A program made the translations under genes and the position numbers. Below the pieces are notes generated by a model, which had not been told where the DNA came from, searched no databases, and saw only the letters and a program-made list of their open reading frames with translations. Of a stretch of DNA of 64,000 bases, positions 1 to 64,000 are shown piece by piece. This stretch comes from Sphaerolaimus hirsutus (taxonomy: Eukaryota; Nematoda; Chromadorea; Monhysterida; Sphaerolaimidae), in the NCBI GenBank assembly GCA_964036195.1, contig OZ038453.1, forward strand, positions 27,532,997 to 27,596,996, read 5' to 3'. How positions within the stretch are numbered: position 1 is the first letter of the stretch; each line of letters opens with the position of its first letter.

Positions 1-1843
1 TAGCACAATTGCCTCTGTGCGTGTGAGCGAGAACGGTGGTCCAGCCAATAACGTATATTGGACTGGATAGGGGTACTTTTGGTGGCAGGGTTCAATGTCA
101 CTTTTGCCCAATGAGTCAAACTCTGGTTCTTCACTGTCGCCTTGAAACGTATCATAAGCCTCACAGTTCAGTGTTCGACATGCCTGTATATGTGAAAACA
201 GTGAAAAACATGTTCACAAACAAAACAGCAAAAAACACAACCTTGCATATGTCAATTGTGAACGTTGTGCGACCGTTTTCAAAATGTTTCCCTTTTGCAC
301 GTTGTGAAATTTCGCGGCATGTTCTGCACATCCAGAACACAACAGTGTTTGGAGGCCGAAACGGAAACGGCGGTGCATCCAGCACATCCTTCTTCACAAA
401 TGGTGCATCAAATCGTGCTGGATTTCCACCTGCATTTACAACACAAACAACAATAACACGTTTTTTCACCAAACCACAATACAAACTAACGTGCAAGGTT
501 TGAGCCGTTGCCATGCTCATCTTCATGTTTAACGCCGCGTTCATACTCAGTCAATCCAATGTACTTTCGGCCACCGGCATTTTCAGAAACCTTGCTCTCT
601 TTGTGTCTGGAGGGAATCGCACTGTTGTCTGGACTCGAACCTGTAGAATCTCTTTTCACTTCGTCGTCAATTATTGGAAGGTGTCGCCATTTCTTGGTGT
701 CTGTAGCCCTTTCCAAAGTCTCCATAAAAAGGTCGTCCATATCGTCTTCGTCTGTAATGTGTACAATTTTCTGACACTCTGTAAAAAAGGAATTCTCACG
801 CCTCAAACTTTTCGCACTCTTTCTGTTCACATTTCCACCACTTTCTCCACTGCCACGTTTTCTGAAGACAACATCTCGTCCTTTTGCGTCTTTTTCTTCT
901 TGCTGTTGTTGCTGTTGACTGGATGGCGCAATACCATGTGATAACCCAACGATGTCTGCTTCAAGGCGACGTGGTTTTGGTCTCTTTAGCATTTGTAAAT
1001 CACTCCCAATATACTCATACTCATACTCACTGGTGTCATCCCGACTGTCGACACTTTCGTCTGCCCCATCCTTTTCTTCATAGTTTTCTTCTGTTTCGGC
1101 TGTTGCTGTTGTTCCGGGGACAACTTTGTTGCCAGCAATCCCTCGGTGTCTGAACCTTGCTGCTGCTGTTGTATCCATTTGTAATGTTGTTGGGGGTATC
1201 CTTTCAAGGACTGGAGGTCTCGAATTTTCGTCTGCACAATCGTTGTCACTGTGGAATAAACCACCGGGGAAGAGTGATCGCCGTGCGTTTGCATGTTCTG
1301 CTTGTGTGCGACCGGCGTTTTGTTCAATGACTTGGGCGGGGAGGTTTGCAGCTGTGAGACCATCTCTTCCCAGTCCTCCTGCAATGAACTTTCTCTTGTG
1401 AATTGCATCGGCCTCGTGTCTGTTGAGGTACTCTGCATAAAAAACACAACATTAAACGATCAATTATAACAGTTAAAAAATAAAAAATAACCTGGAGGGT
1501 CGCCTGCATCGACTGTGCCACCATGTCGTTGTTGTTGTAGTCTGGCGCCACCCCGCATGGCTGATTTTCCACCCCTGCCAGAGGGTTTTGGCTTGTTTGA
1601 TCCCACTGCACTGGTGGCCCCCTTTGTATATGGTCTGGTAATGTTGGTGGGGGGTTTGGAAAGTGCATAATCTCCTGAAGTGGCACGGACAGCTGTTGTT
1701 GTTGTTGTTGTTGTTGGTGCTGCATTTGTGGCGCCTGTGCTGTTTCCAATAGCTGTGGCTGATAGAACATGGATCTCTCTGCCATGCTTATCTGATTTTG
1801 GTTGGCCTGGTCTGGTCCCAACGTTTGCGAAATCAGTGGACAT
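1..1843 (-). CDS. Gln-rich multi-exon gene with Cys-rich C-terminal part, partial
   Basis: I do not recognise this gene. Four exons can be placed: 1843-1492, 1432-491, 429-242 and 183-1, with GT-AG introns of 59, 61 and 58 bp. All three junctions keep one frame open, giving about 555 residues before the window edge. The ATG at 1843 lies one base after a pyrimidine-rich splice acceptor, so a 5' non-coding exon probably lies upstream. The protein is low-complexity (Thr-, Gln-, Ser-rich, with acidic stretches and basic patches). It ends in a Cys-rich segment with CRTC in exon 3 and CKAC created across the third junction, which looks like a treble-clef or zinc-binding pair. It lies tail-to-head downstream of the DNA polymerase on the same strand with short introns of the same size, so the two may belong to one gene neighbourhood. 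Function unknown; the exon structure is the secure part. Confidence 0.6.
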
Positions 1844-1846
1844 TCT
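986..1846 (-). other. Second open reading frame through the same two exons
   Basis: A second frame is open from the acceptor at about 1846 through the junction 1492/1432, in phase, to a stop at 986. It encodes a Gln-rich sequence with runs of Gln derived from CAG-type repeats. The frame described for the 1-1843 gene continues past this stop into further exons, so that one is the better coding candidate. The second frame may be an overlapping product, an upstream-initiated isoform, or chance openness caused by CAG/CTG-rich composition. Confidence 0.3.
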
Positions 1847-2100
1847 GTACAAAGGGAAACAAGCAATTTGATCAAGCGTTTAGGAAACAATAATGATACC
1901 AAGAAAAACCAACTTTTCAAGCGTTCCACCTGTTTCTGACAATTGGCCAAACACTGATATTCGGCTTCAGTAATTATACGAACTGAATCCAGTTCGAAAT
2001 CAGCTGGTAATAGTGAATCGAAGGAATCAATTGTGATGTCACTAGTCGAACACACAATTATAGTAGCAATTTAGTTGTATTAGATTAGAGCCTGCGATTT

Positions 2101-2106
2101 TTTATT
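2101..2106 (-). terminator. Candidate poly(A) signal of the DNA polymerase gene
   Basis: AATAAA on the minus strand, about 57 bases after the polymerase stop codon at 2163-2165. The position fits a 3' end signal, but the region is AT-rich and chance occurrence is possible. Confidence 0.4.
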
Positions 2107-2162
2107 TTTCACATTAGTTTGCATGATGACACAATAAAAACAACAACATACAATAGTAGCGT

Positions 2163-5100
2163 TTAAATGCGATTATATCCATATGGGAAAGTTCGAATAG
2201 CAGTGGCTCCTCCAGCACCAGGAGGAACAAAGAAGCGCTTATTTGAAACAGGCTTATAGTACTTTTTCCGCCCATCAATAGATATACGGAAATCTTTGCT
2301 CAACAAAAAGTTGAGCTCATTCAGTCCAAGTTTTTTCAACTCTGTTTGTTCCAAAAGAGATCGGACAGCATCACACATATTATCATAGGAAACAGTGGGT
2401 TTTTGATCACTCTGTCCTTGTTCATCAGTTTCTGCAGCTGTTGCAAAGCCTCGCAATCGTACAGTCTTGTAGCTTTCTCCAGTTGTACAGTTTTTGGCTG
2501 TGTAGGCATATTGTTTGGGCTGTAAAACATACAAATTCAAAATACAAATTTATGAAATGTCATGTGAATATAAACGCACCCCCACAATGCAAATATGCTC
2601 CAATTTATATTCATCTTTCAGCACCGGTGTCAATTGTCCAAGATGGTGCCCACATAGAGGTTGCAAATTTGATCCATCCAGTGTCATTATTGAATCCCTA
2701 TGACATAAACATTTGATATGCAGAATAATAATAGCGACAATTAGTAAACAGAAAACTAACGTGTCTGTATATAATAAGCATTCCTCAGGAATTCTGATCA
2801 TAGCTTCATATAGCTCCACTCTGGCATAACCCGTTACCATTGTTGTTATTATGGGAACACTGAATGCATTGTTTGGACCAACATGTGACAAACTTGAATC
2901 TTGGGAAACAGAATGCTGTACCATTACAGAAGACTCTGTGCTAGGGTTGAGAATTTCAAAATTTACGGTTCCGGTTCTCGGTTCTCGGTTCCAAAATATT
3001 TCGGTTCGGGTATCGGTTCTCGGTTCCTAAAAATTTTCGGTTCCGGTCCTCGGTTCGGTTCTCAACATCGGTTCCGGTTCGGTTCTTTCGGTTCTTGAAT
3101 GTTCAAAATTTCGGTTCCGGGTAATAAAATAACCGGGTATCGGGTAAAATAATAAATGGCTGAAAAACAGAAACAGCAACATCCCCAGGATGTATGAGTT
3201 TGAGGCAGATTGTATATGGGGGCTGGCGAATGGGGAGAGAGGGGACACCCTCCCCTAAAATTTGCCCCAAAAGTGACGGAAAAGCACTACGGTGCTGGCG
3301 GTGGCGCCATTTGTAGGCGCAGTGGCATAGCATAATGGCGGCCGCCCCCTACCCTTCCAGAGCTAGACGTAAGAATGCCATTGCGAGCAAGCGTGCATTT
3401 CTTCACCACACATTATATGTATTTTCTAGAGTACATGCAATTTACTGAGTACACAATGATGAATAGTTTTTATACCCCAAAAAAACCAGAAGCCTACATA
3501 TGAAACTAACTTTGTATGGTATGTAAATGTGCGCGCTCGCGCGCAAATTTTTTCAAGAGCACAGTGAACATCCACTAAGATGTTTAGCTGTTGCTAAAAA
3601 ATGGTTTCAATGCTGGCATTAAAAAAAAATTCATAAGAAAACTGTTAAAAAATACCACATAAAACAAAAAGTTCGGTTCTTTCGGGTATTTAGTTCGGTT
3701 CCGGGTAATGGTGCCGGTTCTCGGTTCCGGTTCGGTTCCCAAGCTCGGTTCCGGTTCTCGGTTCTCGGTTCCAAAATAGTGCTCGGTTCTCGGTTCGGTT
3801 CGGTTCGGGTCGGTTCGGGTTCCCAACCCTACTCTGTGCCCAATTTTGTAGCATCAGCTGATCCAAAGTGCTAAAAGTGAAAAGTATTAAAGTAAAACAG
3901 TTATATACTGGTTTAAAAAATAATAAAAAATATTAAACCTGTAGCCAGTGTACATTCAAATTCGGATTTTCAAGAACCTTTAACAAGCTTCCATGATCTT
4001 TGAAGAACTCTGTCTGTGAACCTGATTTTTTCTGTGCAAACTTTCCAATTAGAGAATTGATCATCAACTTTGCAACAGAACGTTTGATAGGGTTTGGAGC
4101 AAACGATCTTGGAGCAATGTAAACTCCAAACTTCTCAAATATTTCAGCTGAGTATTCTGCTGCAGTCTTGCCCAGTGGCAAATCTACATTTATGTATATA
4201 TTAATAAGCATTTTACATACAGTCAAACACAAAAACTAACCACTTGCTTGGCACTTTAGCTTATAGAAAGCAAGCATAAATGCACTGATCAATCCTGATT
4301 CAGGACCACCATCTCTTGTCCAAACACGGGACTCATAAACATGTGCAGAAATAATTCGCACAATCTTCAGACCTGTATACTTGATTGCTGCACACAGTTC
4401 AACCTGTGTGATATCTGTTGTAATAACATAAGACAACCACCACCAAGTACCATAAACTCACAGTTGTCCATGTGCCACGAAAAACCTGTTCATGAAACGT
4501 ATGTGTACATACATTCACGTTCTGCTCAATACAGCACGCTGCACATGTACTATAGAAAATCTTCTCATCTCCACCTGGTAGTTTAGCTCTAAAGGGTAAT
4601 GGTGGAACAAATACATCAGCCCGTGGATAATGCACCCATGCTTTCACAACACCAAAATGAGTCTGTTAAGAGTACTATTATTAAAGAATGTATGATACCA
4701 AAAACAAAAGATAAACATACCAAAACCCATTCGTTCAGATCTCCAGAAATAATTCTCCCTGGTCCTTGGGCCATTGGCTTTGTTAAACACATTGCAGGAT
4801 ACAAACTGCAAAAGTCCAAAAAATCTGCATTTGGCCTTGTGACATTCACATTGTCATAGGTACCAATTTGGAAAGTGTCAATTCTGCCGCCTGAAAGTTG
4901 ACAACACTCATGCATAAAACATAAAATAGCAAAAAATGCCACTTTCTAACACTAACCAAAGTTTGCATCATAAATGCTTAACGGTTTGTCAGATAATGCC
5001 TCTGTGAAATACTGTTTCAAAACCCGATTTGAACTTAAAACATTCCGACATTCATGTTCCCAATATACATCATAGAGCAAAGGGTGAACGGCCTTCGCAA

Positions 5101-8100
5101 TGTTATTTGCTCGAAAAAAGTCGCGTTCTCGAACTTGCAACGGCGTTTTGCCACCGAGCAATGTAAGTGGTCTGCATGAATAAGATTATATCAAGTATAT
5201 ATACATGAAACCAATCAATAAAACCAACATACCTCACTGTTGCCAAGTGATTTGTACACATTGGACATGCATGAAAAAAGCATCCATGAATGTCGATTAG
5301 CCTTGAAGGCGTCCCAGAATCATCTTCAAACTCTGCTCCATCCACCTTGTATCGTCGATTGTTGGCGCATCGAACAACATGTTCACGATTGTTGCCAGCA
5401 TGTTGCACATGGACCTACGTTGAACACAAAATGTATAAAACGGCATTACATTATAACAAAAAGGAAAACACTAACACCAAAGTATCTACTATATGCAGTC
5501 AAGAAAGCCATTGAAAATCTGCTATTTCGATCCATTAGAGCTTCACCTCGATAAATAGCCAATGTATTCTCTTGTAGGAATCGGACTGAAAACAATGAGA
5601 ACCAATATGAAAAGGTACCCCCCACACCAGATTATAATAAAAGACATACCTTGAAACACACGTAGTGCCAATCCGGATATTGTAAATGTGCCCGTTTCTG
5701 CAAACAGATCCACATCCAACAGCTTTATGAGTTCATCTCGAAAGCGCATTGCTGCATAGGATAGCGCATAGCTATCCTTCTGGCAATAAACCGACATCTC
5801 TTCAAACACACAGAACACCTTGTCATAATGCTCAGCATAGTACAGATCAAAATCGATCTTGTTTCTGCCTGAAACACTAAACTCCCACTTTGGACGCAAG
5901 TGACAGTATGCGTCAGTAACATATTCTTCATTCATATCATAGCAGAAGAACGATTTGGCCACAGGAACCTCAAACGATTTGCACAAATTTTCCAATGATG
6001 TTGGAATATAGTTTGCCCAGCATATCAGTTTGATTCCACCCTTGAACTTCACATATAGAAGACGATTGCCACGTGAAAAAGTCGTCTCTGGCGTTTTGTT
6101 TTGCTCAATCAATGCACACATTAGAAAATGGAAGTCAAAACGACTACCAAAATGACTGACAATGGTAGCATCGCTATTCTCTGAAAAGGTACATGAATTG
6201 CAAAACCAATGAAAAAATAGAATAATAATAAAAACCGACCGATACAAAAAAAGCTCTCTACAAACTCATATACACAATTCTCTCCAGACCAAACACACAC
6301 CCTGGCAATACCACATTTTGAACATGGAGCATACATATCCTTTCGCCAACATCGAGAGCATGATCTATGATTAAACGTTCGGGTTTTTATAAGCAATACA
6401 AAAACAAAAGCAGAAAAACTTACGTCACAGTTGTCAGTAAATTGGCCTTGTGCATGTTTGTACTGCTGCATATCCTTGTTTCCAAATCCAAAAACACAAT
6501 TTTCTTGGACCTTTCAATCTTGTGTGGTTTCAAAACCGGTAAATAACACGCATCATGTGGCTCATCAAAAAGCACCTGCTTTTTGCAATAAGCACAGCCA
6601 TAGGTTCTTTCCTCTGAACAATTGTGTCTGTTAACAAACGATCCATCCTCTTGTCTTTTGAGACTAAAATAATGCCCACATGCAGCACATAATCGCTGTG
6701 CATAACACCGTGCGACAGACCATTGTCCTCTGCCTTGTACACGCAAGTGTTGCCTATATAAAAAGCAGGTATACATGCGCCAGAATATATATGACAAGTC
6801 AAGCAAACGCACCTGAAGCAAAACACGGAGAAAAACTTTCTTAGACAATCCGGGCATGTCCTTTCTTCGCCTTTCACTTTTACACAATCACTCAATAAGC
6901 TTGTATTTTTGGTTGTTGATGTCAGAGCTGCAATTCCACAATAACCACATCGAAATGGACACATATGCCTAGTAATGAAAACATAAATTAAATAAGAATA
7001 TAAACAACATTAAAAAATAAACATACCTTTTCCGTCCAAACACCACCTCCTTGCATGTATCACAATATCCACGTGCACTTAAAAATGTCACTAAACCCCA
7101 TATTACAGCAAAAAATATGTTTCCACAATGGTGATATAAACACAAATTTATTGTATGGTCACTAAAAACAAGACCCGAATTAGACAGTGGCCACACCTGT
7201 TTTTTAGTACCCTCTTGAAAAACCCTGATTGTAACACCTCTTAACATTGGTACTGGTTCAATCCTATCCAAAACATCAATACCGACAAATACATTTGAGG
7301 GGGGCAAATTTGCCTCAGTGCGCAGTTGTGAAGCTAATTTTTCAAGCTCTGCCGATGGACTCTTTTGACAATTACGCCTAACACGCCGCCAATAATTACG
7401 TGATTCCCTACCCTTATTAGGATTAAACGCACGTATTTTACCTAACGCCAAGCAAATGGCATAGACCAAGGTTTGTTCCTATGCAACAACATATTCACAA
7501 TGCTTACGCTTCTGGTTTGCCATCATTGATTGACGCAACCTTGCTGTTGTGACATCCTGATATGCAGACCTCCTACGCCCCCCACTTAGTCTACCTACAG
7601 TACCAAAGTTTTTCAAATTAGTTAAATCCTCGGGTATTGTAGTATCTGATGCATCTGAACAGTTTTCATCCTCGTCAAGTAATTTGTCATTAAAGCACTT
7701 GTTTATATTGAACGCAGGGGCTACAGTATACGAACAGGATGGTTGATCAGCTGGATCCATCATCGTTCTGCAACATGCAAAACATTGTATCATCTCAATA
7801 ATAAAGCAAGCATATAGCAAAACCAAAACAACAAACCAATGACATTCACAATTAAGGTCATAGAGTTGTCTGTTAGATTGATAGTTTGATGAGAATTTAA
7901 CAAATTTCCAATGTCTTGAGCTGTAGCCACAGTACTAAATCTGGTCCCCAGACGAAAATGCTCTAAATAAGCTGCAATGAGAACATGCAAGAAATTAGAA
8001 AAATAGGCTACATTTACCGGTAATGCATAAAAAACATACATTCAGGCAAATTTGGATGCTGTAGGGAAACACCAACATACAAGCCAGATGGATGTCGATC

Positions 8101-8419
8101 TCCAATAGTGTGCCTAAAAAATTAGCATGTGACAAAACAAATTCAAAATGATGCTAATGCATCATTCAAAATACCTGTATACACAATCTATTGCCTCACT
8201 CAATACAGAATCAACACTTGCATGTTCATCCAAATCATGGAAAGAAATTCTATATGCATTCAAATTTAGCTTAAACCTTTCAGTATATTGCATTTGTGGC
8301 TTAAAAATGGTAAAATATTTACGCCCATACAAAATTCCACTCCCTGATCTACTTTTCAGAACATCAGATATAATTTGATTTGCACTATTTACATCTCTAG
8401 AAGAACCAGCCACATTCAT
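2163..8419 (-). CDS. Protein-primed type family B DNA polymerase, multi-exon
   Basis: This is a DNA polymerase of the DNA_pol_B_2 (organellar/viral, polinton-like) family, which copies linear DNA from a protein primer. In order on the minus strand are N-terminal exons (8419-7837), a Cys-rich zinc-binding region (about 7060-6550), an exonuclease motif VFLDLET near 6490, a second exonuclease block SHFGSRFDFHF near 6140, the family signature HGCFFHACPMC near 5270, palm motif A DFCSLYP near 4810, motif B with KLMINSLIGKF near 4050, and motif C YTDTDS split by the intron 2698-2760. The last exon is 2519-2163. More than ten GT-AG introns are present; examples are 2520-2579 and about 67 bp near 7450. 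Most junctions I checked keep frame, but those near 7837/7763 and 6240/6180 I could not resolve. An ATG at 7763 is an alternative start. An 890-bp hAT-like element lies in one intron. All catalytic motifs look intact. Confidence 0.8.
2942..3831. mobile_element. Non-autonomous hAT-like element with CGGTTC word arrays, in a polymerase intron
   Basis: The tips are TAGGGTTGAGAA and its near-inverse TTCCCAACCCTA. The element is flanked by a perfect 8-bp duplication CTCTGTGC at 2934-2941 and 3832-3839, the hAT signature. Both subterminal zones (about 2970-3140 and 3670-3825) are dense degenerate arrays of GGTTC/CGGTTCC in the same orientation. The middle has no credible coding sequence. Confidence 0.85.
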
Positions 8420-8431
8420 ATTTGATTCACT

Positions 8432-9511
8432 ATGCAAAACACTACACAATCTGCAGCAGTTCAAGATGTGATTACTGGAAAAAAGACTTATGTTTCAAAG
8501 GTAAATACAAGTCAAATACAAAAACTGATTGAATATAAATACATGTAAAACCCACAATTACAGGCTGATGACGACTATGCTGAAAACATCAAGCAATACT
8601 TCAAAAAGGATGTGCCACTGGAAGTCAGTGCACAGCTACTGTCCTACATTCCCATTGGGCACATTCTAATGCTGATCAAAACTGTTGCCACCAAAACGAG
8701 AAGACATGATGAAAGCAGTGAAACCTACATGCAGAGAAGTCTGATTCATCTCCTTAACAGTAATCATATAATAACAATTATGAAAGGGAAACTTATTACA
8801 TTGTTAGGATTTCAAGCTAGGGCAATTACAGTTGATGGTACAAGACAACTCATTATAAACTACTTTGGATCCGGAAAAGAAGATGGTTTCTCAATGCCCA
8901 TTGCCTATGGTGAAAAAATACCCAAACATGTATCTAATATGATGTGTTGGTGTATGAACATTAAGCGTGTATGCTTTGTTGTGAGAGATGAGATGAAAAA
9001 CGACTGTTTACATTATCTACATCAATTATGGTCTATATTTGCAAAAAAGGAAAAAATGTGTGAACTAGCCCTGTTTGTAATAGGCAATAACACACAAATT
9101 GCTTTTCAACATGTATTCAAATTTTTATACAATAATATTAATTCCTTTAAACAAAATCAGCTAATTTTATCCTTTGCATGTACCAATGATATACTTACAG
9201 ACCAGCTATTTCAAATATTTCTAGATCAAAGTCAACTAATGTATATTGTAGCAAAAAGTAAACGCTGTCACATTACTGTAAACATTACAAATAGAATTCA
9301 ATATTTCAACATGAATCCATCACCTCTCACAATGTGGATGCAAAAGATTAGTGACATCAGGCAGATAATAACATTTGACTATGCACCTAAGTTTCGCTAT
9401 GATATCAAGTATAATGTCTTTCAAAGTAGTAAAAATGATATGATAGAAAAATTTCACTTTTGTGATAAATCGTCTGAGGTACATGCCTCACACACATGTA
9501 GAACATCATGA
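8432..9511 (+). CDS. Unrecognised two-exon gene, about 338 residues
   Basis: Exon 1 is 8432-8500 (23 codons). A 63-bp GT-AG intron follows at 8501-8563, and exon 2 is 8564-9511 ending in TGA. The phase is 0 on both sides, so the reading frame is well supported. The protein is Lys-, Asn- and Ile-rich, with several short hydrophobic helices, a Cys-containing stretch near the middle and no repeat. I recognise no domain. The start lies only about 12 bp from the likely first ATG of the divergent DNA polymerase (8419), so the two probably share a bidirectional promoter and may be functionally linked. A candidate polinton- or virus-derived partner protein is possible but unproven. Confidence 0.6.
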
Positions 9512-9943
9512 TTACCTACCTTTGATCTTATTGATTGTTCTTAATACAACCATGGAATTAATAAATTTGTTCCCTTCTGAGAGCTCTATTTATATCATTG
9601 CAAACATAATCGATTATGTCCACACAACAGCTGCAGAATGAAGAATGGCCAAATTATGAATCAAATAAGCATGTACACATCTAGACATTTGGCATACAAC
9701 CTGTACAGTAAAGCCTAATGTGCATTAAATCTGTGTGCATGACGTAATATGGCTTGACATAATTAGATGATGTGGCATGGCCTCTTTTCAAATCTTTATT
9801 CACATTGCCAACCCAGTTTCATTCCTTCATTCATTCTTTCATTCTCACATAAGTAGTAGGAATTCTCATGTAGGCATTCAACAAAACTTTACTTAGATAT
9901 TACAACTAGGATATAAAAATAACCAGTAAACCTTCAACAACAA
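9512..9943. other. Intergenic, nothing recognised
   Basis: AT-rich 3' flank of the 8432-9511 gene with short TTCATTC runs near 9820. I see no ORF, RNA gene or clear repeat boundary. Confidence 0.5.
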
Positions 9944-10440
9944 GAGCCTTTTAACCTATTGGCTAATTGGTAAAGCTACACTCATTCCCACAAAAAAATC
10001 CACTCAAAAACAGTATCACAACAGTCATCTGATTACGGTAGTGTAGATTACAGTAATCCATACTCTATATTACCATAATAGATATGGTATTACAATATCA
10101 TTATAGTATAGCCAGAATATGGTATTACAGTAACCCAATCCTACCGTATCCACATCAGGATAAGGTAATACAAAAATCCAATATTACCATACCCCAGATC
10201 TGGATATGGTAATACAGTAACCCAATCACACCATAACAAAATCTGGATACTGTAATACAATAACCATTATTACAGTAATAAGATCTGGATACGGTATCCT
10301 ATTCTACCATAATATGACGTCAGGGGGACATAAGTACCCCTAAACGGACACTTTCCGGACACTATCCTACCGTAATCACACTTTTTTCTTTACTGGGAAC
10401 GAGTGAAGCTTTACCCTCTCGCTAATAGGTTAAAAGGCTC
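9944..10440. mobile_element. Palindromic MITE with GGTAATACAGTAA word array
   Basis: Long inverted ends begin GAGCCTTTTAACCTATT at 9944 and are mirrored at 10440. They remain alignable for roughly 45 bp, including GGTAAAGC and CACTC. The interior (about 10030-10320) consists of degenerate repeats of GGTAATACAGTAACCCAATC in both orientations. I found no target-site duplication, so the superfamily is unassigned. Confidence 0.65.
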
Positions 10441-10794
10441 TCGTATTCTGCTCCCCCTCAACAAAAAAAAAATACTCACAACAGAAGAAAAGTTGCAGCT
10501 AACTGTTGTGATGTAGCCTGGTCACTGCACTGCACTGGATGTAGATCTGCCAATGATTTTGCCAAGCGCAAGGTGTAACTGCTATTAGAGGTATTGGTGC
10601 AACTGGTAGTAGTAGGTGTTGAGGGGGGAGGGTTAAAATGCTCAAGAGCAACAGAAAAAAATGGGTGGAAAATAAAAATTAGTGTGGCCCAATATACTAA
10701 AGATATGTTGGAGCAAATAACAGGCTATGTAGTGTAAAAACACAATGGTACAAAAGAAATGTAAGTTGATACTAAAAACATAAGACTAAGATTG

Positions 10795-11065
10795 TAGGTT
10801 TGAGCCACTGAATGAAGGTTACTGCACAAGATAGCTTGTGCAGAGGTTTTTCAAACTGCCGCGCTCGCCAGCTGTGACATGTAAAGCGAGCAGTGGCAGT
10901 TGGCAAAACAGTGACCAATGCAGTTTTGTAATAAACAAATTCAACTCAAAAATTATGAAGATTGCAAGTTCGAGTCACTAATTGAATGGTTACTGGACAA
11001 GAAAACTTGAACAGAAATTATTCAATCTGCCGCGCTTGCCAGCTGTGACGTGTAAAGCAGCAATC
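10795..11065 (+). repeat. Two diverged direct repeats, possibly SINE-like
   Basis: A unit of about 105 bp at 10795-10900 recurs at 10956-11062. Both contain GCCAGCTGTGACRTGTAAAGC near the end. The second unit has a GTTCGAGTC box that resembles a tRNA B box, but I see no convincing A box, so a SINE origin is only a guess. Confidence 0.35.
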
Positions 11066-11177
11066 ACCCTTGATGAGTTTGAAACTCTGTAAGGTGAATG
11101 TTGCTTTGGTCAAGTTAACTTATCAAACTGCTTGTCAGATGGACTGTTATCAATGTATTTACACTAGTTTGGACTGT

Positions 11178-11683
11178 TGTCCCGTTGGGGTGAAAATGAT
11201 CCAAATCGTTTTCAAGTCAGATAATAGTACCTGAAATTACTCCAGAAAATGGACACTTTTGGGGGAGAGTTATTTTGTTATTGTGTTAATCTTGCTGATT
11301 TACAACAAGTATGCCCTGGCAGTCCTTAACCAGAAAGACTGATCTTTCACTACAGGGATAACTCTCTACTTTGATTAGGTTGTAGATACAAAAAGACAGT
11401 GTAGAAATGCAAGTGATAACAGAACAATATTCTTTGTCACTAGAACCTATTTGCTGGGACAGGACTGTTCACACCAAATGGTTAATTTGTTCTGTAGGGG
11501 TGAAAATGATCCAAATCGTTTTCAAGTCAGATAATAGTACCTGAAATTACTCCAGAAATGGACACTTTCGAGGAGAGTTACTTTGTTATTGTGTTAACCT
11601 TGCTAATTTACAACAAGTATGCCCTGGTAGTCCTTAACCAGAAAGACTGATCTTTCACTACAGGGATAACTCTCTACTTTGTT
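11178..11683 (+). repeat. Direct repeat of about 190 bp with a spacer
   Basis: The segment starting GGGGTGAAAATGATCC at about 11184 and ending near 11380 is repeated almost exactly at about 11496-11683. The period is about 314 bp including a unique spacer. No coding potential. Confidence 0.8.
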
Positions 11684-11689
11684 TGTGAT

Positions 11690-13139
11690 TATGTGTGGAT
11701 AGTGTGAACAAGTAATGAAGCAGCAGAATTAGTTCAAGCTTTAGAATACTGTCTCAGTGTGCAAGAATGATTTGGGCAGAAAGAATTGGACTTCAGAAAT
11801 GCACACGAGGTTCTTGAAAAATGATAAAGATTGTTTGCGCTCGCCAGCCAAAAGTTTGGCAAATGATTGTTGGTTTATGTGCTTTGAGTGGGATGGTATT
11901 ATTTGCCTTATTCAATTCCACACCTTCTTGGAAAAGTAGGTGTAGGTGAGAAACAAGATTATTCCTAGGAATAATGTGGAAATACAAGTTAGAATGTACT
12001 TATAGCATGTCTTTACTTCACAACACATCTGTTAGAGAAAAGCTAATAAATAGCCACACTTGAATCGAATTTGGGACTTTTTTAAGTTTCAGGAGTTTAT
12101 TGTACTTAGCGCGCAAGCAGTACAAAACAGGTAAAAAAGAAAAGAAACAACAGAAAAAATCAGTAAAAGAAGAAAAAAAAGAATAAAAACACTAAACTGT
12201 TATTGGGAATACCAATGGGTTTCAGGGATTTTCCTCAATTGCTTATAGCAAGAGGATATTGATTGTTGGTAGACAGCCAAGCAAAATAGGAGAGACAGTC
12301 CCCAATTATTGAATTAACTGGGGAAGAAATAGGGTACTTCTGGAACAGGGACTGTATAAACAGCCAAGCAATGACAACTAAATAATAATAGTTGCCAGAA
12401 TCCAACAGCTCAATCAGAGCTGCCAGAAAAAGGGCCACTGTGATCAGCCAAACAGCAGCAGGCGGTGGAGGTTCAAAGAAGAGCAGGAAGTGAAGACTGG
12501 AGAAATGAAGAAATGAAGACTGATCCAGATACTGGCTCTGGGCTGCTCTTTTATACTCTGGAGATCCTTACCTCCCCCCGAAATCTGACAGTTTTACAAC
12601 CGTCTGACAGCTGTTGTCTGGCTATTTTCGCACATTTTAACAGGTGTACCTGTCAGTTTTGACAGTAAATTACAAATGCTGTCAGTTTTTGAACAGCTGT
12701 GCTGGGTTTTTTACTATGTAAGTGCGGGAAAATTTGATTTATTACAGACAAGTGCGGGAAAATTTGATGGTTTTACGACCTCCCCCCTTAGTTGATTAAT
12801 GACTTTTTTCCAGACATTTGACCCCCGTTTTCTGACAGGTTTACAACGGGGTGTTGTAAATCATCAAGGTTCCAGACGAGAGCCAGACAAATTTTGCAAG
12901 GTCATAAATCATTGACCGTCTGCCAGACGACAGGTTTACGACTTTCTGGGTATTTTTCTAGAGTATTTGTTTGGTTATTGAGTAGATTTCTGAGTATTTG
13001 TGAGTTTTTTGTGGGTGGTTAGGTGCTGCTAACCACCCAAACTATTGAAGTAGTATGTTGTGGTCTGAGGATTGTGTTATCATTTGGTTATTTACATGTA
13101 TGTAAATATTCAAGTTGGTTTATTGTGTTTGCTGTGAAT
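11690..13139. other. Non-coding stretch with CTGACAG/TTTACAAC words
   Basis: No credible gene. At about 12570-12960 the words CTGACAG, TTTACAAC and CCAGACG recur in both orientations, next to two short C-runs (near 12570 and 12780). It looks like another degraded word-array element, but I could not find ends. Confidence 0.35.
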
Positions 13140-13515
13140 GTGACTAGCCAACTAACTGGCTTTCTGTAGAGCTGGCTAGCCTGCTATGAAGCAAACTGGC
13201 TGGCTGGCTGGCTTGCTGGCTATAATGCTGCCACAAAACTGGCCACAAAAGCTGACTGTTGGCTTACTATAAACCTGGCTTGTTGCCTGGTTCTGCCAAG
13301 CTAGCTTTATGCCAAACTTCACCAACTGTAAAGATGGCTGGCTCATTGTGAAGCTGGCTAGCTGGTCAGCTGGCCATGAAGCTACCGAAAAAGTTGCCAC
13401 CAGAGCTGGCTACAATGCTCTTTGCTAGTTCACTGCTAAGCTGGCTTGCTCCCAAGCTCTGCTAAGCTGGCTTGCTGCCAAGCTCCACTAAGCTGGCTTG
13501 CTGCCAAGCTGGAAC
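13140..13515. repeat. GCTGGCTTGCTGCCAA minisatellite
   Basis: Degenerate tandem array of units such as AAGCTGGCTTGCTGCCAAGC, most regular at 13430-13510. It lies immediately before the start of segmental duplication copy 1. No other function visible. Confidence 0.7.
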
Positions 13516-13765
13516 ATGTGGAACATGTGCACATTGCATATCACAGATTGCTTTGAGTAATTATAAATGTCGTATTTGTTGACCAAGGTTCAAACATTCA
13601 AAAAGTATTGTGTGGACAAAGGACATGAAGCAAAATGGTGCTCTTAAGAATATGTATGAATATAAATTCAGAAAATATGTGTTGTAATTGTTTTGTTCAC
13701 ACTGTAATCGGAATCATTCAAAAGCCATTCATCACAGAATACAAATCACCTGCAACATGGTACCT

Positions 13766-13868
13766 TCACCGTTCGTATTTTCCTTTATAGCAATTCCGCT
13801 TGTAGTCTTCAAATTCCTGATACCATGAGTTGCTAGTAACACCAGTAGTGGTGCAAGTTCTGCATTTA
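13766..13868 (-). CDS. Candidate terminal exon of the Cys-rich gene, copy 1
   Basis: A short minus-strand frame ending in TGA at 13766-13768 encodes a Cys-containing peptide with WYQEFEDYKRNCYKGKY. Compared with copy 2 (35903-36005), the two clear substitutions in the body of this frame are synonymous (Asn and Cys codons), while in the longer overlapping frame they change residues. That supports this frame. An acceptor CAG lies just upstream, but the pyrimidine tract is poor. Confidence 0.35.
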
Positions 13869-14176
13869 GGTTTATTGTTTTCATTTCGTTACTTCTTTTT
13901 GTGGTTTTCCTACTAAAGTTACTAAAGTTTCCTACAAAATTACTTTGGATACACCAGGACACTTTGCCAAAAGTGATTTATAAAGTGCTATCATGCACTG
14001 TGTACTTCATTTATTTTTTACACCTGTAATCAACACTTATCTGAACTGAATCTTTACACCTACATAATCAGTTTCCCATAGCTCAAGGTTTGTAATATGT
14101 ATTAAACTCAGCATACTTTTTGGAAGTCATTGTTCTACAAGGTTTTTGTACGAGTGTGAATACATAAACTTGGCAC

Positions 14177-15117
14177 TAGTGATGTAAAGGCACCGGGGCA
14201 CCGGTGCACCAGTGCTGGGCAACGAAGGGCACCAGCACCGGTGCTGGTGCGGTGCCATTGCAATCTTCAGGGGTGCCATGCCGGTGCCAATGCCATTTTT
14301 TTCAGAATAGCACCGGTGCCGGTGCGGTGCGGTGCCATTTTTTTGCCGGTGCTAAAGGTGCTAGCACCAGAACCAAAGTAAAAGGCACCGGGAAAGGCAC
14401 CAGCCAAGGCTTCATGTGCTGTGCAATTTTGTCCATAGTATGTGCTTATTCATATTTTAAAAAACAGCAATATATTTACCCAACCGTTTTTACCTATTTT
14501 GTAAACCTCCCATCAAGATAATTTACCTACTGTGAAATCCATTATACCCGATACGTGATCTGATGAACGAATCTAAAATTTTGTTGAATTTTAAATCATT
14601 TTTATATTTTATATTTATCTTACTTGTTTGTTCAAAATTTGTTGTCAGTTTATGACATAGATAGTTCTATTCTCTGTACAGCAACGACTACGATCGATCA
14701 GTAGACAATGGTGGCTATGGACATTGCAGTGAATTAAATATGTTATCTTTCACTTGTAATCATTGTAATTGTTTCATAAAAGGCATTGCCACATGATTCT
14801 GATCATTTTAAGTGCTCAACCATCAAAATCGGTTGAAAATTCATGGAAAAATGCACTTCCAAAGGTGAGACCGCTGAGAAACTGCCAGATATTCACTTCA
14901 GAAATTCCAGCCCGGTGCGGTGCCTTTCGGTGCTAGCACCGGCAACCCGCCGGTGCCCTTCAGTGCCGGTGCCATTTTTTCCAAAAGGCACCGGTGCCGG
15001 TGCGGTGCGGTGCCATTTTCCGTCCGGTGCCCCAGGGTGCCAGGTGCCCTTTTCATGCGTTGGCAAAGGTGCCGGTGCGGTGTGGTGCCATTTTTCCCGG
15101 TGCCTTTCACATCACTA
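14177..15117. mobile_element. hAT-like element with GGTGCC word arrays
   Basis: The tips are TAGTGATGTAAAGGCACC and an inverted copy ending CACATCACTA. The perfect 8-bp duplication CTTGGCAC lies at 14169-14176 and 15118-15125. The corresponding site in duplication copy 2 (about 37329) is empty. The ends are arrays of GGTGCC/GGCACC; the middle is AT-rich and contains the shared phrase discussed for 14797-14870. Confidence 0.9.
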
Positions 15118-16098
15118 CTTGGCACATGTCCAATATCCTTGCGCTTCATACACACAAGTTTAAAGACACAGTTTCTGTTTGCGTCACCGATAAGGGATGA
15201 CCCATGAAACATACAAGTCCATGTACATGCACACGGTGTTATAGCAATGTATGTGCAGGCATCATATAACTTCTCACTTTTTTAATTTCTCATTGAAAAG
15301 CAAGTAAAAAGTTGATAATAATAATATAAATATTACTCCTGGGATGTTAATTCAAGTAGAAAAGTACCGTATTTGCTTGATTAATTCCCCCTGTTAGACA
15401 CGTGAGGAAAAGTGACCCCATTGAGTAAATCCCCCTAAATGCATATGATCAATTTGTTCTGTCAGATTTGAACAAAAATGGCTTGTTATTTGTTGAAAAA
15501 AGCATATTTTATGTATTACTTGATAGAAGTCACTGATAAGCCAACCATAGTAATTATCACTACTCTAATTATCAGTAGACACATTGCAGCACACTGTGTG
15601 CGTGTATGTTTCATGGGCTTATATGTTTCATGTAGCAATCTCGGATGAAGAAATTTAGACGTGTGCTGGACACGTTTTTAGAGGAATTTGTTGGAGCTGT
15701 AATGATTAGATCCATCCTAAGACGTTACAATCCGACTTTCTATAACAATTTGTCTATCAAACTCATATCGTTCCCGCAATAAAAATTGGATTGAATTAAA
15801 TGTATCGTGAATGGAATGGAATCTGTCCATTCAAGTTTGAATTAAAAAACATGTCTTTGGTAACCAACGGCTGAATCACTGACTCGTGCATGTCTGCCGA
15901 GTTTACATGTCTTTTTGCAAATGTCTGTCATAAGCAAATGTCATTGTATTCAGATGACTGCACAATTGCACCAAAAAGAAGAAAATACCTGTTCTGGAGG
16001 TTAGATAAACAAGAACTTATGGAAAAAATTCTGATGAAGCATTTTTCTGGTCACAAAATAATCCAGAGGATCTGGAAATACTCTCAATTTTTCATTAT
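15118..16098. other. Duplicated non-coding stretch, copy 1
   Basis: Matches copy 2 (37325-37835, 38775-38871 and 39235-39445 once insertions are removed). It contains a one-ended CCGTATTTGCTTGATTAATT relic at about 15369 that is present in both copies and so predates the duplication. I find no supported gene. Confidence 0.5.
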
Positions 16099-16632
16099 GT
16101 GGCGTTTACACGGATTTCATGGCTATGACAAATCTTTTTTTTAAAGTTCCATAACTCCGGAAAAAAGTTCCATATTCACAAGTAAAAATGGTTGAGTATA
16201 TATCATACTTAGGTGTATATGTGCGTGTAATTTTAGTTCAATTGGCTTAGTCATAATTTAGTTATGGACCGTTAAATTTTTTTATTCCGGCGGGCCTTCC
16301 GACAGCTTTCCGACAAATCTGAAAAAAACTCGTCTTTCACGCTGCGACAGTGTGACGATCACAGGTTGTCAGCACGCACAGCATGCGACAAATCATCAAA
16401 GTTGTTGATAACTGTCAAAAGCTGTGAAAGTGTTTTTTATGTGACGACAATGTGACTTATTGTGTAAATATGTGTTTTTAAATGCCATAATAGCTCAGAA
16501 AAATTATAGGCAGTGTGTGATGATGGAAAAGCGCCAGAAAAAATGGCACCAGACAAAAAAGCGCACCAGAAACAATGGCGCCAGGTGCCAACAATAAAAG
16601 TCATGATTTCAGCATGTAAATCATCACATAAG

Positions 16633-17626
16633 TAGTGATGTTAAAGGCACTGGGAAAAATAGCACCGCACCGCACCGGCACCTCCCCATGTCATGAAAAA
16701 GGCACCTGGCACCCTGGGGCACCAGCCAAAAAATGGCACCACACTGGCACCGGTGCCATTCCGAAAAAAATGGCACCGGCACCAAAGGGCACCATCCGGT
16801 CGCCGGTGCTAGCACCGAAAGGCACTGCACCGGATCAACTTTTCTAAAACAATTAGATGACAAAAATTGTCAATCTACACGGCTTTAGGTAGTGCGATGA
16901 AGGAGCTTTTGCTGTGCATAGGATAGATGGGGTGGGTTCTTTGATAGGGGGGTCCACCAGACCTTTGTGTTATGCCTGTGGAATAATCCCCAGTCCCAAG
17001 ATAATGGGGTCTATAAAAAGTTATCGTATTACATGGCCAATCAATTTTGAAGCTCAATAACTCGGCCATATCTTGACCGATTTAGACCGTCAAACACTTA
17101 AAATAATCGGCGCAATCTGTATATTGATTTTTATTGGTCGGATTAGTGATGCCTATATTCCGTATGCCGATTTGGCCCTGTTTTCCTACACCAATTTGTT
17201 TTCTCTGAACAAATACCTACCATATCATAAATGACAACTTTTTATGGAGCTTATCTTGAGACTGGGGAATGAGAAAACATCAGAATCACTCATATCCGAC
17301 CCACATTCCTTTCTTCAACTATATCTAAATGTTTGAACAATGTCATTAAAAGGCATCGCAAGCATGTTTTGACGTCCATTGCATTGCGTAACTTTTTTAG
17401 TGTACACACGCATGTTCTGAAACGTGACATTTTTTGAACCCTTCAAACCCTGCCAGTGCCTTTCCCGGTGCTCCAGTTTTTTTGGCCAGTGCCAGCACCG
17501 GTGCTATTCTGAAACAAATGGCACCAGCACTGGCAGGGCACCTCTGAAAATCAAAAGGGCACTGGTGCTGGTGCCCTTCAGTGCCCAGCACCAGGGCACC
17601 GGTGCCCCGGTGCCTTTACATCACTA
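16633..17626. mobile_element. GGTGCC-family hAT-like element, nested and degraded
   Basis: The tips are TAGTGATGTTAAAGGCAC at 16633 and an inverted TTTACATCACTA ending at 17626. GGTGCC/GGCACC arrays lie at 16640-16830 and 17450-17620. I see no matching 8-bp duplication. Inside are a second pair of inverted ends around CCCCAGTCCCAAGATAA (about 16990) and CTTGAGACTGGGG (about 17265), and an inverse copy of the shared phrase. Confidence 0.6.
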
Positions 17627-17711
17627 CAAACAATTATAGAAGTGCAGTCTGAAGAACCCATTTTCAGTCGCAGGTATTTGAAGTGGGCTAATTACATACA
17701 GCTATCATGTA

Positions 17712-18085
17712 TCCCAGAGGCAAAATTTTGGGCTACCATCCCATAACCCCCCCCCCCCATCGGCCAGCTATCTATCTACCTAGCTGGGGTGATTTTTGAG
17801 AAATTTTGCCAAATTTTTGCTCAAAATCGATAATTTCTGTACCTTTTTATAGTTTTCACCTTAAAAATCGCCATTTCATGTGTTTTATTCCGTATTTTCA
17901 GCTAATTGTGTACTTGTGTAGGTTTCAAATGGCTAAAAATAGGTATATAACCATGTTTATAGCTGAAAACCATGTTTTTGAAGGTTAAAAACTATAAAAA
18001 GGCGTGAAAATTAGCAATTTTGAGTGAAAATTGGAGCAAAAAGGCAAATGGGGTAGTAGCCTAAATTTTTGCCTTGGGATAGATA
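17712..18085. mobile_element. Inverted-repeat element with GGCAAAATTT ends
   Basis: The left end GGCAAAATTTTGGGCTAC (about 17712) is mirrored by GTAGCCTAAATTTTTGCC (about 18056-18075). AGCTATCTATCT words lie just inside or outside both ends. The interior repeats AATTTTTGC/AAAATCG. Boundaries and target duplication are unclear. Confidence 0.4.
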
Positions 18086-18144
18086 GATAGCTGAGCAGCC
18101 TCCGATATAGATAGATAGCTTGCCGATTTGGCCTCACTCCCATT

Positions 18145-18833
18145 ATCGTATAGAATATTGAATATCAGAAATTGACCATTTTTTAATATTGTATATCGAT
18201 ATCGAAAATTTTGAAAAAATATCGAATATAGAATATCAATATTAAAATTTTTGACAAATATCAACCATTTTTCGATGTATCGAACATGTGTTGTGTCCCT
18301 AAATTAAGTTATTATTTTCATTTTGAAATATTTATGATTGATCTGATGTGCTGATGAGTAAAAGAACAGTATTTATAATGTTGGAGTGCTGAAGCCAGAA
18401 AATGCTGATTTGCTATTTTTTCAAGATGCCCTTAAGCAATTTAGTTATAAGTATGAACTGTAATATCTACCAATTGTTATTTGTCTGATACACTTTGATT
18501 CATCATGTTTGTATTCCATTTTCTACTTTTGAGTGATATAAACCTTGTAAAAACCACTTGTACCATTCACATTTCAGTAAAAAGATGATTAACCATGTCT
18601 TAATCACATGAAATTACAAAATGCCACTTGAGATATGCCTTGATATATCAAAAGCAAATTGCAACATCAAATATTGACAATATCAAAATATCAAATATCG
18701 AATATCAACCATTTTTTAATATTGAATATCGAATATTGATATCGAGGTTCCATATCATATCGATATCGAATATTGAGTTTCAGAAAAAATATTGAATATC
18801 CATATCAAAAAGCCATTTGAAAAGAATTATTCG
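18145..18833. mobile_element. ATATCGAT word-array element, left end unclear
   Basis: Dense repeats of AATATCGATATTGAAAATTT lie at 18150-18250 and 18670-18820, with unique sequence between. The right tip is GAACCCTA, a hAT-like end. A similar word array at 30073-30474 belongs to the same type. Confidence 0.5.
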
Positions 18834-18879
18834 AACCCTAATGCTCAACCATCAAAATCAGTAGAGAATTCATGGAAAT

Positions 18880-19779
18880 CAGAGTTGTTAAAAGTACTGA
18901 ACTTTTTCAAAAGTAAACGTAAACAAAGTATTTATTTTTTACTCACAGGTGAGTACAGAAAAGGTTAAGTACCATATTTCTTCTAATAGAAGGGATACCT
19001 CCAATAGAACAGCACCTCCAATAAAACGAGGTTTTGGCACATTTTTGCTCTCAAGAAAACAATAGAATGGTAGCCTCCAATTGAACAGCACCTCCAATAG
19101 AACGGCATTTAGGACTGATGTTGGGAGTGTGCCAAAACACAACAATGAATCACAAATAGATTGTGATAACATGCAAAGCATTCAAATAGGTGTTATATCT
19201 GAAATTGATGCTCTGATATAAAAATATTGCTCAAGCTTCATTCAAAAAAAGGCTCATGTTCACATGAGAAAGGCGTCAAAAAGTTGATGAAAAAAATAGA
19301 ATGGCAGCCTCCAATAGAACAGCACCCCTAATAGAACGGCAGGTAAAAAAGTTGGCAAAAAAATAAGAATGGTGCTCTTCTATTAGAAGAAATACGGTAT
19401 TCATTTTTTACTTTTACTCATGCATAAATGTAAGTATATTACTTTTGTAACTGGAAAATGTAAAAGTGGGTATTTTTGTAAAATTTTGCCAAAATTTTTG
19501 CTCAAATTTACTAATTTTCAAACTTTTTCACCATCAAATTCACTATTTAATGTGTTTATGCCAATTTTTTTTTGCTATTTTGGATATTTTATCCTTATAT
19601 TTAGCTTCAAAAAGCCAATAAAAAAGTCAGTTTGAAATACATTTTCTGTATTTGCGTACTTTTAAGAAGTACGCGAGTAAGTGAGTACTGGTATTTTTTC
19701 TGGAGGAAACGTAAATGTATTTACGCAGTGCTTGAGTATCTGTATTTATTGAGTAAACATAAATGTTTTAACAACTATG
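18880..19779. mobile_element. hAT-like element with AGTACTTTTAC word arrays
   Basis: The tips are CAGAGTTGTTAAAAG and an inverted end TTTTAACAACTATG. The perfect 8-bp duplication ATGGAAAT lies at 18872-18879 and 19780-19787. The uninterrupted phrase (as at 24155) shows the empty configuration. Subterminal words are GTACTTTTACTC and relatives. A TA-flanked element is nested at 18972-19397. Confidence 0.85.
18972..19397. mobile_element. TA-flanked MITE with CCTCCAATAGAACAGC words
   Basis: The ends are CCATATTTCTTCTAATAGAA and its mirror TTCTATTAGAAGAAATACGG, flanked by TA on both sides (Tc1/mariner-like). Inside, CTCCAATAGAACAGCACC recurs. The outer bases match the CCGTATTT tips of other TA-flanked elements here although the inner words differ. 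Confidence 0.75.
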
Positions 19780-19985
19780 ATGGAAATATGCAGTTCTGAA
19801 TGTGCAGCTACCAAGAAACTTGATAAATTTGTTGGAACCTCCGCCGGGTGCAGTGACATTCAGTGTGATCACCAGCCTTCAGCTCTGGTGACATTTTTTG
19901 GGAATGGCACTGTTGCCTGTGCTGTGTGCCCTTTTTGGCTAGTGCCCCAAGGAATTGCTTTTTTTGCCAATGTGTCTTTTCTAAG

Positions 19986-20155
19986 CTGGGTTGGTTTTAT
20001 AAAAATTCATTTTACTAAAATTGTATAAAAATTGTATTTTATTTTTATTTTATTCATGTTTCATTTTATTGTATTTTATTCCAAAATGACATTAATAAAA
20101 TAAAATGAACCATTTTACAGTTCTTTACAAAAATTGTACAATAATTTTACAACAT
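19986..20155. mobile_element. Fragment of the CAGGGTTGG / AAAATAAAAT hAT-like family
   Basis: GGGTTGGTTTTATAAAAATT and the following ATTTTATTTT run match the inverted right end of the element at 36161-37200. Only one end is recognisable. Confidence 0.5.
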
Positions 20156-21410
20156 GCTATCGTATAGCTTAGACTAAAACAATTCATCTGGCCAAAACAA
20201 ATTTCAATATATTTTTCCAATCAAAAGTGATAGCACTTTTAACTTTAAGCTTTAAGTTTATTGGCCCTAAACACACTAGTTTTCACTGTGACTGATGTGA
20301 AAACTGAAATGGAGACATGGCGACATCCAGCCTACTCATTTTGTATGCTTTATGTGATTTAGTTTTCAAATTTTCAAAGTTTAACTATCATTTATTCAAA
20401 CTCAAATTTAACATCGGCCATCTAAAATGACCACCTTTTTAGACCCCCCTTATCTTGGGACTGGGGGATTATTCAAGGAAACAAAAAATTTTTGTCATAG
20501 CCCAGACCCCAAACCCCAACATACTTGAAGGACTTCAAAATCGGCCAACAACAGAATGGAACGCAGGAATGTATATTTGTACGAGATTGCAAAAAAGATA
20601 AGAAACTTAGTTTACACCCTAATATTTGAGCTATCATTTGTTATCATTCTGATAGCTTCATTCAGAAGATCACAAACTGAAATCTGAAAATTTTAAGTGC
20701 CCCACCATCAAAATCTGTAGATAATTTATAGAAATATGTGGTTCCAAATGTACAGCCCACTAAGAAACAAACAACATTATGATTACTTTCAAACCTCCAC
20801 CCAGACCCAGTGCAGTGCCTTTTGGTGCTAACACCAACTCCCAAAGTTTTTCATTTTTCAAAAAACTTCATCGAATGAGCTGGGGAAGTTTGGCATCACA
20901 AAACTGATTCCAAAATTGAATTCTACAGGTCCTCCCGGTCATTTTAAGTGTAGAATGGTGTAAGTCGGTTGTAAAATGGTGGAGTTAGAAATCATCAAAT
21001 TTGTTTGTCGGAGTCATGAAAATTGGCCTCGTTAGCGAGGCGTTCCGACAAATTCTCAAAAAAATTCCATTTGATTTACAGGTGCGTTTCAAAATTGTTG
21101 TCACAAGCTGTGAACGTGCTTTGCTTGTGACAACATTCTACAGGTGCCATCACCCAGTGGCTCGAGAAGTTATTGCAAAATGCAAGCAATTCATGGCACA
21201 TTCAAATAAATATGTTGTGTCAACAATACTTATGGCTCTATCAGAGCAAAAAATGGCATTTTTTAAGCATTATATCAAAATTTATTTTTGTCGGAGGCCA
21301 CAAGGCCGATTTTTGTCGGAAATAACGAGGCCGATTTGTCGTCACACACGTAAAATTTGCCATTTTCATCGAAAAAAGGTCTGTGACGACACAATTTTTT
21401 TGTCGTCACA
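20156..21410. other. Interior of the 5.3-kb insertion, no gene supported
   Basis: Contains another instance of the shared phrase (about 20690-20745), a TTATCTTGGGACTGGGGGA motif (20449) related to 16990 and 17265, and TTGTCGGA words towards the right end. A 166-codon open frame at 21001-21501 runs through these repeats and out of the element, so I do not treat it as a gene. Confidence 0.4.
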
Positions 21411-21442
21411 CGAAATCCGTGTAAACACGGCCTTAATCTTAC

Positions 21443-21985
21443 AAGTTGACAATTTGCTAACTTTTTTTCTTGTGTCCTACAATGACATATCATTTTGGTG
21501 ACATCTTGTGGTCGGTGACCGCCATTGACACAAGTCGCATCCACCAGCTCCACATACTCCAGATGGTACTTCCACATACTTTGCTCTTGGTGCGCCTGGG
21601 CGATCTTCAGATGAGCACACGCGGGGTCATCTCTGCACTGCACTGAGCAGATCATCCTGTGTAAAGCAAACTGAGTAAAGGCTAGTTGTAGTTTGCACAA
21701 CTTTTAGCCACATGTTTGTGATTATACAGATATGGAATGGATAAAAAAAATAAATGGATGAAAAATAAGTAAAACAAATAAGGCTGGTGGCCACTTACGT
21801 GAGAAACCACCACGGATGCCTGCTCTCTGGTGACCATTTTTGCATTTCTTGCAGTTTTCCGCCAAATCGGAAACTATAACCAGTGCTCCTATTCCATAGC
21901 CTTTTATGCTGAAGTTTACACTTGTATTTTTTGGCATCCCACAGTGGTCTCAGTATTTTTGACCACTGCGCACTGTAGCCAGCGC
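21443..21985 (-). CDS. Two exons of a Cys-rich (EGF/PAN-like) gene, copy 1
   Basis: The exons are 21985-21799 and 21656-21443, with consensus GT and AG at the inner borders and a phase-2 junction. The first exon encodes a basic aromatic segment ending near GKLQEMQKW. The second has CxxxC-type spacing followed by ATCVNGGHRPQDVTKMICHC, which resembles an EGF-like CVNGG...CxC core. Copy 2 (39456-40535) has the same exons with length differences that are multiples of three. That indicates selection on the frame in at least one copy. Probably an extracellular or secreted protein by resemblance; the full gene is not assembled here. The 5.3-kb insertion sits just past the donor site. Confidence 0.5.
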
Positions 21986-22447
21986 CTGCCACATTTGACA
22001 TACATTTGTACAGATTGATAAATGTTGATAGATTCATTAAGGTGATAAATGTTATACATATGTGCACAAAAATATAGCATTGTGTATTTATGTGAATGTG
22101 TGTAGTTTTGACAAATGACTTTGTCATGTGTTTATGGTTAGGGTAGGTTGTGAAACTGATAAATAAACTTGACAGGTCATTCACTATACAATACTGGTTC
22201 ACTTAGGCACAATTAATCAGCCATGTAGCCATGTTTTTTGAGCTGGGGGTGGATTGTATACAGAGCCTTGCAAACAAGAGGGGCAGCGCTCCCCACCCAA
22301 AAATTGCCCCTAAAATAACAGATGGCGGTATTGCAAGTGGGGGGATTTCTCCTCAGCTTGAAAAAAACCTGGGTGTATTTCGAGGGGGTCAATTCCACAG
22401 TTGTTAATGCATATTCACTTTTAATCAAAGAGTAGCTTACTCGATTA

Positions 22448-22853
22448 CCGTATTTCTCCGTGTAAACCGCCCGGGCGTTATACAAGACCAAGGCACTTTT
22501 CAGCAACCTTTTTTTAAAACTTGTATAACGCCCGGGCGTTAAATTATTGGGGAGGGGGGCGTTATACACGGAAAACATTTCGCTTACATATCTGCATAAA
22601 TATTTTTTGTTCCCAGCGTGCAGCGAATTCAATGAAAAACGTGCATTCAATGAATAACAATGCATGCCGCAAAGTCACAGCATTCAAAAATACAAACGAC
22701 GTGAACGCTTCATTACTGTGCAGCTCGATTTGACAAAAAATTTCAACTTGGCTTAAGTTTTTGAAACCAAGTATAGCGCCCCGGGGGCGCTATAAAGCTG
22801 TATAACGCCCCGGGCGTTGTGCACGGGGGGGCGGTTTACACGGAGAAATACGG
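22448..22853. mobile_element. TA-flanked MITE with GCCCGGGCGTTATAC words
   Basis: The ends are CCGTATTTCTCCGTGTAAAC and GTTTACACGGAGAAATACGG, flanked by TA. Copy 2 shows the empty site CGATTAGTGAG at about 42400. The inner word GCCCGGGCGTTATA appears in both orientations. Confidence 0.85.
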
Positions 22854-23120
22854 TAGTGAGTAAATATGCATATGCATTTTTGCCGTTTGAGACACCTGCT
22901 TTTAATAAATGTACCTACTAAAAGAAAGAAAAAAACTTTTTTGTGGTCCAGGGAAAAATTGAGAATACCCCGTCTACTTTTTGCAGAATGAAAAAAAAAT
23001 TTTACTCACTTTTACGCTTTCCTGAGAAAAAAAATTCACACATTTTTTGCTTTCTGGGAAAAAAAGTTATTTACTCTCATTTACTTGCGAGTAAAAGTAT
23101 TCTGTATGCTTTCTGTACTG

Positions 23121-23636
23121 CATAGTTGTTAAAACATATTTACATTTACTCATAAAGCACGTATACTTGGGTACTGAGTAAATATGTTTACATATACTTG
23201 AAAAAAGTACCTGTACTCACATTTACATAAACTTTTTGAAAGTACTCCACTACAGAAAACATATTTCAGATAGGCTTTGTTATAGGCTTTTATGAGGTAT
23301 AGATGAAAAAAATGGGAAGAAAAGCAAAAAAAATAGGGAAAAAATTGTCAAAATAGCTGAAAATAGACAAATAGCACATGAACTAGTGAATTTGAAGGTT
23401 AAAATATATAATCACAAAGGTGTGAAAATTAGAGATTTTTAGTAAAATTTGGGTCAAAATTACTAAAAAGTACTCGTTTTTACATTTTCTGGTGGAAAAG
23501 TATTCTACTCATGTTTACTAAAGAGTAAAAATAAAAAAAATTACTTTACGGTTTCTGTACTCAGGGGGTGAGTAAGAAATAAATACTTTATGTTTACATA
23601 TACTTTGAAAAAAAGTTAGTACTTTCAACAACTCTG
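23121..23636. mobile_element. hAT-like element, AGTACTTTTAC family, shared by both duplication copies
   Basis: The tips are CATAGTTGTTAAAA and TTTCAACAACTCTG, with the perfect 8-bp duplication CTGTACTG at 23113-23120 and 23637-23644. The orthologous insertion in copy 2 is 42676-43193, so it predates the duplication. It lies inside an older sequence built of the same GTACTTTTACTC words. Confidence 0.85.
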
Positions 23637-23781
23637 CTGTACTGAGGTGTGAGTAAAAACAAAATAATTTATGCATACATATACTTTGAAAAAAGTTTGG
23701 TACTTTTAGCGACTCTGGTTATTCTAGGGGTTGGTGTCTTTCCAGGTAGGTCTTTTCCAGGTAATACACTATACAGTACAG

Positions 23782-24466
23782 TCAGGCTGGCCGCGAGGGT
23801 TCCGCGCGTACGTTTCCGCACACAAGCACGCAAAAAATTTTGGGTGGACACGTGTTCCGCGCAATGACACAAAGATTGGTCGCCTGTCGCGTCGCCTGAC
23901 TACAAAAAATACTAAATAATCCATTTCAAGAAGCAATTTCACAATTAATTATTCCATAATAAAAGCAAAATATTATGATAGAAAAACTATATATTTTTTG
24001 GTTCAATATTCAGATGGTTTTCGTTTTTTTCAAGTCGTCACCCTTGAAACAAACAATGACAATTAAGTGTCACATTATATTATTATAATTGCTTTCTTCA
24101 AGTGATCGCCACATCATTCTAATCATTTTAAGTGCTCAACCATCAAAATCGGTAGAGAATAAATGAAAATATGCAGTTCTGACTGTGCAGCCAATAAAAA
24201 ATTCCCAATAATGACTAAAACTGCTTATTACGTGTTCATTTTGCGAACACGTAAATATGTGTGTGTGCTAAAACAACAATTTCCGCGCGCCTGGTCGATT
24301 TGACCTCCACAATTTGCGCGCATAGACACGTTTTCTATTTGTGCCCATAGACTGGATCACCACATAAGCGCGCTGTTGCATTTTCTATGCGCGGAACAAA
24401 AATGGGTTCCACGCGTTTGTTTTAGCATGGTGTTTTTCACGCGCGGAAAACTCGCGGCCAGCCTGA
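23782..24466. mobile_element. Inverted-repeat element with TCAGGCTGGCCGCGAG ends
   Basis: Present only in copy 1; copy 2 at about 43318 is uninterrupted. The ends TCAGGCTGGCCGCGAG and CTCGCGGCCAGCCTGA are perfect inverses. GTACAG is duplicated on both sides (23776-23781, 24467-24472), a 6-bp target duplication. Both ends carry TTCCGCGCG/GCGCGGAA words. The shared phrase occurs at about 24117-24180. Superfamily unassigned. Confidence 0.8.
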
Positions 24467-24992
24467 GTACAGTGACATCAGTATTTTTTCAGGCAGTAAT
24501 GCAAAATCACTTTGAACCAACTTCTGAACCACGGGCAAATGCCACTGGATATTGCTGGCGCCTGTGAGGCCAGTGATGCGAAAATCAGCAACGTCACGCA
24601 TGTGGAGATGGCAACTGATGGCATTTTGAAACAGATTGAAATCTGTATTTTTGAATTTTCCTTGTGTTATAATATAGTAGCTTTCCTTGTACTATTTTCA
24701 GCTTGGCATGCCTTATATATGTTCGGAAGACCATCAAAATTACCAGTTTTATGTGAAAATGGTAATTACATCGTTTTTTGAATTATCTTCAGCTTGTCTT
24801 GCCTTATGTATGTCAGAGAAACCAACTTTACGAGCATCAAAATCACCAGCTCTATGAGAAAATTGTAATTCAATTGTTTTTTTTATTATCTATTTATGTG
24901 CAATGATTTATGCATAGAACACGACAATTTTGAAAAAGATTCAAGGATGGAAATTTTTCAGCCCATGGTTTTTCAAATTTATTGCCTATACC

Positions 24993-26177
24993 TAACGATG
25001 GCAAACAGTCGAAAAAAAGTACTTAAATTTTTAAGTGTTTTTTCTGAAATGAATTTTCGAATTTTCGAATTTTTCCTAAAAATAATTTTCGAATTTCGAA
25101 TTTAATTTTCGAATTTCGAATTTTCGAATCTTTTTTGGCAATTTTCGAATTTTTTTGGCTAGTTTTCGAATTTTTTCAAATAATTTTCGAATCTTTTTGG
25201 AAAAATATTGAATCTTAAGCTTTAAACACATAATTTGGACTGTCTTCATGTTCTGCTCAGTTGTTATGACCTTATTTTAACCATAAATTAGCATAAAAAA
25301 TGGTGGAATGAGTTATGCAAACCAGTGTGCTGCTTCTTCATTTAATTAACACATTGATACATTTAATTCACCAACAGAGCAAAGGCAATAAAAACAACAA
25401 TTTAAAAATTGGCGTCAAATAAAATATCAGCATAAAATACAAAATTGGCTTTAAATACCGTATTATTTTTTCAGAGTGGAAACTTGGGGGGGGTAAACGA
25501 GGGTGGGTATTTCGAGGGGGGTGTATTATTTTGCCAGAAATTTTTCAAAATCCCAGTACTAAATTGTTGTTTGTAGGTAACACAGATGTCAAAAAATGCA
25601 ACAAAAACTGCCTTTTATAAGACTCTATTTACTTATATAAGTACGCAGATGGTACAAACCCTGTTCTACACAACACAGTCATTGTTTTTAACGTGTGTTC
25701 TGTGTTTCCCAGATCACAAACTGCATTACGTTCTCTATACACCAAATTGGGGGGGGGGGTGGTATTTCAAGGGGGGTTTATGAATTAATAGTGTAAATTT
25801 TGAGGTGTGTATTTCGAGGGGGGGGGGATATTTCGAGTAAATACAGTATAAAAAACGGATGTGTCGAAGTCCGCCTCTTCCGCCATGGAGACATTTCAAC
25901 GTTTTTTTGTTACGTTTCACTTTTCCATCCGCGCCGCGTATCAATTGTTGATTTATTTAGCACGTTGAACTTAACAGTGTGTTTTATTGCCTTGAATTCC
26001 TTATAAAATTCGAAAACTATTTTCGAATTTTTGAATTTTCGAATTTTTGAATATTTTGAAAAATAAATCGATTTTTAAGTGTTTTTTCTAGGGGCGAAAT
26101 AAAAATTCAAAAATTCCGAAAAAATTCGAAAATTCGAAAATGTTTTCGAATTTTCGAATCTTTTTTTGCCATCGTTA
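24993..26177. mobile_element. hAT-like element with TTCGAATTTT word arrays
   Basis: The tips are TAACGATGGCAAA and TTTGCCATCGTTA, perfect inverses, with the 8-bp duplication CCTATACC at 24985-24992 and 26178-26185. The ends are dense TTCGAA/AAAATTCGAA arrays. The last two bases of the target duplication are the first two bases of the TA-flanked element at 26184, so this insertion is the younger of the two. Confidence 0.9.
25458..25846. mobile_element. TA-flanked MITE, GGGGGTATTTCGAG family, nested
   Basis: Ends CCGTATTATTTTTTCAGAGT and TTTCGAGTAAATACAG, TA on both sides, inside the TTCGAA element. The core (CAACACAGTCATTGTTTTTAACG near 25670) is shared with 29576-29835 and 35351-35779, so these three form one family. 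Confidence 0.75.
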
Positions 26178-26183
26178 CCTATA

Positions 26184-26599
26184 CCGTATTTACTCGAATA
26201 ATTCCCCCGGGGAATTATTTTTTTGTCAGAAATTTTTGAGGGGGGAACTATTCAAGGGGGGAATTATTCAAGTGGGGGGATTATTTTTTCGTCAAATTTT
26301 TTAGCCATGTTTCTATCACACTAAATACACATCATGTTTCCATTGGTAGTGCAAACTTGCATCTTTGAACACCCAATGTACTGCATTTGCATTCAGTGAA
26401 TCAAACCACACACAGTTCTTTTGCTTGGGTTGACTTCATCGATTGTTTTTGAAAAAAATGTGCATTAACTACCTTCCATCATCGGGGGGGGGGGAATTAT
26501 TCAAGTGGGGGAATTATTTTTTCCTCACTCGCCTAACAGGGGGGAATTATTCGAGTGGGGGAATTATTCAAGTGGGGGGAATTATTCGAGTAAATACGG
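26184..26599. mobile_element. TA-flanked MITE with GAATTATTCAAGTGGGG words
   Basis: Ends CCGTATTTACTCGAATAATT and AATTATTCGAGTAAATACGG, flanked by TA. Copy 2 has the empty site CCCATATATGG at about 43834. The core differs from that of the 25458 family member although the tips match. Confidence 0.85.
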
Positions 26600-26999
26600 T
26601 ATATGGTTATTGGTCAATAATACAGTTTGATGAGACTGGTAACAGAATGTTGCTGATAGTCTATGAAAATGTTCAAAAGGAAATCAACAACCTAAGATGG
26701 ACTCAACTAAGATCAACTACGATATCAAGAAAAATCTTCAAAAATGTAAAGATAAATGCAAGCTGCCAGAAAATTGAATGCTACCAGTCACAAATGTTTG
26801 CTTGAATTATTACTCTTTTCTGACCAAAATTTTGGAACATTGTATCGGAATGGAACATCACCTTCTCACGTTAAGACTAGATGAATTCAGTTGGAATACC
26901 AGATAGAGCAGATGTGTGCTCATCTTTGAAGTGAGTTTTGTCAGTGGAGTTGAATTTTGGGGACTTGTAAGCATTGAGTTATTATTTGCGCATTCAGAT

Positions 27000-27127
27000 G
27001 CAACCTTCTTTTGGTGCTCGCCAAGGTGCTACTAACTTTGGACAGTCACACAGCAACAACCGACGTCAGAGCTTCAAACGTGCTAGGATGGATTCAAATA
27101 ACCCCCCGAACAGCGGCCGAGGCGGAC
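27000..27127 (+). CDS. Candidate single exon, Gly/Asn/Arg-rich
   Basis: ATG directly after an acceptor TTTGCGCATTCAG, open to a GGACAG/GTGGGC donor. It encodes about 43 residues rich in Asn, Arg, Gln and Gly, ending NSGRGGQ. It lies in a block of about 750 bp absent from duplication copy 2. Too short to assign. Confidence 0.25.
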
Positions 27128-28153
27128 AGGTGGGCCAAGTTTGTGTTTTGTGCTTTTGTCGTGGAAATTGAAGTGTTTTTGGATAGATTTTTTGCACCTG
27201 CGGACTTCCAAACTGATGAGTCCTGAGTCTGAGGTGCGCAACAATCTTTGGGTAGGGACGAAACTGTTGCTTTCATATGGCTTAAATTGTATGTTTTCAA
27301 AATGTAATATGTATTCAAGCTGTTGAAAAATATGCTGAGATGAGCAATTTAAACTAGAAATAGGTGAGAAATTGACAGTGATCATTGCATAGGAGAAGAT
27401 GCACACAATCACATCAACATTATTTACTTACTCATGACTCAGTAAATTTGCAGCCTGTTGATGCTTATAAGTTTTTGTCGAAATTGGACACTTGTACTGA
27501 AAATTTTCACATGCATTAATACCGCTATGTTTACCATACTTTGTAAATTCAACAAAATTAAGCACCACATTTGAAGAGAATAGGTACATATTTTGAGTAA
27601 ATGTAAGTATCTACAATCTCATTTTACAACTGTGGACCACTACCAGGTGATTTTTTGCATGGAAATGGATCGTTTTCAACAATATATTTAAAAGTCTATG
27701 TTTCTTATGTTAATCAGTGTTATCTAGTTGTCTGCTAAACCAAAAAAAAGTGTGCAATACATTTATTCATAATTACATCCTTCATTTCTTTTGAATAAAA
27801 TTCTCATTCTTAGAAAAACTGATTTACATAAAAATGTATTTTTACATGGATTATCATGACAACTGTAGTGCACCATGCCGTGAGAACCCTGTGCACCAAC
27901 AAACTGACCAAAGTGAAACTTACACCGCTTTTGGGTTGGATAATGCTGCCATGGCCAGGGCAGAAATTATGACATTTTTTATCTTTGACTTTTGTCAAAG
28001 ATGCCTGTGGAATTACCAGAGAGTGTTTTGTGTGAAAAAATGCATTGATGCAGCAGAGTTCACACGTTTTCACATTCACACATCACACACATAAATACTA
28101 CCGACAAGTGCAGCAATTTGTTTATTTTACATGGGAGGTCAAATCACCACCAA

Positions 28154-29575
28154 AAAATAACACACAAATGTTTTTTTGGTAATACAAATCAAATCGCGTT
28201 AAAAAAATATTGTTTGAATGTTATTTGCACATATGTGATCGTGATTTGTCGGGAAAAAGATTCACACACTGGGTGACTATGACATTTTCAGTCAAATGTG
28301 TTTTTCACACCATAACAGGGAAACGTGGAAATGTGTGAATTTTATATTTTTTGGCGAAATATGTGATATTTAGTGATAAGGACACAGGGCAAAAATGAAC
28401 ATGAATGGCTACTCTGCCATTCAAGTTTTGTGTCCGTCAATTGCGGACTTCTAACAACCTAATTACATTCATAAACTATCAACTGTGCACCTCTAATTAA
28501 CTACTAATTGAGAGTGAATTAATGAATTAACTAAATAATTAAGACTATCAAAAATTTGTACTAATTATTGTAAGTTGAGGACATAAGTTATTATCTAATG
28601 TGTTAATGCTACTACTGAGGGTTAATTAATATATTAAATAATTAGTTAAAAGTACAAATTGTTAACATGAGGTCGATAATAAATATAGAAAAATTACAAT
28701 AATGAATAGAATCGTGCTCTTCTATTAGGCACTGATTTTTGCACCTTAATCCCCGATATTTTTGTGTGCTTATCGCCATCTTTGATCTCATTTTCCTGCC
28801 ACTAAGCCTTCTCAAAAAATTGCCAATGTAACATTTTCTTGCCACACTTATGTAACATCAAAGATGCCGATTCCATTATGGCACAATGAAATGCCATGTG
28901 CCCCCCAATTTCCCAAGTGAAGACAAAATGGTAATTTCATGAGAAAAATACTTTTTGGCCACAAATGGCATAACAGATGGTGTTAATCCTTTGTATAAGA
29001 ATCTATAGACTTGTAGCTATGTAGATGGCATAAACCCTGTTCTAACATAGCACAGCCATTGTTTTTAAATGTGTTCTCCACTGCCAGGGTCACATACTGA
29101 TGTGTTTGCCATTTACATTCTCTTTACACTCCACATTGCATAAATTTATTCTACAGAACTTGAACCTCTACTTGAAATTCTACACTGTATTGGAAATATT
29201 TAAGTAATTTTCACACATTCACACAAGAAAAAACCCCAAAAAGTGATGGGCAATTCACACATAATTTCTAACACACTGTTGAGGCACCCACCAATCACAC
29301 ATAAACAAGTTAACGCATATGCATATGCGCATTTTATTTGACACCTATGAGAACCCAGCTTTTCACATGTGCAATAGGTACCGTTATTATTGTGTGTGTG
29401 AATTCTACACATGGTAAATAAATATGTGAAATCTTGCCTAACAAAAGTAAAAATATAACACAGTCCCAAATTCACATGATTTTTCACACACCAAAAATGT
29501 TGTATTATTGGAGAGCTGTCACATTATTAGAGAATTTATGGTATGATGAAAACCGTATGTTGCGGAATATACATA
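28154..29575. other. Non-coding stretch with AATTAATT words and a MITE-core relic
   Basis: At 28480-28660 AATTAACTA-type words recur. At about 28985-29155 lies a core matching the GGGGGTATTTCGAG MITE family (ACATAGCACAGCCATTG) without its ends. No gene seen. Confidence 0.45.
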
Positions 29576-29835
29576 CCGTGTTTCCTCGAATTACCCCCCG
29601 GGGGTTTATTTTTTCAGAGTGAAAATTTTGAGAGAAAAACGTGAAAAATGTAACGATAACCACCATTTATAAGTTTTTACAGCCTTATATAAGGATGTAG
29701 ATGGTTTGAACGATGTTCTAACGTAACACAGTAAGTGTTTTGAACGACTGTTATGCATTTCCCGGACCACAAATGCATAGTGCCCATTTTGAGGGGGGGT
29801 ATTTCGAGGGGGGGGGGTATTTCGAGGAAATACGG
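29576..29835. mobile_element. TA-flanked MITE, GGGGGTATTTCGAG family
   Basis: Ends CCGTGTTTCCTCGAATTACC and TTTCGAGGAAATACGG with TA flanks. The core is shared with 25458-25846 and 35351-35779. Confidence 0.8.
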
Positions 29836-29859
29836 TAGATTGTTTTTAGCGCAACTAGC

Positions 29860-30070
29860 ACAGCAAAACAATCGGTGTGTGATGTGTCGTGAAGTGTTGT
29901 GAAGTGTCTTCATGTCCACACGTCCTGACGCTGTGAAGCGCTGGTTGGTACTTCCCTCACTTCACAAACCATGCAAAGTATGATGCAAGAGTTTGTGAAG
30001 TGCACTTCATGAAATTTGGTTGCTGTGATGATAGGTGAAGTGTGTGGAAGACACTTCATGAACAATTTTG
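29860..30070. repeat. GTGAAGTG/CACTTCAC word cluster
   Basis: Repeated GTGAAGTG and CACTTCAT in both orientations. The same vocabulary recurs at 46780-47040. Ends not determined. Confidence 0.5.
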
Positions 30071-30072
30071 AA

Positions 30073-30474
30073 GTAGGGTACAAATGATATATCGTATCGA
30101 ATATCGGATATCTACCATTTTTTTATATTGAATATCAAAAATTTTGAAAAAATATTGAATATCAAATATCAATATCAAAAATTTTGAAAAATGTCGAATA
30201 TCGATATTGAATATTGACCATTTTTTTGATATATTGAACCTGTATTGTGTCCCTAAATTAAATTACCACATGAAAATAAACCACATGAAAATACAATATG
30301 CCACTTGAAATATGCCTTGCTATACCAAGAGAAATTTCGATATCAAATAAAGACAATTTTTTATATCGAATATCGACATCAAGGTTCCATATAGTATTGA
30401 TCTTGAATATGAGTTTCAGAAAAATATCAAATATTGAATATCAATATCGAAAAGTCATATCATTTGAACCGTAC
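30073..30474. mobile_element. ATATCGAT word-array element
   Basis: Inverted ends GTAGGGTACAAATGATAT and ATATCATTTGAACCGTAC (15 of 18 match), filled with TATCGAATATTGA words. No target duplication found. Same vocabulary as 18145-18833. Confidence 0.6.
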
Positions 30475-30482
30475 ATGTGGGG

Positions 30483-31450
30483 GATAGTTCCAGTAGGTAT
30501 GTAATACCCACATGGGGAGTAATTCGAGGAGGTAGGCATACTCGGCAGACATAACACCTAGTATGGTCACTTACCAAAACCCATCTGAATAATAAATCAA
30601 AAATTATACAGTTTTTCATCATCATATTTCATTTTTTAACACACCCAGCTTACAGCACACTTAGTATGGAAGCCTACCATAATTTGATGAATACAATATT
30701 GTGATAAATTTTGTAATCATTCATAATTTATTATTCCATAGTAAAAACTCAATATTATGACTGTAAAATTTTTGGTTCATTACTCAGATGTGTTCTGGTA
30801 GGCTTTCATACTAAGTGTGATGTCTGCCAAATATAATTCATTCACTTGGGGGGGGGTAATTTAAGGGGGTGGGTAATTCACCTACCTCAGGGGTTTACTA
30901 TGAGGAGGTAGATAATTCATTCACACAGGGAGGATAATTCAAGGGGTAGGTAATTCACATGGGGGTGGGGGTTACTGCTAGGGGATGAGTAATTCACGCA
31001 GGGGGGTAATTCGAGGGGATGGGTAATTCACGCAGGTGGGATAACTCAAGGGGATGGTAATTCATGCAGGGGGATAATTTGAGGGGATGGGTACTTCACA
31101 GGGGGGTAATTCGAGGGGATGGGTAACTCACATGGGGGGATAATTCGAGGATATGGACAATTCATGGGGGGATAATTCAAGGAGATTGACAATTCATGGG
31201 GGTGATTATTCGAGGGGATGAGTAATTCACACGGGGAGGGGGTAATTCGAGGGGATGGGTAATTCACATGGAGGGGATAAGTCAAGGGGATGGGTAATTC
31301 ACATGGTGTGATAATTCAAGGAGACGGATAATTCACGAGGGGATAAGTTGAGGGGATAGGTAATTACGTGGGGGGAGGGGGGGGGGGATAATTTGAGGCG
31401 GTAGGTAATTCGAGCAGGAGGGATAATTTGAGGGGCTGGGTATTTTATGG
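30483..31450 (+). repeat. GGGGATGGGTAATTCAC minisatellite
   Basis: Irregular tandem array with a unit close to GGGGGTAATTCGAGGGGATG plus GGTAATTCAC, most regular at 31000-31330. Its words echo the interiors of the TA-flanked MITEs. An inverted phrase pair with CCATCTGAATAATGAACC lies nearby (30555-30640, 30720-30830) and recurs at 31655. Confidence 0.75.
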
Positions 31451-32860
31451 GAGGCTGCCCGGTTTTTGCTAAAAATAGTGCAATTCATATACTCTGTGAG
31501 TTACTTTATGCCATACATTTTTCCTCGAGGAAACACTCCCGTAGTGTGATACGTCATAAATTTCAGCCGCTATCCAACTCGTTCCAGTGTGAAATACAAA
31601 AAAGAAAATAGGTATACCCGATGGACATCACACTTTGTATGGAAACATACCATAACCCATCTGAATAATGAACCAAAAATTATACAGTTTTCATCATATT
31701 TCATTTCACTTTTACTATGGAAAAATTAATTGTGAAATTTTTCACAAGATTTTATTCATCAAATTATGGTAGGATTCTGCACATAAATACTTTGCAGTCC
31801 GCTGAGTATATGTGTCATGGAGAATTTGGCCGCGCTAGAACTTCTTCAGACGAAACGAGTGAGATATTTCCTGAATCTAAAGGCCACATTCGAAATGTTT
31901 GCTGCAATTGGTGAAATAGTCTGCTATAAGTTCCGCTTAAGAAAAATAGCAATATTTCTGGCTCCGGTAACGCCACATATTCACTTGAAAATCTTAGCGT
32001 CAGCCCGGCATACAGAGAAATCTATCATTTTCTTAATTATTTTGGGAAAAATCGTTCCTTAAACTTTTCAGTTTGACATAGATATTCGAGTTTGATAAAA
32101 AAAGGTACATAACTCCTATCTGTTTGTAGAGTATCGTTTCTGCCGAGTATACCTCATTCCAAAAATGATTACACTTGCCAATCCGTCCAAATGTTCGTTG
32201 TCGGTTCGCCCGGAATTCAACGAGGCTTTTTCGTCATATTTTTGTTGTCGGTTCGGTTTCTGTTGAAGAGGCTTTTTTGTCGGCACAGGCAAAATTTCTG
32301 TAAAATTTGTGCGTTGTCATGACAAAAAGTCTATTGGCGACAAAAAAAATTTGCTGGCACAGCTCGCAGTGTAAACGCCGCTTTATGCAGTTATGCGGCC
32401 AAATGTGAAAACGTCATAAAGGTTTTTGTAGGGTGATACCTCTGTCGACTTTACCAGTAACAAGTGTTCTGACAGTGGCTCTCAGATGGCTATTTGTTTT
32501 TGAACAGTTTGGATGAAATGTGGCTACTTAAGAGTGCATTATAGAGTAAAAACAACTGTGCAAATGTTCATAGCTTTCTGATTGCAAACAGAAACAAAAA
32601 TTAACCAAATAACCAGATAAAAGTTACTGTCAGAAGATTGGCTACTTATACAAGTGATTTCTTTAGGATATTGCATGGTGACACTTGGGATAAGTATGGA
32701 TTAAGTGCATTTTTGTATGACAGCACCCTTCCAAATTATGTTTTATAATACACTGAGATATACAAAAAAATACAATGAAAAAATAAGTCAAGTATATGCT
32801 AGAAATTTGTTCCATTGAACTTCATCTGAGTCTTCAGAGAGGGATTGTCTGTGACGGTGA
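31451..32860. other. Non-coding stretch
   Basis: Contains the phrase at 31617-31720 shared with 30545-30640, and TTGTCGGTTCG words ending in GTGTAAACGCCGC at about 32385, which resembles the right end of the 5.3-kb insertion. No supported gene. Confidence 0.4.
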
Positions 32861-32865
32861 CACGG

Positions 32866-33840
32866 GTGCTTCAAACTGCTGTGGAGAAAAAGTGCAGCCA
32901 TCGTTTTTTTAATTTTTTTAAAAAAATTTTAATAAACTATGCAATTGAAACTGTTACTGCAACAGTTACTGTAAAATTCGCTAAGCTCTCACTTCAAAAC
33001 TGAAAATTCAGTGCCATTTTCAATATTTCAGCCATGATTTTCAGTGAAAAAACAAGTTTGATGAAGTTGGTTTGTATGGGTGAATTAATCTCCAAAACTA
33101 TATTAATGACAACCCAAAATGTTATATTGATATTACGATAATGTCAAGCAAAAGTTATGAATTTCAAAAAAAAACTGTCCAAAATGATGATTTTTGGCTT
33201 TGATCAATTTTTTTTAGTAGGAAGATGACATTTTCCGGTAAATTAATGCATGGAATAAAATTTGGATTTTCTCTAGTTAAGGGAATTATTTTGGGGTCCC
33301 TCAGCCCCATGTGGCAGCCAGCTGGTGTTGTTGTGTTTATTCAGTATTCATTGTGGACTGTTCACTTGTTATTCTTGTACTGGCCTATGTATGCTGCTCA
33401 TACAGCCCTCAAATAGGATGTCACTCAATGGAAGTGATCACTCACAATCACATACTCAACTCTATGTCTGTAGATTGTGTGTCAGGCTGTTTCAAACTGC
33501 TGTGGAGAAAAAGTGCATGCATTGTTTTTTATTTAATTTTTTTTAAATGAACTATACAATTGAGCACAGTTTTTGTAGTATTTGCTGAGCTCTAACTTCA
33601 AAACTGAAAATTTATTTTCAAAATTTCATCCATGATTTTAGTGAGAAAAAAGTCTGATGAAGTTTGTTTGCATGGGACAATTAATCTTCACGACTATCTT
33701 AATAAAAATCCAAAATATAATATTGATAGATAATGTCAGGCAAAAGTTATGAATTTCTAAAAAACAGCCCAAAATTGATGACTTCTTACTTTGATCAATT
33801 TTTTCAGTAGTAAGATGAGATTTTCGAATATATATATATA
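32866..33840 (+). repeat. Direct tandem duplication of about 350 bp
   Basis: The segment starting TTCAAACTGCTGTGGAGAAA at about 32870 recurs at about 33490 and the two stay collinear to about 33240 and 33830. The spacer includes GTGGCAGCCAGCTGGTGTTG. No gene recognised. Confidence 0.7.
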
Positions 33841-34402
33841 TGGAAGGAAATTTTGAGTTTTTATAGTTGTAGATTCCAAATCCACGATAAAAAAAGGTAA
33901 ACTTTTTTTTTGTATGTATGTACTGAGGTTTGGTTCTTACGCAAAGCGAGTCTTAATTGCTTTACAGTGTCATATGCTCACATTTGAGTTATGTGGACAC
34001 TGGACAGTGAAGTTCATGATTCGAGGGATAAGATAATGTGACATTTCCAATTGTGCGACCACCAAAAATGTGCTGAAAACAATAGTAGGACGAATTAGAG
34101 AATTTATTATTAGGCATTATTAGAGAATTGACGATATACACAGTTGTGATGTGGTATTTTGAACTTCTGGTTTATTGTGTCCTGGGCAGTGGGCTCACTC
34201 AGAGCAGGGGCGTGTTTTCATCAAAAGTTTTGAAAGTTTTGTATATATTTGTATCTTTGCATTTTGTCTGCTTTATTGTTTCACCAATCCGTCAATATCA
34301 GTCACAACATTCCCCCATCAATTGACATAATCTGTAATGAACACCCATTTCTCAGTTGCACTGTTGGAGCACATTCCTGACAATGTCACACTTCAACCTG
34401 GG
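33841..34402. other. Intergenic, nothing recognised
   Basis: AT-rich with no clear repeats, ORFs or RNA genes. Confidence 0.5.
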
Positions 34403-34635
34403 GCCAGTTCCGCAAATTGAGAAGTGAGAAGTGAAATGGCAAATGCGAACTGAAATGAGAAGTGAGAAGTGAATTGAGAAGGAAATTGGCAAATGCAAAG
34501 GGAAGTCACTTTTTATCTTTTATTCTTTTTACTTCGCTTTTTGCCAATTTACTTGCCATTTCGCTTCGCTTTTGCCAATTTTCTTCTCAATTCACTTCGC
34601 ATTTGCCACTTTACTTCTCATTTTGCGGAACCGGC
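34403..34635. mobile_element. Palindromic MITE with GAGAAGTGAAATGGCAAATG words
   Basis: Inverted ends GCCAGTTCCGCAAATTGAGA and TCATTTTGCGGAACCGGC. The interior is words of GAGAAGTGAA and GGCAAATGC, then their complements, so the whole 233 bp can fold. No target duplication seen. Confidence 0.65.
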
Positions 34636-34884
34636 ACGTGTTATTCAGCTCGGTGCAATGCTCTGACAAAGCACTGTAAACAAAAAGCACTGCCACAGCT
34701 TGTAAAAAAATGTACAACTAGTACTCAGCTTGTTGTCAGTGAGTTGTCAAATATTTATCTGTGTGTAACATTTAACACAGGCTTAAAAATATGAGGAAAC
34801 TGCAAAAGTGGTTGAAATGCCACTGCACTGCAGACCAAGTGGAGATAAAGCTCGAGTGAAGACAGTGAAATCACAAAATCACCA

Positions 34885-35217
34885 GGGGGCAGTCCCAAGC
34901 CCTGTAAAGTGTAAAGTAAAGTGTCAAATGTAAAGTCAAATGCAAAATAAAGTGTCAATTAAAACAAAAAAGAAAAGATTTTATTAATGAACTTTGCATG
35001 ACAATTGACAGTTTACTTTACACCTGACTTTACATTTGACACTTTACTTTACACTTTACAGGGCTTGGGACTGCCACCAGGTGGCAGTCCCAAGCCCTGT
35101 AAAGTGTTAAATGTAAAGTAAACTGTCAATTGCATGCAAAGTTCAGCAAAACAATCTTTTCTTTTTTGTTTTGGTTGACACTTTACTTTACACTTTACAG
35201 GGCTTGGGACTGCCCCC
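34885..35217. repeat. Double palindrome with GGCAGTCCCAAGCCCTGTAA ends
   Basis: GGGCAGTCCCAAGCCCTG at 34887 alternates in orientation four times (34887, about 35060, 35083, 35217), enclosing GTAAAGTGTAAAGTAAAGTG words. The arrangement is two head-to-tail palindromic units. The same words appear inside the elements at 36161 and 37836. Confidence 0.65.
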
Positions 35218-35350
35218 AGTAATGGTTTGAAATTGCAGAATTGAATTGCTTTGAGTAATTATAAATGTCTTATTTGTTGACCCAGGTTCCAACATTCAAA
35301 AAGTATTGTGTGGACAAAGGACATCAAGCAAAATGGTGCTCTTAAGAATA

Positions 35351-35779
35351 CCGTATTACCTCGAATTATCCCCCCCCCTTGAATTAACCCCTCCCCCCCC
35401 TCGAAATACCCCACTAAAATTCGGCTGAGGAAATAATAAACCCCCCCCCCTCGAAATACTCCCCCTAACATTGAGTGTAAAGAGAACGTACATGACAAAT
35501 ACCGCAGTTTGTGGTCTGTACAATGCAAAACACACGTTAAAACTGATGATTGAGTGACGTTAGGGAAGGGTTGATGTGTATATACAGTTATATATACCTA
35601 TAAAGACATATACATCTATGTAATTGTTTGATTTTTCTACGTCCAAGTATTGGGAATTTCCGAAAATTTCTGGCGAAATAATAGACCCCCCCTCGAATAA
35701 ACCCCCCCTCGAATTATCCCCCCCTCAAATTTTGCTGGCGAAATAATAAACCCCCTGGGGGTATTTCGAGGTAAAACGG
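35351..35779. mobile_element. TA-flanked MITE, GGGGGTATTTCGAG family
   Basis: Ends CCGTATTACCTCGAATTATC and GTATTTCGAGGTAAAACGG with TA duplicated. Copy 1 has the empty site AAGAATATGTATG at about 13650, which proves insertion at TA. Confidence 0.9.
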
Positions 35780-35902
35780 TATGTATGAATATAAATTCAG
35801 AAAATATGTGTTGTAATTGTTTTGTTCACACTGTAATCAGAATCATTCAAAAGCCATTCATCACAGAACTCAAATAACCTGCAACATGGCACCTTCACAG
35901 AT

Positions 35903-36005
35903 CGTATTTTCCTTTATAACAATTCCGCTTGTAGTCTTCAAATTCCTGATACCATGAATTGCTAGTAACACCAGTAGTGGTGCAAGTTCTGCATTTAGGT
36001 TTATT
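35903..36005 (-). CDS. Candidate terminal exon of the Cys-rich gene, copy 2
   Basis: Counterpart of 13766-13868 with the stop codon in the same place. Substitutions are synonymous in the Cys-containing frame except next to the stop. Confidence 0.35.
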
Positions 36006-36160
36006 GTTTTCATTGAGTTACTTCTTTTTTTGATTTTCCTACTAAAGTTACTGAAGTTTCCTACTAAATTACTTTGGATACACCAAGACACTTTGCTGAA
36101 AGTGATTTATAATGGTGCTATCATGCACCATGTACATCATTTATTTTTTACACCTGTGAT

Positions 36161-37200
36161 CAGGGTTGGCAAAATCTCAGAAAAAAATAAAAATAAAATA
36201 AAAATAAAATGGAATATTCAAGAATAAAATAAAATAAAATGGAAAATTTAAGAATAAAAATAAAAATTGTATAAAAATTTGAATTTTTGTAAAATTGTAT
36301 AAAAATTTGTATTTTTGTAAAATTGTATAAAAATTAATATTTTTTGTAAAATTTTATCTCATTGCTTTAGTTTCTACCTGTTTATTCATGGATCTGAGGG
36401 CAGTCCCAAGCATTGTAAAGTGTCAAATGTCATGTAAAATGTCATGCAAAGTGTCAATTGTCATGACAAATGTAAAGTAAAGTGTAAATTTTCATGACAT
36501 GTAAAAATTAAAGTATCAATTGTCAAGCAAATTGTGTCCAAATCTTATGTTTTATTTCTAAATCTTATGTTTTGTATCCATCTTATGTTGTTGTTAAATC
36601 CAAATCTTACAAGAACAGTTGGATACAAAAACATAAGATTTGGATACAAAACATACTATGGATACAAAAACACAAGGTTTGGATACACAATTTACACTTT
36701 TCATGACGTTTGTCATGACAATTGCCACTTTGCTTGAAATTTGACATCACACTTGACATTTTGCATGACAATTGACACTTTACTTTACATTTGTCATGAC
36801 AATTGACACTTTGCATGACATTTTACAAATGTGCCCAGCACACTGCAGTAGTCCTTCTACTGAAAATGCAAACCACACATCAATAATTGTAACTTTACAC
36901 TTGCAGCTAGCTAACAATACATACTGCATGCAAGTTTTGAAAAGTAAGGGAAAAATTTGTCACACGTTTTTCATGTATAGGTCTAAATATAAAAATTTTC
37001 TGGCCTTGCATGCATGATTCTGATTTTTTGTAAAATTTTTGTACAATTTTTGTAAAATTTTTGTAAAATGTGTCATATTATTTTATTAATGACTTTTGTG
37101 AATAAAATAAAATAAAATAAAATGAAACAAAAATAAAATAAAAATAAAATAAAAGTTTTATACAATTTTACTAAAATGAATTTTTATAAAACCAACCCTG
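36161..37200. mobile_element. hAT-like element with AAAATAAAAT arrays
   Basis: Tips CAGGGTTGGCAAAATCTCAG and ATAAAACCAACCCTG. The 8-bp duplication CCTGTGAT lies at 36153-36160 and 37201-37208. Empty in copy 1 at about 14022-14029. The ends are AAAATAAAAT and TTTTTGTAAAATTG arrays. The middle holds GTCATGACAAATG words and an inverted pair around CAAATCTTATGTTTT. Confidence 0.9.
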
Positions 37201-37835
37201 CCTGTGATCAACACTTATCTTTACACCTACAGAATCAGTTTCCCAAAGCTCAAAGCTTTGTAATATGTATTAAACTCAGGAAGTCATTGTTCTACAGGGT
37301 TTTTGTACAAGTGTGAATACATAAACTTGGGACACATCCAAGATCCTTGCGTTTCATACATCCTGGGATGTTTATTTGGGTAACAAAGTACCGTATTTGC
37401 TTGATTAATTCCCCCTGTTAGACACGTGAGGAAATATAACCCCCCTGAGTATGTTGACAAAAATGGCATGTTATTTGGTGAAAAAAGCATATTTCATGTA
37501 TGACTTGATAGAAGTCGTTGTTAAGCCAATCATATAAATTATCATGACTCTAATCATCAAATTATCAGTAGACACAGTGCAGCACTAATGCATTGCTATA
37601 ACACTGTGTGTGTGTATGTTTTATGGGCTTGTATGTTTCATGTAGCAATCTCTTATGAAATGCAAGGCATTTAGATGTGTGCCAAATTCATACATACTTT
37701 TTGGAGGAATTTGTTGTGGCTGTGATGATTAGATCCGATCTAAGACCTTACAATCCAACTTTCTATAACAATTTGTCTATCAAACTCATATTGTTCTCGC
37801 ATAAAAAAATTGGATTGAATCAAATGTATCATGAA

Positions 37836-38774
37836 CAGGGTTGGCAAAATCTCAGGAAAAAAACGATTAAATAAAATAAAATGGAAAATTTAATAATAAA
37901 AACAATAAAATTAAATGGAAAATTTCCAAATTTAAATCAAAATTGTAAAATAATTTGAATTTTTGTAAAAATTTTGTAAAATTGTATACAAATTCATATT
38001 TATGTAAAAATTGTAAAAAATTCATCTTTTTGTAAAAAAAAATTATTGTGTTGCTTGGGGTTCAACCTGTTTATTTGTGGAACTGGGGCAGTCCCTATAA
38101 AGTGTCAAATGTCATATTAAATGTCATGCAAAGTGTCAATTGTCATGACAAATATAAATTAAAGTGGCAACTGTCAAGCAAATTGTATCCTAATCTTATG
38201 TTTTGTATCCAAATCTTGATGTTGTTTTTGTATCAACTCTTATGTGAACATTTGGATACAAAAACAAAAGATTTGGATACCAAAAACGTAATATTTGGAT
38301 ACACAATTTATACTTTGCATGACATTTGTCATGACAATTGACACTGCTTGATATTTGAGATGTCAATTGACTCTACTTTACATTTGTAATGATAATTAAC
38401 ACCTTGCATGTTATTTTTACAAATGTGCCAGCACACTAGTAATACTTCCACTGACAATGCAAACCATTCATATCAATAATTGTAACTTAACAATTGCAAC
38501 TAGCTAAAAATACCTACTGCATGCAACTTCTGCAAAGTAATGGAAAAATTTGTCACACGTTTTTCATGTTTAGGTCTTATTATGACATTTTCTGGCCTTG
38601 CATGCAATATTCTGTTCTTTTTTGTAAAATTTCTGTTAAATTTTTGTTAAATTTTTGTTAAAGTTTATTATTTTATTAACATTTTGGAAGAAAAAAAATA
38701 TAAAATGAAATGAAACAAAAAAAATACATTTTTATACAATTTGTATACAAATGATTTTTATAACACCAACCCTG
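37836..38774. mobile_element. hAT-like element, AAAATAAAAT family, second copy
   Basis: Tips CAGGGTTGGCAAAATCTCAG and ACACCAACCCTG. The 8-bp duplication ATCATGAA lies at 37828-37835 and 38775-38782. Copy 1 is empty at about 15808 (ATCGTGAA). Same internal organisation as 36161-37200. Confidence 0.9.
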
Positions 38775-38871
38775 ATCATGAACCAAATGGAATCTGTCCA
38801 TTCAAGTTTGAATTAAAAATCATGTCTTTGGTAACCAAGGGCCGAATCACTGACTCATGCACATAGGCGGC

Positions 38872-39234
38872 GCAAGGTCCCAATTTGCGCTTGTGACATT
38901 CACATGAGCCAAAATTTCACCTTGTGACACATTCTTATCGGAACCCTTATTGTAGCTGGCAGACAGCCAAAAATTTCGAAATTGCTTTAAATGTTAATAA
39001 AATTGGCTAAAAATAGAAATAAAACCATGTATATTGATGAAAATAGTGATTATAAAGGTGATAATTGCCAAAATGGAACAAATTTTAGCAATTTTGAGAT
39101 AATTTTGAGCTTTCACTCTTGTTTGTACAATACGCGCTTGTGAATGTCACAATGTGACAGTGAAATTTCTGCTTGTGACACCAAAATTTATGCTTGTGAC
39201 ATTCACAAGCACCCAAGCACTTACGCCGCCTATG
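38872..39234. mobile_element. hAT-like element with TTGTGACATTCACA words
   Basis: Tips CATAGGCGGCGCAAG and CTTACGCCGCCTATG, with the 8-bp duplication CTCATGCA at 38864-38871 and 39235-39242. Empty in copy 1 near 15880. Subterminal words GCTTGTGACATTCACA occur in both orientations. Confidence 0.9.
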
Positions 39235-39455
39235 CTCATGCATGTCTGCTGAGTTTACATGTCTTTTTGCAAATGTCTGTCATGGGCAAATGTCAATGTA
39301 TTCAGATGACTGCACAATCGCACCAAAAAGATGAAAATACCTCTTCTGGAGGTTAGATAATCAAGAACTTATGGAAAAATTCTGATGAAGCATTTTTCTG
39401 GTCACAAAATAATCCACAGGATTTGGAAATATTCTCAATTTTTCATTTATCTAAC

Positions 39456-40535
39456 AAGTTGACAATTGGCTAACTTTCCTTCATTCGTCTTGCAATGACA
39501 TATCATTTTGGTGACATCTTGTGGTCGGTGACCGCCATTGACACAAGTCGCATCCACCAGTTTCACATTATTCAGAAAGTACTTCCAATCATCCTTCACA
39601 CGTTGCTTCTGCAATATGTGTGCCTCGGCGAGGCCCAGATGAGCACACGCGCGGTCATCTCTGCACTGCAATGAGCAGATCATCCTGTGTAAAGCAAATT
39701 GAGTAAACGCTAGTTGAGGCGTTTGGTTCCGTAACCCGTTAAGTGCACAAGTAAAAAAAAATGAGTTAAGTGCAGATCTGATATATATTTTCATTTTTCT
39801 TCATGATAAAAAAAATTACCTCAATATCTCATACCGTTCCCGAGATACAGAGATACCGATTTTTGAGAAAAAAATGCAACTTTGCATCCGAAACCCGTTA
39901 TCTACAGCCCAAAATAGGTGAGTTTGCACTCGAAACCCGTTATCTACAGATAAAAAAGTTTGCATCCGAAACCCATTAAGGATTTGGCCAAGAGGTGTCA
40001 AAATCACCATACAAAAATGGAGTTTGCACTCGAAACCCGTAGGAACAAATCTGCATGTACGTATGTTGATGTGATGTCAATCAAGTGGCCATAAGTTTAA
40101 CCATATTTGCCAGCCAGAGGGTTGTAAATATGGAAAATGTAGATAAATTGATGGCGTTGTCACTCAAACCATGCTGGCTCGGGCCAATGTCAAAATTTTA
40201 AGTGCGAATTTCAGAAATCCCAAAAACGTGCAGATAACTGGTTTCGGAATCAATCTCCTCAGTTGTAGTTTGCACAATTTTTTGCTGCATGTTTGTGATT
40301 GTACAGATATGGAATGGATAAAAATAAATCAATGGATGAAAAATAAGTAAACAAATAAGGCTGGTGGCCACTTACACAATAAAAGGTTTTTCATGTCCAC
40401 GCCATTTTTGCATTTCTTGCAGTTTTCCACCAAAATGGAAAACAAAACCATTATGATCCCATAGCCTATCATGCTGAATTCCACACTTGTTTTTACTCGG
40501 TCTCTTCAGTATCCTCTGCGCTTTGTAAGCAGCGC
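39456..40535 (-). CDS. Two exons of a Cys-rich (EGF/PAN-like) gene, copy 2
   Basis: The exons are 40535-40376 and 39684-39456, with matching splice signals and the same phase-2 junction as copy 1 (21985-21799, 21656-21443). It retains the CVNGG...CHC core; changes include an in-frame five-codon length difference. The 39716-40260 element has inserted in the intron between the exons. Terminal and upstream exons are not certain. Confidence 0.5.
39716..40260. mobile_element. Insertion with CGAAACCCGTTA word array
   Basis: Present in copy 2 only; copy 1 reads through at about 21675. Ends GAGGCGTTTGGTTCCG and CGGAATCAATCTCCTC are imperfect inverses. AGTT is duplicated on both sides (39712-39715, 40261-40264). 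About half a dozen CGAAACCCGTTA-like words occur, several preceded by TTTGCACT or TTTGCATC. Confidence 0.75.
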
Positions 40536-40850
40536 CTGCAACATTTGATATGCATTTGTACAGAAAGATAAATGTTGATAGATTCATTAAGGTGATAAAT
40601 GTTACACTGATGTGCACAAAAATACAGCATCGTGTATTTATGTGAATATGTGTAGTTTTGACAAATGACTTTGTCATGTGTTTATGGGTTAGGGTAGGGT
40701 GTGAAACTGATAAATAAATGATAAACTTGACAGGTCATTCACTATACAATTCTGGTTCACTCAGGTACAATTAATCAGCGATGTAGCCATGATTTTTGAG
40801 CTGGGGGTGGATTGTATACAGAGCCTTGCAAACAAGAGGGGCAGCGTGCC

Positions 40851-42240
40851 CATAGCGGATTTTGGGGTTAGCATTTTAGGGGGGGGGTCAGCCGGTCAGC
40901 ACGCGTTAATAACTCGGGAACCGCTTGGCGAAAAATGTTGAAATTTGGATATGTTATGGTTTCAGGTCGGGGCTAATATCAAGTCCGACGATTTTTTTCT
41001 ACGACCCCCCAGACCGGAGATAGGGGGGGGTCTATAAAAACACTGTAATTTGCGTTTTTTTGGGTGTCGCCAAGAACATGCAAACTTTGAACATCAATAG
41101 CTTGGTCATTTGTGAACCGATTTTAGTCATTAAAATGTTAAAATGATCACAAATGTTCGGAGAGTTCATTTCTGAGGTCAAATCGGAGATACACATTTGT
41201 TTATATATCGATTTAGCCCGATTTCGAAATGCAAAATTTCCGCAAAAGCTTGCTTTTTGAACATGCTATCCTATTCTCCTGATCGAGAGAAACCCAATGA
41301 AACAAAAATGAGATCGATATCTCTCTCCGATCAAAAGTTATAGCACTTCAAACTTTCGCGTCCCATCCATGTAAATAACCGCATGAAGGTCAATGCGTTC
41401 AAATTCAAAACTCCATATCTCGACCATTTCTCAGCCGATTTTTACCAATGAACACTTAAAATGATCAGAAAGACCTAAAGAGTCCAGTTGTATGTTCAAA
41501 TTGTCAAGATGCTTTTTCATAATGATAATTTCATACAAGAGTTTGCATTATTCTCTTGTGTGGGAAATTTAAGTTAGGATACAGATAAGCTGAGCATACA
41601 AATGGAACTTTCAGGTTATTCTGATCATTTTAAATATTCATTGGTAAAAATCGGCTGAGAAATGGTCGAGATATGGAGTTTTGAATTTGAACGCATTGAC
41701 CTTCATGCGGTTATTTACATGGATGGGACGCGAAAGTTTGAAGTGCTATAACTTTTGATCGGAGAGAGATATCGATCTCATTTTTGTTTCATTCGGTTTC
41801 TCTCGATCAGGAGAATAGAATAGTATGTTCAAAAAGCAAACTTTTGCGGAAATTTTGCATTTCGAAATCTTGCTAAATCGTTATATAAACAAATGTGTAT
41901 CTCCGATTTGACCTCAGAAATGAACTCTCCGAACATTTGTGATCATTTAAACATTTTAATGACTAAAATCGGTTCACAAATGATCCAGCTATTGATGTTC
42001 AAAGTTTGCATGTTCTTGGCGACACCCAAAAAAACGCAAATTACAGTGTTTTTATAGACCCCCCCCCCTATCTCCGGTCTGGGGGGTCGTAGAAAAAAAT
42101 CGTCGGACTTGATATTAGCCCTGACCTGAAACCATAACATATCCAAATTTCAACATTTTTCGCCAAGCGGTTCCCGAGTTATTAACGCGTGCTGACCGGC
42201 TGACCCCCCCCCTAAAATGCTAACCCCAAAATCCGCTATG
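40851..42240. mobile_element. 1.39-kb foldback element, hAT-like
   Basis: Tips CATAGCGGATTTTGG and CCAAAATCCGCTATG, with the 8-bp duplication AGCGTGCC at 40843-40850 and 42241-42248. Copy 1 is empty at about 22292. Nearly the whole element is two arms of about 650 bp that are almost perfect inverses around a centre near 41545. No coding sequence. Confidence 0.9.
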
Positions 42241-42675
42241 AGCGTGCCCCACCAAAAATTGCCCCTAAAATAACAGATGGCGGTATTTCAAGTGGGGGGA
42301 TTTCTCCTCAGCTTGAAAAAAACCTGGGTGTATTTCGAGGGGGTCAATTCCACAGTTGTGAATGCATATTCACTTTTAATCAAAGAGTAGCTTACTCGAT
42401 TAGTGAGTAAATATGCATATGCATTTTTGCCGTTTGAGACGCCTGCTTTTCATAAATGTACCTACTAAAAGAAAGAAAAAAACCTTTTTGTGGTCCAGGG
42501 AAAAATTGAGAATACCCCATCTACTTTTTCCAGAATGAAAAAGTAATTTTACTCACTTTTACGCTTTCCTGAGAAAAAAATTCACACATTTTTTTGCTTT
42601 CTGGAAAAAAAAAAGTTATTTACCCTCATTTACTTGCGAGTAAAAGTAAAAAAATTCTTTATGCTTTCTGTACTG

Positions 42676-43193
42676 CATAGTTGTTAAAACATATTTACAT
42701 TTACTCATAAAGCACGTATACTTGAGTACTGAGTAAATATGTTTACATATACTTGAAAAAAGTACCTGTACTCACATTTACATAAACTTTTTGAAAGTAC
42801 TCCAGTACAGAAAACATATTTCAGATAGGCTTTGTTATAGGCTTTTATGAGGTATAGATGAAAAAAATGGAGAGAAAAGCAAAAAAATAGGGAAAAAATA
42901 GTCAAAATAGCTGAAAATAGACAAATAGCACATGAACTAGTGAATTTGAAGGAAAAAATGTATAATCACAAAGGTGTGAAAATTAGAGATTTTAAGTAAA
43001 ATTTGGGTCAAAATTACTCAAAAGTACTCGTTTGAACATTTTCTGGTGGAAACAGTATTCTACTCATGTTTACTAAACAGTAAAAATCATTAAAAAATTA
43101 CTTTACGGTTTCTGTACTCAGGGGGTGAGTAAGAAATAAATACTTTATGTTTACATATACTTTTAAAAAAAATTGGTACTTTTAACAACTCTG
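42676..43193. mobile_element. hAT-like element, AGTACTTTTAC family, copy-2 counterpart of 23121-23636
   Basis: Same position in the duplication and same 8-bp duplication CTGTACTG (42668-42675, 43194-43201), so it was inherited through the duplication. Confidence 0.85.
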
Positions 43194-43627
43194 CTGTACT
43201 GAGGTGTGAGTAAAAACAAAATAATTTATGCATACATATACTTTGAAACAAGTTTGGTACTTTTAGCGACTCTGGTTATTCTAGGGGTTGGTGTCTTTCC
43301 AGGTAATACACTATACAGTACAGTGACATCAGTATTTTTTCAGGCAGTAATGAAAAAGCACTTTGAACCAACTTCTAAACCACGGGCAAATGCCACTGGA
43401 TATTGCTGGCGCCTGTGAGGCCAGTGATGCGAAAATCAGCAACGTCACGCATGTGGAGATGGCAACTGATGGCATTTTGAAACAGATTGAAATCTGTATT
43501 TTTGAATTTTCCTTGTGTTATAGTAGCTTTCCTTGTATTATTTTCAGCTTGTCATGCCTTATATAAATATGTTTGGAAGACCATAAAAATTACCAGTTTT
43601 ATGAGAAAATGGTAATTACATTGTTTT

Positions 43628-44143
43628 TTGAATTATCTTCAGCTCGTCTTGCCTTATGTATGTCAGAGAAACCAACTTTACGAGCATCAAAATCACCAGC
43701 TCTATGAGAAAATTGTAATTCAATTGTTTTTTTATTATCTATTTATGTGCAATGATTTATGCATAGAACAAGACGATTTTGAAAAATATTCAAGGATGGA
43801 AATTTTTCAGCCCATGGTTTTTCAAATTTATTGCCCATATATGGTTATTGGTCAATATAACAGTTTGATGAGACTGGTAACAAATGTTGCTGATAGCCTA
43901 CAAAAATGTTCAAAAGGAAATCAAAAACCTAAGATGAACTCAACTAAGATCAACTACGATATCAAGAAAAATCTTCAAAAATGTAAAGATAAATGTAAGC
44001 TGCCAGAAAATTGCATGTTAACACTCAAAAACGTTTGCTCGAATTATTACTCTTTTCTGACCAAAATTTTGGAACATTGTATCGGAATGGAACATCGCCT
44101 TCTCACGTTAAGACTAGATGAATTCAGTTGGAAAACCAGATAA
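43628..44143 (+). CDS. Hypothetical ORF or 3' exon, 171 codons
   Basis: A continuous frame ending in TAA. It has a Lys- and Cys-containing C-terminal half (LQKCSKGNQ, KCKDKCKLPENC). The copy-1 equivalent is destroyed by two transposons and indels. Inside the 5' half, the block after the acceptor TTATCTTCAG to the donor GTAATTC (24 codons) resembles the block just upstream, hinting at a duplicated mini-exon and possibly splicing rather than one exon. No family recognised. Confidence 0.35.
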   Translation: MNYLQLVLPYVCQRNQLYEHQNHQLYEKIVIQLFFYYLFMCNDLCIEQDDFEKYSRMEIFQPMVFQIYCPYMVIGQYNSLMRLVTNVADSLQKCSKGNQKPKMNSTKINYDIKKNLQKCKDKCKLPENCMLTLKNVCSNYYSFLTKILEHCIGMEHRLLTLRLDEFSWKTR

Positions 44144-44284
44144 AGCATGTGTGTGCTTGTCTTTGAAGTGAGTTTTGTCAGTGGAGTTGAATTTTGCGGC
44201 TGTTAATCAGTGTTATCTAGTTGTCTGCTAAACCATATAAAAAGTGTGCAATACATTTATTCATAATTACATTCTTTATTTCTT

Positions 44285-44692
44285 TTGAAAAAATTCTCAT
44301 TCTTAGAAAAACTGATTTACATAAAAATGTATTTTTACATGGATTATCATGACAACTGTAGTGCACCATGCTGTGAGAAGCCCGTGCACCAACAAACTGA
44401 CCAAAGTGAAACTTACACAGCTTTTGGGTTGGATAATGCTGCCATGGCCAGGGCGGAAATTATGACGATTTTTATCTTTGACTTTTGTCAAAGATGCCTG
44501 TGGAATTACCAGAGAGTGTTTTGTGTGAAAAAATGCATTGATCAGTTGGCAGCGTTGCAGCAGAGTTCACACGTTTTCACATTCACACATCACACACATT
44601 CACACATCACACACATAAATACTACCGACAAGTGCAGCAATTTTTTGGTGCCACAACATTTGTTTATTTTACATTGGAGGTCAAATCACCTG
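44285..44692 (+). other. Duplicated block with an open frame, function unclear
   Basis: Matches 27800-28153. The frame from about 44325 encodes a Cys-containing peptide (NCSAPC, CQRCLWNYQ, CVKKC) that is largely preserved between copies. The pattern could be part of the Cys-rich gene family or a transposase fragment; I cannot decide. Confidence 0.3.
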
Positions 44693-44737
44693 CTTCAAAA
44701 CAGATTATAACTGATATTGCATTACAGGCTGTCCTGA

Positions 44738-45204
44738 GCACACTGCTGTGTAGAATGCATTTTTGGGATTTTGGCTGCTCAGTGGCACATCCTGCTAACG
44801 ACAATTTCAATGGTACCACACAGGGTCAGCAAACTGGTTATGGCAGCATGTTATTTGCACAATTTTATCAAAGAATTGCGTGGCACAAATGTATCCGATC
44901 ACTTTGACGAGGAAGGAAATGAATTGTCACCTGTGTGCGCTGTCGAAGAACAAAGTCTACAAACAGTTAGAAATAATATATATTTTTTCATTTCATTAAA
45001 TTGATAAAGATTTGTGAAAGTGTTGAACAAATGTTTTATACATGCAGTTAAATTGGCATGATGCATACATGGTCTGGATCCAACTTCAGATGCAAATCAC
45101 AACAATGATCCGCGAGATGCCCAGGGAATGAGAGAGAAACTGAAAGTTTGGCTGAAATCTACTCATGGCAGACTCACATTGATAGATCCAGATAACTTTT
45201 GAGT
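44738..45204 (+). pseudogene. PIF/Harbinger-type transposase, C-terminal fragment
   Basis: A frame from about 44738 to 44960 reads FGILAAQWHILLT and later MAACYLHNFIKE. These match the conserved end of DDE_Tnp_4 (Harbinger/HARBI1) transposases. A downstream segment (about 45070-45204) with MREKLKVWLKS in another frame looks like the terminal tail after a small intron or frameshift. The catalytic core is absent, so this is a remnant or a 3' exon group. Confidence 0.55.
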
Positions 45205-45209
45205 TTTCA

Positions 45210-46255
45210 AATATGTTTATGTTTATATTACATTTTGTGACACATGTTACTATAAAATGAAAACATTTTTGAAAAAAATAAAATATAATTGTTTTGTTTT
45301 TTTGGTTGTAGTGTATTCAATGTGAAAAAGTTGCAATCAGTGCTCACTTGTAGTACATTTCTTTCGCTTTCATTTACATACAAAATCAGATGTCTTAATT
45401 GCACTTGTGATTTTTTTTAAAAATGATAAAGTTTTTTGCATAAAAATATCATAATTTATTTTGAAGAAATGTTTTGATTCCAGTTTTTTTTGTTCAATGT
45501 GAAAAAATAAGCGCTGTTTACTGTGTTAATGTCATAATTACAGGTACAGGGATGTAATTTGAAAAAATTATTCTATGTTTTATGGATAACGACTTTTTCT
45601 CAGTCATCTTTGTACTTGTATCATGAAACATGGTATCCAATGAAAGAGAATAAAAAACTAGACATATATGTGAGGCGGATATGAGTTACAATTAAAAACA
45701 TAATTTAAAAAATAAATATTTATGGTTAGAAAACAAAATTATTTTTCAAAAGATGTATCACGGCGGCAAAAACATACAATACAGTGCACAAAATAAAGCA
45801 TAATTTTCTACATCACATGACACCTACCTTGTCCTACAAATGTGTACTTATTTCACACAAAAAAAATGTTTTGTCTGCAGCATTTTAGCAGAGTTTTCAA
45901 ATATGTGTTCTACCATCGAAAAACTTAAAAAAACAAAGATGGCGGCCATTTTGGTCATTATGCAGAGTGTTTAAATGATTTCGAAAATGAAATCATGGGT
46001 TTTCAAACAGGAACCTTGAAAACCAGCTTGTGTGGTGCCAATATCAGCAAAATTGAAAAAAAATTTTCTCTTTCCAGCAGAATTTCAGCATATTTTTCCA
46101 TTTCTGTTTTCATTTTCCGGCCTTTCATTGTGTTTGGATTTGTCATGTTTTTGTTCATTACACTTTGGTTGCTAGTTTTGTTTTTGTTCATTACATTCTG
46201 GTGAATGCGAATTATGATATAAATGCATATCCACAGTGCCCTAGCAACATTTTTT
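45210..46255. other. Non-coding stretch
   Basis: AT-rich, no gene recognised. The tandem phrase TTTTTGTTCATTACA(T/C)T occurs at 46150 and 46184. Confidence 0.45.
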
Positions 46256-46261
46256 GCACAT

Positions 46262-46640
46262 GCAGGGTGTTGTAGGCACTTTTTTATTTCTTTCCGTGGC
46301 TCCCCTGGCATTTCTTTCCGTGGCTCCCCTGGCGCCTGGCACCCACTTTCCGAATGGCGCCATGGCGCCCTGGCGCCCTCTTTCTTTGGCGCCCTTGGCG
46401 CTTGGCGCCCACTTTCTAAATGGCGCCATGGCGCACTTGGCGCCTGGCGCCCTTATTTATGGCACTTTTCCATCACTATAGTGATGTAATGGCGCCATGA
46501 CGCTGGCGCCAATGGGCGCCAGCGCCATGGTGCCATTGGCACTAGGCACCCTTTTCTGTGGGGCTATCTGGCGCCTGGCACCATTATTTCCAATGGCGCC
46601 ATGGCACCCTTGGTCATTCACCAATCACTTCACTATTAGT
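46262..46640. mobile_element. GGCGCC word-array elements with back-to-back TAGTGATG tips
   Basis: Arrays of TGGCGCC/GGCGCCATGGC. At about 46471-46485 one element ends CATCACTA directly against another beginning TAGTGATGTAATGGCGCC. The tips are those of the GGTGCC family with different inner words. Outer boundaries and target duplications are not clear. Confidence 0.6.
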
Positions 46641-46749
46641 CAAAATATATTTCAAACTCATCATAATCATCAAAATCATTGTTTTTGGTACCTGGACCAT
46701 TGCCATTGGTACTTTCTTCCAAGAACTGCAGCAAGTTGAGCTCATCCAC

Positions 46750-47070
46750 AGCAAATAATGTGCCGGTGATCTGCCGTGATCTGCGGTAAAGTGCCTTCAC
46801 GCACTCGCTCGCAGGCACTTCAACGCACTTCACAAATTTCAGATTTTTTATTTCTGTAAACAATTCAGTAATAAGATTCGTGAAGCGTCGGTGAAGTGCA
46901 TTCCAACGGTGATCAGGCTTGATCAGGATCTGAAGTGTGATCATGAGCGGTGAAGTGCCCAGTGATCAGGCTTGATCAGGCTCTGAAGTGTGATCACAAG
47001 AGGCACTTCCAACCGCTTCAGTGCACTTCACAAGCATTTTAAGTTTTATTTATTTCAAATGCTGGTGGGC
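46750..47070. repeat. GTGAAGTGCACTTCAC / TGATCAGGCTTGATCA word cluster
   Basis: Repeated GTGAAGTG and CACTTCA in both orientations, and three TGATCAGGCTTGATCAGG-like words. Related to 29860-30070. Confidence 0.5.
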
Positions 47071-47190
47071 GAGCTTTTAGCGCCTGGCCATAGGTTTTCC
47101 GTAGGTAGTGTAGGAAAATGTTGTTTTTGTGTGACCAGCACCTCGCACCGGTTTAAGCGTTTACCAGCTTAAATCTGTTTCCGTAGTTTT

Positions 47191-47566
47191 TTATGTATCC
47201 AAAAGTTGTCTATAGCAAAAAAAAAGAATTTTTTTCTGAAATGGAGTGTGGACTATGTACTTATTACATATTGCGAGCACATATGCACAAATTCTCTGTA
47301 CCAACTCAGACCGTTCTACTAAAATTACCTCGACGCCGGTGGCGAAGCGCTTGGGCTTTATTTGCAGTGATCTGTGATGGTGAAATCTTTTTATTTTTGT
47401 GCAATTGTAATTTGTGCAATTGTAATTATTATCTGAAAAAGACTCACCATTCTCAGTGTCCGGGTTTTTAGCCAGAGTTTCATCGGGCTGGTTTTCAGTC
47501 TCAACGTCGCCATTGTCGCCAGCGGCATCCGGATTTTCTTCTTGTGCAGTTTCGGTCTCGCCCTTG
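47191..47566 (-). pseudogene. Older retroelement or host frame, downstream part, split by the LTR element
   Basis: An open minus-strand frame runs from the LTR border to a TAA at 47191-47193. It starts acidic (Glu-, Asp- and Asn-rich). A good donor AATG/GTGAGT at about 47446 may end an exon earlier. Across the 4-bp target duplication it is in the same frame as the sequence following the gag zinc-knuckle stop at 63293, so both are parts of the interrupted older locus. Confidence 0.4.
47563..47566. repeat. Target-site duplication CTTG, left
   Basis: CTTG directly outside the LTR at 47563-47566, repeated at 63218-63221. A 4-bp duplication fits Ty3/gypsy integration. Confidence 0.85.
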
Positions 47567-49227
47567 TGTCAGATATTTTACGTTTTTACTAATTTTACTA
47601 GTTTCCGTTTTTACCACAAAAATACGCCACTCGTCGAATTTTGCCGCGGCAGAGAATTGTAATTTCCGGTCCCTTTGCGCTTCTAATTGTGTGCATAATT
47701 AAATAAATAATTGGTTTTATGGTACGGGGATTTTACACGCAGATCAGGAACGGCGCCAGTACCCCTTGGGGTCCTGACAGTTCCTGAGGACGGACACGGC
47801 AACTTACCAATCCCTTTCGTAACTGCTGCCGGCGGTTTACTTCGATTAGTTGTTAAAAAGCCGAAATTAATAAAATTCAAATTAAATTCAAGCAGTTAGT
47901 ATGCTTCAGGGGGACCAAGTTGGTTTTCACGGGAACTTTATTTAGTAATATAGTCAGAGTCAATTTCACAATAGCTCAAGTGAGTCGTATAGCCTCTAGT
48001 GGGTGAAAAAATGTAAAATCAGCGCGTTTTATAATCACCAAAATCTACCATAAACAAAATGAATACTAAATCAAAGACACAACAATTAACCATAATAAGC
48101 GAATCAATAAGGCAAATTCAATGATCACTGGAAAACCTTAAACATAGCGTACAAGGCACAAGTAAATTAATTAAATGCGGGAAAAATATCTAATTAAATA
48201 AAACGGGTACAAATATGAATTAAACCGAGCGTAAAGTAACTGTAATTACCATTGACGTAATTAAAATGCAATTTATCTCGTAGGTGAGTGTCGGGAACTG
48301 GGTTTCTATTCAGAGGTTACGGTACAGTCGAGAGCAGGTGGTGTGACACAAGTTATCAACCTGCGCCCCTTTAGGTGAAAAATATTTTTATAGCACGCCC
48401 GACCAAGGCCACAGAAAGAACGCTCATTTGCGGGGGTTGTTCAAGGTTATTGCATTGCCGGGTAAGGGTTGGAAACTTCGGGCCTGAACACACGCCACAA
48501 GACACTAGCACTTGTGAGTTCACCAATCACCCTGGGTGATGGGAATAATTAATTGGCACTGCTGTGCTCTTCACTATAAACTGTGCTCTGCATGTGCCTT
48601 GCAGTTGCGTGCCGACAATAATTGCCGTTTGCCACTTTTCCACCCATTACCTAGTCCTAAATAAAAATGCACTTGGTCGGGGAATTTTCTGAATGTTATC
48701 TATCGGGGCGTCTAAGCATTTAACAGAGTCAACACCTGTTAGCTTAACTAGAAACATAAAAAGCCTTTCTAATCATTCCCAGACACTGCACCCTTTTAAC
48801 CAAAAATGTAAACTTGATAAAAGCCTAATAATTATAACTTTCGAAAGTACATATTGGGAAATGCAAAAGAAAATGGAAGTATTCACTTAATTAACTCAAA
48901 AATGCGGGTAACCTAATTAGCTTAATTAATGAAACTTGAAATAAAAAGAAAAATTAGCATCACACGGGAAGCAACTAAATAATTAACGGAAAAGAAACAA
49001 TTAATAAATTCATGGCCGCAGTAGTGTCCATTCGGGCGTACCGTCCTGGGGCTGCGGCTTCGTTGGCGGATTTGCAGTGCACAGCGAACCGCACGTTCAC
49101 TGTGACTTCCCTGTGCACCGCGGGTCGTCATTCGGTCGCACATGGTCGTTCTCGAGTCGTCGGAGTGTCTGCGCAAAATTGTCGTTACGTTTTTACGCAT
49201 GATTAGTTAGCCATATTTCTACCTACA
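47567..49227 (-). repeat. 3' LTR
   Basis: 1661 bp; in element orientation it starts TGTAGG and ends CTGACA. It matches the LTR at 61557-63217 with about nine substitutions and no indel that I can see. Confidence 0.95.
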
Positions 49228-49797
49228 ATCCCACCAGCCATTAATTTTTTACCTCCGGGCTAAAAACGACATGTTCAGAAAAAGTGTTTTGCGCCGTTTT
49301 TTGGTTATTCAAAAATCATGCCTTCTCTGCATTTTTCGGTGGACGGCTGTGGCAGTCACATGCCCTGGGGGTGCAAATATGGCTCGTCTTCATTCGAATT
49401 ATGGCATCAGCTTTCCGCCGTGCCGGCTTTTTGTGCTCGAAAGTTCGAAATTTTGGTTCCCGCTCAGGACTCGATGTGAGAAAAAGTTTTTTCTTTTGTT
49501 GGAAACTGATTAATCGGATTATTAATCTGTGCTGTTTCACAGCATCGTGCCACTGCTGGATGGGCAGTTTGGAATCAACATTCAAATTACCTGCTCGACC
49601 GACACGTCGCAGACTGTGTGTGTGAAAACTGATCGTCGACAAGATTTTCTAATGGTTTTCATGGAATATTAACAAGTATGTTTTTAATTACTGGTTTTTG
49701 TTACAAGGTTGTCTGTTTCTCCTGATGACAAAAAGTTGTGCATGAATTATTAATTTGAAACTTTGATAACTGGTTTTTTGACAAAAATTGTTTCGTA
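49228..49797 (-). other. 3' untranslated stretch between helicase and 3' LTR
   Basis: About 570 bp without a convincing ORF. The bases next to the LTR (GGCTGGTGGGAT in element orientation) are only weakly purine-rich, so the polypurine tract is uncertain. Confidence 0.5.
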
Positions 49798-52700
49798 TCA
49801 ATTTTCACAATTACCATTTTCCATGTGGTGTTCTACCTGTTGCGCTGGAGCCTCCTCCGGTGGCAGTGGGATGGCCTCGACCGCGTCGTGGTGCTCGGGC
49901 GGCGGCGAGGGGGGCTCGGCTACGTTCTGCAGTGCCATGGCCGCCATGTCGTTGCTAATGGGGGAATATTCTTCATTAGGGCGGTAAACTGGTTCGACAA
50001 CGGGCACCACTTCCTCCAACACCGGCACACCCTCCTCCCGCGCGTCTGCGGAGGAGTCAAGGCCCGCGGTGGCGGTTTCAATGTCAGACAAACATTCCGC
50101 CTGCAGTTCTTCTTCGAGGGCCGGGTATCTGTCCGGTCCGACTAGTTCTTTCAAGTCGGCCCGCGGGCGCCATTCCGGAGGCCAAAATCCCAACACGTTT
50201 CCCCAAATTTGGCCTGACTCGTAAGAGTAAATCCGGTCGGCTTTGTGCTCGACCGTCAGAAACCGGTGGAAAAAGGTTGACCACAACATGGTCTCGGCGT
50301 TGGCCACCACGATGCGCACACATTTGGCGCGGGAGGTGGCTACGTTTCCCCGGGGCAACTCCGCTACAAATCCAACTCTACCATACGCCTTCTTGGGGTC
50401 GGCATCCAGCTGGGCGGAGTCGGTAGGCGGGCTGCCGCGCACGCAGGAAACGATGACCACTTCCGCTTCACGGGCCTGTGCTTTGTCGGCAGTGATCACG
50501 CGGGTGGCCCAGTAAGCCGCGTCGTGTTCTGTATGGGCTACTAGTCGACTGATTAGGGCGCGCGCCTGCGCCGCATAAAAACAGACAATTAGCAAACTAG
50601 CGGGATCGGTAAGATCTGCCCAGGGCAGGGTGGGATCTTCTTTCACTGTGGCCACGAGGTAGTCGTACAGGTGCAGGATGATGCGCAGCTCCTTCTTGTT
50701 GATAATGGACATGCCCTCTTTTGATTCGCAGCCCTGGTGCACCAGCGTCGATGACAGCATGACGCCATCCTCGAAGTCGCCAGGTGCGGGCAACATGGTG
50801 GCGCCGTGCGCTGCAGTGTCGTTGTAGGCGCGTAGCAGTCCGTTGTACGCCGCCACAGAGTTAGCCTGAATGAGCTGGCGATGCCCGCGGAACACTGTTT
50901 CCAAGTGAACCACGGGACATAGTTGATATTGTGTGAGCCTATCAATGAGGGTGGGGTCGGGTTTCAGGACAGGCTCCACCCAGTCTTGCACGCGAATCAT
51001 ACGCGTCAGTTGTTTACTGTCTCCAAATAGAAGTAGCATGCCGTTCACTGGGAGCTGAGCTGCCTGAACCACGCTAATTACGGCAGCGTCAGACGCCAAA
51101 GACGCTTCGTCAATAATTACCGCACACGCAGTCACACTTTTTATACGGGCGTCGTGGGCGGAGTCTAAAGTGACATGGATTTGACCGGGCTGCACCACTT
51201 CCAAGAACACCCGGTGCAGCCTGACCGTAGCCCTGACATATTTAGACAGCGCCCTACGCAGCACCTTACCCCAAAATCCCTGGTCAGCTAAACTAGCCTC
51301 ACCAGCCCGGGCACCCGCCACGCCTGCCTCGAAGTCATCGAATGGCTGCTCATCTCCGTCTTCGGCGGTGAGAAATGGCACTTGTTCGGTCAGCTGTGCG
51401 CGTATGACGGCGTCGTCCGTGCAGTTGTTGATAATTTCGTCCACCAGCTCGTAGTCCTTCTTGGCGCCGTCGTACTTTTCCAGCGCTGCCGTCCATTCGG
51501 GGCTGAGGCGGACGATGTTGTGGCCGGTTCGCTGTACTAGGGTGTGCAGGGTTGGCAATTGGGTCGCGGGGGTGGTATTATAAGTGGGGTCAGTTTCCCA
51601 CATGGGGCTCAAAACGCGCACCGGAAATGCCGCTCTTAATTTCAAAAATTCTTCAAAACCCTCCAGTTTTTGCATTTCAGAAAATGGCGTATCAGCCATA
51701 GCGGTCCATTTCGCGCGCTCCCGCAACAAAACTTCCAAAGCCCCAAAAATATCCCGCTGCCCTAATTTATTCAGATTGGTCAGGGCCCGCGCGCCTTCGT
51801 CAGCCGCCGAGTTGACCGTGCACGTGATGAGCGTCGAATGGTATTTGGCGTTCGGCTGCTTGTCCGATGGCAAGTCGGAGCCCGCGCGCACCCTGGGTCT
51901 CGAGTTATAATAATTATAGCCGCGTGAACACACATACGCCAGTTGATTTTGTGTGGTCGTCTTCCCGGACCCGAAAGGCGAGTCACACATAATCAAAAGG
52001 GGTTTGCGCATTCGCACGGCTGTGATCACAGCTCCTAAAACTTCTACCTGCCCCTGCTGCGGCAAAAACTCACCTAATTTGGCCTGAATCATTTGTTCGT
52101 TTTTTCCTCTGAACAATGATTCGTACAACTCGTTAGCCTCGCGGCTAATTAGCGCCCAGTCGGTTTTGTCATCCAGCAGACGCAAATTCAATATCACCGC
52201 TAATTGGATTTGCGCCTCCAGGGTGAGTACTTTTGACCCCTGAACCACTTTTGGCACCCAGCCGACCGGTGCTTTGTTCAGGGCGGCTTGCAGTGACCGC
52301 ATGGTTCGGTCATAATTGGGTGAGTCGTTTGAGCCGCGCACCATGTATCTTCCACTCTCCAGAGTACGGGGCAGCGCTGACTGCGACGCCGCCATGTCCA
52401 ATTTTGCACGCAGCATTGTAGTGGTTGGCTCTGATTCCACACTGGTAATTCTGACTGATAGATTGGGGCTACCCGCCGCTGGTTTGTCTTCGTCTGGTCT
52501 GGCCAGCACCAAGCTCAGCACTGACATGGGCGTCGCCTGGTTCAACAGCTGTGTCTGCGTGTTCACCCGCTCCAGCAAACGCACGCGCTGCTCTTCTGGT
52601 CCTTCGAAAGTGTCAGCTTGTAATTCTTCTGGGTCCGGGCGGCGCACCATAATATCGCATGCAGTGCCCTGCGGCGTGTGCTCCCAGGACACATGTGCGC

Positions 52701-53766
52701 ACACATCCGTTGCGCGTTTCGCCCGAAACCGCAAAAATGACTCGTTATAGCAGTGGGCCGCTGCTAAAATACCCAATTTATACCTGAGAAATGCGTCCAT
52801 ATTGTCTCGGTTCTCTGTGTCCGGCTGGATGCCCGTTGTGCTGATGTCCTTGGCTGTGGCGACCTGCAGCCCGTACGCATGGCCGTAGAATTCCTCGCCG
52901 AACACGTCCAAATCGTTCAGGTCGTGATATTCGACGTGGGCCAGCCCCAACTGCCCAGCACTCAAATTTTCCACTCTGCTGTCACTCACGTATTCTCTGT
53001 GCAAAATGACCAACTTTTCCGGCCCGGCATCGCCCCGCTCCGCCGCGCCCAGCGGTTCCAGATTTTTGTAATTCGACGGCGTGAAGGCCGCTCGCAGCCG
53101 CGCCGTTTTCCAGTCGCTCGTGTAGGGCTGGTAGCCGGAAGTGTCGCCGCGTGTCAATGTACGTGCCGCTTGAGTGACGCGCCGCGTGCCCTGCGTACTC
53201 ACGACCACGGGGGCGGCAACGTTTAAGGGGCACTTTGTCTGATTACCCCATATCGCGACGCCGGTAAACTCCCAGTACCTGGGATTTTCTATTTTTTGTG
53301 CGATTGCGGTCGCCGAGAAACGCATCCCGTGGCGCACCAGGGGCAGAAACATCGAGGGGTGTTGTTTCTGAATTCTCGCGCACAAATCCACCAGCTGGGT
53401 GGTCCGTTTGTCCCTAGCCGCCTTGGCCCGCTTATTCGAATAATAAAAATACGGATAGGCTTCATCCGCATTCACCCACTGCTCGTTTTCACTGAGTATC
53501 GCCATCGTCTGCTCAGAAATTCTCACATGGCACTGATACTCAACATGCCCGTCGGCGCCCGAGTCAATATACACCCTATCTACCCAACCTTCGAATTTCC
53601 CTCTGCTAGGGTAGATTTCCGGTCCATTTTGCATCTGCTGCGCGCAGTAAAGTTGTCGCGGGGGGATGGTTCCGCCGCCGCAGGCACCATGTGTATTTGT
53701 CTCCTTGGATTTAATGGGCGGGGCGTCTGCACCTTCAAATGGGCGTTTGCGAGAGGCCGAAGCCAT
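49798..53766 (-). CDS. Superfamily 1 (Upf1-like) helicase carried by the LTR element
   Basis: An intact 1322-codon ORF starting at ATG 53766. Signature motifs are all present and correctly ordered: Walker A DSPFGSGKTT (about residue 595), motif II VIIDEAS (about 883), motif III GDSKQL (about 915), motif IV VFRGH (about 958), motif V TADKAQAREAEVVIVSCVR (about 1092), and motif VI GNVATSRAK (about 1140). This is the DNA2/NAM7/Upf1-like layout (AAA_11/AAA_12 type). Residues 1-580 form an N-terminal region I do not recognise, and the tail after 1200 is acidic and Pro-rich. It lies 226 bp after the integrase stop and follows a strong acceptor TGTGTTTTTAG at 53879-53880, so a spliced subgenomic mRNA is plausible. 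An RNA/DNA-unwinding role in replication or in escaping RNA surveillance is inference only. Confidence 0.9.
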   Translation of the reverse strand: MASASRKRPFEGADAPPIKSKETNTHGACGGGTIPPRQLYCAQQMQNGPEIYPSRGKFEGWVDRVYIDSGADGHVEYQCHVRISEQTMAILSENEQWVNADEAYPYFYYSNKRAKAARDKRTTQLVDLCARIQKQHPSMFLPLVRHGMRFSATAIAQKIENPRYWEFTGVAIWGNQTKCPLNVAAPVVVSTQGTRRVTQAARTLTRGDTSGYQPYTSDWKTARLRAAFTPSNYKNLEPLGAAERGDAGPEKLVILHREYVSDSRVENLSAGQLGLAHVEYHDLNDLDVFGEEFYGHAYGLQVATAKDISTTGIQPDTENRDNMDAFLRYKLGILAAAHCYNESFLRFRAKRATDVCAHVSWEHTPQGTACDIMVRRPDPEELQADTFEGPEEQRVRLLERVNTQTQLLNQATPMSVLSLVLARPDEDKPAAGSPNLSVRITSVESEPTTTMLRAKLDMAASQSALPRTLESGRYMVRGSNDSPNYDRTMRSLQAALNKAPVGWVPKVVQGSKVLTLEAQIQLAVILNLRLLDDKTDWALISREANELYESLFRGKNEQMIQAKLGEFLPQQGQVEVLGAVITAVRMRKPLLIMCDSPFGSGKTTTQNQLAYVCSRGYNYYNSRPRVRAGSDLPSDKQPNAKYHSTLITCTVNSAADEGARALTNLNKLGQRDIFGALEVLLRERAKWTAMADTPFSEMQKLEGFEEFLKLRAAFPVRVLSPMWETDPTYNTTPATQLPTLHTLVQRTGHNIVRLSPEWTAALEKYDGAKKDYELVDEIINNCTDDAVIRAQLTEQVPFLTAEDGDEQPFDDFEAGVAGARAGEASLADQGFWGKVLRRALSKYVRATVRLHRVFLEVVQPGQIHVTLDSAHDARIKSVTACAVIIDEASLASDAAVISVVQAAQLPVNGMLLLFGDSKQLTRMIRVQDWVEPVLKPDPTLIDRLTQYQLCPVVHLETVFRGHRQLIQANSVAAYNGLLRAYNDTAAHGATMLPAPGDFEDGVMLSSTLVHQGCESKEGMSIINKKELRIILHLYDYLVATVKEDPTLPWADLTDPASLLIVCFYAAQARALISRLVAHTEHDAAYWATRVITADKAQAREAEVVIVSCVRGSPPTDSAQLDADPKKAYGRVGFVAELPRGNVATSRAKCVRIVVANAETMLWSTFFHRFLTVEHKADRIYSYESGQIWGNVLGFWPPEWRPRADLKELVGPDRYPALEEELQAECLSDIETATAGLDSSADAREEGVPVLEEVVPVVEPVYRPNEEYSPISNDMAAMALQNVAEPPSPPPEHHDAVEAIPLPPEEAPAQQVEHHMENGNCEN

Positions 53767-53878
53767 TATAATTATAACAATGTGATAAAATAATTAATTA
53801 CGAAGTTTTATGAACGGGGAAAGTAATAAGAACTCGTGCGGTCCAGTTGCCCGTGGGCAAAAGGGGTGCACGAGCTTC

Positions 53879-53880
53879 CT
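53879..53880 (-). promoter_or_regulatory. Candidate 3' splice site upstream of the helicase ORF
   Basis: GTGTGCGTGTGTTTTTAG in element orientation, a U-rich tract ending in AG, about 113 bases before the helicase ATG. It would allow helicase expression from a spliced RNA. Not tested. Confidence 0.35.
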
Positions 53881-53992
53881 AAAAACACACGCACACTTTC
53901 ACACACACTTCATACCTGTTATACCTGGTTCCGTGTTGTTTGACGCGACGGCGATGATCGTAACGGCTAATTAATCAGCTAATTAATCAATT

Positions 53993-56740
53993 TTAGTCGT
54001 CGCCGTATAATTCACTGTAAGAAGGGGGAATTAAATATTCACTGGTTGCCTTGCAACGATCTGCATGAACTACATAAATTTTCTTATTAATATTGTTGAA
54101 TAAAGTCACTAATGGGTGGGCATAATCAATGCACTCATACGGGCCGATAAAGCGAGGCGCGAATTTCTTACTGGGGCCTGTCAACTGAGTAATACGCGGC
54201 GTGTATACGCGTACCGCTTGCCCGCGTTGCACATTCAATCGGCGCGCACGGCGATTGGCGTAAAATTGCTCCTTTTGCTGCGCCTTTGCTAAAGTGGTGT
54301 GCGCTGCTTCGCGTGCTGTGGTCAGACGCGCGCCTAATTCATTTATAAGAGCGCGCTTATGCGGCAATGAGGGCAATGCCTCAGTGTCGGGGGGAGGCTC
54401 GATCATACGCTCCCACATAGACGCAGCAGGCTTGCCAAATAGCAACGCATAAGGGGTGGTTTGCAAGGAAGGGTGTTTTGACGTATTGTACGCATGTACA
54501 GCGGCGCCTAAATGTATGTCCCAATCGTCATGTGTACGATTTATGTAGTGAGATACTATTTCCATCAGAACACCATTCCTACGTTCCACCATTCCGTTGC
54601 TCTTGGGGGTGTACGCAAATGATGTATGTTGGGTCGCGTTCAAATATTGTAAAAGCTTGGCAAAAGTGCCCTCGGTAAAACTAGGGGCGTTATCACTGAG
54701 TATAATGGCCGGCACACTAAATATAGGCAAAATGTGCAACAGAAATGCAAATGATACTGTGTCTTGTTTTATGTCGGGAACGGGCACGGCAATTCCAAAA
54801 CGTGTACACTGATCAACAAATACTAACACATGTCGGTTTCTGCGTTTCGTGGTTAGTAAAGGTCCTATTGCGTCTACTGCTATCACATCACCTGGCCTTT
54901 TGGCTACCTGGCGGCACACCATTTGAGTTCGCATTGCCGCTCTGAGACCTTTCTTGGCGTTGCACGAAGGGCAGGTGGCAACCCAGCGCGCACTTTCTGG
55001 CCGCATTCCTGGAAACCACGCGAATTCCTGTAATCTTTCAAATGTTTTTATTATTCCTAAATGGCCCGCCGTGGGGTGATTGTGAGCTAATTCTAACACG
55101 AATGGAACTAATTCCGATGGAATACACACTGGGTCGTATAATTGTACACCTGGTATCTGGGATGTTCCCGCTTGTCGGCGTAATAAACCGTATTGATCAA
55201 TAAAATACGGTGCGGCGCTGTAAAAATTATCCGCGCGACACACTTCTATAGTTGTGGCTATGTATGGTTCTTCTGCTTGTAGCCGCTTTAATTTGTCAAC
55301 CGGAGTCATGGGGGGTAGCGCCATGATCGTACTGCGCTTGTTTACACTCGTCAAACCCGGAACAACTTCATTTCCGGCTCCTGAACCACCAGCCATTGTT
55401 CCGGTTCCAGGCGCTTCCGCATTCCGCTGCCGCTCTCGCAGCCCGGGTGACTCTGCCTCTTTTCGTCCGCGCGTCCGGTCGCTGATTGGTCGCAGTAACT
55501 CCGCCTCCTCATTTACGCTGATTGGCTGGTACGCTGCCCTGCTCGCCGCAGCTACCGTAACCTGCTTATCGTGCGGGATAGCGATTTCACGGCACGTAAC
55601 TTGTGCGAACTGCTCAAAAGCCTCATCCAGGTCCTTTTTCTCGTCGAATACCACTGGTGCGTCTTGTCTTCTGGATAATGCATCTGCTAATTCGTTGCTT
55701 TTTCCCCGCAAATGCTTGAACGTAATTTGGTACGGCGTAATTGCTAAAGCGAACTTGTGCAGCATGGCGTGCGGGGTAGTCTCTAAATTAGGATTCTTTA
55801 CCCACGAAATACTCTTGGCGTCAGTCCAGACTTCAAAGGGTTGTCCCGCCAGATAACAATGCCAATTACGTATGCTTTCGTAGATTGCACACGCTTCCAG
55901 GGAAATCGCTGGCCATTTGCTTTGGGTGGCACCTAACTTCCGGCTGTAAAAAGCACATGCATGTAGTATTTTCTCGTCCTCTGCTCGTTGTGCCAGTACG
56001 CCCGCAACGGCGATTTTAGAGGCGTCCGTGATAATTATAAACATGCGTTTAGGGTCGGGAAATTGCAAACAGGGGCTTCCTAACAATGCTTCCTTGAGCT
56101 TATGGAAAGCTTCCAGTGCTTTGGGTTTTGTTGTCAAATCCACTGGGGTGTCGCTATTGTAATTTTCTCTTGGTCCCGTGCGCGTGAGATTTGACAAAGG
56201 TACAGCTAACTCTGCGCACCTGTGAATCATGCGTCTAAAAAACCCTATGGCTCCCAGAAAACCCTTAACTTCCTTTACGGTAGTGGGTACCGGCCAGTCC
56301 TGTATTATGTGGTGTTTGTCATCTGGAACGCACACGCCGTCACGGCCAATCATAAATCCTAGAAAACGTACAGCTGTGACGCGTGCGAAGAAACACTTTT
56401 TTGGGCTAATTTTGAAATTATTCCTAATTAATCTTTCCAATACCTGCCCTATGTCATATAAATGTGTTTCCCAGGTTGCACTATAAATCAGTAAATCGTC
56501 GATGTATAATAACACATTTCGATGTATTAAGCCGGCCATAGCTAATTCAAAACAGCGCTGCGCTAAACTAGGTGAGCATTTTAATCCCATTGGTAAACGT
56601 TTCAGTTGAAATTGTCCAAAAACATTTCTGAATGACGTGATGTGTCGATCATCTGGATGCAACGCAATGTTATAGAAAGCTTGATTTATGTCAGCACTGC
56701 TAAAAATACTTGCAGCTACATAAAGATTCGACTGTTTCAT
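53993..56740 (-). CDS. pol: Pol, second part: RT, RNase H and integrase
   Basis: The RT continues from motif A (SSADINQAF) through YIDDLLIYS, the catalytic box. RNase H follows with ITDAS and the conserved FYSRKL, WTDAKSISW and ELADALSR blocks. Integrase has an H-H-C-C zinc module (HNHPTAGHLG ... CPSC), then a D,D-35-E core: VDAIGPL, ILSDNAPSF, and YTPKSNGMVERRNG. Near the C-terminus is a GPY/F-like module (FIGPYECIDYAHP). This set and order are those of Ty3/gypsy (Metaviridae). The frame is +1 relative to the preceding ORF and overlaps it by 41 bases, so protein continuity needs a frame change at 56700-56706. The apparent ATG at 56740 lies within RT and is unlikely to be a true start. Confidence 0.9.
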   Translation of the reverse strand: MKQSNLYVAASIFSSADINQAFYNIALHPDDRHITSFRNVFGQFQLKRLPMGLKCSPSLAQRCFELAMAGLIHRNVLLYIDDLLIYSATWETHLYDIGQVLERLIRNNFKISPKKCFFARVTAVRFLGFMIGRDGVCVPDDKHHIIQDWPVPTTVKEVKGFLGAIGFFRRMIHRCAELAVPLSNLTRTGPRENYNSDTPVDLTTKPKALEAFHKLKEALLGSPCLQFPDPKRMFIIITDASKIAVAGVLAQRAEDEKILHACAFYSRKLGATQSKWPAISLEACAIYESIRNWHCYLAGQPFEVWTDAKSISWVKNPNLETTPHAMLHKFALAITPYQITFKHLRGKSNELADALSRRQDAPVVFDEKKDLDEAFEQFAQVTCREIAIPHDKQVTVAAASRAAYQPISVNEEAELLRPISDRTRGRKEAESPGLRERQRNAEAPGTGTMAGGSGAGNEVVPGLTSVNKRSTIMALPPMTPVDKLKRLQAEEPYIATTIEVCRADNFYSAAPYFIDQYGLLRRQAGTSQIPGVQLYDPVCIPSELVPFVLELAHNHPTAGHLGIIKTFERLQEFAWFPGMRPESARWVATCPSCNAKKGLRAAMRTQMVCRQVAKRPGDVIAVDAIGPLLTTKRRNRHVLVFVDQCTRFGIAVPVPDIKQDTVSFAFLLHILPIFSVPAIILSDNAPSFTEGTFAKLLQYLNATQHTSFAYTPKSNGMVERRNGVLMEIVSHYINRTHDDWDIHLGAAVHAYNTSKHPSLQTTPYALLFGKPAASMWERMIEPPPDTEALPSLPHKRALINELGARLTTAREAAHTTLAKAQQKEQFYANRRARRLNVQRGQAVRVYTPRITQLTGPSKKFAPRFIGPYECIDYAHPLVTLFNNINKKIYVVHADRCKATSEYLIPPSYSELYGDD
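56700..56706 (-). other. Frame change inside RT at a T-run followed by TAG
   Basis: In element orientation the upstream ORF ends TAT TTT TAG, and the downstream RT frame is entered by a +1 shift at this point, just before motif A. It is either a one-base indel in a five-T run (mutation or sequencing error) or a +1 slip at UUU before a stop. The position in the middle of a catalytic domain favours an indel. Confidence 0.7.
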
Positions 56741-59700
56741 CTAAGCGGGGTAATGGGAATTGGGGAGCGTGCAAAACAGCGTTCAGGCGTCTGTAATCAA
56801 TTACCATCCGCTTCGATCCATCCGGTTTGGATACCACCAACGTGGGGGCACAATACGGGCTCATACTGGGTTCCACGATGTCGTGCTCGATGAGGCATCT
56901 CAAATGATTTTCTAAGTATTGCTGATCATCCAGACTCAACCGGTACATTCTGCATGCAATTGGTTTTTTATCCACTAATTGCAACCGGTAGTCCACTAAT
57001 TCGCTGTAGCCGATGTCGTACTTATGTCGGGCAAAAGCTTCTTTGTACTGCAAAATCACCTTTTTCAGTTCCTCTCTGCGTTCGTCCGTCAATGTTTCTG
57101 GCACGGTGAATTCCATCACGTGTCCATCTGGACATGCAACTTGCAGTGGGGGTCCTAATTTGTCTTCGGCTACTTTGGGAGGGGGTTCAGTCGCTTGAAC
57201 CTGTCGACACACATCTCTGTCATAGCACTGCTTCACCCATTCAGCGGGGGGGTCTCCAGGTTTCACCTTCAGCACGCAGTCCACTGGTTCGACCACTGCA
57301 ATGCGCTGTCCTACCTGTAGCACTACGGGCTGGTTTCGCACATTTGCACATCTCACCTGAAACACGGGGGCACTGGTTTCATACGCCGCTGAAGCGGCCA
57401 TAACTCCACAGCGTTCGCCTACCGTATCCAATCCCATGACCGTAAATAACTTTTCATCCATGGGGGCAGATAATTTCGCCGTCACTAGCGCTTCATGTCT
57501 AGCCAGAATTTCTATTTTTTCGTTCACAATAGCGTAAATTCTGCGCTGCTGCACTTCCGGGTCGGGGTTGTCAAACGGAATTATCGCGTTAGCCGTAGGG
57601 ATTCGTAGTTCCCTTGCAGGTAGGTCTACCACCATGTGCCGCAGGACGTCTGCGCCAATTAGGATTTCACCTGCTAATCCGTTCACTGCCTGAAACACAA
57701 TCCCGAAGGTGTGGTTTCCCATGGTTACCGGTATTTCCATCTGTCCCAATACCAAAAGTTTCGAATCTGCTGCACACCTGAGGGCTCCGATAGGTGAAAC
57801 TTCATCATGCTTAGTAGCCTTTTCCTTGTGCCGCATCAGCACGTCTCTGTTGCATAATGAACGCATGGCGCCTGTGTCCAGTAGACATCTTCGATATTCT
57901 CTCCCATCGATGGTTATGGTAATGGATGGGCTGTAGTACACATGCACGATTTCTTCACGTCGGTTGGCTACTTGATGTATGTTATCTCTTTCTTCCGTCG
58001 AGAAAGTGATCATGCATACCGATTCTTCTTCCAGATCGCATTTTCTGTTGATACTGTATTGTATAGCGGGAAAACGACGCGTGCCCGTGAGTGCGGGCAT
58101 GCCACTTGGCATTCCCACGCACGGGTTAATTACCGTTCTTACCTTCACCTGTTCGCTAGGGCGGTCCTCAGCCAGTTCGACGATGACATTGGATTTTTCT
58201 TCTGTCTTTGGTCGTTTTCTGATTTTTTCCTTTGCTCGGTTCACCATAGTCACGGCCATTTCCGGCGCTGCAGCCATGAGCGCGGCTAGTAGATACTGCA
58301 TGGTGACTAGTGCACATATTAGGTAAATCCATACTTGTAGCCAGGTGCGCCAGGTGTCAAAATCCCACCATCCCAGCGCCAATACCGATTTTGCCAAGGT
58401 TCGATGCTTTTGCATGTGTGATTCCACCTTCGGCTCCGCCCCCTGCGTAATTTGCCGCACGATTGAATATGCATGCCATACGTCATTTAGGGTGGTCGTC
58501 GGCAATAGTTCTGACAAGTTGTACATGGTCGTGGCGGCAAAAATCTGATGATGCACATCCTTAACCTTTTCCTGTTGCCATTTCTGCGGGAAACTGTGTG
58601 TGTTATACATAGGTAAATGTTCCAGGCCACCTACTTCCGGTAGATATTTGTACCACTGTCCATTTAACATTACCACACGATTGTGAGCATTGGTGCATGA
58701 TCCCGGGATCGCTTGAAAGTGCAAAATGTTTGTCAACCTATTCATGTGCAACGTCACATTTTGCCCGTGCACACTAACTTGCACAGGTACTGTTTCGTAA
58801 CATTCTGGAGACTTTTCCTCTTTCATGATCTCGTAGGTTTTTACCGCGAAGCATTTGTGAACCAAAAATCCGTCCGGCGCGGGTTTGGCAATTATTTCAT
58901 TATCATTCATGTACCAGCGGGCTGTCGTAGTGGCATGTTCACTCATAGCCAGGCGCACAAATTCTTGGAAGTGTTGCACATTCTTGCAGGTGGCTACGGC
59001 CTGTGCACGCATGGTTTGTTCTGCTGTTTCGTATACCGCCTGCATGCTGGCTGCTAATTGGCCTGTGCTCACTATTCCCAGCGTGGGTCGCCCTTGCGCT
59101 CGTTTTTGTCTGACGCTTCGAATCACTGCCTTTTCAAATGGGGCCACTACTATATCCTGATCTGATTTCCATAGTTTGATGCCGCATGATTCAACCTCTT
59201 CATGTGCTCTGAAAGACAGTGATAGTGTGTGATCATCGGCTAGCCAGATATCCTGTCTAATGCATCCATGCATTTCGCGCCATTTTTCATAAGGGCATTC
59301 CGCCTTCGGGTTCGGTTTCCATGTTAATTGGCTGCCGTCTTCTAGTGTGCATGCACCCATTTCATAATTGCACTTGCTAACCTCACCCAGCGTGCTTTGC
59401 ATGGTGTTAGCTCCATATCTCATTCGTACTTCCCCTCGAAACAGCCCACAGTGTGGCGTCGTTTCACTCACCCATTTGCAACAGTACAATCCATGTCCTG
59501 AGTAGCTAACATTGGTGGGGTATTGGGTGTCCCATGCGTTGTCCAAATCACTCACAGGGGTCATAGGCCCATTATTGCATTTATGATATTTAATCATGCC
59601 TTCGCACTCGGCGGCGCCCACAGATCGGGGGTTAGAATCAAACTTTTCCAGCGTGACGTCGCCCCAGAAGTTATGATACGTCCTTGCCGTTCTGGTAGAG

Positions 59701-59888
59701 GCCACACACCTGTGCGCTGCCGCACGATATTCTACCATATTTCGTTTGTAGATGGTCAGTGTCAATTTTCGAGGCCGTTCTAATGATGCCGTAGTGTCCA
59801 CAATAGCCGTGCAATTTGGTAGGGGGGGGTACGTGTATAAATCGTAGTGATCCGTCAAGTCACTGCAGAGCAGTGGAAACGAGGGCAT
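56700..59888 (-). CDS. Envelope-like ectodomain fused to protease and N-terminal RT
   Basis: The first AUG is at 59888, but the frame is open about 60 bases further upstream, overlapping gag in the -1 frame. Roughly the first 520 residues form a Cys-rich region with N-glycosylation sequons (NCT, NVS, NVT, NLS), a basic RQKR motif near residue 268, and a single hydrophobic membrane segment (about 525-548). A basic tail follows. That is the plan of a type I viral glycoprotein, though no clear signal peptide is visible and I cannot assign its family. Then comes an aspartic protease with LLDTGA (about residue 677) and ILIGADVL (about 755), and the RT fingers (VVSKPDGSKRMVIDYRRLN) up to the stop at 56700. 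Finding an envelope-like domain in frame ahead of protease is unusual. An acceptor at 59863-59864 could allow separate expression. Confidence 0.7.
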   Translation of the reverse strand: MPSFPLLCSDLTDHYDLYTYPPLPNCTAIVDTTASLERPRKLTLTIYKRNMVEYRAAAHRCVASTRTARTYHNFWGDVTLEKFDSNPRSVGAAECEGMIKYHKCNNGPMTPVSDLDNAWDTQYPTNVSYSGHGLYCCKWVSETTPHCGLFRGEVRMRYGANTMQSTLGEVSKCNYEMGACTLEDGSQLTWKPNPKAECPYEKWREMHGCIRQDIWLADDHTLSLSFRAHEEVESCGIKLWKSDQDIVVAPFEKAVIRSVRQKRAQGRPTLGIVSTGQLAASMQAVYETAEQTMRAQAVATCKNVQHFQEFVRLAMSEHATTTARWYMNDNEIIAKPAPDGFLVHKCFAVKTYEIMKEEKSPECYETVPVQVSVHGQNVTLHMNRLTNILHFQAIPGSCTNAHNRVVMLNGQWYKYLPEVGGLEHLPMYNTHSFPQKWQQEKVKDVHHQIFAATTMYNLSELLPTTTLNDVWHAYSIVRQITQGAEPKVESHMQKHRTLAKSVLALGWWDFDTWRTWLQVWIYLICALVTMQYLLAALMAAAPEMAVTMVNRAKEKIRKRPKTEEKSNVIVELAEDRPSEQVKVRTVINPCVGMPSGMPALTGTRRFPAIQYSINRKCDLEEESVCMITFSTEERDNIHQVANRREEIVHVYYSPSITITIDGREYRRCLLDTGAMRSLCNRDVLMRHKEKATKHDEVSPIGALRCAADSKLLVLGQMEIPVTMGNHTFGIVFQAVNGLAGEILIGADVLRHMVVDLPARELRIPTANAIIPFDNPDPEVQQRRIYAIVNEKIEILARHEALVTAKLSAPMDEKLFTVMGLDTVGERCGVMAASAAYETSAPVFQVRCANVRNQPVVLQVGQRIAVVEPVDCVLKVKPGDPPAEWVKQCYDRDVCRQVQATEPPPKVAEDKLGPPLQVACPDGHVMEFTVPETLTDERREELKKVILQYKEAFARHKYDIGYSELVDYRLQLVDKKPIACRMYRLSLDDQQYLENHLRCLIEHDIVEPSMSPYCAPTLVVSKPDGSKRMVIDYRRLNAVLHAPQFPLPRLDETVESLCSCKYF

Positions 59889-61441
59889 GGTAGTCGCGCC
59901 CGCACCCGGCAATTTTGTCCCGGGTCCGTGGGCCGCGCCACTTCAGATGTAGCTGACGAGCTTCTTGAAGACGCCGGCGAGCGGGATCGAGCGCGTCGCT
60001 GCGTAACAGTTCTCACCTGGTTTGTTCCAGCTGCCGACGGGGGCGCCGCTGGTACCGTTGATGACTGTAAAGGCGCTGTTTGACCATTGGTCAGCACTAT
60101 CGGCTGATGGCCACTGGCCGGTGAATTTCCTCCCAGCGTCGCGTTCTGATTTTGTAGGGCTTGATTATGTTGCTGGTACGCAGTCGTCAGGTCAACTATA
60201 TCATCGCCATGTGCGCTGTGGTGCGCTTCGAATTCCTGCAGAAAATGTTCCACCCTAGGTACCTCGGCGACTGGGTCACTTCCCCATAAATTCATAGCAA
60301 TTTTAATTAGTGTCACCATACGCAAGTCCCCTGGTTCACCATTCTGTGAGAACGCGCCAACCGGTCTCGCCTGACTCATCATGTTTGCCCATTTCTTTGC
60401 GGCTTCACATGCCTTTTTGGGTGTCCATTGTGCACAGGATGGCGTTGTTTGCACCGGGTCCAGGTCCATTATGGTAGCTTGGTAAATTAAATTCGCATTA
60501 TTGACCTTTGCGTACCTGTCTTCCAGCGCCGGAGCCGCCGTCTGGTTTGCGCCATTGTTTGTCATTCTGCTAGCGGAACTGCTAATAATTATCACGGGGG
60601 GTTTACTTGAGAATTCGGTCTTAATTAACTGGCGTCTAGCCTTTGCAGTTGCGCTCTGCGATCTCGACTGGTCGCTCGATAAGTTCCGACTGCTGTTGCC
60701 TGACACGTCTCTCGGCGTCGACGTGCTCTTCGGAGGGCTTAACTGCAGCGCCGGGGAAGTGTCTCCACTCTGTGCCGCTGTCTCCAACAGTTCCTCTACG
60801 GTATTTTCAATCACGGGAAATTGATCTGCAGTAGCTCCAAGCTCAGCTGCAATCAAAGGATAATCACGTTGGATCGACGGCTGCCCTAGAGGCTCGCTGT
60901 CACCAACATATCCGTCTGAACCGACTTCAGAACCCGATCGCACTCCAGGCGATATGGATGAGCTGCCCGCGCTCCAACCCAATGTCCTCCGAAGCTTAGA
61001 CCACTTACCTGTCTTACCTGCTTCCTTTCCTGCAGCTTGTCTGCTTGTCCCAGGCGCTTCTTCGGCTTCTGCGCTGGACGTTAGCTGCCGTGCCGCTGCC
61101 GGTACAGCTGGCGTCTTCCACTGACTGAAACTGTCTGGCGCAGGCCCTGCACCTTCAACCGTTGATAACCTGATTACCGGGGTGTCCTCAGCTGTCTGTC
61201 CAGACCAGCGTTGACTTTCACTCTCCTCTAGCGCTTCCGGCGCTTCTGTTTCAGGGTTAACCGAATCGTTCGACTCACTGTCTCCTGCTTGACTCTCAGC
61301 TGCAGCAAGTTGTGCGTCCACTTCTTGCCCAGCCTTCTGTTGTCGCGCGCGCCTTCGTGCTTGTTTTTGCTTCTCCAACGCAGCGTGCCAAACTTGTTCT
61401 ATGGTGTCCCCTTGTAAGCTTGCTGGCCCCCTCGATCTCAA
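59855..61441 (-). CDS. gag: Gag-like ORF without an early AUG
   Basis: Open for about 528 codons from a TTG at 61441; the frame is open still further up, almost to the primer-binding site. The N-terminal half is Ala-, Glu-, Ser- and Gln-rich and low complexity. Residues about 300-420 look like a helical capsid-type region (WTPKKACEAAKKWANMMSQ, LIKIAMNLWG). The C-terminus is Arg/Ser-rich (RRARSRSPASSRSSS), a likely nucleic-acid-binding tail replacing the usual zinc knuckle. The first in-frame AUG is only at 60565, so translation begins at a non-AUG codon, on a spliced leader, or yields a shorter protein of about 236 residues. It ends at 59855, overlapping the next ORF. Confidence 0.65.
   Translation of the reverse strand: MRSRGPASLQGDTIEQVWHAALEKQKQARRRARQQKAGQEVDAQLAAAESQAGDSESNDSVNPETEAPEALEESESQRWSGQTAEDTPVIRLSTVEGAGPAPDSFSQWKTPAVPAAARQLTSSAEAEEAPGTSRQAAGKEAGKTGKWSKLRRTLGWSAGSSSISPGVRSGSEVGSDGYVGDSEPLGQPSIQRDYPLIAAELGATADQFPVIENTVEELLETAAQSGDTSPALQLSPPKSTSTPRDVSGNSSRNLSSDQSRSQSATAKARRQLIKTEFSSKPPVIIISSSASRMTNNGANQTAAPALEDRYAKVNNANLIYQATIMDLDPVQTTPSCAQWTPKKACEAAKKWANMMSQARPVGAFSQNGEPGDLRMVTLIKIAMNLWGSDPVAEVPRVEHFLQEFEAHHSAHGDDIVDLTTAYQQHNQALQNQNATLGGNSPASGHQPIVLTNGQTAPLQSSTVPAAPPSAAGTNQVRTVTQRRARSRSPASSRSSSATSEVARPTDPGQNCRVRARLPCPRFHCSAVT
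59863..59864 (-). promoter_or_regulatory. Candidate 3' splice site at the start of the envelope-like region
   Basis: CTCGTTTCCACTGCTCTGCAG in element orientation, a pyrimidine-rich tract ending in AG, located at the beginning of the envelope-like ORF and just before the gag stop. It could supply a spliced envelope message with a signal peptide from elsewhere. Confidence 0.35.
59918..59924 (-). other. Candidate -1 slippery heptamer CCCGGGA
   Basis: In the gag frame it is read C CCG GGA, which fits X XXY YYZ, and the following ORF is in the -1 frame. Y=G is not a typical efficient slippery base, and no downstream structure was assessed. Confidence 0.25.
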
Positions 61442-61536
61442 TTCCCTTTGGGGTGACTCGTTATCCGTGAAGCCGTTTTTTGTAGAGGCGTTGATCAGGC
61501 GCCCCAGACAGAAAACTTTATGGCTTGCTTAGGAAA

Positions 61537-61554
61537 CCACTCGCTACGCTACCA
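61537..61554 (-). other. Primer-binding site
   Basis: TGGTAGCGTAGCGAGTGG in element orientation starts two bases after the 5' LTR ends. The leading TGG is complementary to a tRNA CCA end. The tRNA is not identified; the first seven bases would also suit an initiator Met tRNA, but the rest diverges. Confidence 0.6.
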
Positions 61555-61556
61555 GT

Positions 61557-63217
61557 TGTCAGATATTTTACGTTTTTACTAATTTTACCAGTTTCCGTTT
61601 TTACCACAAAAATACGCCACTCGTCGAATTTTGCCGCGGCAGAGAATTGTAATTTCCGGTCCCTTTGCGCTTCTAATTGCGTGCGTAATTAAATAAATAA
61701 TTGGTTTTATGGTACGGGGATTTTACACGCAAATCAGGAATGGCGCCAGTACCCCTTGGGGTCCTGACAGTTCCTGAGGACGGACACGGCAACTTACCAA
61801 TCCCTTTCGTAACTGCTGCCGGCGGTTTACTTCGATTAGTTGTTAAAAAGCCGAAATTAATAAAATTCAAATTAAATTCAAGCAGTTAGTATGCTTCAGG
61901 GGGACCAAGTTGGTTTTCACGGGAACTTTATTTAGTAATATAGTCAGAGTCAATTTCACAATAGCTCAAGTGAGTCGTATAGCCTCTAGTGGGTGAAAAA
62001 ATGTAAAATCAGCGCGTTTTATAATCACCAAAATCTACCATAAACGAAATGAATACTAAATCAAAGACACAACAATTAACCATAATAAGCGAATCAATAA
62101 GGCAAATTCAATGATCACTGGAAAACCTTAAACATAGCGTACAAGGCACAAGTAAATTAATTAAATGCGGGAAAAATATCTAATTAAATAAAACGGGTAC
62201 AAATATGAATTAAACCGAGCGTAAAGTAACTGTAATTACCATTGACGTAATTAAAATGCAATTTATCTCGTAGGTGAGTGTCGGGAACTGGGTTTCTATT
62301 CAGAGGTTACGGTACAGTCGAGAGCAGGTGGTGTGACACGAGTTATCAACCTGCGCCCCTTTAGGTGAAAAATATTTTTATAGCACGCCCGACCAAGGCC
62401 ACAGAAAGAACGCTCATTTGCGGGGGTTGTTCAAGGTTATTGCATTGCCGGGTAAGGGTTGGAAACTTCGGGCCTGAACACACGCCACAAGACACTAGCA
62501 CTTGTGAGTTCACCAATCACCCTGGGTGATGGGAATAATTAATTGGCACTGCTGTGCTCTTCACTTTAAACTGTGCTCTGCATGTGCCTTGCAGTTGCGT
62601 GCCGACAATAATTGCCGTTTGCCACTTTTCCACCCATTACCTAGTCCTAAATAAAAATGCACTTGGTCGGGGAATTTTCTGAATGTTATCTATCGGGGCG
62701 TCTAAGCATTTAACAGAGTCAACACCTGTTAGCTTAACTAGAAACATAAAAAGCCTTTCTAATCATTCCCAGACACTGCACCCTTTTAACCAAAAATGTA
62801 AACTTGATAAAAGCCTAATAATTATAACTTTCGAAAGTACATATTGGGAAATGCAAAAGAAAACGGAAGTATTCACTTAATTAACTCAAAAATGCGGGTA
62901 ACCTAATTAGCTTAATTAATGAAACTTGAAATAAAAAGAAAAATTAGCATCACACGGGAAGCAACTAAATAATTAACGGAAAAGAAACAATTAATAAATT
63001 CATGGCCGCAGTAGTGTCCATTCGGGCGTACCGTCCTGGGGCTGCGGCTTCGTTGGCGGATTTGCAGTGCACAGCGAACCGCACGTTCACTGTGACTTCC
63101 CTGTGCACCGCGGGTCGTCATTCGGTCGCACATGGTCGTTCTCGAGTCGTCGGAGTGTCTGCGCAAAATTGTCGTTACGTTTTTACGCATGATTAGTTAG
63201 CCATATTTCTACCTACA
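61557..63217 (-). repeat. 5' LTR
   Basis: 1661 bp, TGTAGG...CTGACA in element orientation, nearly identical to 47567-49227. The transcription start should lie in it, but I could not pick a TATA box with confidence. Confidence 0.95.
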
Positions 63218-63964
63218 CTTGATAGGCTCCACATTTGCTAGTAGCAGTTGCTGTACTGTGTCTACTAGTTCTGACACATGCACCTCCACTTTTCATGGAG
63301 CAAATGGCCCAGTCATGGGTTTTCTCTCCACACCCATGGATGGAGTGAATTTTGGGTTGAAAAATGGAGTGCTTTGTTTTTTCATGACCGGATTGTTATG
63401 GGTGGCTGTTGGGCCTACCATTTTGACACCATCTGCAGATGATGGCAAATGGGTTACATTTCCTTTTTTGGTGCAATTCCCTGCCCAGTGTCCCATTTTG
63501 TTGCAATTCAAGCATTTCAAAAAACGATCCCTGTTAAATGGCTTTTGCTGCCCCCCCTGGAGTCTGGGTTCTCACAAAATTGGGGTGACTTATCCCCGGT
63601 TTTGCCACAAAGCCGCCTGGTTGTGCCACTTCACTCCGAGGCTTTGGCCCTTTGGCTCTGCCCATTATGAGTCTTTTCAAGTTGAATAAATACGTGTCCA
63701 GACGCTGGGCTAGGTGACAGTCCCTTTGTCAATGTCATTTTGTAATGTCAGCAGGACATTTTCATCAAACCACGTAGTTTTGATGCCATTCATAAATTGG
63801 GTGAGAATGATGAAATTTTTCTCATCATCAGCCATTCTTTTATGGTATTCCAATGGCAACTTTGCCATCAATCTTGCACAAAACATGATGCAGGTGTCAT
63901 TTTCCTGTTGAATGAGCCTCCACCATTGGTGCACTGTCAAGGGCTGAGTGTGCGTTTTGAACAT
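63218..63964 (-). pseudogene. gag: Decayed gag with CCHC zinc knuckle of an older retroelement
   Basis: A gag-like helical segment (63964-63710) is followed, after two frame changes, by a CLNCNKMGHWAGNC knuckle (C-x2-C-x4-H-x4-C) at about 63475-63515, and a TGA at 63293. The sequence continues in the same frame towards the LTR border. The 15.65-kb element inserted about 75 bp after that TGA. The type of knuckle and sequence are compatible with a copia-like gag, but that is a weak assignment. Confidence 0.65.
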
Positions 63965-64000
63965 GGCGGAAAATTGCTTGTTGATAAACTTGTGGTCATT

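What the first reader, a model, noticed from the sequence alone, without database searches (positions are those of the whole stretch)
49798..53766. An LTR retroelement carries a complete Upf1-like SF1 helicase
A 1322-codon ORF with all SF1 helicase motifs (Walker A, DEAS, GDxxQL, motifs V and VI) lies between integrase and the 3' LTR, inside the LTR boundaries and target duplication, in the same orientation as pol. Ty3/gypsy elements normally have env or nothing here. The ORF is uninterrupted while the LTRs are almost identical, so it is cargo carried through retrotransposition. A role in unwinding during reverse transcription, or in countering RNA surveillance (Upf1 is the NMD helicase), is an inference worth testing.
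Basis: partly seen in the sequence, partly recalled or inferred. Interest (0 to 1): 0.95.

Follow-up and report, generated by a model that had tools for sequence, protein, structure and literature searches.

The report
Retroelement family with its own helicase
A recently active family of virus-like jumping elements in this genome carries its own unwinding enzyme (a helicase), kept working by natural selection about as strictly as its integrase, which is unusual for elements of this type.

Summary
Confirmed and strengthened. The 1322-codon ORF at 49798-53766 (minus strand) is an SF1 helicase of the Upf1/Sen1/IGHMBP2 group between integrase and 3' LTR of a Ty3-like element (47567-63217; LTRs 99.46% identical; 4-bp TSD). 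In the own genome 148 of 150 scored AAA_12 matches (454 candidates) are of this type, the window's included; 43 of 43 scored upstream-ORF matches have it downstream. Eight of ten other copies checked have their own 4-bp TSD; five of five LTR pairs are 99.76-100% identical. Over 30 copies helicase dN/dS is 0.044 (integrase part 0.040). Additions: the window copy lacks about 1.86 kb of gag; the element has an envelope-type class III glycoprotein between gag and protease, in one frame; and RT is reached by a frame change (TTT TAG C) kept in 21 of 21 copies read, so probably programmed +1 frameshifting. The helicase has no relative in the databases searched and is 26-28% identical to host UPF1. 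Function is inferred: most likely a trans-acting helicase that remodels or protects the long genomic RNA; help in reverse transcription is the main rival.

The parts
47567..49227 (-). 3' LTR (1661 bp, TG...CA)
   Evidence: 1652/1661 identical to the other LTR
61557..63217 (-). 5' LTR
47563..47566 (.). target site duplication CTTG, copy at the 3' LTR side
63218..63221 (.). target site duplication CTTG, copy at the 5' LTR side
61537..61554 (-). primer binding site candidate, begins TGG, 2 nt after the 5' LTR
   Evidence: the same stretch follows the 5' LTR in 10 of 10 other copies read, in one of them 2 nt shorter; tRNA not identified
59855..61441 (-). gag N-terminal remnant (528 aa, no Pfam match); capsid, zinc knuckle and signal-peptide-like stretch are missing in this copy
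   Evidence: in copies L063 and L064 the frame runs on through capsid and knuckle into the glycoprotein frame; window 1855 bp shorter than L063
58632..59405 (-). class III fusion glycoprotein domain (Monjiviricetes_fusion), in the frame of protease and the start of RT
   Evidence: Pfam PF24664 E 6.2e-7 for the whole ORF, 1.5e-7 for the part alone; transmembrane segment about 58263-58343
56700..59912 (-). ORF P0003: glycoprotein, transmembrane segment, protease (weak match, under cut-off), first part of RT
56699..56708 (-). frame-change site TAT TTT TAG C inside RT, likely programmed +1 frameshift
   Evidence: same stop and same open second frame in 21 of 21 copies read, window included; downstream variable columns fall on third positions of the second frame in 15 of 16 (positions, counted by hand)
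53993..56740 (-). ORF P0002: rest of RT, RNase H, integrase (H2C2, rve)
49798..53766 (-). helicase ORF, 1322 aa
51955..51984 (-). helicase motif I (Walker A)
51094..51123 (-). helicase motif II (DEAS)
50995..51036 (-). helicase motif III (GDxxQL)
50434..50499 (-). helicase motif V
50299..50349 (-). helicase motif VI
53879..53885 (-). TTTTTAG, possible 3' splice site 119 nt before the helicase ATG, at the start of a stretch conserved among 30 copies
   Evidence: pattern only, no transcript
49228..49797 (-). non-coding stretch between helicase and 3' LTR
   Evidence: 88.1-98.4% identical to 29 other copies, against 96.7-99.1% for the helicase DNA

Best explanation
Shown: the ORF is an integral, selected gene of a young, multicopy, env-bearing Ty3-like LTR element; it encodes an SF1 helicase of the Upf1-like group as a separate ORF after the gag-glycoprotein-pol frames. 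Inferred: because it lies outside the polyprotein and has its own start, it is made in trans from its own (probably spliced) mRNA, as accessory proteins are, and loads on the unspliced element RNA to remodel its protein coat. That RNA, of roughly 16-17 kb in copies with a full gag, has an early stop within RT that most ribosomes would be expected to use and 4.8 kb of sequence between the pol stop and the 3' LTR, the kind of long 3' end that UPF1 surveillance attacks; the helicase would let it be exported, translated and packaged rather than decayed.
For: Copies: 35 scored of 611 candidates for the whole protein (window's own included), 99-100% identical, 34 of 35 without a stop inside the match; 150 AAA_12 matches scored of 454, 148 of element type, 99 of these 148 with a reported frame of 1300 aa or more. 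Linkage, window's own copy counted: integrase upstream in 30 of 30, LTR directly downstream in 29 of 30; glycoprotein-RT ORF upstream of the helicase in 43 of 43 (41 at 8954-8995 bp, two at 13.6 and 21.6 kb). Independent insertions: 8 of 10 other copies have a 4-bp TSD, eight different ones. Young: LTR pairs 99.76-100% in 5 of 5. Selection: dN/dS 0.044 over 435 pairs of 30 copies, helicase core 0.036, N-terminal part 0.048, tail 0.069; integrase part 0.040; variants shared by copies have normalised N/S 0.028 (helicase) and 0.024 (integrase). Helicase type: AAA_12, IGHMBP2 family model 5.6e-14, Sen1 and UPF1 structures. Early stop within RT in 21 of 21 copies. A separate accessory protein in this position exists in the C. 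elegans Ty3-like element Cer1 (CERV, needed for export of genomic RNA; PMC10309623, passages).
Against: No transcript, protein or biochemical data. The splice-site candidate is a pattern only. Constraint shows that the helicase matters to the element, not what it does. The 30 copies were the best protein scores, so open frames and low dN are favoured by the choice. AAA_11, the companion domain of this helicase group, matches only under its cut-off. The N-terminal 560 aa have no recognised domain, and a cysteine-rich domain like UPF1's is not visible there. The NMD argument rests on recalled general knowledge.
Confidence: 0.4

Rival explanations
1. Replication cofactor: the helicase is packaged and helps RT through structured RNA or displaces strands during plus-strand synthesis and integration of an unusually long element.
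For: Element is 15.65 kb in the window and 1855 bp longer in the gag region of L063; helicase constraint is close to that of integrase. PMC5563155 (section 10) proposes such cooperation with RT for helicases of insect LINEs.
Against: The helicase is not part of the gag-pol frames (integrase stop, 226 nt, own ATG), so packaging would need a separate signal. I recall no reverse-transcribing virus with its own helicase.
Confidence: 0.25
2. Silencing suppressor: the helicase unwinds or strips double-stranded or small-RNA-bound element RNA, or acts as a decoy of host Upf1-like silencing helicases (MOV10/Armitage/ZNFX-1 group).
For: PMC5563155 argues this for helicase-bearing LINEs (section 10). Host Upf1-like helicases act in silencing in animals (recalled; titles and abstract starts).
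Against: Those helicases did not appear in the PDB sequence searches, though I did not check whether that library holds them; no small-RNA data.
Confidence: 0.2
3. Passive cargo: a gene captured once and hitch-hiking, without use to the element.
For: A second Ty3-like env-bearing element in the same genome (L066, L067, one copy read) shows no helicase in the pieces read.
Against: dN/dS 0.044 and shared-variant N/S 0.028, close to integrase; 99 of 148 matches keep a frame of 1300 aa or more.
Confidence: 0.03
4. Recent capture of a host UPF1 gene that still does a host-like job.
For: Motif pattern is of the Upf1 group.
Against: Host UPF1-like exons (C65, C14) are 26-28% identical over 96-114 aligned positions; no database relative at E 0.001. 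Other host helicases were not compared, because the AAA_11 genome search did not complete.
Confidence: 0.05

Closest known systems
Ty3/gypsy (Metaviridae) LTR elements with env, e.g. errantiviruses
   Same: LTRs with TG...CA, 4-bp TSD, tRNA-type PBS, gag with capsid and zinc knuckle (other copies), PR-RT-RNase H-INT order, env-type gene
   Different: helicase ORF in the place where env is usual; the glycoprotein is class III type and lies between gag and protease in one frame; frame change inside RT
Anakin elements (BEL/Pao with chuvirus glycoprotein; PMC7642597, passages)
   Same: glycoprotein of chuvirus/Monjiviricetes kind in an LTR element
   Different: Anakin is BEL/Pao; here pol is Ty3-like, the glycoprotein precedes protease, and a helicase is added
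TRAS/Jockey LINEs with viral SF1 helicase domains (PMC5563155, passages and section 10)
   Same: retrotransposon that acquired and preserves an SF1 helicase
   Different: LINEs, helicase of virus-like Viral_helicase1 type within ORF1 or ORF2; here an LTR element, separate ORF, Upf1-like AAA_12 type
Cer1 of C. elegans with CERV (PMC10309623, passages)
   Same: Ty3-like element, no stop between gag and pol, extra ORF between pol and 3' LTR that is accessory rather than env
   Different: CERV has no obvious homology outside Caenorhabditis according to that paper, and 'helicase' does not occur in its text
UPF1 / Sen1 / IGHMBP2 helicases
   Same: SF1 motifs, DEA[AS], GDxxQL, QxRE-like motif V, arginine motif VI (pattern recalled)
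   Different: low identity, about 220 aa between motifs Ia and II, no visible cysteine-rich N-terminal domain

Membership tests
Ty3/gypsy (Metaviridae) LTR retroelement | LTR pair with TG...CA ends and short TSD | tested here: met
Ty3/gypsy (Metaviridae) LTR retroelement | domain order PR-RT-RNase H-INT with Ty3-type RNase H and H2C2 integrase | tested here: met
   (protease match under its cut-off); LTR-element and Ty3 RTs best in PDB
Ty3/gypsy (Metaviridae) LTR retroelement | gag with capsid and zinc knuckle | tested here: met
   in another copy (L063): Retrotrans_gag 3.7e-6 over the curated cut-off; zinc knuckle 0.012, under its cut-off, with a CCHC pattern by eye; absent from the window copy
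Ty3/gypsy (Metaviridae) LTR retroelement | position in an RT tree | not tested
   no named reference set at hand
Upf1-like SF1B helicase | complete SF1 motif set | tested here: met
   (motif names recalled)
Upf1-like SF1B helicase | profile match to AAA_12 over the curated cut-off | tested here: met
   88 bits, cut-off 27
Upf1-like SF1B helicase | profile match to AAA_11 over the curated cut-off | tested here: not met
   18.4 bits, cut-off 27; 20.9 bits with the core alone
Upf1-like SF1B helicase | 5'-3' polarity, ATPase and unwinding | not testable with these tools
   needs protein
UPF1 proper | N-terminal cysteine/histidine-rich zinc domain | tested here: not met
   8 scattered Cys in residues 1-560, no CxxC; no Pfam match
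UPF1 proper | closer to UPF1 than to other members of the group | tested here: not met
   Sen1 1.4e-6, UPF1 0.0018, Nam7 (yeast UPF1) 0.032, SMUBP-2 0.22 by single-sequence search; no tree
Viral_helicase1 (alphavirus-like) as in TRAS LINEs | match to PF01443 over cut-off | tested here: not met
   13.4 bits, cut-off 21
Anakin-type (chuvirus glycoprotein in BEL/Pao) | BEL/Pao pol with glycoprotein after pol | tested here: not met

The most novel reading that the evidence does not exclude
A retrovirus-like lineage (gag, class III fusion glycoprotein, pol) that encodes its own essential SF1 helicase acting on its genome or RNP: the first reverse-transcribing virus-like group with a helicase gene under selection like that of its integrase, with an env-type domain inside the gag-pol frame and with RT and integrase reached by +1 frameshifting inside the RT domain.
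Probability: 0.5. Interest if true: 0.9.

Novelty: new variant of a known kind. Interest (0 to 1): 0.84.

Why it matters
Retroviruses and LTR elements are thought to borrow host helicases (recalled). A family that brings its own, in many young copies, would make it possible to ask directly which step of an LTR element's life needs a helicase, and whether UPF1-type surveillance is a pressure strong enough for elements to evolve a counter. The glycoprotein between gag and protease, and the frame change inside RT, are two further unusual traits. My ten paper searches (listings, open-licence library only) listed no LTR element with a helicase; the frame change was found too late for a paper search.

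Tried and rejected
AlphaFold2 of the helicase core without an alignment gave pLDDT 33, pTM 0.21; no fold search was run on it. Database searches for the helicase gave nothing: the search for homologous proteins whole and residues 570-1200, IMG/VR (also 32, 33 for two other ORFs). The protein library does hold eukaryotic RT relatives (best 34% identity), so the absence is informative but limited by its word filter. Weak N-terminal matches to norovirus protease (E about 0.8) were dismissed as chance. A first dN/dS without codon alignment (0.289) was wrong because the window copy lacks one codon that the other 29 have; replaced. I first took the frame change in RT for damage of the window copy; on re-checking (2227 = 1157 + 1070, so the same stop ends the frame in other copies) I fetched the site in 20 more copies and found it in all, and withdrew that reading. 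Against too much weight on it: the invariant stretch of 30 columns around the site was reached by 3242 of 20000 shuffles, and no downstream RNA structure stronger than shuffles was found. My first prediction of the 5' LTR edge in other copies was off because the window copy is shorter in gag. In 2 of 10 copies no TSD was found: in one the flanks differ, in the other the 5' edge was not located. L010 shows no LTR within 1.5 kb of the helicase. Never answered: whole-genome search with the LTR, with AAA_11, and with a nematode spliced-leader pattern to name the host group. So solo LTRs, divergent helicases, other host helicases and the host's identity remain open.
Full report
What is there. On the minus strand, 47567-63217 is one LTR element of 15,651 bp. 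Its LTRs are 1661 bp and differ at 9 positions. It is bounded by CTTG on both sides, and a TGG-starting primer site candidate follows the 5' LTR after two bases. In order of transcription the window copy has a 528-aa gag remnant, a 1070-aa ORF (glycoprotein, transmembrane segment, weak protease match, start of RT), a 915-aa ORF (rest of RT, RNase H, integrase) and the 1322-aa helicase ORF. The helicase starts 226 bases after the integrase stop codon and ends 570 bases before the 3' LTR (from the coordinates).

The helicase. Pfam AAA_12 matches residues 939-1157 at 8.1e-25, AAA_11 only under its cut-off. NCBIfam's IGHMBP2-family model matches 870-1169 at 5.6e-14, under its equivalog cut-off. 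Among solved structures Sen1 is best (1.4e-6 with the core), then UPF1 (0.0018), Nam7 and SMUBP-2. All SF1 motifs are present in order (names recalled). About 220 residues separate motifs Ia and II, and the first 560 residues match nothing in Pfam. Exons of two UPF1-type loci of the host were found and read; they are 26-28% identical over 96-114 aligned positions. The helicase is therefore of the Upf1-like group but not a recent copy of host UPF1; other host helicases could not be compared.

It belongs to the element. In the own genome (348 Mb) the whole protein has 611 candidate places, of which 35 were scored; they are 99-100% identical over the whole length. The AAA_12 profile has 454 candidates, 150 scored; the two best are host UPF1-type exons, the other 148 have the element's score and range, and 99 of these 148 lie in frames of 1300 aa or more. 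Thirty places were fetched (one is the window itself): integrase lies upstream in 30 of 30, and the LTR follows in 29 of 30. From the other side, 43 of 2235 candidates for the glycoprotein-protease-RT ORF were scored (window included), and 43 of 43 have the helicase downstream on the same strand, 41 of them at 8954-8995 bp, two at 13.6 and 21.6 kb. At ten other copies the 3' LTR edge was exact in 10 of 10, the 5' edge was found in 9 of 10, and a 4-bp TSD in 8 of 10, eight different ones. Five LTR pairs are 99.76, 99.76, 99.88, 99.88 and 100% identical. These are separate, recent insertions that brought the helicase with them.

It is under selection. Over 435 pairs of 30 copies, codon-aligned Nei-Gojobori gives dN 0.0040, dS 0.0898, ratio 0.044; the helicase core has 0.036, the N-terminal 560 residues 0.048 and the tail 0.069. 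The last 423 codons of the integrase ORF in the same copies give 0.040. Variants found in one copy only have a normalised N/S of 0.138 (helicase) and 0.170 (integrase); variants shared by copies 0.028 and 0.024. This is the pattern expected if the transmitted lineages are constrained and single insertions decay. The copies were the best protein scores for the helicase, which lowers its numbers to an unknown degree; the integrase part of the same copies was not chosen by its own score.

The window copy is not complete: in L063 and L064 the frame runs from gag through a zinc knuckle into a hydrophobic, signal-peptide-like stretch and on into the glycoprotein frame without a stop; L063 has a Retrotrans_gag match over the cut-off. 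The window copy is 1855 bp shorter than L063 there and lacks those parts. In 34 of 43 scored copies the reported frame around the glycoprotein ORF is 2200 aa or longer, as a full gag in front would give; three of those 34 have one TGA inside the match. No copy is singled out here. The element does have an envelope-type gene: PF24664 (Monjiviricetes fusion glycoprotein) matches at 6.2e-7 between gag and protease.

The frame change in RT. The P0003 frame ends inside RT at TAT TTT TAG C, and RT goes on in the +1 frame. I first took this for damage. It is present, with the same stop and an open second frame, in 21 of 21 copies read (window plus 20). Of the 16 variable columns after the site 15 fall on third positions of the second frame, and of the 13 before it 9 fall on third positions of the first (columns, counted by hand), so both frames are read as protein. 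Programmed +1 frameshifting at a slippery TTT before a stop is the simplest account; removal by splicing is not excluded. The site's own conservation is not beyond chance (3242 of 20000 shuffles), and no stimulating RNA fold was seen.

Surroundings. The PF24664 profile gave 68 scored of 1557 candidates in the genome, in reported frames up to 6806 aa. One of these (L066, L067) is a second Ty3-like element with gag, zinc knuckle, glycoprotein, protease, RT, RNase H and integrase in the same order, without a recognisable helicase in the pieces read, including about 3.3 kb after its pol frame. Another (L065) looks BEL/Pao-like by eye. The glycoprotein-before-protease order is therefore shared by at least two families, while the helicase was seen in one.

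How it most likely works. Shown: integral gene, separate ORF, selection. Inferred: the helicase is made from its own mRNA and acts in trans on the element RNA. The genomic RNA has an early stop inside RT and 4.8 kb between the pol stop and the 3' LTR, features that UPF1 surveillance is known to act on (established knowledge, recalled). Cer1 of C. elegans has, in the same place, a protein needed for export of its genomic RNA (PMC10309623, passages). I therefore favour RNP remodelling and protection of the long RNA (0.4), ahead of help in reverse transcription (0.25) and suppression of RNA silencing (0.2). PMC5563155 (section 10) raises the last two, and a role in RNA quality control, for helicase-bearing LINEs of insects.

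Novelty. Helicases in LINEs and chuvirus-type glycoproteins in BEL/Pao elements are in print (PMC5563155, PMC7642597; passages). An LTR element with a helicase was not listed in ten searches of the open-licence library; most subscription papers are outside it. I rate it a new variant of a known kind: a Ty3-like, env-bearing LTR element with an added, selected helicase gene.

Noticed in passing
window 56699-56708, minus strand; L078-L097: Stop and +1 frame change inside the RT domain (TAT TTT TAG C), kept in 21 of 21 copies read; likely programmed frameshifting at an unusual place.
   Followed up: partly
window 58263-59912, minus strand; L063, L064: Class III fusion glycoprotein and transmembrane segment lie between gag and protease in one continuous frame with a signal-peptide-like stretch in front (other copies), not after pol.
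   Followed up: partly
G000 C9:26946200-26965900 (L066, L067): A second Ty3-like family with gag, about 2,700 aa without Pfam match, class III glycoprotein, protease, RT and integrase in a reported frame of 5,836 aa; what the long unmatched stretch does is unknown.
   Followed up: partly
G000, (e.g. C1:17083501-17083923): Reported frames of up to 6,806 aa around Monjiviricetes-type glycoproteins: several families of env-bearing elements in this genome.
   Followed up: no
window 5543-6247, minus strand: Fragment matching DNA_pol_B_2 (E 9.8e-8), perhaps a Maverick/Polinton-type or viral remnant.
   Followed up: no
window 63219-64000, minus strand: Broken gag-like stretch with a CCHC knuckle by eye: the element has inserted into or beside another retroelement.
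   Followed up: no
window 36385-38591: Related repeats rich in TCATGACAATTGACACTTT-type units, copies about 1.6 kb apart.
   Followed up: no
C65:86011-86712 and C14:4125120-4125530: Two nearly identical host UPF1-type loci, one on a small 91-kb contig: a duplication or an unmerged haplotype.
   Followed up: no
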